From a virus: DNA of 33,446 nucleotides. Below, in pieces: positions 1-33,446 of this stretch. The notes under the pieces were generated by a model. It was given only the letters and a program-made list of their open reading frames with translations, had not been told where the DNA came from and ran no database searches. The DNA is taken from positions 1 to 33,446 of the IMG/VR virus record IMGVR_UViG_3300025138_000173. The stretch is one strand, 5' to 3'. Numbering within the stretch: position 1 is the first letter of the stretch; every line of letters begins with the position of its first letter. Both the position numbers and the translations under genes were made by a program.

Positions 1-126
1 TTAAAGGAGTATAAAGCAAAGGCAATGCTTCGCAGACAGCAAAACTATATAACTGACTTTCAATTACATAGAGAGCAAGACAAGTTTATAGCAGAAACAA
101 TAAGTAAAGCAAAGAGATTAAAATGA
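1..126 (+). CDS. 3' fragment of phage hypothetical gene (second copy at 32594-32992)
   Basis: Open from base 1 in frame 1 to TGA at 124-126. It encodes the last 41 residues of the protein encoded whole at 32594-32992, with identical sequence. The 5' part is missing because the contig begins here; on a circular genome this is the same gene. Its stop overlaps the next ATG (ATGA at 123-126), as it does at the other copy. Function unknown. Confidence 0.85.
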   Translation, partial: LKEYKAKAMLRRQQNYITDFQLHREQDKFIAETISKAKRLK

Positions 127-371
127 AACGACCAATATATTTAGCACAGGTTTACTACAAGATTGCTAACAACAAAACAATAAACAGGAAGTGGTTGTCA
201 AGGCTTGATGAGATTTTTATTACAACAGATGACTTAGCGGAATTAAAAACAGATAAGGATGTTATTTCAAAGTTAGCTAAGAGATGTGGTAAAAAACTTG
301 ATGACATAGACATAGAGATAAACTCAATAAAGATAATAGGTCAATTCGGAGAAACAAATGATAGATTTTAA
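123..371 (+). CDS. Phage hypothetical protein, 82 aa (variant 1)
   Basis: An 82-residue protein of unknown function, rich in Lys and Asp, with no membrane segment. It begins at the ATG that overlaps the previous TGA, so it is translationally coupled to the end of the initiator operon. The same gene recurs at 32989-33237 with a few residue changes, such as D/E, I/L and L/V, and a changed stretch before the shared C-terminal GETNDRF. The conservative nature of most changes suggests it is under selection. Not recognised as a named family. Confidence 0.8.
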   Translation: MKRPIYLAQVYYKIANNKTINRKWLSRLDEIFITTDDLAELKTDKDVISKLAKRCGKKLDDIDIEINSIKIIGQFGETNDRF

Positions 372-372
372 T

Positions 373-513
373 ATGAGGGAGTTGTTTATTGTATTAATAT
401 TAATAGGTGCTACCTATACTTTATTTTTTCTGTGGTTTGAACACAGGAAAGAGGTAAGGTATAAGAAACAAAAAGATTGGCTAGAGAATAATAGGTGGCT
501 AGATAAGAAATAA
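373..513 (+). CDS. Small single-span membrane protein, 46 aa
   Basis: ATG 373 to TAA 511-513. The N-terminus MRELFIVLILIGATYTL runs into a hydrophobic span at about residues 4-22, followed by a basic cytoplasmic-type tail rich in Lys, Arg and Trp. An upstream in-frame ATG at 358 would add five residues. I chose 373 because the other strain copy resumes homology exactly at the matching ATG (33433), after an extra gene. Function unknown; a small phage inner-membrane protein is the safest description. Confidence 0.6.
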   Translation: MRELFIVLILIGATYTLFFLWFEHRKEVRYKKQKDWLENNRWLDKK

Positions 514-537
514 TTGAATTTAAAAAAACAACGATTT

Positions 538-738
538 ATGAAAAAAAATGTTATTATATTTACAGAAAAAGAAATTGAGACTATTGAGTTCTTAGCTGTA
601 CTAAAGAACTACAAGCAATTAACTTTAACCGATGTTAGCAACTGCGATAACCCACATTGTGTTGATGGAGTAGTTGATGGAGTAGTTGATGAAATTTACG
701 AAGAAAAAATATATTGTAGCAACTGCGAAGATAAGTAG
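538..738 (+). CDS. Small possible zinc-binding protein, 66 aa
   Basis: Begins MKKNVIIFTEKEIE. The C-terminal half has paired cysteines, NCDNPHC and later YCSNC, so C-x4-C and C-x2-C, with a His between, which could bind zinc. Between the pairs is an acidic stretch VDGVVDGVVDE made by a 12-base tandem repeat (661-693). I prefer ATG 538 to the in-frame TTG 514, which directly abuts the previous stop. Last gene before the promoter at 752-781. Function unknown. Confidence 0.6.
   Translation: MKKNVIIFTEKEIETIEFLAVLKNYKQLTLTDVSNCDNPHCVDGVVDGVVDEIYEEKIYCSNCEDK
661..693 (+). repeat. In-frame 12-base tandem repeat
   Basis: GTTGATGGAGTA occurs at 661-672 and again at 673-684, followed by a partial unit GTTGATGAA. 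It keeps the frame and encodes VDGV units between the two cysteine pairs. Length variation here would change only the spacer. Confidence 0.85.
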
Positions 739-751
739 TTTTTGCTAACAT

Positions 752-781
752 TTGTTTTTTGTATTTTATATGTTATATTTG
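752..781 (+). promoter_or_regulatory. Bacteroidota promoter for VRR-NUC gene
   Basis: TTG at 752-754 and TATATTTG at 774-781, separated by 19 bases: the known Bacteroidota arrangement (TTG at -33, TAnnTTTG at -7). The ATG at 797 is 15 bases downstream of the -7 element, so the leader is very short. Confidence 0.75.
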
Positions 782-796
782 TTGAAAATAGAATAA

Positions 797-1165
797 ATGG
801 CAGAGAAAAGTGGTAACACAGAAGAAAGAGTACAGATAGCAATAGTTGACTACCTAAGACTACAATACCCTAAAGCTATATTTACCGCTACTATGGGAGG
901 TCAGTTCCAAAGGCACTACTCACAGAGAATGAAAGCCAAGCGTACAGGCTATTTAAAGGGTGTTAGCGACCTACTCATCTTTGAACCTAACGATAAGTAT
1001 AGCGGACTGTTTATAGAGCTTAAAAAGGATAAGAAGTCCTACGCATCAAAAGAGCAAAAGGCTTTTATAATTGGTGTATCTGACAGAGGGTACTATGGAA
1101 TCTGTTGTAAGGGGTTTGACCATTGCAAAGAAATAATTGATAAATATTTTAACAACGAACTATGA
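797..1165 (+). CDS. VRR-NUC domain nuclease, 122 aa
   Basis: Predicted small nuclease of the VRR-NUC family (PD-(D/E)XK fold), which is about the usual length of stand-alone phage versions. Visible core: GYLKGVSDLLIF with Asp58, then FIELKKDK with Glu74 and Lys76, then SKEQ with Gln87, in the family order G-x-SD ... ExK ... Q. Phage VRR-NUC proteins are thought to act on branched or structured DNA during replication or recombination; that role here is inference. First gene after the promoter at 752-781 and followed by two overlapping genes. Confidence 0.85.
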   Translation: MAEKSGNTEERVQIAIVDYLRLQYPKAIFTATMGGQFQRHYSQRMKAKRTGYLKGVSDLLIFEPNDKYSGLFIELKKDKKSYASKEQKAFIIGVSDRGYYGICCKGFDHCKEIIDKYFNNEL

Positions 1166-1440
1166 GTGAATCAATGAAGGTTATCGCTAAGAAGCGAAAC
1201 GAAAAGAAAGCTAAGAAAAGAGCTAAGAAAGTAATTGACATTACTAACAAACAGCAGGACAAGATATTAGACCAAGTTGTTAATCCTTTACTAGATGATG
1301 GAATTGCTAAGATTATAGCGGAAACATACAAGGAGTATGTAGAGGAATTTAATGGAGATGAGGTAAAAGCGGTTCACAAAATCTTTAAGGTTGGAACTGC
1401 ATTGTTAAACACAGATAATTTTAAAGATGACAAAAAGTAA
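1162..1440 (+). CDS. Basic phage hypothetical protein, 92 aa
   Basis: The N-terminal 25 residues are extremely basic (KKRNEKKAKKRAKKV), followed by a predicted helical acidic region and an amphipathic C-terminus. ATG overlaps the TGA of the nuclease gene (ATGA). The basic tail could bind DNA or RNA; no named family recognised. Part of the nuclease-DUF3310-HTH operon. Confidence 0.75.
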   Translation: MSESMKVIAKKRNEKKAKKRAKKVIDITNKQQDKILDQVVNPLLDDGIAKIIAETYKEYVEEFNGDEVKAVHKIFKVGTALLNTDNFKDDKK

Positions 1441-1753
1441 ACATTACTACGACTATGCTAGAAACTGCTCTTGCGGGGGTGCTTGTCTGTGTAGAAAGAT
1501 AGAAGAAGGTAACGAAGAAAGAGAAGACATTTCAATTCCTAGTTATTACATAGGAAACAATGGCTATGAAGCAAGGAAGGTTATAAGTGGATTTGATTTG
1601 TCGTACAACGTTGGAACTGCCACGACCTACCTCTTGCGTTGTGGAAAGAAAACCGAACAAGGTATGACTGACAAGGATAAACATATCGAGGACATAGAGA
1701 AGGCTATGAACCATTTAAGATTTGAACTAGAAAGACTAAGAGATGAGCATTAA
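1427..1753 (+). CDS. DUF3310 family protein with Cys-rich N-terminus, 108 aa
   Basis: Residues about 38-105 match the DUF3310 (SaV-like) pattern: a PSYY start, a conserved GFDLSYNVGTATTYLLRCG segment corresponding to the family's G-N-x-x-KY-x-x-R, then an acidic-basic helix with KAMNHL. DUF3310 proteins are common in phages and not firmly assigned a reaction. The N-terminus adds CSCGGACLC, which could bind a metal. The gene overlaps both neighbours by about a dozen bases. Confidence 0.8.
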   Translation: MTKSKHYYDYARNCSCGGACLCRKIEEGNEEREDISIPSYYIGNNGYEARKVISGFDLSYNVGTATTYLLRCGKKTEQGMTDKDKHIEDIEKAMNHLRFELERLRDEH

Positions 1754-1940
1754 TATATACGACAGGAAAGATATGCGTGGCGGAGGATATGCCAAGCGTA
1801 AGTTTACATTAGAGGAAGCTGAAGCGATAAGAGAAGAATACAAAGCAGGCGGTATAAGTCAGAACCAATTAGCTAGAAAGTATAACGTAAGCCAACCTAT
1901 TATCAATATGTTACTCAAGGGAAAAACATATACGAAATAA
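1743..1940 (+). CDS. Small helix-turn-helix DNA-binding protein, 65 aa
   Basis: The C-terminal half has a clear helix-turn-helix: helix 1 about residues 22-33 (LEEAEAIREEYK), then GISQNQLARKYNVSQPIINM as the tri-helical recognition region, as seen in resolvase-type and small phage regulators. It probably binds DNA and regulates early genes; the target is unknown. Last gene of the operon that starts at 797; the next gene has its own promoter. Confidence 0.75.
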   Translation: MSINIYDRKDMRGGGYAKRKFTLEEAEAIREEYKAGGISQNQLARKYNVSQPIINMLLKGKTYTK

Positions 1941-1960
1941 AAAAACAAAATAAATTAGGA

Positions 1961-1987
1961 TTGTATTAAAAAAGTTTATTATATTTG
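1961..1987 (+). promoter_or_regulatory. Phage early promoter, copy 1
   Basis: TTGTATTAAAAAAGTTT begins at 1961 and TATATTTG lies at 1980-1987. The same 17-base left part recurs at 2954 with TATATTTG at the same 16-base spacing, which suggests a phage-specific promoter consensus. The ATG of the next gene is at 2026, after an A-rich leader. Confidence 0.75.
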
Positions 1988-2025
1988 CATATCAAAACAA
2001 TTAATAACAACTAAAACACAATACA

Positions 2026-2280
2026 ATGGCAATTAACGTAACAGACACATACACAGTATCTTCAGATAATTGGGAGATGAACATAGAGTTTAACTACCAT
2101 CACGAAAGAGGAGATTGGGAAAACCCACCTTACACAGAAACAGAGGTAACAAAAGTATTATTAGTTTCTCCTGACAAGAACGGACTACTTGTATCAACAG
2201 ACATCACAGACTTTTACTTTGAGCATTTAGATTCTCAATACCAAGAAGAAGTAGAAGAATACGCAAGGGATAACTACTAG
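2026..2280 (+). CDS. Phage hypothetical protein, 84 aa
   Basis: A soluble acidic protein, rich in aromatic residues (W, Y, F), with no recognised family. Start ATG preceded by an A/C-rich leader typical of Bacteroidota. It sits alone behind the promoter at 1961-1987 and ends in a strongly G-rich stretch that includes its own stop codon. Accessory early gene; function unknown. Confidence 0.7.
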   Translation: MAINVTDTYTVSSDNWEMNIEFNYHHERGDWENPPYTETEVTKVLLVSPDKNGLLVSTDITDFYFEHLDSQYQEEVEEYARDNY

Positions 2281-2311
2281 GGCTATTAGGGGGTACTAGG
2301 GGGGTAGGGGG
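2280..2311 (+). other. G-quadruplex-type G-tract cluster
   Basis: Four G runs on the + strand: 2280-2282 (3 G), 2289-2293 (5 G), 2299-2304 (6 G) and 2307-2311 (5 G), with spacers of 6, 5 and 2 bases. This meets the canonical G3+N1-7 four-tract rule. It begins at the last base of the TAG stop of the upstream gene and is very unusual in such AT-rich DNA. Confidence 0.7.
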
Positions 2312-2386
2312 TGTATCAGTTACTGTTCCCATAAATCGATAATACAAACTACCTCCCATACCATAAACATAAAAACAACTATCAAT

Positions 2387-2677
2387 ATGAACAACATAAT
2401 CACAAGAGGCAAAGCAAAATTGCTACTGCACAAACTAAAATGTAGCAACAATATGTTCTTCCTGCAATACGAGAAGAACGAAGGAGAGAGAAAACATATA
2501 CTGTGTAGGCTTGGTCTAACGGAAGATAAAATACTATTGAAGCATAACTACGACCCAACGGACTATAACTCCTTAGAAGTCTTTGATTCAAGTCTACAAG
2601 CGTTTATAGAGATGAGTATTAGTGATGTGATATTTATAAGATATAATGATATAAGATATTTTGTGTTGCCAAATTAG
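2387..2677 (+). CDS. Phage hypothetical protein, 96 aa
   Basis: Unknown family. Basic N-terminus with two Cys (residues 19 and 40), then a mixed beta-rich sequence ending in FIRYNDIRYFVLPN. No signal peptide or membrane span. Preceded by about 100 bases holding only the G-rich cluster and an A/C-rich leader, so it is probably co-transcribed with the gene at 2026. A strong terminator follows at 2720-2750. Confidence 0.7.
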   Translation: MNNIITRGKAKLLLHKLKCSNNMFFLQYEKNEGERKHILCRLGLTEDKILLKHNYDPTDYNSLEVFDSSLQAFIEMSISDVIFIRYNDIRYFVLPN

Positions 2678-2719
2678 TTTTTTGTTGTAAATTATTTTGG
2701 AATTTTTGTTTTGTGAATT

Positions 2720-2750
2720 GGAGTAGATTAATTTCTACTCCTTTTTTTTT
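2720..2750 (+). terminator. Rho-independent terminator
   Basis: Perfect 8-bp stem, GGAGTAGA (2720-2727) with TCTACTCC (2734-2741), a 6-base loop and a run of 9 T. It closes the transcript that covers the genes at 2026 and 2387. Confidence 0.9.
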
Positions 2751-2753
2751 GCC

Positions 2754-2785
2754 CTGAAACTGCCTGAAACTGCCCTGAAACTGCC
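2754..2785 (+). repeat. Phased CTGAAACTG repeats
   Basis: CTGAAACTG occurs at 2754, 2764 and 2775, so at 10-11 base steps, each followed by CC. The step is one DNA helical turn, which would fit a protein binding one face. Located just after a terminator and upstream of a promoter. Confidence 0.6.
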
Positions 2786-2953
2786 ATTAATCTGCCTAAA
2801 GATGTGTATGCACTTGCATCAGGTTGTTCATAACTTTGTTAATAACTTTTGTCCTCTTTTATTGTGAGATTAAAAAAATTTATTATTTGCGTGTGCGTTC
2901 CTATATACTTAGCCAATAAATAAATAAATAAAAAAAGATTAAATTTATTTGCT

Positions 2954-2980
2954 TTGTATTAAAAAAGTTTTATATATTTG
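2954..2980 (+). promoter_or_regulatory. Phage early promoter, copy 2
   Basis: TTG at 2954-2956 beginning TTGTATTAAAAAAGTTT, with TATATTTG at 2973-2980. The left 17 bases and the 16-base spacing match the promoter at 1961-1987. It would drive the cluster of small genes from 3010 to 4198. Confidence 0.75.
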
Positions 2981-3009
2981 TAAAACAAAACAAATCAATA
3001 TAAAACAAT

Positions 3010-3126
3010 ATGAAAGTATATAACAACCCTAAACACAAGGACACAGAAACAACAACAGGCGAAAAGCTTTTTAATGTGGTAGCCTTTTTTGTAGTCCTTT
3101 TATCAATGATAATAGTATCAATTTAA
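3010..3126 (+). CDS. Small membrane protein, 38 aa
   Basis: ATG 3010 to TAA 3124-3126. Polar N-terminus with a Thr cluster, then a hydrophobic C-terminal span FNVVAFFVVLLSMIIVSI (about residues 21-38), ending right after it. The leader after the promoter at 2954-2980 is A/C-rich like that of its neighbours. Being so short, it could be spurious, but position, start context and a clean membrane span support it. Function unknown. Confidence 0.5.
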   Translation: MKVYNNPKHKDTETTTGEKLFNVVAFFVVLLSMIIVSI

Positions 3127-3145
3127 CAACTAAACACAGAACAAA

Positions 3146-3397
3146 ATGAAAGCAGAAGAAATAGAAAACAACAAAATAATATCTGAATTTATGGGAGTTG
3201 ACCAAGTAGACATTGATGCTTGGCTAGAAACAAACTCTAATTTTCACTATCATACCTCTTGGGATTGGCTGATTCCTGTAATAGAAAACATAGACCACTT
3301 ACGGCACGAACCTGTTATGTCTATTGAAAAGGCTTTATCCACAAGGAGTATAGATGATACTTATAAAGCAGTAGTAGAATTTATTAAAAACAACTAA
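3146..3397 (+). CDS. Conserved Bacteroidota phage protein, 83 aa
   Basis: Carries a motif I recognise from many small proteins of Bacteroidota phages and prophages: an N-terminal ISEFMG, then YHTSWDWLIPVIENI (residues about 35-50), and a C-terminal YKAVVEFIKNN. No function is established for this group. The A/C-rich leader ACAAAATG repeats before the next gene, as expected for co-transcribed small genes. Confidence 0.75.
   Translation: MKAEEIENNKIISEFMGVDQVDIDAWLETNSNFHYHTSWDWLIPVIENIDHLRHEPVMSIEKALSTRSIDDTYKAVVEFIKNN
3335..3343 (+). promoter_or_regulatory. Single perfect DnaA-box match (weak call)
   Basis: TTATCCACA at 3335-3343 equals the DnaA-box consensus. It lies inside a coding region and is a lone site, so it may be chance. 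I list it because the phage encodes a DnaA domain-IV-like protein (30124-30555). Confidence 0.25.
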
Positions 3398-3409
3398 ACA
3401 CAAAACAAA

Positions 3410-3757
3410 ATGACAAATTATAATTTTTTCGAGACTATAAGTCAAGAACTAGACAACAACATTAACGACTATCTTTCTGATACAGAGAGAGACGAAATAA
3501 AAACATTCGAAGACTTGACCGACATTTTACAAGATGTGGCATTTTTTGACGTTGAAATTATTTATTATTACAAGGCGATGAAATTTTTAGCGGAACACGA
3601 CCCGAGCCTATGCGAATCTATGGAGTTAGCCAATAGATATGATTTTAAAACACATCAAATCAATAGTGAACTACTAGCCTCATTGCTAGCCTCTGAAATG
3701 CTTATTGACAAATACAACGCTTTAGGAGACAAAATAAACGAACACTTTAACAACTAA
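3410..3757 (+). CDS. Conserved phage hypothetical protein, 115 aa
   Basis: Acidic helical protein with a pattern I have seen in other Bacteroidota phage proteins: FDVEIIYYYKAMKFLAEHDPSL followed by a helix and SELLASLLASE. No biochemical role is known. It lies 12 bases after the gene at 3146 in the same operon, with the same ACAAAATG leader. Confidence 0.7.
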   Translation: MTNYNFFETISQELDNNINDYLSDTERDEIKTFEDLTDILQDVAFFDVEIIYYYKAMKFLAEHDPSLCESMELANRYDFKTHQINSELLASLLASEMLIDKYNALGDKINEHFNN

Positions 3758-3768
3758 ATAAAAACAAG

Positions 3769-4098
3769 ATGAACAAAGCAAGTATAAATATAGGACTAGA
3801 GAACAACAAAAGAAACACGCCCTTGATACTTCAATACTTAAGAAAAAAAGTCTTTACATTTTCAAAGTATGACATTAAAGTAGGAGAGTATAACGGAGAG
3901 ACGGAAAGGACTCTAGTGATTCAAGGAAGACTCAAGATAAACGATAAACAATTTATCGAGGTAATAGACTACCTTAACGAATATTGTACGCAAGAATGTA
4001 TAAGTTATAAGATTAACAACGTTGGAACGCTACAATATAACAGAGGCTTTCAAGGCGAAAGATATTCTTTTGATAATCAATTTTTTATAACATTATAA
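3769..4098 (+). CDS. Phage hypothetical protein, 109 aa
   Basis: No family recognised. Probable alpha/beta fold with beta segments RTLVIQGRLKI and YKINNVGTLQY; two Cys in the C-terminal half. It begins 11 bases after the previous stop and continues the operon driven from 2954-2980. Confidence 0.65.
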   Translation: MNKASINIGLENNKRNTPLILQYLRKKVFTFSKYDIKVGEYNGETERTLVIQGRLKINDKQFIEVIDYLNEYCTQECISYKINNVGTLQYNRGFQGERYSFDNQFFITL

Positions 4099-4102
4099 CG
4101 AT

Positions 4103-4198
4103 ATGAAAGTAATTAAAATAATTTTTGGAACATTTGCAATGATAATTTTTTCTTTGGCTTATATTTTTATTGAGATAATGAGAGAAACAAAGCTATAA
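4103..4198 (+). CDS. Small membrane protein, 31 aa
   Basis: ATG 4103 to TAA 4196-4198. Nearly all of it is one hydrophobic span, IIFGTFAMIIFSLAYIFIEI, with Lys on both sides. It begins 4 bases after the previous stop and is followed by a terminator, so it fits as the last gene of the operon. Very short; could be spurious. Confidence 0.45.
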   Translation: MKVIKIIFGTFAMIIFSLAYIFIEIMRETKL

Positions 4199-4224
4199 AA
4201 TAAACTAAAATCAAACAATCAATT

Positions 4225-4248
4225 AAGCCTCTTTTAAGAGGTTTTTTT
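4225..4248 (+). terminator. Rho-independent terminator
   Basis: CCTCTT (4228-4233) pairs with AAGAGG (4236-4241), probably with the inner pairs open, followed by a run of 7 T. It ends the small-gene operon at 3010-4198. Confidence 0.85.
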
Positions 4249-4700
4249 GTGTCTAATATGTTGGTATCACTTTGCTAAATTAGTGGCTAAGATTAGCTTA
4301 AAATGTGGTCTATTGTGGTGGGTTGTATTGGTGTTGGTAATATGTTACAAAATTTCTTTATTCTTACAACATCCAAGGCAAGAACTTACTAACATTTTTA
4401 AAATATATTATTTTTGTGTTGAAAAGTTAGAAATTAAATACCGTCAAATAAAAGGATTGTGTTATGTAAGCCCACCCACATCAGCATACTAATTTCAAAG
4501 TCAATTTTATACGTTATTTAGGGTATTATATTTAGTGTTGGATTTTACTACTTTGGGGTAGTATTTGGAGTACGTTTATTCATCGTTGCAAAAACATTCG
4601 TAAGTTACACAAAAAGGTAAAAAGTATTTACGCAAAGTTAGTGTAAAAATTGACCCCCATATTACACAAAAAAAATTTCAAAGGTCTATTTTATAGGTTG

Positions 4701-4769
4701 AAGGGTTTGGGAAGGGTATAGCGTACCCTTATAGATAAAGCTATAAATAAAGATAAAGATAAAGTTATG
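4701..4769 (+). repeat. Composite hairpin/hexamer element, copy A
   Basis: AAGGGTT at 4701, then AAGGGTA (4712-4718), a 5-base loop and TACCCTT (4724-4730), making a perfect 7-bp inverted repeat. Six hexamers follow at 4734-4769, three of them GATAAA. Homologous to copies at 27279-27371 and 32078-32158. In the phase that codes in the third copy, this one contains a TAG, so it is non-coding here. It ends 11 bases before the terminase promoter. Confidence 0.8.
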
Positions 4770-4780
4770 TTCTTTTTTAT

Positions 4781-4788
4781 TATATTTG
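4781..4788 (+). promoter_or_regulatory. Late promoter for terminase operon
   Basis: TATATTTG at 4781-4788 with only 4 bases before ATG 4793, so the transcript is expected to be leaderless or nearly so. No TTG lies at the -33 position; the hexamer array of copy A occupies that side instead, which suggests dependence on an activator. Confidence 0.65.
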
Positions 4789-4792
4789 TGGT

Positions 4793-5197
4793 ATGGATGA
4801 AGATAAATTAAAAGACGAGATGGATGGCAAGACAGTTCCTAAGCGGACTTTCGGGCATCATAACGTTACTTCCAACAAGAAAGGAAACATACATAAGAAT
4901 ACTAAGATAACAAGGGAGATACTTGCTAATGCACTCGCAGGGCAGGAGGTCAATGTTCGTGATGCTTTGGAGAAGTTAGCACAGAAAAACCCTGAAGCAT
5001 ATATAAATGCAATCGCTAAGTTACTTAACTACGCTATGCCGAAGTTACAGTCAACGGAGATTACCACAGAGAGTACAAAGAAGATAGAGATTAACTTAGA
5101 CAACAATGTCAGTATCGAAGACCTAAAGGCTAAAATGGAAGCCCTAGAAAGAGAAGACGATATTGAGGATGTAGATTTTGAAGACTTAAATGGATAG
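4793..5197 (+). CDS. Terminase small subunit (probable), 134 aa
   Basis: DNA-recognition subunit of the packaging motor, inferred. The region TKITREILANALAGQEVNVRDALEKL through AYINAIAKLLNYAMPKLQ (about residues 38-86) resembles the small-terminase/DUF5681-like proteins next to large terminases in Bacteroidota phages: a basic, Asn- and Gly-rich N-terminus, helices, and a final acidic coiled region (DLKAKMEALEREDD). First late gene behind a near-leaderless promoter; it overlaps the next gene by 8 bases. Confidence 0.7.
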   Translation: MDEDKLKDEMDGKTVPKRTFGHHNVTSNKKGNIHKNTKITREILANALAGQEVNVRDALEKLAQKNPEAYINAIAKLLNYAMPKLQSTEITTESTKKIEINLDNNVSIEDLKAKMEALEREDDIEDVDFEDLNG

Positions 5198-5432
5198 TAA
5201 AGAAATATTAGAAAACGCATCGGAGATAGCGATGAAGGCAGATGGCTTTGATGAAGCAATCATAGGGCTAACATCAGGAGGGCTTGTTGCTTATAGCTAC
5301 GAAAAATGTGTAGAGGTGGTAATGGAGGACTTTAACATTGAATATATTGACGCATTAGAATACGTTGAGTTTAATGTTGTTGGAAGCTATGTGGGCGAAG
5401 GTACGCCAATATTTATAATAACGAATGGATAA
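5190..5432 (+). CDS. Small conserved phage protein between terminase genes, 80 aa
   Basis: Acidic protein with the pattern GLTSGGLVAYSYEKCVEV, IEYIDALEYVEFNV and GSYVGEGTPIF, seen in small phage proteins that often sit near terminase or virion genes. No function is established. It overlaps the genes on both sides by 8 bases, so it is an integral part of the packaging operon. Confidence 0.7.
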   Translation: MDSKEILENASEIAMKADGFDEAIIGLTSGGLVAYSYEKCVEVVMEDFNIEYIDALEYVEFNVVGSYVGEGTPIFIITNG

Positions 5433-6852
5433 GGCTACTAAAAAACAAATGCTCAAGGCAATGGAGAAAGCCATTTGCGAGAAATCGTTTTATGAGTTCT
5501 TTATTAAGTCATTTCCAATAGCAGAGCCATCAGTACCTCTGTCAACTAATTTCCACCATAAATACCTTTGCGATATTCTACAAGGCGAAGCCGAAAGGAT
5601 AATAGCAGGTAAAGAAAAAGATAAGGATATAATTATTAACATTCCTTTCCGTAGCACAAAGTCTTTATTGGTTACAGTTCTGTTTCCCGCTTGGTGTTGG
5701 GCTGTTCATCCTAAGATGAGGTTTATAACAGCTTCCTACTCTGCGGAGATTAGTATTGAACACGCAACTAAGTCAAGAGATATAATACAAAGCGAATGGT
5801 ATCAAAGCCATTGGGGAGAGAAATTTCAAATTAAGAAAGACCAAAACCTTAAAGCACGATACGAGAATACATTTCTAGGAGTTAGGAGAGCAACATCTGT
5901 CGGAGGTTCTGTTACAGGACAAGGGGGAGATATAATATTAGTCGATGACCCTACATCTCCAAAGAACGCTGCATCCGAAACAGAAAGAGATAACGCAAAC
6001 GAATGGTATAAGTCAACACTATACTCACGACTTAACGAACCTACAAAGGGAGTTAGGATAATTATTATGCAAAGAGTACACGAAGACGACCTTAGCGGTT
6101 ACCTACTTTACAACTCTCCTGACAAACACCAACACATTTGCATACCCGCAGAACTATCTGACGACCTAAAACCTAAATATCTTGCCGAACACTACGAAGA
6201 TGGTCTGTTTTGGAAGGAAAGGTTCTCTAAACACATACTAGACGACTATAAATCAGCTTTAGGCTCTTATGGATATGCAGGACAGCTACAACAGCGACCT
6301 ACACCTGCCGATAGTGGTATGATACAGAAAAATTGGTTTAAGATTGATACAGACAAGCTAGATGGAGTAGTAAACTTCGTTATTGACCCTGCGTACACCG
6401 CAAGTCAGAAAAATGACCCCTCTGCCCTGTTAGCATACATATTCTTAGACAATAAATGGCAAATTACCGAAGTTCAGAACGTAAGACTTGAATTTCCTGA
6501 CCTTGTTAAGCATATAGGTAAGTTTGTACACAAGAACGGTTACACTAGCCAATCTAAAATATATGTAGAACCAAAGGCAAGTGGTAAATCAATAGTTCAA
6601 ACTCTTGTAAGAGAAACAGGATTGAACGTAAAAGAAGACAAACCTCCAACAAAAGACAAGGTGGCTAGAGTACAAGACATAAGTGCTACCTGTGAAACAG
6701 GCAGAGTGTCTTTGCTAAAAGGACATTGGAACGAAGAATTTTTAATGCAATGTCAGCAATTCCCTGCGGCAAAGCACGATGATATGGTAGATTGCCTTGT
6801 AATGGCACTAAGTCATCACTTTTCTGCACAGAAAGTGGTATTCTTTGGCTAA
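5425..6852 (+). CDS. terL: Terminase large subunit, 475 aa
   Basis: ATPase and nuclease that packages DNA into the prohead. The N-terminal ATPase has a deviant Walker A, INIPFRSTKS (residues about 71-80), where the usual PRxxGKS glycine is replaced (STKS), and a Walker B IILVDDP (170-176) followed by the QRVHEDDLSG coupling region (about 216-225). The C-terminal RNase H-like nuclease shows VIDPAYT (Asp321) and HDDMVDCLVMAL (Asp452, Asp453, Asp456). Length is normal for this class. It starts 8 bases inside the preceding gene. Confidence 0.95.
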   Translation: MDKATKKQMLKAMEKAICEKSFYEFFIKSFPIAEPSVPLSTNFHHKYLCDILQGEAERIIAGKEKDKDIIINIPFRSTKSLLVTVLFPAWCWAVHPKMRFITASYSAEISIEHATKSRDIIQSEWYQSHWGEKFQIKKDQNLKARYENTFLGVRRATSVGGSVTGQGGDIILVDDPTSPKNAASETERDNANEWYKSTLYSRLNEPTKGVRIIIMQRVHEDDLSGYLLYNSPDKHQHICIPAELSDDLKPKYLAEHYEDGLFWKERFSKHILDDYKSALGSYGYAGQLQQRPTPADSGMIQKNWFKIDTDKLDGVVNFVIDPAYTASQKNDPSALLAYIFLDNKWQITEVQNVRLEFPDLVKHIGKFVHKNGYTSQSKIYVEPKASGKSIVQTLVRETGLNVKEDKPPTKDKVARVQDISATCETGRVSLLKGHWNEEFLMQCQQFPAAKHDDMVDCLVMALSHHFSAQKVVFFG

Positions 6853-6881
6853 ACAGGGTATAAAATTGAAAAATGACAAAA

Positions 6882-6907
6882 ATTGCGTAATTTAAGCAAT
6901 AATTTTT
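6882..6907 (+). terminator. Weak hairpin after terminase gene
   Basis: ATTGC (6882-6886) pairs with GCAAT (6896-6900), then AATTTTT. Only 5 bp, so at most an attenuator between the terminase and tail genes. Confidence 0.35.
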
Positions 6908-6913
6908 AACAAA

Positions 6914-6922
6914 TTTGCAACT
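6914..6922 (+). promoter_or_regulatory. Possible promoter with TTTGCAACT upstream of ATG
   Basis: TTTGCAACTATG here is identical to the sequence at the protease gene start (18799-18810). The TAnn part of the -7 element is poor (CAAATTTG), so the call is tentative. TTTG is 5 bases from the ATG at 6923, again predicting a leaderless transcript. Confidence 0.4.
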
Positions 6923-7303
6923 ATGACTAAAATAGAAGGTGTAAGCGAAGAACACACGGTAATCTTAACAGAATACCTTACTTTCTTGAAAAAACAGCTA
7001 TATACTATAACAGAATACTGTGATGAAGGTAAATATCACGATTTTGAAGACGTTTTAGAAGATATAATATCATATTATGTTGATTTCAAGAAATACGCTG
7101 TTCACGATGAGGCAGGTATGGAAGAATGGATTTATATGTTGCCAAACTTGACTATGTACTCATTTATGGGGTTTTTAGCGGGTGTAAAGAACAAAAGAAA
7201 CATTATAGTAATAGATAAGGTCTATGAAAGTGTTTTAATGTCAACAATGGAAACGATTGGACTTATCTCCGATTCTATTCAGGATAAATTAGAAGTAAAA
7301 TAA
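6923..7303 (+). CDS. Phage hypothetical protein at start of tail module, 126 aa
   Basis: Acidic helical protein with conserved-looking aromatic clusters (YYVDFKKYAVHDEAGMEEW, LPNLTMYSFMGFLAG). No recognised family and no clear membrane span. It begins the tail block, one base before the chaperone gene, so it may be an assembly or head-tail factor; that is inference from position only. Confidence 0.65.
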   Translation: MTKIEGVSEEHTVILTEYLTFLKKQLYTITEYCDEGKYHDFEDVLEDIISYYVDFKKYAVHDEAGMEEWIYMLPNLTMYSFMGFLAGVKNKRNIIVIDKVYESVLMSTMETIGLISDSIQDKLEVK

Positions 7304-7304
7304 T

Positions 7305-7946
7305 ATGTTAAATATAACTATAAATAAAAAAGATTACGAGATTCCAAACAAGTGGTCAGAAATGACTTTAGAATACTACTGCGGAATATATGAGATAATC
7401 AAAAAGTATCAGCGTACCGAAGAACAAAACGAAGAAGATGAGGGGAAAGACCTATCAAAATTCTTTTTTGTTCAAGAAACAAGGATGTATCGTGAGTTAT
7501 TTATCTATATGACAAATATTGATAATGACACAATGGATAAAATTCCAATGGAGGATGTAGAATCTGTAATTAAATGCTTAGACAACATTATGGAAAAGTA
7601 TGAGCCAAAAGGAATTACACATTTTGTGTTAAATCACGATACATACTATTTTCCAATGGATTTTCTAAGAACAGGAACTTTTGGAGAGTATATTGAATCA
7701 AGTCAGCTTGAGATGAACACAGAGTACCTAAAGAACGGTAGATTTGATATTTTACCCGAACAAATGGCTATTTTGTGTAAACAAGTTGACGAAGAATTAG
7801 ATTTAGATAATATTGACGAAAAAACAAAACTTTTCAAACAAATAAAAATGGATATTGTTTGGGAGTTCAGTTTTTTTTTGAACAAACGTGCAATATCATC
7901 TCTAAGTCTTATCCAAACCTTTTTAGGGGAGGAACAGATAGCGTAG
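7305..7946 (+). CDS. Tail assembly chaperone, G-like (frame 0 product), 213 aa
   Basis: Begins with a short beta region (LNITINKKDYEIPNKWSEMTLEYYC), then an acidic helical body, as in tail chaperones of Bacteroidota siphoviruses. The assignment rests on the arrangement: its 3' end overlaps a -1 frame extension at a run of nine T (7871-7879), as in the lambda G/GT pair, within the tail module. Frame 0 reads FSFFLNKRAISS and stops at 7946. Alternative: two separate tail genes with a chance overlap. Confidence 0.6.
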   Translation: MLNITINKKDYEIPNKWSEMTLEYYCGIYEIIKKYQRTEEQNEEDEGKDLSKFFFVQETRMYRELFIYMTNIDNDTMDKIPMEDVESVIKCLDNIMEKYEPKGITHFVLNHDTYYFPMDFLRTGTFGEYIESSQLEMNTEYLKNGRFDILPEQMAILCKQVDEELDLDNIDEKTKLFKQIKMDIVWEFSFFLNKRAISSLSLIQTFLGEEQIA

Positions 7947-8173
7947 CTGTTGCAAAGGCAAGTAAGATTATGAAACCATTTGGTTGGCTTAATACTCTTT
8001 ATGACTTAGCAATGGATGGTGTTTTTACTACAAATGGTAAAGATGCAATACAAAGCGTAAAAGATGAAAGTCTGTATAAGGTTTTAACTTTTATGTCTTG
8101 GAAGACAGCTAAAACAGATTATGAAATAGCTGTAAACGAAGAACAAAGAAAACTAGCAAACAATGGCATTTAA
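7859..8173 (+). CDS. Tail chaperone GT extension read by -1 frameshift
   Basis: This frame is -1 relative to 7305-7946. It has no ATG near its 5' end (the first Met is about 40 codons in), yet the sequence before that Met, EQTCNIISKSYPNLFRGG, looks like real protein. A slip on the T run would join it to the upstream product, giving a protein of about 289 residues. The C-terminal part (FGWLNTLYDLAMDG, LYKVLTFMSWKTAKTDYE) resembles the T part of Bacteroidota phage chaperones. It ends overlapping the next ATG. Confidence 0.6.
   Translation: MGVQFFFEQTCNIISKSYPNLFRGGTDSVAVAKASKIMKPFGWLNTLYDLAMDGVFTTNGKDAIQSVKDESLYKVLTFMSWKTAKTDYEIAVNEEQRKLANNGI
7869..7881 (+). other. Candidate -1 frameshift slippery site (T9)
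   Basis: Nine T at 7871-7879, read AGT TTT TTT TTG in frame 0 and AGT TTT TTT TTT GAA after a -1 slip. It satisfies the X XXY YYZ rule with all T. No obvious strong pseudoknot downstream; transcriptional slippage is also possible on such a run. Confidence 0.6.
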
Positions 8174-9341
8174 AAGGCTAAGAGAATTAAGAGATAGGTT
8201 TGAACAACAATGGATAAACGGAGGTTTTATTTTTGGTTATGAAAATGAAATTAATGAAAATCACAATAACGATTATCCGTTACTTCTTGTTTTACCACCA
8301 ACATCAGAACTTCCTGCAACGGAAGGAGATAGTAAGGAAGATTACACTTTTGAGTGTTTAGTCGTTAAGCCTTATCATCAAAACCAAACAGGCTCACTTG
8401 ACGTAGTGCTTTCACTATTAGAACAAGAAGCCCTTACTTGGTTACAAAGAGTATTAGATAGCTACACAAATAAAGAGGTAATTTTAAGTCCTAACAGTAT
8501 ATCAGTTGAACGAGAAAAAGAACTATATAACGACAAGTTGATACAAGTTAGGCTTACTTTTACTCTTAATGCTTTCTCACATCACTTCTCTCACTATGAC
8601 GAGAGTTCTATAACTGCTTTATCTCCAAGTATTTGGTTGAGGTCAGATTTAGGTGTTAAAACGCAAATGTTTGGAGGTAACGAGGTTGTAACAAGATGGA
8701 AAGACCAAAGTGGTAATTCTAACGACTTTATACAGGCTACATCAACAAAACAGGCTTCCTATGAATACGAAGACACTACCAATGGCTATCCTTACCTTAA
8801 TTTTGATGGAACGGATGACTTTATGCAATGTGTAAATAATTCTATTGACGGAACGTCAGATTCTTTAGATAGAGCAATATCTATGTTCTATATAGCTAAG
8901 ACCAACACTGCAACAGCAGGCTCTCTTATATCTTTAAACGCTTCTAATGCTGCTTTTCCTCAAATAGATATTAACGCAAGGGTAAACAACGGAGAATCAA
9001 ATTGGAACAATTACCTTAATGATAGTCAAGATGATGTTTCTAGTTATATATACACAACTGATGTTTTAAACACAACGGGAGTGTATGGATTTACCTTAAA
9101 AGCAAACGGAGAAATGATGTCTTACTATAATGGTGCTAAGGTAGATACAGAGGACAACGCAAGTTTTGACCCACAGCCATATACCAACGTATATCCAATA
9201 ATGTTGGGTGCTACTAGGTTTGTTTCTCCTGCAAACTTTTTAAACGCACAGATACAGGAGATACTTATATTTGACAAAGCTCTTAGTACAGACGAAGCAT
9301 TGCATTTATCAAAATACTTACAACATAAATACAACATATAA
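8163..9341 (+). CDS. Tail-terminator-like protein fused to LamG-like domain, 392 aa
   Basis: Residues 1-145 look like a small tail-terminator/completion protein: alpha/beta, with LLVLPP, YTFECLVVKPY and a LTFTLNAFSH end. Residues about 153-392 form a LamG/concanavalin-type beta-sandwich: SPSIWLRSDLGV, WKDQSGNSNDF, FDGTDDFM and a C-terminal EILIFDKALSTDEALHLSKYL. Such domains usually bind glycans or decorate virions. The fusion would place a binding domain at the tail tube or neck. Tail-terminator identity is inferred from size and place after the chaperone pair. Confidence 0.65.
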   Translation: MAFKRLRELRDRFEQQWINGGFIFGYENEINENHNNDYPLLLVLPPTSELPATEGDSKEDYTFECLVVKPYHQNQTGSLDVVLSLLEQEALTWLQRVLDSYTNKEVILSPNSISVEREKELYNDKLIQVRLTFTLNAFSHHFSHYDESSITALSPSIWLRSDLGVKTQMFGGNEVVTRWKDQSGNSNDFIQATSTKQASYEYEDTTNGYPYLNFDGTDDFMQCVNNSIDGTSDSLDRAISMFYIAKTNTATAGSLISLNASNAAFPQIDINARVNNGESNWNNYLNDSQDDVSSYIYTTDVLNTTGVYGFTLKANGEMMSYYNGAKVDTEDNASFDPQPYTNVYPIMLGATRFVSPANFLNAQIQEILIFDKALSTDEALHLSKYLQHKYNI

Positions 9342-11578
9342 TGGCAAGTACGCAACTAATACAACAACCAATATCACATATAAAAGGATTAATCTCAGCA
9401 CACGAACCTATAAAGTTTACGCTTAGGTTGTCAGATTCTACTGCAATAGATAATTTTCCGTCTTGTTTGTTTATAATTACCCCTAGAGATTCTCGTACTA
9501 ATGAATACGACTATGATAATAAAGTTACGATACGAGTTCAGCCATCAATAAATGTTCCTAATATACTTTCAACCGAAGGCGGTAATAAGTCTACCATAAA
9601 CGACTTTGCTCTTGACTTAAGTAGTATATGTAGAGATTACCTTTCTTACGACCTAAGAAGCTGTACTCAGGACACCTCTAAGGGTGTCAACAGAGATATT
9701 ACACAGTCTATGCCATCATACAATATGTTTAAGGAGTTTAGTGTTACTATTCGCCCTGAAGAATTAGTTTCAGGAGTTTTAACACCTGATTCTAACATTG
9801 AGAAAGTTTATAACTTTAAGGTTGCTAACGTAGCTTTTTCTCACGAAGAACAGCATAGCCTTTACATAGCAAATAGATTATATCAAGACGGAGATGACTT
9901 TGATTCAAACGAGGGATTGCTAAAAGCTTTTACGCATAGTGCAGATAATACAACGGGAAGGCAAAAATACCTTACACTAAAACCAAATCATAGGATAATA
10001 GGTACTGACGAATGTGAATACATTTCTATTGTTGCAAAGGGAGGGGAAACAAACTATCCTTACGCACTAATAAATTTTACATTTAAAAGCGGACTTGGAT
10101 TAACTGATGGTCGAGGGAATACACTAGCACTTAAATTAAACTTTTCTGCTCAAGGAAACGGAAGTTATAGTTCTTCAGGTGGTATTTACCATTGGGGAGG
10201 AAATCCTATTGATAACGACTTTGCCTCACACAAACCTGAGCTTGGTGTTTTTCAGTTAGGAGTAGGAACAAGAAATATAAAAGAAGCATTTTTTGGTTGG
10301 ACTGATAGAACTGAAGATGGCACTCCACCAATAGGAGATTGGAGTAACATAGCTTCCTATACAGTAAAAACTTTAGGCTCTAACGACAGCAAACAGGTAG
10401 GGCAAACATTAACTTATCACATAAACCACGATTCAGAAAACGACAAGTATTTTGGAAAGTCGGTAAGGTTTCATTGGCAAAACAGACTAGGAGGTATAGA
10501 CAGTTATACTTTTGATGGTATGGCAACGGAAGGAATAAAAGTTTCCTCTAAGATGTACGAGCAATCTATATACCCACAATTTACAGGACAGATAGGTAAT
10601 TCAGTAGATAGTGCTAAGTTGTTTGCAAATTCAGAAACTCCTAACACAAGTTTAAAGTATGGAGGCTTAAATAACAGGATTGGAGGTCTTACCTCAGACG
10701 AGTACAGAAGTGTCAGCAAATCGACTGTAAAAGCCTTTAGAGAGGGTCAGGCGGTATCAAACCCATACCCAAAACAACAACAACCTATGATGGAGGATTT
10801 ATTATCTTCTCCTAACGTATGGGTAGAAAGAGGTTGGAAAGGTAGAGAGATATTTAGAGATAACTTTGATGCAATACCAACATCGGGTAGTTGGAATGTA
10901 AGAGTAGGAGATTTTACAACAAGCGGTAGCGTTTCTTCTGCTGACGGTCATACAACGGGAACTAATGCTTACATTAAAGGCGATAACGGAGGAAATGATG
11001 AGCTTTGGGTAGATAGTAAGAAGCTATTTTATTACGACCCTGAAAAGATTTATGAGGTAGAAGTAAGGGTAAAGCGTACAGGAAGTGGCTTAGGAACTAC
11101 TTATTGCGGATTATTAGGGTATGCAGAAAACAAAACTACTAAAATAAGTACAGCAGGAGCTAATACTCACGATTCAGCTCATTATATAACCCTAAAAAAT
11201 TACGACCAAACAAGTAATGATGAGTGGGAAGTATGGAGGGGGTATATATCGGGTCATATATCTGCGGGAGATACAGCAGGTAGTCTATCAAATAGCCCAA
11301 ACTTTCCTGCAAAAGCATATACGGATATAGAGTATTTTGCACCACAATTTATATTTCATTTTGACGACAAAGCAGGGACAAGTTTTATAGACTACCTTGT
11401 AGTAAGAGAATACGAAAGTGATTTACCAATGACTAGCGGATGGTACAGCACATTAAACAAGAACTACTATGTTCCTGTAAATATAAAAGATGCTTCTACG
11501 TCAACATTTGATAGCGAGAATCAATCTACTATGACAATAAACTACGTTGAAAGTAAAGAAAAAAGAACTATACAATAA
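9341..11578 (+). CDS. Large tail protein, probable distal tail/baseplate, 745 aa
   Basis: Almost all beta-structure. The first ~180 residues resemble N-terminal parts of Bacteroidota phage tail proteins (SAHEPIKFTLRLSD, PRDSRTNEYDYDN, LSSICRDYL). Residues ~535-690 (FRDNFDAIP, SGSWNVRV, then KIYEVEVRVKRTG and SFIDYLVVREY) look like a carbohydrate-binding-type jelly roll. Position between the tail-terminator-like gene and the SKTFKIPATK tail protein supports a distal-tail or receptor-contact role. It overlaps the neighbouring genes by one base (TAATG). Confidence 0.65.
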   Translation: MASTQLIQQPISHIKGLISAHEPIKFTLRLSDSTAIDNFPSCLFIITPRDSRTNEYDYDNKVTIRVQPSINVPNILSTEGGNKSTINDFALDLSSICRDYLSYDLRSCTQDTSKGVNRDITQSMPSYNMFKEFSVTIRPEELVSGVLTPDSNIEKVYNFKVANVAFSHEEQHSLYIANRLYQDGDDFDSNEGLLKAFTHSADNTTGRQKYLTLKPNHRIIGTDECEYISIVAKGGETNYPYALINFTFKSGLGLTDGRGNTLALKLNFSAQGNGSYSSSGGIYHWGGNPIDNDFASHKPELGVFQLGVGTRNIKEAFFGWTDRTEDGTPPIGDWSNIASYTVKTLGSNDSKQVGQTLTYHINHDSENDKYFGKSVRFHWQNRLGGIDSYTFDGMATEGIKVSSKMYEQSIYPQFTGQIGNSVDSAKLFANSETPNTSLKYGGLNNRIGGLTSDEYRSVSKSTVKAFREGQAVSNPYPKQQQPMMEDLLSSPNVWVERGWKGREIFRDNFDAIPTSGSWNVRVGDFTTSGSVSSADGHTTGTNAYIKGDNGGNDELWVDSKKLFYYDPEKIYEVEVRVKRTGSGLGTTYCGLLGYAENKTTKISTAGANTHDSAHYITLKNYDQTSNDEWEVWRGYISGHISAGDTAGSLSNSPNFPAKAYTDIEYFAPQFIFHFDDKAGTSFIDYLVVREYESDLPMTSGWYSTLNKNYYVPVNIKDASTSTFDSENQSTMTINYVESKEKRTIQ

Positions 11579-14211
11579 TGGCTGAAATAAAAGTTGAGTT
11601 AAGAGATTTTGACAATAAGATACTAGGTAGTCTTGATATTACTTCTAGTGATAACTTTCCTTTGTCTTTGACCTATCAGAATTTTGATATTAGAGATTTT
11701 AGTTCAAGAAACGGTAGCTTTAGTAAGACTTTTAAAATACCCGCTACTAAACACAATAACGTATTGTTAGCACATATTTACAAAGATGGTAACATTGATG
11801 TAAAAAACACTAGAGCAGATATACCATCTACAATATATTCAGACAATGTTCCGATAGTATCGGGTACTCTTAAAGTAACAAAAATATTAAAGAATACAGA
11901 TGTATTAGAGTATGATTGCAACTTCTTAGGAGATAATATGGATTGGGCTTCTAAGATTAAAAACAAAGACCTTAAAGAGTTAACATTTACAAAGACGGGA
12001 GGTTACATATATGATGACGTACAAGGATTGTCGGGTAACGCAAGAGATTTTTCAACTTTTCAATCAACAGAAGACACTTTACACTATCCATTAATGTCTG
12101 TTGGAGAAGGGGATAGCCCAAGAAATCAAGTTGTAGATTCTGATTTTGTTCCTTCTTTTTATCTTAAAACAATATGGGATAAGATATTTGCTGCCGAAGG
12201 ATATACGGTAGATAGTCAGTTCTGTAATAGCGACTACTTTAAATCACTTATAGTTCCTTTTGAATTTCAAAGGCAGGGAGAGATAAGTAACTTTAAGTAC
12301 GGAAAAATACAGAGAACGTCAGAAAGTTCAGAATTAGGTGTTCTTAACCATGGTAACGATATAACTAACCCCGCACCTCACGTTGCATCAACAAGCCTTA
12401 CCGTTAGCGGAAGAATAGGTAGGTTGACACAACTTGCCAATGGCAATATAATACAAGCTAGATTTCCTTTTAACGGACAGCTAGTGATAGATGATGCGGA
12501 TGTTCAGGCGGATACTTTGGCATTGCAAAATTCAACGGGAAATGTTCAAAAAGGCTCAAATACTCACGCAAGTATTGACGGTTCTACTATGCTTGTAAAG
12601 AACGAGGCGGGTACACACGCTATTGACTTTAACATAAACTTTAGACACTATAAAGAATCAGGGGGTAATAGTACGGTAAAATACAAAATAGTAGGAGAGC
12701 TTTGGCAGGTAAACGATGATTTTGATGGTAATATTTCAACAGATTCAGATTTAACTAACGGTACTTATTCGTTTTACAACACAGTAAACCTTGCAAATCA
12801 AGGAACTAACCCTGCAAACAACCCAATACAAAGGCTTTGGAGAGAGGAATCTGACCTAATACAAAGTCAGGGTCTTCACGATTCCACTTATAACTTTAGT
12901 ACCTCTCAAGATGGTGCTGTTATAGTTACGGGAAATGAAGTGGGGGTAAAATATATGTTTACTGCTGCTATTGAAATGATAGATTATGGTAGTTACAATT
13001 CAGGTAAAGTGCGATTTTCGTGGAAAAGCGGAACAATGGAAATTAAAGGTTCTGACACTATTGAGATTGGAGAGGACTTAGGGGATATACAATACTTTAT
13101 TCCAAAAGGAAAACAATCTGATTTTATTTCGGGTGTTTCGCAGATGTTCAACCTTCAGTTTAAAACTGATTCGGCATCTAAAATAGTTAAAGTAGAACCT
13201 TACGACTATTTTTACAAAAAATTTAGCGATTCTGTTGATTGGACTAGCAAAATTGATTTTTCAAAAACTATTCAAGATGAATTTATACACGATATAAAAT
13301 CAGAGATAGTAGTTAAATATAAGGATGCTTCTTCAGATGCTTTTTTAGAAAGGTTTAACAAGAAAAATGAAACTGATTGGGGTGCTTACAGAGAGCTAGA
13401 CACACAAGGAATATTTGCTGACGGAAACTATACTGTTGAGAATAAATATTTTTCTCCATCATTTAATTGGTATGAGATAGACTACGTTGACCAAGATGCG
13501 GGTCATTCATCAAGCAGAAGACCATTTATACCTATCTATCATTCTAAGTATTCTAATATAGAGGCTAACAGAAATGCAATAAGAGCAGAGAAAGATTTTG
13601 GAATAGGTGCTAGAGTTCTTATAACTGTTCCTGTTGATAGTGGAAACGAAAGATATATGAGTTCACAGTCAGGTCAAATCACAGGATATTCTACTCATAC
13701 TCTAGGAGATATTACAACATCTAATACTTTTGAGTTTGATTTTTGTAGAGCAAACTTCTTTCACTTAGACAATGCTCAAAACCTTTCTACGGGTTCAGAC
13801 CAATTTGGAGAGTTTGTGAAGTTAAACGCAGGAACTTATAATGGAACAGCACTACTTTTAGACCCAAATCTATCGTTCAACGATGTTGAATATTTAGATG
13901 CACAAAATTCAGGAAATACATCTACGCTAACAGGTTTGTTTAAGAGCTTTTATTCTAAAATGGTAAACCAACTAAAACAAAAGCCTAGAATAAAAAGCAT
14001 ATACATCAATCTAAATCAAAACGATATTGCTCTGTTTGATTTTCAAAGGCTTGTGTTTTTAGATGGAATTTATTACAGGGTTAACAAAATAGTTGATTTT
14101 AAGCCACATTTAAAGCAAAGTACAAAAGTAGAATTGGTAGAGTATTTTGATTTAGGATTAGAAAGCAATACGGGAGAAATAATGAATCTAGGAGAAGTAT
14201 TAAACTTATAA
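11578..14211 (+). CDS. Large tail protein of the Bacteroidota SKTFKIPAT type, 877 aa
   Basis: The N-terminus carries RDFSSRNGSFSKTFKIPATK (residues ~40-59) plus a nearby N-N-x-L, a signature I associate with tail proteins of Bacteroidota siphoviruses, probably a hub or tail-tip component. The long body is beta-rich and the C-terminus returns to a conserved-looking RLVFLDGIYYRVNKIVDFKP and VELVEYFDLG. Exact role (Tal-like hub or baseplate) is inferred from its place upstream of the tape measure and downstream of the distal tail protein. Confidence 0.7.
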   Translation: MAEIKVELRDFDNKILGSLDITSSDNFPLSLTYQNFDIRDFSSRNGSFSKTFKIPATKHNNVLLAHIYKDGNIDVKNTRADIPSTIYSDNVPIVSGTLKVTKILKNTDVLEYDCNFLGDNMDWASKIKNKDLKELTFTKTGGYIYDDVQGLSGNARDFSTFQSTEDTLHYPLMSVGEGDSPRNQVVDSDFVPSFYLKTIWDKIFAAEGYTVDSQFCNSDYFKSLIVPFEFQRQGEISNFKYGKIQRTSESSELGVLNHGNDITNPAPHVASTSLTVSGRIGRLTQLANGNIIQARFPFNGQLVIDDADVQADTLALQNSTGNVQKGSNTHASIDGSTMLVKNEAGTHAIDFNINFRHYKESGGNSTVKYKIVGELWQVNDDFDGNISTDSDLTNGTYSFYNTVNLANQGTNPANNPIQRLWREESDLIQSQGLHDSTYNFSTSQDGAVIVTGNEVGVKYMFTAAIEMIDYGSYNSGKVRFSWKSGTMEIKGSDTIEIGEDLGDIQYFIPKGKQSDFISGVSQMFNLQFKTDSASKIVKVEPYDYFYKKFSDSVDWTSKIDFSKTIQDEFIHDIKSEIVVKYKDASSDAFLERFNKKNETDWGAYRELDTQGIFADGNYTVENKYFSPSFNWYEIDYVDQDAGHSSSRRPFIPIYHSKYSNIEANRNAIRAEKDFGIGARVLITVPVDSGNERYMSSQSGQITGYSTHTLGDITTSNTFEFDFCRANFFHLDNAQNLSTGSDQFGEFVKLNAGTYNGTALLLDPNLSFNDVEYLDAQNSGNTSTLTGLFKSFYSKMVNQLKQKPRIKSIYINLNQNDIALFDFQRLVFLDGIYYRVNKIVDFKPHLKQSTKVELVEYFDLGLESNTGEIMNLGEVLNL

Positions 14212-15203
14212 TGAGTAAATTTTACAAAATAACTGACAAGCAAGAATCTTTACAAAAAGTGTATTGCACTATTGATGGAGTTTTAACACCTGTTGTCTAC
14301 AAAGAATTAACCTCTAGTTACACAACGGGTGCTGAGTATTCTTCTTATAACGACTTAAAAATTACAGGTCAAAAAAGATTGATTGCTCAGTCTTCCCTTA
14401 AAAACGCTTCGCCAATACAAGGGATTCTAACGGAAGAAGTGGAAACAACTACGACAACACCACAAAAGGGAACTGTTATTACAAAGACAACAACCAAAAT
14501 ATCTCCTATCTGTGTATTTGAGTTTAGCCACAAGGTGTTTGACGAAAACGGTTCTGTTTCTAAATGGGTAAGCTCTTTTGGAAGTTCATCGCTATCTCAA
14601 TCAACATCAGGAAATCAACCTGCTTTGGGATTTTATGGCAAGGGTATTAATGGTTCAGCACCTATATTTTTTGACGGTGCTAACTCAGATTTTATGTCTT
14701 TCGATTCTGCCATAACTCTAACAGGAGATTTTACTTTGTTTTTTTATGTTGAGCCATTAAAATATGTAGGAAGTATGAAACGTCAAAGACTATTGGGAAA
14801 GAGTGATAATGACAATATGTTTTTATCTATTGGAGAATTAGCAAATGAATCATATACACTAAGTTTTACTTCTTCAACTAAAGTTCAGGTTGCCAACACA
14901 CCTCTATATTGGTCTCCACATCAACCCGTAAAAGAAGATAAAAATAAGGTTTTAATTAGCGTTATAAGAAACGGAACAACACTTATCATAAGAGAGAATG
15001 GTCTTCAGGTGGCTTCCGAAACAGTATCAACAACAGACTTTACATTTGACCAAATGGGAAAGGTGTCTGACCAAGATGCTGATTCACAGACTATGCACTC
15101 AAGTATGTATCACTTTTCTGCTTTTAATGGTGCTATCGTTAAAAACTTAGAGAACATTGAGGCTTCTATATTAAAAAGAGTAAAACAAGCTAAATCTATA
15201 TAA
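14211..15203 (+). CDS. LamG-like tail fibre/adhesin protein, 330 aa
   Basis: Short N-terminal attachment region, then a Thr-rich linker around residues 78-95 (EETTTTTPQ-type with alternating Thr and Lys), then a concanavalin/LamG-like sandwich from ~130: KGINGSAPIFFDGANSDFM, GDFTLFFYVEP, LISVIRNGTTLIIRENG. Likely a virion surface protein that binds the host surface. C-terminal basic helix (LKRVKQAKSI). It is the second of three such domains in the genome. One-base overlaps with both neighbours place it in the tail operon. Confidence 0.65.
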   Translation: MSKFYKITDKQESLQKVYCTIDGVLTPVVYKELTSSYTTGAEYSSYNDLKITGQKRLIAQSSLKNASPIQGILTEEVETTTTTPQKGTVITKTTTKISPICVFEFSHKVFDENGSVSKWVSSFGSSSLSQSTSGNQPALGFYGKGINGSAPIFFDGANSDFMSFDSAITLTGDFTLFFYVEPLKYVGSMKRQRLLGKSDNDNMFLSIGELANESYTLSFTSSTKVQVANTPLYWSPHQPVKEDKNKVLISVIRNGTTLIIRENGLQVASETVSTTDFTFDQMGKVSDQDADSQTMHSSMYHFSAFNGAIVKNLENIEASILKRVKQAKSI

Positions 15204-15688
15204 TGAAGAACTTAAAGAGGGTGTTTAATAAGATAGGAAAGCTGTTAGTTAAAGAATTTAAAACTGAACTAGAGCAACAAGGACACAGGGCTTCTAAGTC
15301 AGGAAGTATTATAGACGGACTACGATTTACCACATCTGATACAGAATTAAAAATAACTACCGATAAGGCTTACGCTGCTGTTCTTAATGACGGTGCAAAG
15401 CCACACTTTCCAAACACAGATGCTATCGAAGATTGGGTTAGAAAAAAAGGATTTGCTAGTGATGAAAAAGAGGTTAAGAGAATAGCTTATGCGGTAGCGT
15501 TAAGAATAAGCAAAGAAGGAACTCCGACAAAAGAAAGTTATAGTCCTTCAATAACAAACAACGGAAGAAGAACAGGATTTATTGAGCAAGTTATAAATAC
15601 AAACAAACAACAAATTACAAAAGATATTCAGTCTGCTGTCGGAAAGGATATAGAAATACTATTTACTAAACTACCAAAAGAAATATAA
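15203..15688 (+). CDS. HK97 gp10-like tail completion protein, 161 aa
   Basis: Matches the HK97 gp10/minor tail pattern: basic N-terminal helix, DGLRF, then AYAAVLNDGAKPHFPNTDAI with the typical Y-A-x-x-x-(E/N)-x-G-x-x-P, followed by IEDWVRKKG and a C-terminal FIEQVINTNK helix. Proteins of this family act at the head-tail interface or as tail completion factors. It precedes the tape measure gene with a one-base overlap. Confidence 0.7.
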   Translation: MKNLKRVFNKIGKLLVKEFKTELEQQGHRASKSGSIIDGLRFTTSDTELKITTDKAYAAVLNDGAKPHFPNTDAIEDWVRKKGFASDEKEVKRIAYAVALRISKEGTPTKESYSPSITNNGRRTGFIEQVINTNKQQITKDIQSAVGKDIEILFTKLPKEI

Positions 15689-18420
15689 TGGCAAAGAACA
15701 CCACTATACATAGAATACAGATTGAAGGCACTAGCGACTTAATTAGATTAAGAAAAGAGTTGGATGGCTACCAAAAGTCTTTAAAAGAAGTAAAGAAAGA
15801 AACAAAAGATGGTATGACTAGCGGACAAGCTAAGAAGTATCAAGAACTTTCTAGCTCCATAAAGTCTACTCGTAAAGAGTTAAATCAAGCCGAGAAGTCT
15901 TTAAAGGGAATGAATACCACTAGCAAAAAAGGTATTGGTTTTATCGGTAAGATGGCAGGTGCTTTTGGAGCTGCACAAATTGCTAGTCAGGCTTTTACTA
16001 AGGTAACTAGATTGTTGGGTCAAGCTATAAAAGACGGTATTAAAACATTTAGAGATTTTGAATTTGCAATGGCTAAGGTAAAGGCTATTTCAGGTGCTAC
16101 TGATACTGAGTTTGTAAATCTACAAACATCTGCAAGAGAGCTAGGTAAAAGTACATTCTTTACCGCATCACAAGTAGCACAACTTCAATTAAACTTATCT
16201 AAACTTGGGTTTAGTTCTGATGAGATAATGCAATCTCAAGAAAGTATATTGCTTCTTTCTACTGCCTTAGGAGAAGACTTAGGTAGAACAGCAACGGTTG
16301 TGGCTTCTACAATAAGGGGTTTTGGTGCTGACACAATAGAAACTGCTAGATTTGCAGATGTTATGGCTTCTGCCTTTTCAAACTCCGCACTTGATATAGA
16401 GAAGTTTCAAACTTCAATGTCTAAAGTTTCCGCTATTGCTTCTATGGCAGGGTTTAGCTTTGAAGAAACAACGGGTCTTTTAGGGTTGCTTACAGACAGG
16501 GGTATCGAAGCATCTATTGCGGGTACTTCTCTTAGAAACATTCTTTTACATTTACAAGACGGGTCTTCAGACCTATCTAAAAAACTAGGAAGAACAGTAC
16601 ACTCAGGAGAAGATTTTATTGTTGCTTTAAAAGAGCTTAGAAATAGCGGTATAGATGTTGCAGGAGTTATGGAGATAGTAGATAGAAGGCAGGTTCAGGC
16701 AATGAACTCTTTTATTGACGGTGCTGATACTTTAACTGATTTCAATGCACTTCTTAGTAAGTCTTCGGGAGTTTCAGAGGAAATGGCAGAAATAATGGAA
16801 GACACCTTGTCGGGTTCTATATTAAAAGCTAAATCAGCTTGGGAAGGTCTTACCATAACTTTATTGGAAGGCGGAGGTTTTATGCAAAAAATGGTAGATG
16901 GTCTAACTTCTTCCATTTCAGCTCTTACCAACAGTTTTCAAACAGCAGAACAGGCAGCTAGTATTGAGTTTGGTGATAGGCTTAAAAAGGCTTCTGAACA
17001 ATTTGCTAAACACAAAAAAGATTACAATGATGCCCTTAAAAAAGGAGGCGGTCAAACTGTTATGATGAAAAAAGAACTTAGCGACTATCTTATGAAACAA
17101 GAAGACTTGTTGGCTAAGAATGTTCAGTTTTTAAAAACATCTATTGGAATGAGCCAAGACGGTACGTTTACCGCTAGTGCAGAGGGTTTAGGAATCTCTC
17201 AAGATGAACTTGATATGCAAATCAAGATGGTTAGGTCAATGGAAATTGCATTAAAACAATTATTTGTCCGAACAGACGAACAAGTACAAAAAGAAAAACA
17301 AAATGCTATTGATGAGAAGAACAGAAAAGATGAATTACAAAAGGCAATAGATGCTGAACTGTTAGCTAAAAAAGACTTAATAAAGGTTCAAGAGCTTTTA
17401 TTAGCTCAGGCTAAAGAATTACCACAGAATAACGAGGCAGAGTTGACCTTTAAAAATAAAAAAATTCAACTAATAAAATCGGAAATAAAAAGATTAAAAG
17501 AGTTAGGTGTAGAGAAAGAAAAACAATCAAGACTTCAAATTGGGGATAATGATTTTAGCGGAATTGTTGGAGATGTGATGTCAAGTGCAGATGAAGATAT
17601 TGCAGGTAAAGAAGCTGAGATGCGACAACAATATGTAGACGGAAAAATACAGTCTGAAGCTGAACTAAACGCAAAGATAATTGAAATGAAGATTGCACAT
17701 TTCAACGATATGTTAGCACTACAAAATCAATCAATCATTGGAGAAGAAGAAATAGCAAACAAGGTCTTATCTCTTGAGTTTATGAAAAAGAAGGCTGCTG
17801 ACGATACCGCAAAAGCAGACCAAGAAAATACAAACAAACTTATAGAAAATGCTATTATGTCTGCTGAAAGCGTAGAACAGGCTTTTGCTAATGTTATTAC
17901 CGTAAAGATTAATGAGATACTTTTAAACGCTATGTCTTCTATGTTTGCAGACGGAACTATACCGTTTTTTGCTAAAATTGGTCTTGCTCTTGGTATGAAA
18001 ACACTTGTAACTCCTATGATAGCAAAATTGTTTGGCGGTGGAGAAGGAGGCAAGTTTGAACAAGGAGGTCTTACAAACGGAGGAATGTTTAAGGGTTCTT
18101 CTCACGCTAACGGAGGTGTTAAGTTTGCGGTAGGCGGTAGAATACACGAGGCAGAAGGCGGAGAAGCTATTATAAACAAGCGTTCTACTGCAATGTTTAA
18201 ACCAATGTTGTCTGCTATGAATCAAGCGGGAGGCGGTGTTAAATTCGCTAACGGAGGTTTCTTGTCAACAGGAGAGAAGTTCGCAATGGGCGGAGAACTA
18301 GCTAACGTACAGGATATGATTAGTGGTGGAGGCGGTACTACGCAAGTGATAATGGTGGAGAGTGATGTAACACAAACTCAGGGTAGAGTGAGTGCTATTG
18401 AAAGTCAGGCTACTTTTTAG
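15688..18420 (+). CDS. Tail tape measure protein, 910 aa
   Basis: Scaffold that sets tail length. Charged coiled-coil N-terminus (~20-75). The TP901-type tape-measure domain spans about 120-330: FEFAMAKVKAISGATDTEF, then STFFTASQVAQLQLNLSKLG and AGFSFEETTGLLGLLTDRG. Then a charged helical region, and a Gly-rich tail (FEQGGLTNGGMFKGSSHANG, AEGGEAIINKRS) typical of tape measures. At about 0.15 nm per residue it predicts a tail near 135 nm (inference). Confidence 0.92.
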   Translation: MAKNTTIHRIQIEGTSDLIRLRKELDGYQKSLKEVKKETKDGMTSGQAKKYQELSSSIKSTRKELNQAEKSLKGMNTTSKKGIGFIGKMAGAFGAAQIASQAFTKVTRLLGQAIKDGIKTFRDFEFAMAKVKAISGATDTEFVNLQTSARELGKSTFFTASQVAQLQLNLSKLGFSSDEIMQSQESILLLSTALGEDLGRTATVVASTIRGFGADTIETARFADVMASAFSNSALDIEKFQTSMSKVSAIASMAGFSFEETTGLLGLLTDRGIEASIAGTSLRNILLHLQDGSSDLSKKLGRTVHSGEDFIVALKELRNSGIDVAGVMEIVDRRQVQAMNSFIDGADTLTDFNALLSKSSGVSEEMAEIMEDTLSGSILKAKSAWEGLTITLLEGGGFMQKMVDGLTSSISALTNSFQTAEQAASIEFGDRLKKASEQFAKHKKDYNDALKKGGGQTVMMKKELSDYLMKQEDLLAKNVQFLKTSIGMSQDGTFTASAEGLGISQDELDMQIKMVRSMEIALKQLFVRTDEQVQKEKQNAIDEKNRKDELQKAIDAELLAKKDLIKVQELLLAQAKELPQNNEAELTFKNKKIQLIKSEIKRLKELGVEKEKQSRLQIGDNDFSGIVGDVMSSADEDIAGKEAEMRQQYVDGKIQSEAELNAKIIEMKIAHFNDMLALQNQSIIGEEEIANKVLSLEFMKKKAADDTAKADQENTNKLIENAIMSAESVEQAFANVITVKINEILLNAMSSMFADGTIPFFAKIGLALGMKTLVTPMIAKLFGGGEGGKFEQGGLTNGGMFKGSSHANGGVKFAVGGRIHEAEGGEAIINKRSTAMFKPMLSAMNQAGGGVKFANGGFLSTGEKFAMGGELANVQDMISGGGGTTQVIMVESDVTQTQGRVSAIESQATF

Positions 18421-18427
18421 TATATTG
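18421..18427 (+). promoter_or_regulatory. TATATTGCG element upstream of ATG 18432
   Basis: TATATTGCG starts right after the tape-measure stop and lies 4 bases before the next ATG. The same TATATTGCG occurs before the phosphoesterase gene (27900). It may be a variant -7 element lacking one T, but evidence is limited to the shared sequence. Confidence 0.35.
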
Positions 18428-18431
18428 CGAT

Positions 18432-18752
18432 ATGGCTATTAGACAAAACAAAGAAGAAATAGTTTTAGAGTTCATTGATAACATATACAATGAGGTTAGA
18501 GCTAAGTTCTCTGAAGATGCGGGAATAAAGAATGTTTTGTATCATTTGATAGAAAGCGGACTTGTTGACCCTAAGCAACTAAGAGATTATATGGTTATAT
18601 CGGATTACAAGAAGATTATTAAGAAGAACGCAGGACATAAGACTTATACCTTTATGGATTTATCTATTAAGTATGATATTTCCGACAGGACAGCTCAAAC
18701 AATAGTTTATCGAGGAAAAGATAAGTTTAAGGGCGACAACAACATAAGATAA
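18432..18752 (+). CDS. Small putative HTH protein, 106 aa
   Basis: Helical throughout. The C-terminal region YTFMDLSIKYDISDRTAQTI (residues ~76-95) plus a following VYRGKDKF looks like a helix-turn-helix, resembling the end of Mor/small-terminase-like DNA-binding proteins. It could regulate the head genes that start at 18808, or be a second DNA-binding packaging factor; both are inference. It sits alone between the tail and head modules. Confidence 0.6.
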   Translation: MAIRQNKEEIVLEFIDNIYNEVRAKFSEDAGIKNVLYHLIESGLVDPKQLRDYMVISDYKKIIKKNAGHKTYTFMDLSIKYDISDRTAQTIVYRGKDKFKGDNNIR

Positions 18753-18794
18753 AGGTTTTACAACTTTTTTCGCAAAGTCTATAATAACTATATA

Positions 18795-18802
18795 TATATT
18801 TG
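18795..18802 (+). promoter_or_regulatory. Head-gene promoter, leaderless type
   Basis: TATATTTG at 18795-18802, then 5 bases (CAACT) before ATG 18808. No TTG at the -33 position. TTTGCAACTATG is shared with the gene at 6923. It starts the protease-capsid transcription unit. Confidence 0.65.
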
Positions 18803-18807
18803 CAACT

Positions 18808-19815
18808 ATGAACAAATGGTACTCAATAGAAAACAAAGCAGACGGTAACCCTGTCGAAATCTCTATATACGATGAGATTGGCGACTACGGAACTTCTGCT
18901 AAGAACTTTATAGAGGAAGTAAAGAATGTAAGTGATAGAGATATTACGCTAAGAATCAACTCTGTTGGTGGTAGTGTATTTGATGGTCTTGCTATTTACA
19001 ATACTTTACGTTCTCACAGAGGTTATGTAAACATTAAGATTGAAGGCTTGGCAGCATCAATTTCTACCGTTATTGCAATGGCAGGAGATAATATTGAAAT
19101 GTCTGAGAACGGATTTTTTATGATACACAACCCATTCGGACAATCGGCAGGAGAAGCAACTGATATGCGTAAAACTGCTGATTTACTTGACAAGATTAAA
19201 AGTGAAATTATCGAGATTTACTTAAAGAAAACAAACCTTTCGGTTGAAGCTCTTTCTGAAATGATGGATAAAGAAACTTGGTTGTCTAGTCAAGAGGCTG
19301 TTGAATTTGGCTTTGTTAATGATATAACAGAACCAATGAAGGTGGCTGCATCGTTTGACCTTTCTAAGTTTACTAACGTAAATGAAAAAGAGGTTAACGA
19401 CAAACTAGGATTAATTAATAACAAAAAATCATTTAAAATGACTGAAGAATTAAAAACTTGGTTTAATGGTGTTAAAGAAGAAATCTTAAACGCTGTTAAC
19501 GGAGAGAAAGTTTCATCTCCTGCTCAAGAAGTTTCTGTTCTTTTTACTGACAATGAAGAAGTAGTAAACAAGTTTTCTGAACTTGAAGAAAATGCAACAT
19601 CTTTAAGAGAGGAAAAAGAAGAATTAGAAGGTCTTGTTTCTGAAAAAGAAGGCTCAATAGCTGACTTGATGAACAAGGTTTCTGAATTAGAAGCTAAATT
19701 AGCAAAAAGTGAAGCTACTGAAACTGTTGTTGAAGCAGATAGCGACCCTGTTATTGTTACTGAAGAAGTAGTAGTTAACGAGTGGGATAGCTTTGCTAAA
19801 TCAATTTTAAAATAA
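18808..19815 (+). CDS. ClpP-like prohead protease with scaffold C-terminus, 335 aa
   Basis: Capsid maturation serine protease. Residues 1-190 are a ClpP fold: INSVGGSVFDGLAIYNTL, catalytic Ser84 in GLAASIST, His107 in FMIHNP and the probable Asp154 in MMDKETWLSS before QEAVEFGFV. The C-terminal ~125 residues are acidic and coiled coil (EENATSLREEKEELEGL), as expected for a scaffold. An internal ATG at 19438 could yield the scaffold alone, as lambda C/Nu3 does. Followed directly by the major capsid gene. Confidence 0.9.
   Translation: MNKWYSIENKADGNPVEISIYDEIGDYGTSAKNFIEEVKNVSDRDITLRINSVGGSVFDGLAIYNTLRSHRGYVNIKIEGLAASISTVIAMAGDNIEMSENGFFMIHNPFGQSAGEATDMRKTADLLDKIKSEIIEIYLKKTNLSVEALSEMMDKETWLSSQEAVEFGFVNDITEPMKVAASFDLSKFTNVNEKEVNDKLGLINNKKSFKMTEELKTWFNGVKEEILNAVNGEKVSSPAQEVSVLFTDNEEVVNKFSELEENATSLREEKEELEGLVSEKEGSIADLMNKVSELEAKLAKSEATETVVEADSDPVIVTEEVVVNEWDSFAKSILK
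19438..19815 (+). CDS. Possible nested scaffold protein by internal start, 125 aa
   Basis: In frame with the protease gene, ATG 19438 follows an A-rich leader (ACAAAAAATCATTTAAA) like other starts in this genome and lies exactly where the protease domain ends. The product would be MTEELKTWFNGVKEEIL... with a long coiled coil, fitting an internal scaffold. Lambda Nu3 is the precedent. Sequence context only; no direct proof. Confidence 0.45.
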   Translation: MTEELKTWFNGVKEEILNAVNGEKVSSPAQEVSVLFTDNEEVVNKFSELEENATSLREEKEELEGLVSEKEGSIADLMNKVSELEAKLAKSEATETVVEADSDPVIVTEEVVVNEWDSFAKSILK

Positions 19816-19843
19816 TAATATAAACTAACTAAATTTAAGTATT

Positions 19844-20875
19844 ATGGCATTTCCAAATACAAACAACTTACCTGCGTTTACGCAGATGGATGCTAACCAA
19901 AGCATTATTTCTCCTTTGTTCTTAGGACAAGACTATATGGAGTATATGAATGTTCTTCCTGATATTAAGGGAGTAACAAAAGTTGACCACTTAGGGTCAT
20001 TATCTAAAATTACTAAGGCTTTTACAGCAGGTGCTTTCGCAGGCGAAACTACGGGTACTTTCTCAGGTGTTACTATTACTCCTGCAAGAGTTGAAGCTGA
20101 AATTGAATTTTACTCTAACTCTCTATTCGGGAAAGTAAAAGCTCAATTAATGAAAGGAAACTTTGAGTTCGATAATATTGACGGTACTGCTGTTAAAAAT
20201 GTACTTATCGACTTAATCGCACAAGGAATCAAGGCTGACTTTAACAGACAGTTATTCTTAGGCGATGCTTCACTTAGTTCAGGTGGAGATTACCTAGACT
20301 ACAATTCTTACGATGGTATATTCGAAGTATGTAAAGATACTTTAGCTGCTGCTCAAAAATTAGACAACTCTGATATTACAGGTGTTGCTAACGGAGAAGC
20401 TCTTAACGCTGCTGCTGATGGTGTAAACATCTTACAAGCTATGTATGATGCTGCTACTCCTGAGTTATTAAGTGCAGGAAATCACGTTTTCTTTGTATCA
20501 GGCGATATTTACGACAAATACTCTGAGTATTTAGAAGGTACGGGTTATGCTGCGGCAGGACACTCTGTACTTGTAAACGGTATTCCAAACTTGACTTACA
20601 GAGGTATTCCTGTATTGGCTCGTAGAGATTGGGATGTAGCTGTTGCTGCTGACTTTGCTATTATCAATGGTGCTTCTGCTACTGAGGAAACTCACAGAGC
20701 TATCTTAACTACTCGTGATGCAATCATCGTAGGTACTGACTTTAGCGAAAGTGCAATGGAACAATGGTATTCTCAAGACAACAAGTCTTACAGATTCCGA
20801 GTATCTTATATGTGTGGAGTTGCTTTAGCTGATGCTAAACTAGCTGTTTGTTACACAGCAGATGCTTTAGCATAA
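19844..20875 (+). CDS. Major capsid protein, 343 aa
   Basis: HK97-fold capsid subunit, judged by length, position after the protease/scaffold, and typical sequence: N-terminal arm with NQSIISPLFLGQDYMEYM, a central VEAEIEFYSNSLFGKVKAQL, the P-domain region GNHVFFVSGDIYDKYSEYL, and VLVNGIPNLTYRGIPVLARR near the C-terminus. Its even codon usage (GCT, GAA, AAC frequent) and Ala/Gly richness fit a highly expressed gene. It lies behind an A/T-rich leader and is followed by a hairpin at 20890. Confidence 0.88.
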   Translation: MAFPNTNNLPAFTQMDANQSIISPLFLGQDYMEYMNVLPDIKGVTKVDHLGSLSKITKAFTAGAFAGETTGTFSGVTITPARVEAEIEFYSNSLFGKVKAQLMKGNFEFDNIDGTAVKNVLIDLIAQGIKADFNRQLFLGDASLSSGGDYLDYNSYDGIFEVCKDTLAAAQKLDNSDITGVANGEALNAAADGVNILQAMYDAATPELLSAGNHVFFVSGDIYDKYSEYLEGTGYAAAGHSVLVNGIPNLTYRGIPVLARRDWDVAVAADFAIINGASATEETHRAILTTRDAIIVGTDFSESAMEQWYSQDNKSYRFRVSYMCGVALADAKLAVCYTADALA

Positions 20876-20889
20876 TTAATATAATTAAT

Positions 20890-20918
20890 GGGGGATGAAA
20901 TACTCCCCCTTAATTTTT
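20890..20918 (+). terminator. Hairpin terminator/attenuator after capsid gene
   Basis: GGGGGA (20890-20895) pairs with TCCCCC (20904-20909), an 8-base loop, then TTAATTTTT. GC-rich stem in an AT-rich gap; likely partial termination so that capsid is made in excess over downstream genes. Confidence 0.75.
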
Positions 20919-20938
20919 AACTTTTAAATAATAATAAA

Positions 20939-21511
20939 ATGGCAATAGAAAATTTAGTTTTAGCTGCTACTGACTTTGAGAAAAGAGGTGGGTTAAAACA
21001 TATAGGTCTTTGTGCAACATCAAACCTAACACCTACGTTTACTGCCGCAGGTACAGCAGATACTCACGCTGTGGCTTTAGTTGATAGTGCTTCCTTAGCT
21101 TTGTTTGACTTAAAGCAAGGTACGGGTTCTTTAACAACTAGCGGTTCAAAAGAAAATGGTGTTATGATGTTTGAGCATACTCTTTCATTCTACATTCCTA
21201 ACTGTTCAAACGTACACTTTGGAAACTTACAAAAATTATTACAAGAGCAAATTGCTGCTGTTGTAGTTGACCATAACGACCAAGCGTTCTGTATAGGTAT
21301 GTCTGCTACTTTTCAGCACACAACAGGTTCAGGCTCTTTCAATAATCAAATGTACGCTACAATGACAGGTCTTGAAGGTGGCACAGGTGCTGCTTTAGGC
21401 GATGAAAACGGTGTTACTGTTACTATTACTTGTTCTTCAGGAGAACTTCCTAGAACTGTATCAAGTACGGTTACTGTTGACCTTGCAGCAGGTACAATGG
21501 CATTATCTTAA
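20939..21511 (+). CDS. Probable major tail tube protein, 190 aa
   Basis: Beta-rich, Gly/Ala/Thr-rich and in a high-expression position between two hairpins. Shows features of tube proteins: a middle section SGSKENGVMMFEHTLSFYIP, a TFQHTTGSGSFNNQMYATM stretch and a GDENGVTVTITCSSGELP ending, as in the D-x-N-G-x-T-x-T pattern of phage tail tubes. A capsid-decoration protein is the alternative. A strong terminator follows directly. Confidence 0.5.
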   Translation: MAIENLVLAATDFEKRGGLKHIGLCATSNLTPTFTAAGTADTHAVALVDSASLALFDLKQGTGSLTTSGSKENGVMMFEHTLSFYIPNCSNVHFGNLQKLLQEQIAAVVVDHNDQAFCIGMSATFQHTTGSGSFNNQMYATMTGLEGGTGAALGDENGVTVTITCSSGELPRTVSSTVTVDLAAGTMALS

Positions 21512-21525
21512 TAATTAATTAAATT

Positions 21526-21563
21526 GGGTACGCATCGTGCATTTTGCACTTTGCACCCTTTTT
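21526..21563 (+). terminator. Rho-independent terminator after tube gene
   Basis: GGGT (21526-21529) pairs with ACCC (21555-21558); inner stems GCA/TGC and GTGCA (21537-21541)/TGCAC (21545-21549) around a 3-base loop; then a run of 5 T. Its 3' half contains the TTG of the next promoter. Confidence 0.85.
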
Positions 21564-21573
21564 ATTATATTTG
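21544..21573 (+). promoter_or_regulatory. Promoter for small gene and portal
   Basis: TTG at 21544-21546, 19 bases, TATATTTG at 21566-21573: a full Bacteroidota promoter overlapping the preceding terminator. ATG 21579 follows 5 bases later, so the mRNA should be leaderless. Confidence 0.75.
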
Positions 21574-21578
21574 TATAT

Positions 21579-21782
21579 ATGTATATATCAAAAAACAAAG
21601 AAGGCAGGACTATCTTTAACGAAGGTATTGTTGTTATGTGGGCGGATGCTACACAAGAAGAACTCAAAGCAATTTATGACTTGGGTTATACTAATTTTGT
21701 AACAAAAGAAGAAAATGCAGAATCAAAAAAATCAAACTCAAAAGCAAAAAAAGCAAAAAACAAAGCCTCAGATAAAGAGTAG
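21579..21782 (+). CDS. Small Lys-rich protein upstream of portal, 67 aa
   Basis: I chose ATG 21579 over the upstream in-frame GTG at 21537, because GTG lies inside the terminator and before the promoter. Product: MYISKNKEGRTIFNEGIVVM then a helix ATQEELKAIYDLGYTNFV, ending in a Lys/Ala/Ser tail. The last 68 bases also encode the portal N-terminus in the +1 frame. Role unknown; a head-joining or decoration role would be guesswork. Confidence 0.65.
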   Translation: MYISKNKEGRTIFNEGIVVMWADATQEELKAIYDLGYTNFVTKEENAESKKSNSKAKKAKNKASDKE

Positions 21783-23004
21783 TTTTGGTGCTAAGTACGC
21801 TTTTGTTAACCTTTCTACACCTCAAGTTTCTAGTGAGGTAAAAGACTTAGACAGGTTAAGAGAAGATTGGATGCCTTTTGGAAAAGATAATTTGTTTCCT
21901 CAATATCTTGCTGAATTAAAAAGACAATCCTCAACTCACAGGTCTGTTCTAGCACAGAAAACAACTTTCACAACAGGTGGAGGTTTTTCTACGTCAAACG
22001 AACAGCTAAAGGACTTTATTGAAAGCGTAAACGCTAATGGAGAGAGTTTAAAGGACTGTTTTAAGAAATTGGCAGATGATTACTACACTTACGGTAATGC
22101 TTTCTTAGAAGGTGTTGTTTACGATGGAGGTGTAAACTTCTATCACAAAGACGCTTCTACTGCAAGATTGTCTAAAAATAAAAAGCACGTTTATTTTAAT
22201 CCTGATTGGTCTAATTATAAGCGTAACAAAGAAAAAACACAAAGAATACCTGTTTATCCTACTATATCACAAAGTAGGTTTATAATACACTATAAGGATT
22301 ACGAAAGTACATTTAACTTTTACGGACTTCCTGACTATGTAGCTGCTTTAGAACACATAGCAATAGATTTTGAAATAGGTAAATATAATCACACAGCATT
22401 TAAGAATGGATTTAGTCCTTCCGCTATTGTTACCGTTAATGGGGATTTTGGCGAAGCAGAGGCAGAGAAGTTTGTTGAAACTGCCAAAGATACTCTTACA
22501 GGTAGTGGTAACAACTCTAAGATACTTTTCTTAGTAAAGAACGGAGATGATGCTAACAGCACAGATGTTCAGATTATAAATAAAAAAGAGGATGGAGATT
22601 TCTTAGATTTACAGAAATTAACAGACCAAAATATAATTACTGCTCATAGATGGCAACCTGCTTTGAGTGGTATTGTTTCATCGGGTAAGATGAATAATAC
22701 AGGTAGCGAGATTAGAATTGCTTATGATTTAGCAATGAGTACGGTTATTAGAGATACAACAAATATTCTACTAGAGCCTATCAAAAGAATCATAAACGCA
22801 GAGGTTGGTATTGATACAGATGATTTAGTTGTTGTTTACGAACCGCCTATCTCATTCTTAGCTGATATTGACCCTAAGCAAGTTCTTACTATTAACGAGC
22901 AAAGAGCAATGCTTAACAAAGATTTATCTGATATTGAAGACGGAGAGTTATTGATTTCAGACAGACAGACAATAAGAGTAGAACGAAGTAACACAAACAA
23001 CTAA
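21715..23004 (+). CDS. Phage portal protein, 429 aa
   Basis: Dodecameric head vertex protein through which DNA is packaged. Body: DLDRLREDWMPFGKDNLFPQ, then YYTYGNAFLEGVVYDGGVNF, SRFIIHYKDYESTFNFYGLP, AFKNGFSPSAIVTVNG and the C-terminal wing and stem AHRWQPALSGIVSSGKMNNT, all as in HK97/PBSX-type portals. The basic, Gln-rich first ~20 residues are encoded in overlap with the previous gene, so a later start is possible. Unusually placed after the capsid gene. Confidence 0.9.
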   Translation: MQNQKNQTQKQKKQKTKPQIKSSFGAKYAFVNLSTPQVSSEVKDLDRLREDWMPFGKDNLFPQYLAELKRQSSTHRSVLAQKTTFTTGGGFSTSNEQLKDFIESVNANGESLKDCFKKLADDYYTYGNAFLEGVVYDGGVNFYHKDASTARLSKNKKHVYFNPDWSNYKRNKEKTQRIPVYPTISQSRFIIHYKDYESTFNFYGLPDYVAALEHIAIDFEIGKYNHTAFKNGFSPSAIVTVNGDFGEAEAEKFVETAKDTLTGSGNNSKILFLVKNGDDANSTDVQIINKKEDGDFLDLQKLTDQNIITAHRWQPALSGIVSSGKMNNTGSEIRIAYDLAMSTVIRDTTNILLEPIKRIINAEVGIDTDDLVVVYEPPISFLADIDPKQVLTINEQRAMLNKDLSDIEDGELLISDRQTIRVERSNTNN

Positions 23005-23005
23005 T

Positions 23006-23536
23006 ATGGCAAACGTAAGACAGTACAACAATTTTGTAACAGCTTCAGAAGTAATAGCAAACGCTTTTACAAATCAAGCTACTGATACAGCATTAATATC
23101 TGATAGTATTTTAGATATTGCTGAACTTGCACATATTAAGCCTGAGCTTGGATTAGATTTTTACGAGCAATTAAAAACTCAAAATCATACGGGAGGAACG
23201 TTATCTGCTGTTAATCAGACACTTGTAACTGACTTTTTAAAACCTGCTTTATATTGGTTTACTCGTTTTGAAGTTATGAATGAAATACAATACAACACTA
23301 CCTCAGCAGGTTTAGTTGTTAATGTATCTGAGTTTAGTAATCCTGCAAATGTTGAGCAATTTAATCAGATGAAAAGCGATACTTATAGAAAGGCAAAGGT
23401 TTTTCTTGATGATATGATTGCATACATTACTCACGAAGACCAAGTAAATCAGTTTCCTTTATATGGAACAGATGGAGATAGCTCTATGCCTGACCAAGAC
23501 ATAGCTAGTAAGTTAAACGGAATAATATTCTATTAA
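23006..23536 (+). CDS. Head-tail connector protein, DUF6712-like, 176 aa
   Basis: Helical adaptor of the head-tail interface. N-terminal ITASEVIANAF-type start, then DSILDIAELAHIKPELGLDFYEQL and TDFLKPALYWFTRFEVMNEIQ, a pattern found in Bacteroidota head-completion proteins (DUF6712). It follows the portal by one base and overlaps the next gene by one base, consistent with the connector position. Confidence 0.7.
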   Translation: MANVRQYNNFVTASEVIANAFTNQATDTALISDSILDIAELAHIKPELGLDFYEQLKTQNHTGGTLSAVNQTLVTDFLKPALYWFTRFEVMNEIQYNTTSAGLVVNVSEFSNPANVEQFNQMKSDTYRKAKVFLDDMIAYITHEDQVNQFPLYGTDGDSSMPDQDIASKLNGIIFY

Positions 23537-23994
23537 TGGATTTGGTAAAATACTACATAAACAGACTATTTAAAAACGCTGTAAGGAAGAATGATGACTG
23601 TCCTGACGGATATGAACACGAGATGCCTGATGGTAATTGGATGTGCGGAAGGGAACACCCTGAGCCTTACAACTTCACTCAAGAAGAAATAGACGAAACA
23701 TTTAAGGAGTACAAGGCTTCTGTAAATATGAGTTACTCTGAGTTAAAGAGATGGTCTGAAACTGAGTGTAGTAAAAAGGCTAGTATAGGAAGGACAGCAA
23801 TAAACAGGAATCTAACATTACTTTCTAAAAAGAAAGCTGATTGGACTTCTGCTAACGCAACAGAAGCTAGGAAAGCTATTGCATATATAGCAAGAGCAAG
23901 AAAACAAAAACAAGGCAAAAACGTGAGTAAAGACTGCCCTTACTCAAAGAATTACATTGCTTTAAAGAATTGGGCATACGATAGAAATAAATAA
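23536..23994 (+). CDS. Conserved phage protein with LKNWAYD motif, 152 aa
   Basis: N-terminal part has CPDGYEHEMPDGNWMCG, two Cys possibly metal-binding. The C-terminal domain (about 65-152), MSYSELKRWSETECSKKASI through RNLTLLSKKKADW and IALKNWAYD, is a compact basic helical module I have seen attached to head proteins or alone in other phages. Function unknown; a head-associated DNA-binding role is possible. Confidence 0.6.
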   Translation: MDLVKYYINRLFKNAVRKNDDCPDGYEHEMPDGNWMCGREHPEPYNFTQEEIDETFKEYKASVNMSYSELKRWSETECSKKASIGRTAINRNLTLLSKKKADWTSANATEARKAIAYIARARKQKQGKNVSKDCPYSKNYIALKNWAYDRNK

Positions 23995-24005
23995 AAATAT
24001 ATAAA

Positions 24006-24284
24006 ATGGCACAACAAATACAAGACAATACTGTTCTTTCGAGAATGATTGGTCATACAATAGGTCAAGATGTAGAGATTTTTACAACTGCTGCACAAAC
24101 CTCAAAAAGTTTTTACTGTTTGCACTTTCCTGTTGCAAGTGTTGTAGCTAGTATTGCTACTTCTGATTCTACGGGAGAAGCTGCTTTACAAACTACACTT
24201 CCTGCGGGAACAACATTATTCATAGGAGTAGTAACAGCAATTACACTAACAAGTGGAATCTGCATAGGATATTCAAATAAGTAA
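24006..24284 (+). CDS. Small virion-type protein, 92 aa
   Basis: Ala/Thr/Ser-rich and beta-prone, with small-residue stretches (VASVVASIATSD, TTLPAGTTLFIGVV) and no signal peptide. Similar composition to the next gene suggests a structural role such as a head decoration or fibre base. No named family. Separated from its neighbours by 11 and 3 bases. Confidence 0.55.
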   Translation: MAQQIQDNTVLSRMIGHTIGQDVEIFTTAAQTSKSFYCLHFPVASVVASIATSDSTGEAALQTTLPAGTTLFIGVVTAITLTSGICIGYSNK

Positions 24285-24287
24285 GAT

Positions 24288-24773
24288 ATGGCAAGTACAG
24301 TAACAGCAGCTACAATGACGGTAACTATAACTGAATCTATCTCTTTAGGTGGTGCAAATTATGGAGGTACTAAAGAATTGTCAATACCATCTATTAAAGA
24401 GGTTTACAAAAGAATAGTTCGTGTACAAGATGATAACGACTGTACGATAGCTACCTTTAAAACAGATATATATGATGGGGACAATGCTCTTGACACTCAA
24501 AATGTTAAATACATAAGAGTAACTAATTTAGACGACACAAATCCTATCAACCTATCCTTACAAGTTTCAGGTTCTGAAAACGGAACAGCTAATATGTCTA
24601 CAACTCATTTAGTAAGTGCGGGTCAAAGTTTTATACTGCATACTATTCACGATGGTATAGGTTTAAGTGATGCAAACGCAACTATTGTAACATCATTAGT
24701 TGACTTGGAGAGCATTTTAGTTGATTCTCTTTCTGAAGATGTAGATGTAGAAATTTTAATAGCAAGTATATAA
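24288..24773 (+). CDS. Probable virion structural protein, 161 aa
   Basis: Beta-rich with a Thr/Ala start (MASTVTAATMTVTITESISL) and a jelly-roll-like pattern: VKYIRVTNLDDTNPINLSLQ and SAGQSFILHTIHDG, resembling small virion surface proteins. Placed between the connector genes and the fibre-like genes. Function inferred from composition and place. Confidence 0.55.
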   Translation: MASTVTAATMTVTITESISLGGANYGGTKELSIPSIKEVYKRIVRVQDDNDCTIATFKTDIYDGDNALDTQNVKYIRVTNLDDTNPINLSLQVSGSENGTANMSTTHLVSAGQSFILHTIHDGIGLSDANATIVTSLVDLESILVDSLSEDVDVEILIASI

Positions 24774-24774
24774 T

Positions 24775-25383
24775 ATGGCAAGTAACGAACATAGTGCTTT
24801 AGACAATGCTCAACTTCACGTTCCAAAAGACTTTAGTTCGGCATCTGCTAATACGGTTTTAGTAAAGAACGGAAGCAATGCTTTAGCTTGGGTTGACGAC
24901 AACCTTAGACGTATGCAGCACATTAGGGTTGCAGGATTTTTTCAAAAAACTTCAACAGCAGAACACTCACCTACTTACGCAGGTGGCTCAACTCATACTT
25001 GGGATACTGTTGTTACTGATTCTACTGTCGATGCACAAGATGCTGTTGCACAAGCACAGCTTTACTGCACTAGAGCAGGATTTGTTAATGCTTTTGAAGG
25101 TGTAATAGCTTGTACTTCGGGAAAGACTATAAACCTTAAAGTATATAAAGGCACTCCTGCTGATGCTAGTGCTGCTGCTATTGACTTAACTCAATTAGGT
25201 GCTACTGCTACCGAAACAGGTGGAGGTAATACAAACGTAGATTTATTTGAAGCGGGTTCTATGGGTTCTTCTGCTTCTTTTGCGGCAGGAGATGTTATTA
25301 TAGTAACCATATCGTCAGGAGATGCAAGTAGTGCAACTACTGCAAGGTTTAACGGAACATTAGAAATAGTATATACAGACTAA
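24775..25383 (+). CDS. Virion-associated fibre-type protein, 202 aa
   Basis: The N-terminus NEHSALDNAQLHVPKDFSSA followed by NTVLVKNGSNALAWVDD is a recurring start of Bacteroidota phage virion proteins, probably a virion-attachment segment. The rest is a beta-sandwich (FFQKTSTAEHSPTY, KTINLKVYKGTPADAS, DVIIVTISSGDASS) that could be an adhesin head. It lies directly before the third LamG-like gene. Confidence 0.6.
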   Translation: MASNEHSALDNAQLHVPKDFSSASANTVLVKNGSNALAWVDDNLRRMQHIRVAGFFQKTSTAEHSPTYAGGSTHTWDTVVTDSTVDAQDAVAQAQLYCTRAGFVNAFEGVIACTSGKTINLKVYKGTPADASAAAIDLTQLGATATETGGGNTNVDLFEAGSMGSSASFAAGDVIIVTISSGDASSATTARFNGTLEIVYTD

Positions 25384-25384
25384 T

Positions 25385-26128
25385 ATGTTAGGACTAGGAT
25401 TATCAATAGGAAATAAGAATACAAGTATAAAAGATATGCTTGGTTTACAATTATTTTTAGAGCAACAGAATATTACTATTCCTGATATTGATAGTGATGG
25501 AGATACTGATGTTAAATGGCTTGATACAAGTGGTAATAATAATCACGCAACACAAAGCACAGATGCTAGGCAGCCTACGGTAAGTGGAAATACGCTTGAG
25601 TTTGATGGTGCTGCAAGCGGAACTAACTCTGATAGATTAGATTTAACTTCTTTGATTACCCTTACTACCTTTACTATATTTATGGTTTTGGATTTAGAAA
25701 ATGCAAATCCTACTAGTGAAGCTGTTATAGGAAAAAGTGGAGATACAGCCAACAACATTAGAGTTAATCAAGGAGGAACTGACAATAGAATTGTTTTAAA
25801 ATCAAGTGGTGGAAGTGGAGGTGCTGTAACTCTTGATGCTCAAGGATTAAGCGAGAACATACCAACTGCAAAGTTTTTATTTGGAATTACTAGGGGTTCT
25901 GCTGCTGCAACAAACAATGTTGAAATTTACAGCAACCTAACAAAAATAACAGGAACAGCAAACGACAGCGATAGCACATCTACCTTACTTATAAATAGTT
26001 TAGGATTTGTTAACGAAGCTTTAGAAACAGAAGGTTTTATAAACGAAGTTGTTGTATTCGATAGAGAGCTTAACGCTGCTGAATTAACTTCAGTACAGCA
26101 AGACATAATGAAAAGACACGGATTGTAA
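25385..26128 (+). CDS. LamG-like virion protein, 247 aa
   Basis: Third concanavalin/LamG-type domain. Visible blocks: PDIDSDGDTDVKWLDTSGNN (an acidic, Ca-binding-like loop), NTLEFDGAASG, TLTTFTIFMVLDLE, and a C-terminal INEVVVFDRELNAAELTSV that parallels the ending of the domain at 8163-9341. Likely binds surface glycan from the virion. One-base overlap with the next, lysis-type gene. Confidence 0.65.
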   Translation: MLGLGLSIGNKNTSIKDMLGLQLFLEQQNITIPDIDSDGDTDVKWLDTSGNNNHATQSTDARQPTVSGNTLEFDGAASGTNSDRLDLTSLITLTTFTIFMVLDLENANPTSEAVIGKSGDTANNIRVNQGGTDNRIVLKSSGGSGGAVTLDAQGLSENIPTAKFLFGITRGSAAATNNVEIYSNLTKITGTANDSDSTSTLLINSLGFVNEALETEGFINEVVVFDRELNAAELTSVQQDIMKRHGL

Positions 26129-26367
26129 TGGCATCAACAGCACAAGAAATAGCATTAATGAAGCAGAAAATGGATTCAATGGAAGATAAACTAGGGGGGG
26201 TGGATGCCAAGTTAGATAACCTAACTAAGAAGCTACTTGACCCTGATGTTGGTGTAGTTTCTCGTGTAAATCAAAATACTCACGCTAGAAAAATGATTAG
26301 CAGGGCTATGTGGTCTTTGTATGTAATTGTTTTAACAGCACTAGCAAGTTTGTTTTTCGGAAAATAA
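26128..26367 (+). CDS. Membrane-anchored coiled-coil protein (XhlA-like), 79 aa
   Basis: N-terminal coiled coil (MKQKMDSMEDKLGGVDAKLD), then a C-terminal membrane span MWSLYVIVLTALASLFFG (residues ~61-78). This layout matches XhlA/haemolysin-type lysis accessories. It opens the lysis region. A run of seven G (26194-26200) inside it is unusual for this genome. Confidence 0.6.
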   Translation: MASTAQEIALMKQKMDSMEDKLGGVDAKLDNLTKKLLDPDVGVVSRVNQNTHARKMISRAMWSLYVIVLTALASLFFGK

Positions 26368-26598
26368 ATGATACAAAAAGACTTTACATTAAGTATAGGT
26401 AATATTATATGGGTTATCGGTATTATATTTACTATGGGTATAGCTTATTCTCAAATAGGTCAACTAGGAGAAGATATATTGGTTCTTGAACAAAGACTAG
26501 AAAAAAAGATTAAAGTTATTAATGAGTGTGAAGACACTATTAATGAATTAAAAATAGAATTGGCAAAGTTAAATTCTTGCAAAAATTTAAAAAAATAA
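26368..26598 (+). CDS. Membrane-anchored coiled-coil protein, spanin-like, 76 aa
   Basis: N-terminal membrane span IGNIIWVIGIIFTMGIAY (about 10-27) followed by a long coiled coil (LGEDILVLEQRLEKKIKVIN, then DTINELKIELAKL). A span followed by a periplasmic helix is the i-spanin layout, and the lysis context fits, but no partner lipoprotein is visible. It abuts the previous stop directly. Confidence 0.5.
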   Translation: MIQKDFTLSIGNIIWVIGIIFTMGIAYSQIGQLGEDILVLEQRLEKKIKVINECEDTINELKIELAKLNSCKNLKK

Positions 26599-26613
26599 AA
26601 TTTTATAAAAAAA

Positions 26614-26787
26614 ATGGATTGTAATTGCGATGAAAATTTAAAAGAATGTAACTGCCAAAAAGCTACTGAAACTGCTGAAACTGTTGTCCATAATGGTTTT
26701 GATGCTTGGCTAGAGGTATTAGAAGAAGAAGAACAACCTACTTGCAATATCGAGAATCAAGAAGATTGTGAGAACTGCGGTAGCTAA
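26614..26787 (+). CDS. Small cysteine-rich acidic protein, 57 aa
   Basis: ATG 26614 to TAA 26785-26787. Contains 7 Cys in 57 residues, in MDCNCDENLKECNCQK at the start and TCNIENQEDCENCGS at the end, with an acidic helix between (FDAWLEVLEEEEQ). The pairs could bind metal or form disulfides. Tightly placed: the stop overlaps the next ATG. Nested between lysis genes; function unknown. Confidence 0.6.
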   Translation: MDCNCDENLKECNCQKATETAETVVHNGFDAWLEVLEEEEQPTCNIENQEDCENCGS

Positions 26788-27269
26788 TGGAATTAGTTGT
26801 TTTAAGATACAATCTTTCTAACGATAGCACTAACGGTATGTTGATACAAAAAACCTCAACAGGCTACGATTTTATGTGTTATACTTTAGAAGATGAATAC
26901 AGGGCTGTAAAGGTAAAAGGCGAAACAATGATACCTTACGGATGTTACGAAATTAAATTAAGAAAAGAAGGTGGATTTCATAAAAAATATAGCGAAAGGT
27001 TTTCTGATATACACGATGGTATGCTTCATATCGTTAATGTTCCTAATTTTGAGCATATTCTTATCCATTGCGGAAATACTGATGAGCATACTGCGGGGTG
27101 CTTACTTGTTGGCGACAACCAAGAAAACAACGGATTAATTTCCAATGGTTTCATAGGCAAGTCTTCACAAGCATACAAAAGAATTTACCCGCCAATTTTA
27201 AGTGCTTTGCAAAAAGAAGAAAAAGTTTTTATAGAGTATAAGCACATAAACGATTTCATAGATGGCTAA
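26787..27269 (+). CDS. DUF5675 family protein, candidate peptidoglycan-acting, 160 aa
   Basis: Matches DUF5675: CYTLEDEYRAVKVKGETMIP (residues ~31-50), PYGCYEIKL, HDGMLHIVNVPNFEHILIHC and GNTDEHTAGCLLVG. The His94 region and the TAGC with Cys105 recall the His/Cys active site of L,D-transpeptidases (YkuD), so a peptidoglycan role is possible (inference). No other endolysin is visible, and it lies between membrane lysis genes, so it may serve as lysin or wall modifier. Confidence 0.75.
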   Translation: MELVVLRYNLSNDSTNGMLIQKTSTGYDFMCYTLEDEYRAVKVKGETMIPYGCYEIKLRKEGGFHKKYSERFSDIHDGMLHIVNVPNFEHILIHCGNTDEHTAGCLLVGDNQENNGLISNGFIGKSSQAYKRIYPPILSALQKEEKVFIEYKHINDFIDG

Positions 27270-27285
27270 CCCTTGCCAAAGGGTT
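27268..27285 (+). other. Hairpin at DUF5675 stop codon
   Basis: AACCCTT (27268-27274) pairs with AAGGGTT (27279-27285), loop of 4. No T run follows, so it is not a standard terminator. Its right arm is the first part of copy B of the composite element. Confidence 0.6.
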
Positions 27286-27371
27286 CACAAAGGGTAGTTT
27301 ATACCCTACATAATAAAGCTAAAGATAAAGCTAAGGTTATAGTTAAAGATAAAGATAAAGATAAAGATATG
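27279..27371 (+). repeat. Composite hairpin/hexamer element, copy B
   Basis: AAGGGTTCACAAAGGGTAG (27279-27297) is identical to 32078-32096. AGGGTA (27291-27296) pairs with TACCCT (27302-27307) over a 5-base loop. Ten hexamers follow at 27312-27371, four of them GATAAA; the last one, GATATG, contains the holin ATG. The array is phased so that it is open in the holin frame. Confidence 0.8.
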
Positions 27372-27758
27372 AGTATTTTAGGAACAATTTTTAGTAGTGG
27401 TGCAAAAGAGTTAGTAGAATCTGTTGGCGGTATAGTCGATGAATTGCACACATCAAAAGAAGAAAAAGAAGAACTTAAACATAAGTTTGAGGATATGATA
27501 AAGTCTTACGAAGCTAAGATGCAGGTTGAGGTAACTAAGCGTTGGGAAGCTGATATGCAGGGTAATTGGCTTACAAAGTCTATAAGACCTCTTACACTAG
27601 CTTTCCTGATGATTGTGTTAACTACATTTACATTAGTAGACTTTGGATTTGTAGATATGGATATTAAAGATTCTTGGATTGACCTATGGCAAATACTAGC
27701 CATTACTTGCTTTGGTGCATACTTTGGTGGAAGGTCATACGAGAAAGTCAAGAAATAA
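27369..27758 (+). CDS. Holin, 3TM-type family, 129 aa
   Basis: Forms the membrane lesion at lysis. I chose ATG 27369; the open frame extends upstream to a TTG at 27273, but that part is the repeat element. Features: coiled N-terminal half (SKEEKEELKHKFEDMIK), then VTKRWEADMQGNWLTKSIRP leading to a membrane span (LAFLMIVLTTFTLVDF, ~78-93) and a second span near 105-120, ending FGGRSYEKVKK. The RWEADM...SIRP and GGRSYEK blocks are those of phage 3TM holins. Confidence 0.8.
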   Translation: MSILGTIFSSGAKELVESVGGIVDELHTSKEEKEELKHKFEDMIKSYEAKMQVEVTKRWEADMQGNWLTKSIRPLTLAFLMIVLTTFTLVDFGFVDMDIKDSWIDLWQILAITCFGAYFGGRSYEKVKK

Positions 27759-27793
27759 TTTGCAACTAAACATTTTTTGAGTATATTAGCTTT

Positions 27794-27839
27794 CGATTTT
27801 GTTTAATCGCCAACCATCTCAAGGTTGGATTGTGTTTTT
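27794..27839 (+). other. Two successive hairpins downstream of holin
   Basis: CGATT (27794-27798) pairs with AATCG (27805-27809); CCAACC (27810-27815) pairs with GGTTGG (27823-27828), followed by a run of 5 T at 27835-27839. The second may be a first terminator preceding the stronger one at 27854. Confidence 0.6.
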
Positions 27840-27853
27840 GATAATTGTTTTAG

Positions 27854-27884
27854 TGGGGTGTTTAACGACACTCCATTTTTTTTT
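27854..27884 (+). terminator. Rho-independent terminator after lysis genes
   Basis: TGGGGTGT (27854-27861) pairs with ACACTCCA (27868-27875), including one G-T pair, a 6-base loop, then a run of 9 T. It ends the late transcript. Confidence 0.88.
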
Positions 27885-27899
27885 GTAGTTTTTTTTTAT

Positions 27900-27906
27900 T
27901 ATATTG
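27900..27906 (+). promoter_or_regulatory. TATATTG element upstream of phosphoesterase gene
   Basis: TATATTGCG at 27900, 7 bases before ATG 27914, matching the element at 18421. Directly after the late terminator, a promoter is needed here, which raises the likelihood that this is a variant -7 box. Confidence 0.45.
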
Positions 27907-27913
27907 CGGAATT

Positions 27914-28678
27914 ATGAAACAATTTAGACCAAGACTTACAGAATCAGAGTACGAAACAATACAAAAGATGCGAAAACAAGAAACTCGCAACATACTTATC
28001 GTTGGAGATTTACACGCACCTTGGATAAAAGGTCAATGTAACGATGGCGAATCTTACCTAGAGCATTGTATTGACGTTTACAATAAAAATAATTGCAATG
28101 ATGTAATATTTATTGGCGACTGCGTAGATTCGCATTTTAGCTCGTTTCACGAAACACATCCTGACGGATTTGGTGCAGGAGAAGAATTAGACAGAGCAAT
28201 AAATCAATTAAAACCTTGGCACGAAGCGTTCCCAAACGCTAGAGTATGTATTGGTAATCACGATGCTATCATATCTAGGAAGGCTGTATCTATGGGAATA
28301 TCTCAAAGATGGCTTAAAGACCTTAACCAAGCACTAGAAGTCCCTACTTGGGAGTTTGCAGATAGCTTTGAACAAGACGGTGTAATCTATACACACGGAA
28401 CAGGAAGTAGCGGTGCTAGAGGAGGTCATAACAGAATGGTTAATTGGGGTAAATCAGTAGTACAAGGTCATATTCACACAGAATGTTCTGTTTCTTGGCA
28501 TTGCACTAAAACTGCTAGACACTTTGCTATGCAGGTAGGATGCGGTGTAACAGATTCAAACCAATATGCTATGGCATACGCTAAGAATTTTACTAAGCGT
28601 TCTATAATCGCTTGTGGTGTTGTCTTAAACAACGGAACTCTACCAATCACATATCCAATGCACTTAGGTAAAAAATAA
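27914..28678 (+). CDS. Calcineurin-like metallophosphoesterase, 254 aa
   Basis: Two-metal phosphoesterase. All five motifs are present: GDLHAPW (31-37), GDCVDSH (68-74), GNHD (114-117), YTHG with His161, and GHIHTE (185-190). Length is normal. The substrate cannot be read from sequence: phage members act on nucleic acid ends, nucleotides or signalling nucleotides. It stands alone between the late terminator and the early promoter, so it may be regulated separately. Confidence 0.88.
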   Translation: MKQFRPRLTESEYETIQKMRKQETRNILIVGDLHAPWIKGQCNDGESYLEHCIDVYNKNNCNDVIFIGDCVDSHFSSFHETHPDGFGAGEELDRAINQLKPWHEAFPNARVCIGNHDAIISRKAVSMGISQRWLKDLNQALEVPTWEFADSFEQDGVIYTHGTGSSGARGGHNRMVNWGKSVVQGHIHTECSVSWHCTKTARHFAMQVGCGVTDSNQYAMAYAKNFTKRSIIACGVVLNNGTLPITYPMHLGKK

Positions 28679-28725
28679 TTTACCCTAGTAAACCAAACTT
28701 TCTTTACTTTTTTTTACATTATATG

Positions 28726-28755
28726 TTGTTTAGTTAAAAAACTTTGCTATCTTTG
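28726..28755 (+). promoter_or_regulatory. Early operon promoter
   Basis: TTG at 28726-28728, 19 bases, TATCTTTG at 28748-28755, then an A/T-rich leader to ATG 28784. It matches the Bacteroidota consensus and should drive the replication/recombination genes. Confidence 0.75.
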
Positions 28756-28783
28756 TCGAAGTTATTAATCAAAAACAATTATT

Positions 28784-29023
28784 ATGAACACAGAATTAAA
28801 AGTAGAAATGGTAAAATTAGGAGATGTATTACATCACTTAGACCGTATGATTTCTTTAAACGAGAAGTTTAGAGATGACAACAACACAGATTGCATTAAG
28901 TATAAAGGTAACAACGACAACTTACATAATTGGCACGATGGTCGTTCTTGTGCATTTGATAGTGCGGTTCAAGATTTCAAAGAAGTTAGATTATTTTTAC
29001 AAGCATTAAAGATTAACCAATAA
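28784..29023 (+). CDS. Phage early hypothetical protein, 79 aa
   Basis: His/Asn/Asp-rich middle (CIKYKGNNDNLHNWHDGRSC) between two helices; the paired Cys and His could bind a metal. No family recognised. First gene of the early operon; the leader ACAATTATTATG is repeated before the next gene, so the two are co-expressed. Confidence 0.7.
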   Translation: MNTELKVEMVKLGDVLHHLDRMISLNEKFRDDNNTDCIKYKGNNDNLHNWHDGRSCAFDSAVQDFKEVRLFLQALKINQ

Positions 29024-29034
29024 AAACAATTATT

Positions 29035-29442
29035 ATGTCAGAGATGAAAACAGAAACAAAAAAGGAAAGCCTAAGAAGATTGTTCACAGAGAATGGTCTA
29101 GTACAAGAAGATGTGTATAAAGACAAGCGAGGGTTTGTTATTATCACAAGAACGGGTATCGACAAGATTATAAGTAACAGGAATATAAAAGTTACCTATG
29201 AGCCAATAGTTATGGAAAAAGAGTGGGTTGTATTACGTTGCTTTGCTACAATGACTAAGGGTAAGGAGATAGGTCAAACTCAGGTAGAATCTTTTGGAGA
29301 ATCTTCTAAAGAGAACACTATGGGTCTTGCAGGTAAGTTTCCTGTTGCTATGGCTGAAAAGCGTTCAAAATCAAGAGCTGTACTTATGCTTACAGGATTT
29401 TACGAGCAAGGAGTTTATGGTCAAGACGAAATGGCTGACTAA
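29035..29442 (+). CDS. Single-strand annealing protein candidate, 135 aa
   Basis: The C-terminal block KFPVAMAEKRSKSRAVLMLT followed by GFYEQGVYGQDE is shared with Bacteroidota phage proteins in recombination clusters. It recalls the KRA helix of Rad52/Erf-type annealing proteins. Usual annealing proteins are longer (about 200 residues), so the family is not certain. The neighbouring DUF3127 SSB-like and nuclease genes support a recombination role. Confidence 0.5.
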   Translation: MSEMKTETKKESLRRLFTENGLVQEDVYKDKRGFVIITRTGIDKIISNRNIKVTYEPIVMEKEWVVLRCFATMTKGKEIGQTQVESFGESSKENTMGLAGKFPVAMAEKRSKSRAVLMLTGFYEQGVYGQDEMAD

Positions 29443-29684
29443 TGGACTTAGATTGGATAGACGATATACTAGCAGAAGAACCTATCAGCAATAGTCAGAT
29501 AGCTATTGTTGAGGGTTTACTGTCTAGCGTTCCATACGAACCTAATGAGATAAAAGATATAGAGAGGGGTCTAATATATCTTACTTACAAAGAAGCGTAT
29601 GAACTGATTATCAAGCTAAAGGAAGACTATGTATCAAAAGACCCAAGAGAACAATTTAATAAAATGTTTAAAAATGGCAATTAA
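29442..29684 (+). CDS. Small early hypothetical protein, 80 aa
   Basis: Acidic N-terminus (MDLDWIDDILAEE), then SNSQIAIVEGLLSSVPYEPN and TYKEAYELIIKLKED, a helical module often found near phage recombination genes. It overlaps the stop of the previous gene by one base, so the two products may work together. Function unknown. Confidence 0.7.
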   Translation: MDLDWIDDILAEEPISNSQIAIVEGLLSSVPYEPNEIKDIERGLIYLTYKEAYELIIKLKEDYVSKDPREQFNKMFKNGN

Positions 29685-29898
29685 GAAACACGCAATGACT
29701 AGAACGGGTGCAATAGTTTGTATCACTAGAGAACAAATCAGAAAGATTAGAGAAGGTGGCTTAGATGAGAACGGAACTTATACAAAGGCATCTACGGGAA
29801 TAAACTCATCGTTTATAGATAAGTACAAAAGCGTTCCTGACAAAGAAATAAAAGAATTATATAAACAAGAATTTAACATAGAATTAGTAATAGTATAA
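29674..29898 (+). CDS. Small early hypothetical protein, 74 aa
   Basis: I chose ATG 29674 over an in-frame TTG at 29629, because the 15 added codons lie wholly inside the previous gene. Basic N-terminus MAIKKHAMTRTGAIVCITRE, then helices. No family recognised; overlaps the preceding gene by 11 bases. Confidence 0.6.
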   Translation: MAIKKHAMTRTGAIVCITREQIRKIREGGLDENGTYTKASTGINSSFIDKYKSVPDKEIKELYKQEFNIELVIV

Positions 29899-29909
29899 AA
29901 AAATAAATT

Positions 29910-30134
29910 ATGAAAAAAGCAAGTAGTAAATTTGAAGCACTTATGAGAGAACTAGGTGTAAGTAAAAAAGAGTTTAGTGAAATAACAGGAGTTAAGGGTG
30001 TTACCATAACAAAGTATTTAGCTAATCCAAGTATGTTGAGGTTGAAGCACATAGAGTGTTTAGCACAACAGCCAAAGATAAACGAATCACACGATATAAG
30101 TTCTTTGATAGAAACTATACAAAATGACAGATAA
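29910..30134 (+). CDS. Xre-like helix-turn-helix regulator, 74 aa
   Basis: Residues 6-58 form an Xre/Cro-type HTH: FEALMRELGVSKKEFSEITG then VKGVTITKYLANPSMLRLKH, with a typical second helix and recognition helix. Likely controls early genes or binds the phage origin. It overlaps the next gene by 11 bases. Confidence 0.75.
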   Translation: MKKASSKFEALMRELGVSKKEFSEITGVKGVTITKYLANPSMLRLKHIECLAQQPKINESHDISSLIETIQNDR

Positions 30135-30555
30135 AGAACTAACATATCAAAAATATCAAGCACTAAGAGATGCGGTTTGCTCTGTTTATAACATAAGCCT
30201 TGAGCAACTAGAGGGTACAAAAAGAAAAGCTAACATTGTTAGTGGCAAGAGAATGTTTTTTTACTTTCTTCGTAAGCATTACTTTTTACCTTATTTAAAG
30301 ATAGCGGCTGTCTTCAAAATGAATCACGCAACTGTGATACATCATTGCAGACAAATGAAAGGCTACTTAGAGTACGACAAGGAATCAATGATACAATACA
30401 TTAGAGTAAGAGATTTAGTATTTCAACAGAATAGTTTTGTTACATTAAAAGATGAACTTGATATATTAGAAAGCGAAGCGTTGATAATCAACGATAGGAT
30501 TGAACGAATTAAAAACGAAATTAATTATTTAACTGAATTAGAAAATGGAAATTAA
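30124..30555 (+). CDS. DnaA domain-IV-like DNA-binding protein, 143 aa
   Basis: Residues ~10-85 resemble the DnaA C-terminal DNA-binding domain: AVCSVYNISLEQLEGTKRK, KRMFFYFLRKHYFLPYLKIA, and the signature FKMNHATVIHHCRQMK (DnaA has DHTTVLHA). There is no ATPase domain. The C-terminal ~45 residues form a coiled coil (ESEALIINDRIERIKNEINY). It may bind DnaA-box-like sites to recruit or block host replication; this is inference. Confidence 0.8.
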   Translation: MTDKELTYQKYQALRDAVCSVYNISLEQLEGTKRKANIVSGKRMFFYFLRKHYFLPYLKIAAVFKMNHATVIHHCRQMKGYLEYDKESMIQYIRVRDLVFQQNSFVTLKDELDILESEALIINDRIERIKNEINYLTELENGN

Positions 30556-30853
30556 AGGAACATTAGAAGCGATTTTTGAAACAAAAGAGTTCAAAAGCGG
30601 ATTTAAGAAAAGAGAGTTTGTAGTAAACACAGGAGGAGATTATCCTCAGTCAGTAAAGATGGAAGTCGTAAAAGACAACATTGACAAGCTAGGTGCTATT
30701 GCGATAGGAACAGAGGTTGTGTGTAAGATTGACATTAGAGGTCGCCTGTACGAGGGGAACTACTACAATAACATTTTAGCTTGGGGTATCAATGTTGGAA
30801 GTGCTACAACATCTACCGAGCCTGTAAAAGAAGAATCAGACTTACCCTTTTAA
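30545..30853 (+). CDS. DUF3127 SSB-like protein, 102 aa
   Basis: Predicted OB-fold single-strand DNA-binding protein: EIKGTLEAIFETKEFKSGFK, KREFVVNT and EVVCKIDIRGRLYEG match DUF3127. The last residues, EESDLPF, copy the acidic tip of bacterial SSB (DDDIPF), which recruits repair proteins. The tail strengthens the SSB assignment. It overlaps the DnaA-like gene. Confidence 0.82.
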   Translation: MEIKGTLEAIFETKEFKSGFKKREFVVNTGGDYPQSVKMEVVKDNIDKLGAIAIGTEVVCKIDIRGRLYEGNYYNNILAWGINVGSATTSTEPVKEESDLPF

Positions 30854-30881
30854 GGTAAGGAGATTAATAGAAGTATTTGAT

Positions 30882-31098
30882 TGTGAAGTCGAACACTAAA
30901 AGGAAGAACGTAAAGAGGGTAGATAGCTTGTTACACAAGAACGCTGCCCTCAATTCTTCTCTCGGAATGGATAGCACTAAAACCGAGATTGAAGTCGTTA
31001 GGAAACAGATAAGAGCCAACATAAGGATAATCAAAGATTTATGTACTTACACATACGAAATAATAAACATAGACGATAACCATAAAACAACAAAGTAG
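30882..31098 (+). CDS. Basic early protein, non-ATG start, 72 aa
   Basis: No ATG fits; GTG 30882 (or the in-frame TTG 30877) gives VKSNTKRKNVKRVDSLLHKN then helices. An AAGGAG-like stretch (30855-30861) lies upstream but rather far. The basic N-terminus suggests nucleic acid contact. No family recognised. Its stop abuts the next ATG. Confidence 0.55.
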
Positions 31099-31266
31099 AT
31101 GAATTACAATAGCAGAATCAACAATTACACAAATCTAAAAGGTTTTAAAACTAAGGTAAAGAGAAGCGTAGCTAGGTTTATGTTTTTTTACGGATGGGAA
31201 GTAAAAGACATAGCAAGAATATTTGGTATGAGCAAAACTAGAATATACCAATACCTGAAGAAATGA
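31099..31266 (+). CDS. Small HTH protein, 55 aa
   Basis: ATG 31099 to TGA 31264-31266, overlapping the next ATG (ATGA). The C-terminal half, YGWEVKDIARIFGMSKTRIY, is a helix-turn-helix of the Trp-repressor/transposase-leader type (two helices with a GMSKTRI turn). Basic throughout; presumably a DNA-binding regulator of the early operon. Confidence 0.7.
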   Translation: MNYNSRINNYTNLKGFKTKVKRSVARFMFFYGWEVKDIARIFGMSKTRIYQYLKK

Positions 31267-31688
31267 AGTTTGAAACTGCAAAAGATTTCGCAAGGCAAGA
31301 CAGAGCCACTAGGCTTTTTTGCAACGAATACGATTATTCTTACGCATCAGCAGAGGGATGGGCTAAGATAGATTATCAAATATTTGGAGTAAATGCAGAG
31401 GTAATATGTGGATTTGAAGTAAAAGGATGCAAGAACCAAAAGATAGGAGATAAGGAAACTGTATTAGTATCTATGAGAAAGATAGTAGATGGTCAGCAAT
31501 TTCAGAAGCAAAACAATGTTCCTGTTGTTATGTGTTGGTCGTTTGACGATGGCATACTATTTACAAGATTAAACAAACTAAATGGAGAATTTAGGCTTGG
31601 TGGTCGAAAGCCAAGAGCAGGTTCTACATTCGATGAGGAGATGTTAGTATATATAAAACAAAATAAACTTAAAAAACTTTTGTTTTAA
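31263..31688 (+). CDS. PD-(D/E)XK-type nuclease candidate, 141 aa
   Basis: Core motif: AKIDYQIFGVNAEVICGFEV with Asp37 and Glu52, then Lys54 (E-V-K), in the order of PD-(D/E)XK nucleases. A following VDGQQFQKQNNVPVVMCWSF contains the usual Gln and beta strand. The protein may be a recombination nuclease or Holliday-junction-type enzyme. Second nuclease of this superfamily in the genome (the other is the VRR-NUC at 797). Confidence 0.7.
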   Translation: MKFETAKDFARQDRATRLFCNEYDYSYASAEGWAKIDYQIFGVNAEVICGFEVKGCKNQKIGDKETVLVSMRKIVDGQQFQKQNNVPVVMCWSFDDGILFTRLNKLNGEFRLGGRKPRAGSTFDEEMLVYIKQNKLKKLLF

Positions 31689-31711
31689 TTAAAAAAAAAT
31701 ACATACATTTG
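31680..31711 (+). promoter_or_regulatory. Promoter for replication initiator gene
   Basis: TTG at 31680-31682, 21 bases, TACATTTG at 31704-31711, then an A-rich leader to ATG 31739. Fits the Bacteroidota consensus, with a slightly long spacer. Confidence 0.6.
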
Positions 31712-31738
31712 TCAAAACAATTTTAAAACAATATCAAA

Positions 31739-32410
31739 ATGGCTAAAAGAATGACAGATACGGATAAGTGGAAGAAACGCTTTGTTCGTGAATTACAACC
31801 GCAACACAAATTGCTATGGTTCTACATATTAGATGACTGCAATCACGCAGGAATTTGGGAAGTAGATATAGACGTAGCATCTATAAGAGTAGGCTTTGAC
31901 CTATCTCAAGACGACTTACCATCACTATTTGGAGATAAAGTTATTTCATTTGACAATGGAGATAAATGGTTTATACCTGACTTTATAGAATACCAATATG
32001 GAGAGTTAAATCAAAATTCAAACGTACATAAATCTGTAATTAACCTATTAAACAAGTATAACCTTGAAGGGTACTTGAAGGGTTCACAAAGGGTAGAAAG
32101 TACCCTTAAAGATAAAGATACAGATATAGTTATAGTTAAAGATAAAGCTAAGGCTAAGAGGTTTACAAAGCCAACTGTTGAAGACGTTTTAGATTATTGT
32201 AGTGAGAGAAACAACTTGGTGGATGCTGAGAAGTTTTACGACTACTATTCTTCAAACGGATGGAAGGTAGGTAAGAATCCTATGAAGGATTGGAAAGCAT
32301 CTGTTAGGACTTGGGAGAAGAACTCTAACGACAATCAAAAAGCATCACAACCAAAACAAGTATTAACAGCTTGGCAACAAGCTAGAACACAAATCAGCAA
32401 TGCAGAATAA
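31739..32410 (+). CDS. Replication initiator / replisome organiser, 223 aa
   Basis: N-terminal winged-helix-like domain (1-105): DKWKKRFVRELQPQHKLLWF, DDCNHAGIWEVDID, WFIPDFIEYQYGEL, as in Bacteroidota phage initiators. A Lys/Asp linker (112-141) is encoded by the repeat element, copy C. The C-terminal domain (142-196), FTKPTVEDVLDYCSERNNLV, FYDYYSSNGWKVGKNPMKDW and a final RTWEKN, is a DnaD-like C-terminal pattern that recruits helicase machinery. Lambda O likewise has its origin inside its gene. Confidence 0.82.
   Translation: MAKRMTDTDKWKKRFVRELQPQHKLLWFYILDDCNHAGIWEVDIDVASIRVGFDLSQDDLPSLFGDKVISFDNGDKWFIPDFIEYQYGELNQNSNVHKSVINLLNKYNLEGYLKGSQRVESTLKDKDTDIVIVKDKAKAKRFTKPTVEDVLDYCSERNNLVDAEKFYDYYSSNGWKVGKNPMKDWKASVRTWEKNSNDNQKASQPKQVLTAWQQARTQISNAE
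32078..32158 (+). repeat. Composite hairpin/hexamer element, copy C
   Basis: AAGGGTTCACAAAGGGTAG (32078-32096), then AAGGGTA (32089-32095) pairing with TACCCTT (32101-32107), loop 5. Eight hexamers follow at 32111-32158, including two GATAAA, two GCTAAG, GTTATA and GTTAAA. In frame it encodes KGSQRVESTL then alternating Lys/Asp. Candidate origin within the initiator gene. Confidence 0.8.
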
Positions 32411-32597
32411 AGAATATTTAGAAAAAAGAATTTCAGAGGCTACCAACAAAGTAGTAAAACAAATGTGGCAAAACGCATTAAACAATGTAGACAACGGAAG
32501 AAAAAAGGTAACTTGGGATGATTACTTTTTAGTAACAGGTTTTGTTTTAAATAGCAAATCAGACAAGCGACAAGTAGAAACTAGAAAAAAACGATGA
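32400..32597 (+). CDS. Small hypothetical protein, 65 aa
   Basis: Helical and basic, with motifs YLEKRISEATNKVVKQMWQN and VTWDDYFLVTGFVL; similar small proteins follow initiators in Bacteroidota phages. It overlaps the initiator stop by 11 bases and the next ATG by 4. Function unknown. Confidence 0.65.
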   Translation: MQNKEYLEKRISEATNKVVKQMWQNALNNVDNGRKKVTWDDYFLVTGFVLNSKSDKRQVETRKKR

Positions 32598-32992
32598 AAG
32601 ATAAAACAAAACAAGTTTGGTATAGATATGCCAACGACAAGAAAGGGTTGAACCTAGAGTGCGTAGACCTGCTTAGTAAGTGTTATCTTATGCTTGGTCA
32701 AAAGCCTGATGCAGAACAGATAATTATGATGAGTAAATTCTTGGTTGATGACTTAGCAAAGGGTTATGGTTCTATGGAAATGGAAGAAGTAGTTTTTGCT
32801 TGTGAGCAAGGGATAAGACACTCAGAGAACGGAGGGTTTGTTAATGTTCGTAATTGGAATATATGGTTAAAGGAGTATAAAGCAAAGGCAATGCTTCGCA
32901 GACAGCAAAACTATATAACTGACTTTCAATTACATAGAGAGCAAGACAAGTTTATAGCAGAAACAATAAGTAAAGCAAAGAGATTAAAATGA
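32594..32992 (+). CDS. Phage hypothetical protein near initiator, 132 aa
   Basis: Helical protein: VWYRYANDKKGLNLECVDLL, GQKPDAEQIIMMSKFLVDDL, MEEVVFACEQGIRH and NWNIWLKEYKAKAM, ending in a basic tail. Position after the initiator and a helical, W-rich C-terminus could fit a helicase-loader-type or primosome protein, but no family match is clear. The last 41 codons recur at bases 1-126. Confidence 0.65.
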   Translation: MKDKTKQVWYRYANDKKGLNLECVDLLSKCYLMLGQKPDAEQIIMMSKFLVDDLAKGYGSMEMEEVVFACEQGIRHSENGGFVNVRNWNIWLKEYKAKAMLRRQQNYITDFQLHREQDKFIAETISKAKRLK

Positions 32993-33237
32993 AGCGACCA
33001 ATATATTTAGCACAGGTTTACTACAAGATTGCTAACAACAAAACAATAAACAGGAAGTGGTTGTCAAGGCTTGATGAGATTTTTATTACAACAGAAGACT
33101 TAGCGGAATTAAAAACAGATAAGGATGTTCTTTCAAAGTTAGCTAAGAGATGCGGTAAAAAAGTTGATGACATAGACATAGAGATAAACTCAATAAAGAT
33201 AATAAGTGAACACGGAGAAACAAATGATAGATTCTAA
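32867..33237 (+). repeat. Imperfect terminal direct repeat, right copy
   Basis: Matches bases 1-371: exact for the first 127 bases, then about 10 substitutions. After 33237 the sequence has an extra gene, and homology to base 373 onward resumes at 33433. See the left copy. Confidence 0.9.
32989..33237 (+). CDS. Phage hypothetical protein, 82 aa (variant 2)
   Basis: Second copy of the gene at 123-371, with substitutions at a handful of codons; the stretch before the C-terminus differs most (IISEHGETNDRF against IIGQFGETNDRF). Same overlap with the upstream stop. Function unknown. Confidence 0.8.
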   Translation: MKRPIYLAQVYYKIANNKTINRKWLSRLDEIFITTEDLAELKTDKDVLSKLAKRCGKKVDDIDIEINSIKIISEHGETNDRF

Positions 33238-33436
33238 GAAAATAATAATAGACATAGCAAGTCCTATTGTTAATCAAGGTAATATAGATGAGATACTAAG
33301 GATTTGCAGGGAGTATCACAGCTTTAAACAAAGATGCTCAGAGAGAAACATATCTTGTGATGATGATTTTTGGGAGATAGCTAACATTTACCCTTGTAAA
33401 ACAAAAGAGAGTAAGACTTACACCCGTTCAGTATGA
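33224..33436 (+). CDS. Small hypothetical protein present only in variant 2, 70 aa
   Basis: ATG 33224 to TGA 33434-33436. Begins MIDSKKIIIDIASPIVNQGN; an upstream in-frame start at 33206 would lie deeper in the previous gene. Three Cys, helical, no family. At the left end of the contig the equivalent gene is absent: there, only about 15 bases separate the 82-residue gene's final codons from the MREL gene. Thus it is a strain-variable insert. Confidence 0.65.
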   Translation: MIDSKKIIIDIASPIVNQGNIDEILRICREYHSFKQRCSERNISCDDDFWEIANIYPCKTKESKTYTRSV

Positions 33437-33446
33437 GAGAGTTATA
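33433..33446 (+). CDS. 5' fragment of small membrane protein gene
   Basis: ATG 33433 overlaps the preceding TGA and encodes MREL before the contig ends. It is the variant-2 counterpart of the gene at 373-513 (MRELFIV). Too short to say more. Confidence 0.55.

Follow-up and report, generated by a model that had tools for sequence, protein, structure and literature searches.

The closest described systems are the gpG/gpGT pair of phage lambda and the pairs of HK97 type, in which a short protein and a minority C-terminal extension of it, read in the -1 frame, are encoded in the tail module. Tail assembly in lambda depends critically on the proportion of G to GT, which ribosomal slippage sets. 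Stimulators, such as a downstream structure or an upstream Shine-Dalgarno sequence, are frequent in -1 frameshifting but not obligatory, and G/GT pairs typically stand right before the tape measure gene, though this is not strictly defining. The frameshift of one HK97-type cluster was measured at 6-7% (PMC3711429).

Two protein lengths are also obtained from single genes that contain homopolymers of at least nine nucleotides, as is the case of Shigella mxiE (a T run), Thermus dnaX (A9), Citrobacter tssM (A11) and IS elements. These share the homopolymer and the two products with the locus here presented, but they are not tail chaperones, and slippage was experimentally shown for them, whereas for the phage under study we infer it.

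The locus lies in the window, i.e., the whole 33,446-nt stretch of the viral record IMGVR_UViG_3300025138_000173, where a short protein (G) can be extended by a C-terminal domain (T) into a fusion (GT), within a tail module as in lambda and HK97-type phages (Table 1). On the contrary, its slip site is an invariant T9/T10 run, the tape measure gene lies far from the pair, whose sequence shows no similarity to those systems, and a ribosomal mechanism is for it only a candidate. The full reading, namely a G/GT pair in which a minority -1 shift at the T9 run gives GT, is held with a probability of roughly 0.87. Most expression would end at the G stop, while a minority would move to the -1 frame at the nine T's and continue into T, producing a GT of ~289 aa; the shift would require a run of at least nine T's.

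Table 1. Position of the slip site, its flanking elements and reference genes in the window.
Feature	Position	Strand	Remarks
Terminase large subunit	5425..6852	+	phrog_38, E 7.5e-97; two genes upstream of G
G ORF, 213 aa, ATG start	7305..7946	+	Made when no shift occurs; probably a tail assembly chaperone
TTG, sole start-like codon of the -1 ORF 5' of the run	7859..7861	+	Rejected as T start
GGGAGTTC, immediately 5' of the T run	7861..7868	+	Near-fixed in clade 1; resembles a Shine-Dalgarno stimulator
Slippery T9 run	7871..7879	+	In frame AGT TTT TTT TTG (7869-7880)
Heptamer U_UUU_UUU in the T9 run	7871..7877		
Heptamer U_UUU_UUG in the T9 run	7874..7880		
T domain, 98 codons	7877..8173	+	In the -1 frame after the shift; kept in 63 representatives
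TGA at the run end	7879..7881	+	Closes the +1 frame
Dual-read stretch after the run	7880..7946	+	Frame 0, ~22 residues of the G tail; frame -1, T start
Tape measure protein	15688..18420	+	phrog_1533, E 9e-63; PhageMin_Tail, E 1.4e-33; same tail-gene run

Overlapping frames at the T run

The initial annotation had proposed the pair from nine T's at 7871-7879, an overlap of frames in the -1 direction and a downstream frame lacking a suitable start. The run occupies exactly that position, the ORF at 7305-7946 overlaps a -1 frame that is open from 7817 to a stop at 8173, and this frame shows no ATG before 7971, already within the conserved T domain, the TTG at 7859 being its only earlier candidate. 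Frame 0 reads AGT TTT TTT TTG AAC across the run, and translation of the predicted fusion gives the junction ...WEFSFF(F/L)EQT..., in agreement with the spanning peptide that had been foreseen, FSFFFEQT. T9 runs are not by themselves unusual in such an AT-rich window (35% GC), where five are found on both strands versus 6.8 expected; the other four are intergenic when ORFs of at least 60 aa are considered, that at 7871-7879 being the only one inside a gene. It is the conservation of the run that goes far beyond chance.

Conservation of the run in two clades

Viral contigs were searched with G and T separately, yielding 333 loci with both parts, referred to as clade 1 and comprising 114 to 121 distinct sequences. 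The run is in frame as NNT TTT TTT TTR in all 333, none of which has G and T fused in one ORF, and T follows in the -1 frame in 331. The remaining two belong to a single contig (L033/L162, IMGVR_UViG_3300046169_000083) that has lost one base 3' of the run (ACTTTGCATC, against one additional G in its relatives), and whose unique placement of T in the +1 frame would reflect a sequencing error or a broken copy.

Within the 114 distinct sequences, the codon preceding the run is AGT, GTT, GCT, ATT, CTT or GGT (S, V, A, I, L or G), its wobble base being always T, and both Phe codons of the run are invariably TTT. The nearest Phe codon on the 5' side is TTC in most of them (104/113), so TTT in the run is not mere codon usage. 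The G family amounts to 69 representatives at the 88% identity level, reaching down to ~30% identity. Across G, NNT TTT TTT turned out to be the only three of 110 codon columns with zero synonymous diversity (median 0.47). As a counterpoint, the residues encoded in one frame or the other account for part of the constraint on T1, T8 and T9.

Among the fold matches to G, modeled with AlphaFold2 (pLDDT 80), was a protein from Nonlabens phage P12024S. In this phage, gp38 follows the terminase gene, holds ATA CTT TTT TTT TAT and is accompanied by a T-like domain in the -1 frame. Two further scans, one with some bias from a pattern that included the slip site and the other unbiased, extended this sister group (clade 2) to 112 distinct sequences, including the cultured P12024S and P12024L. 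Profile comparison indicates that both G (probability 97.6, E 5e-12) and T (probability 96.8, E 2e-10) are homologous between clades. The gp38-gp39 pair of P12024S/L resembles that of the window in having homologous G and T, a T9 run, a -1 frame and a location beside the terminase, but its register is NTT TTT TTT TAT instead of NNT TTT TTT TTG. In clade 2 as a whole, the register is NTT TTT TTT TNN, and an in-frame TTT TTT is followed by TAT, TAC, TGG or a Phe codon in all 112 sequences. The annotation of P12024S/L treats gp38 and gp39 as hypothetical proteins with no relation to each other and starts gp39 internally; G of this clade corresponds to phrog_32199 and the annotated T fragment to phrog_38404, both of unknown function. 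The T domain of P12024S gp39 (phrog_38404, 55 aa; L339:23663-23830) extends upstream in the -1 frame of gp38, this annotation being probably truncated.

Considered together, both clades (121 + 112 = 233 distinct sequences) present an unbroken run of 9 T's (204) or 10 T's (29), with 10 occurring only where the codon before the run ends in TT or, in clade 2, where the codon after it begins with TT. The arrangement that the initial annotation had suggested looking for in relatives is thus present in 331 of the 333 clade 1 loci and in the sister clade. Runs of 8 T's are absent from the 233 sequences, as are G and T in one unbroken frame, the patterns in relatives that had been expected from an assembly error.

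Integrity of the run and start of T

Homopolymers are prone to sequencing errors, and the pair might be a single gene split by such an error or a broken one. The relatives refute this explanation, to which practically no weight is given: the same run recurs across 233 distinct sequences, which come from many independent assemblies, as well as in two cultured phages, and the slip codons show no synonymous change. The same conservation (233/233) rules out a chance origin of the run.

T might alternatively be a separate protein, whose translation begins at the NTG just 5' of the run (window position 7859) or else at some internal ATG. An ATG, GTG or TTG does occur at the former site in 106 of 114 sequences, but this NTG is forced by the frame-0 Val-Trp codons GTN TGG, and its variable base follows valine codon usage with no enrichment in ATG; selection for a start codon at this point was accordingly discarded. 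In addition, (i) the remaining eight sequences have no upstream ATG, GTG or TTG (NTG is missing in L226, L239, L247, L249, L250 and L258, and is CTG in L276 and L278), their next such codon lying at least 25 codons downstream, within the conserved domain, (ii) a -1-frame stop directly precedes the slip site in L239 and L258, and (iii) internal ATGs sit within the conserved T domain. An independent start of T, which the initial annotation had named as the finding that would speak against a frameshift, is consequently excluded as a conserved mechanism, and a separate T protein is considered very improbable. That slippage at the T run fuses T to G is in turn well supported at the sequence level, given that fused frames and 8-T runs are absent, eight sequences lack an upstream T start and the slip codons have zero diversity.

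RNA polymerase or ribosome

The initial annotation had also noticed that a homopolymer would permit transcriptional slippage, and what is conserved is indeed the length of the run rather than a particular heptamer register. RNA polymerase adding an extra U, to give a 10-U mRNA, appears slightly likelier than the ribosome as the slipping machine, with both acting together accounting for the rest. For the polymerase alone, which has about an even chance, a T9 template would generate mixed mRNAs, of which those with 10 U (or 7 U) would encode GT. A tentative alternative, whose chances are somewhat below even, is that only the ribosome slips, moving to -1 on U_UUU_UUU or U_UUU_UUR as it does for the tail chaperones of lambda and other phages.

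The run is an A/T homopolymer that never falls below nine, and this length is kept though the register differs between clades, which argues for the polymerase. A following codon that contributes one T (TAY, TGG) is always paired with a preceding codon that contributes two (NTT), and where the following codon contributes two (TTR), the preceding one may contribute only one; because of these complementary T's, 8 T's never occur. A ribosomal heptamer would be provided by 7 T's in clade 1 or 8 in clade 2, and the extra T's come from different sides of the run; that at least nine are always kept although fewer would serve speaks against the ribosome. Moreover, the +1 frame is shut at once in 233/233, closing within 0-3 codons after the run, so that an 8-U mRNA would yield only truncated G.

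Run depletion was measured in 952 other ORFs of these loci against synonymous shuffles. A9 is found 11 times versus 44.5 expected (0.25) and A runs of at least 10 are absent versus 18.8 expected, while A8 is near expectation (0.89), in favor of polymerase slippage. In many bacteria, selection against slippage becomes apparent at a length of nine (PMC1088944). The depletion of in-frame T_TTT_TTT 7-mers is just mild (34 versus 49, 0.69), T7 in the other two phases being more depleted, which also agrees with the polymerase. On the contrary, T runs are depleted from seven upward and not from nine, so T data alone show no threshold at nine, and runs of at least nine T's in these ORFs are too rare for the comparison (3 seen, 5.6 expected). 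The direction of the shift, which never varies among the 233 sequences, also counts against the polymerase, for which a free direction is expected, even if not strictly defining.

This uniformly -1 direction is natural for ribosomes, and the tail chaperone fusions in a review on the subject are ribosomal (PMC5009743). Slippery sequences of the X_XXY_YYZ kind are available as well, since an in-frame U_UUU_UUU is always present, together with U_UUU_UUR in clade 1. Nonetheless, any T9 contains an in-frame U_UUU_UUU, so the heptamer cannot discriminate between polymerase and ribosome, and in E. coli both U_UUU_UUU and U_UUU_UUA are weaker slip sites than A_AAA_AAG (PMC5009743).

Ribosomal stimulators were also considered. 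For pseudoknot-free downstream structures, a 70-nt segment gave a mean z of -0.5, not distinguishable from its flanks, so a downstream stem-loop was rejected as stimulator; that no structure stands out weighs against the ribosome. The hairpin GTTCA/TGAAC around the run was likewise discarded, being found only in part of clade 1. Regarding Shine-Dalgarno stimulation, the octamer immediately 5' of the run is strongly constrained in clade 1, with GAG in 86 of 90 Glu codons versus 31% usage and TTC in the Phe codons counted above versus 16%; a TTT replacing this TTC before AGT would create a -1-frame stop. Its GGGAG, however, varies in deeper relatives, where neither it nor the whole GGGAGTTC is conserved, and Shine-Dalgarno-like sequences precede none of the 47 ORF starts in the window (the upstream bases are 50% A). 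GGGAG was accordingly dismissed as a general stimulator of this kind, and the unlikelihood of Shine-Dalgarno stimulation is a further point against the ribosome. Absence of Shine-Dalgarno sequences is the expected situation for Bacteroidota genes.

The two-product trick is known from other phages, and the strictly kept run length suggests that here it may depend on RNA polymerase. If so, the same control would have been reached by a different machine, as with dnaX, and the tail chaperone ratio would be fixed at transcription and not at the ribosome. Hosts without Shine-Dalgarno sequences in their genes are besides a natural place to seek frameshifting free of such stimulators.

A comparable arrangement in Cellulophaga phages

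In the gp55-57 region of the Cellulophaga phages phi17:1, phi18:1 and phi12:1 (Helsingorvirus), a G-like ORF ends in A9/A10 and a T-like ORF follows in another frame (loci L196:29740-30460, L483:1232-1943 and L484:1104-1815). These proteins belong to a different family, the homopolymer is of A and not of T, the direction differs between phages and, unlike in the window, the T-like ORF directly precedes the tape measure gene. By sequence, phi18:1 and phi12:1 have A9 with T in the +1 frame, as do phi18:2 and phi12:3 according to matching annotation and alignment, whereas in phi17:1 the run is A10 and T lies in the -1 frame. In all of them, the G and T frames would become continuous with 8 or 11 A's. 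This use of A9 or A10 with opposite directions by an unrelated chaperone-like pair suggests slippage without a fixed direction, and thereby favors the polymerase, although the difference could come from a homopolymer sequencing error in phi17:1. The wider proposal that a large group of Bacteroidota phages relies on polymerase slippage at an obligatory stretch of nine or more T's to make the tail chaperone fusion, and Cellulophaga phages likewise on A9/A10, falls just short of an even chance.

Probable function as tail assembly chaperones

The initial annotation regarded the pair as G/GT tail chaperones produced by -1 slippage. The -1 shift is firm, while the chaperone label is likely, based on the architecture, the position in the tail module and a weak fold similarity to the HK97 chaperone. 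Two overlapping ORFs, the second without its own start, would be joined by the shift, and the overlap contains a slippery sequence conserved as T9/T10 in 233/233. Judging from lambda, the role of G would be to coat the tape measure protein, and that of GT to bring in the tail tube subunits.

A true frameshift might nonetheless serve another structural or assembly pair, a reading considered unlikely. In its favor, known chaperone families give no significant match to G, for which sequence comparison with Pfam, PHROG and PDB was also negative, and G/GT (7305-8173) is not adjacent to the tape measure gene, which starts 7.5 kb downstream with five ORFs in between. Against it, the pair is a short/long one of the G/GT kind in the tail module of a tailed phage, and the HK97 tail assembly chaperone (2ob9) comes first among the PDB fold matches to G, with a non-significant score (E 2.2, probability 0.14) that is to be taken just as a hint; annotated chaperones are also found among the weak viral fold matches to G. 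The chaperone role is therefore preferred, with good confidence. It would give a likely function to phrog_32199, phrog_38404 and several hundred uncultured phages, in which gene callers cut T at an internal start or miss it. Flavobacterium phage 6H gp10 was discarded as a G homologue, its likeness being limited to the fold and its downstream frames being disturbed twice.

Host and genomic context

Searches of the phage collection by DNA or direct protein comparison retrieved no named relatives, and two scans of genome contigs found none either, so the host of the window phage can only be deduced. The best match of its terminase is that of Croceibacter phage P2559Y (45%), and relatives of this protein come from phages of Croceibacter, Chryseobacterium and Cellulophaga (Flavobacteriia); P12024S/L also infect a flavobacterium.

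Gene order over 5425-23004 of the window is terminase, G/GT, tail genes, tape measure, head protease, capsid candidate and portal, with tail genes preceding head genes. Other T9 runs inside ORFs of the loci studied are limited to L369:1362-1370 and L384:1362-1370, within a small upstream ORF (MAYDKKKIYEQAKEMIVKHRLFFFDDIIAYLP) that is possibly the small terminase. The window ORFs at 8163-9341 and 25385-26128 both match the virion protein family phrog_10356, the former with an additional weak LamG-like lectin match, and a metallophosphoesterase-like protein encoded at 27914-28678 is strongly similar to P12024S gp16 (E 6e-65).
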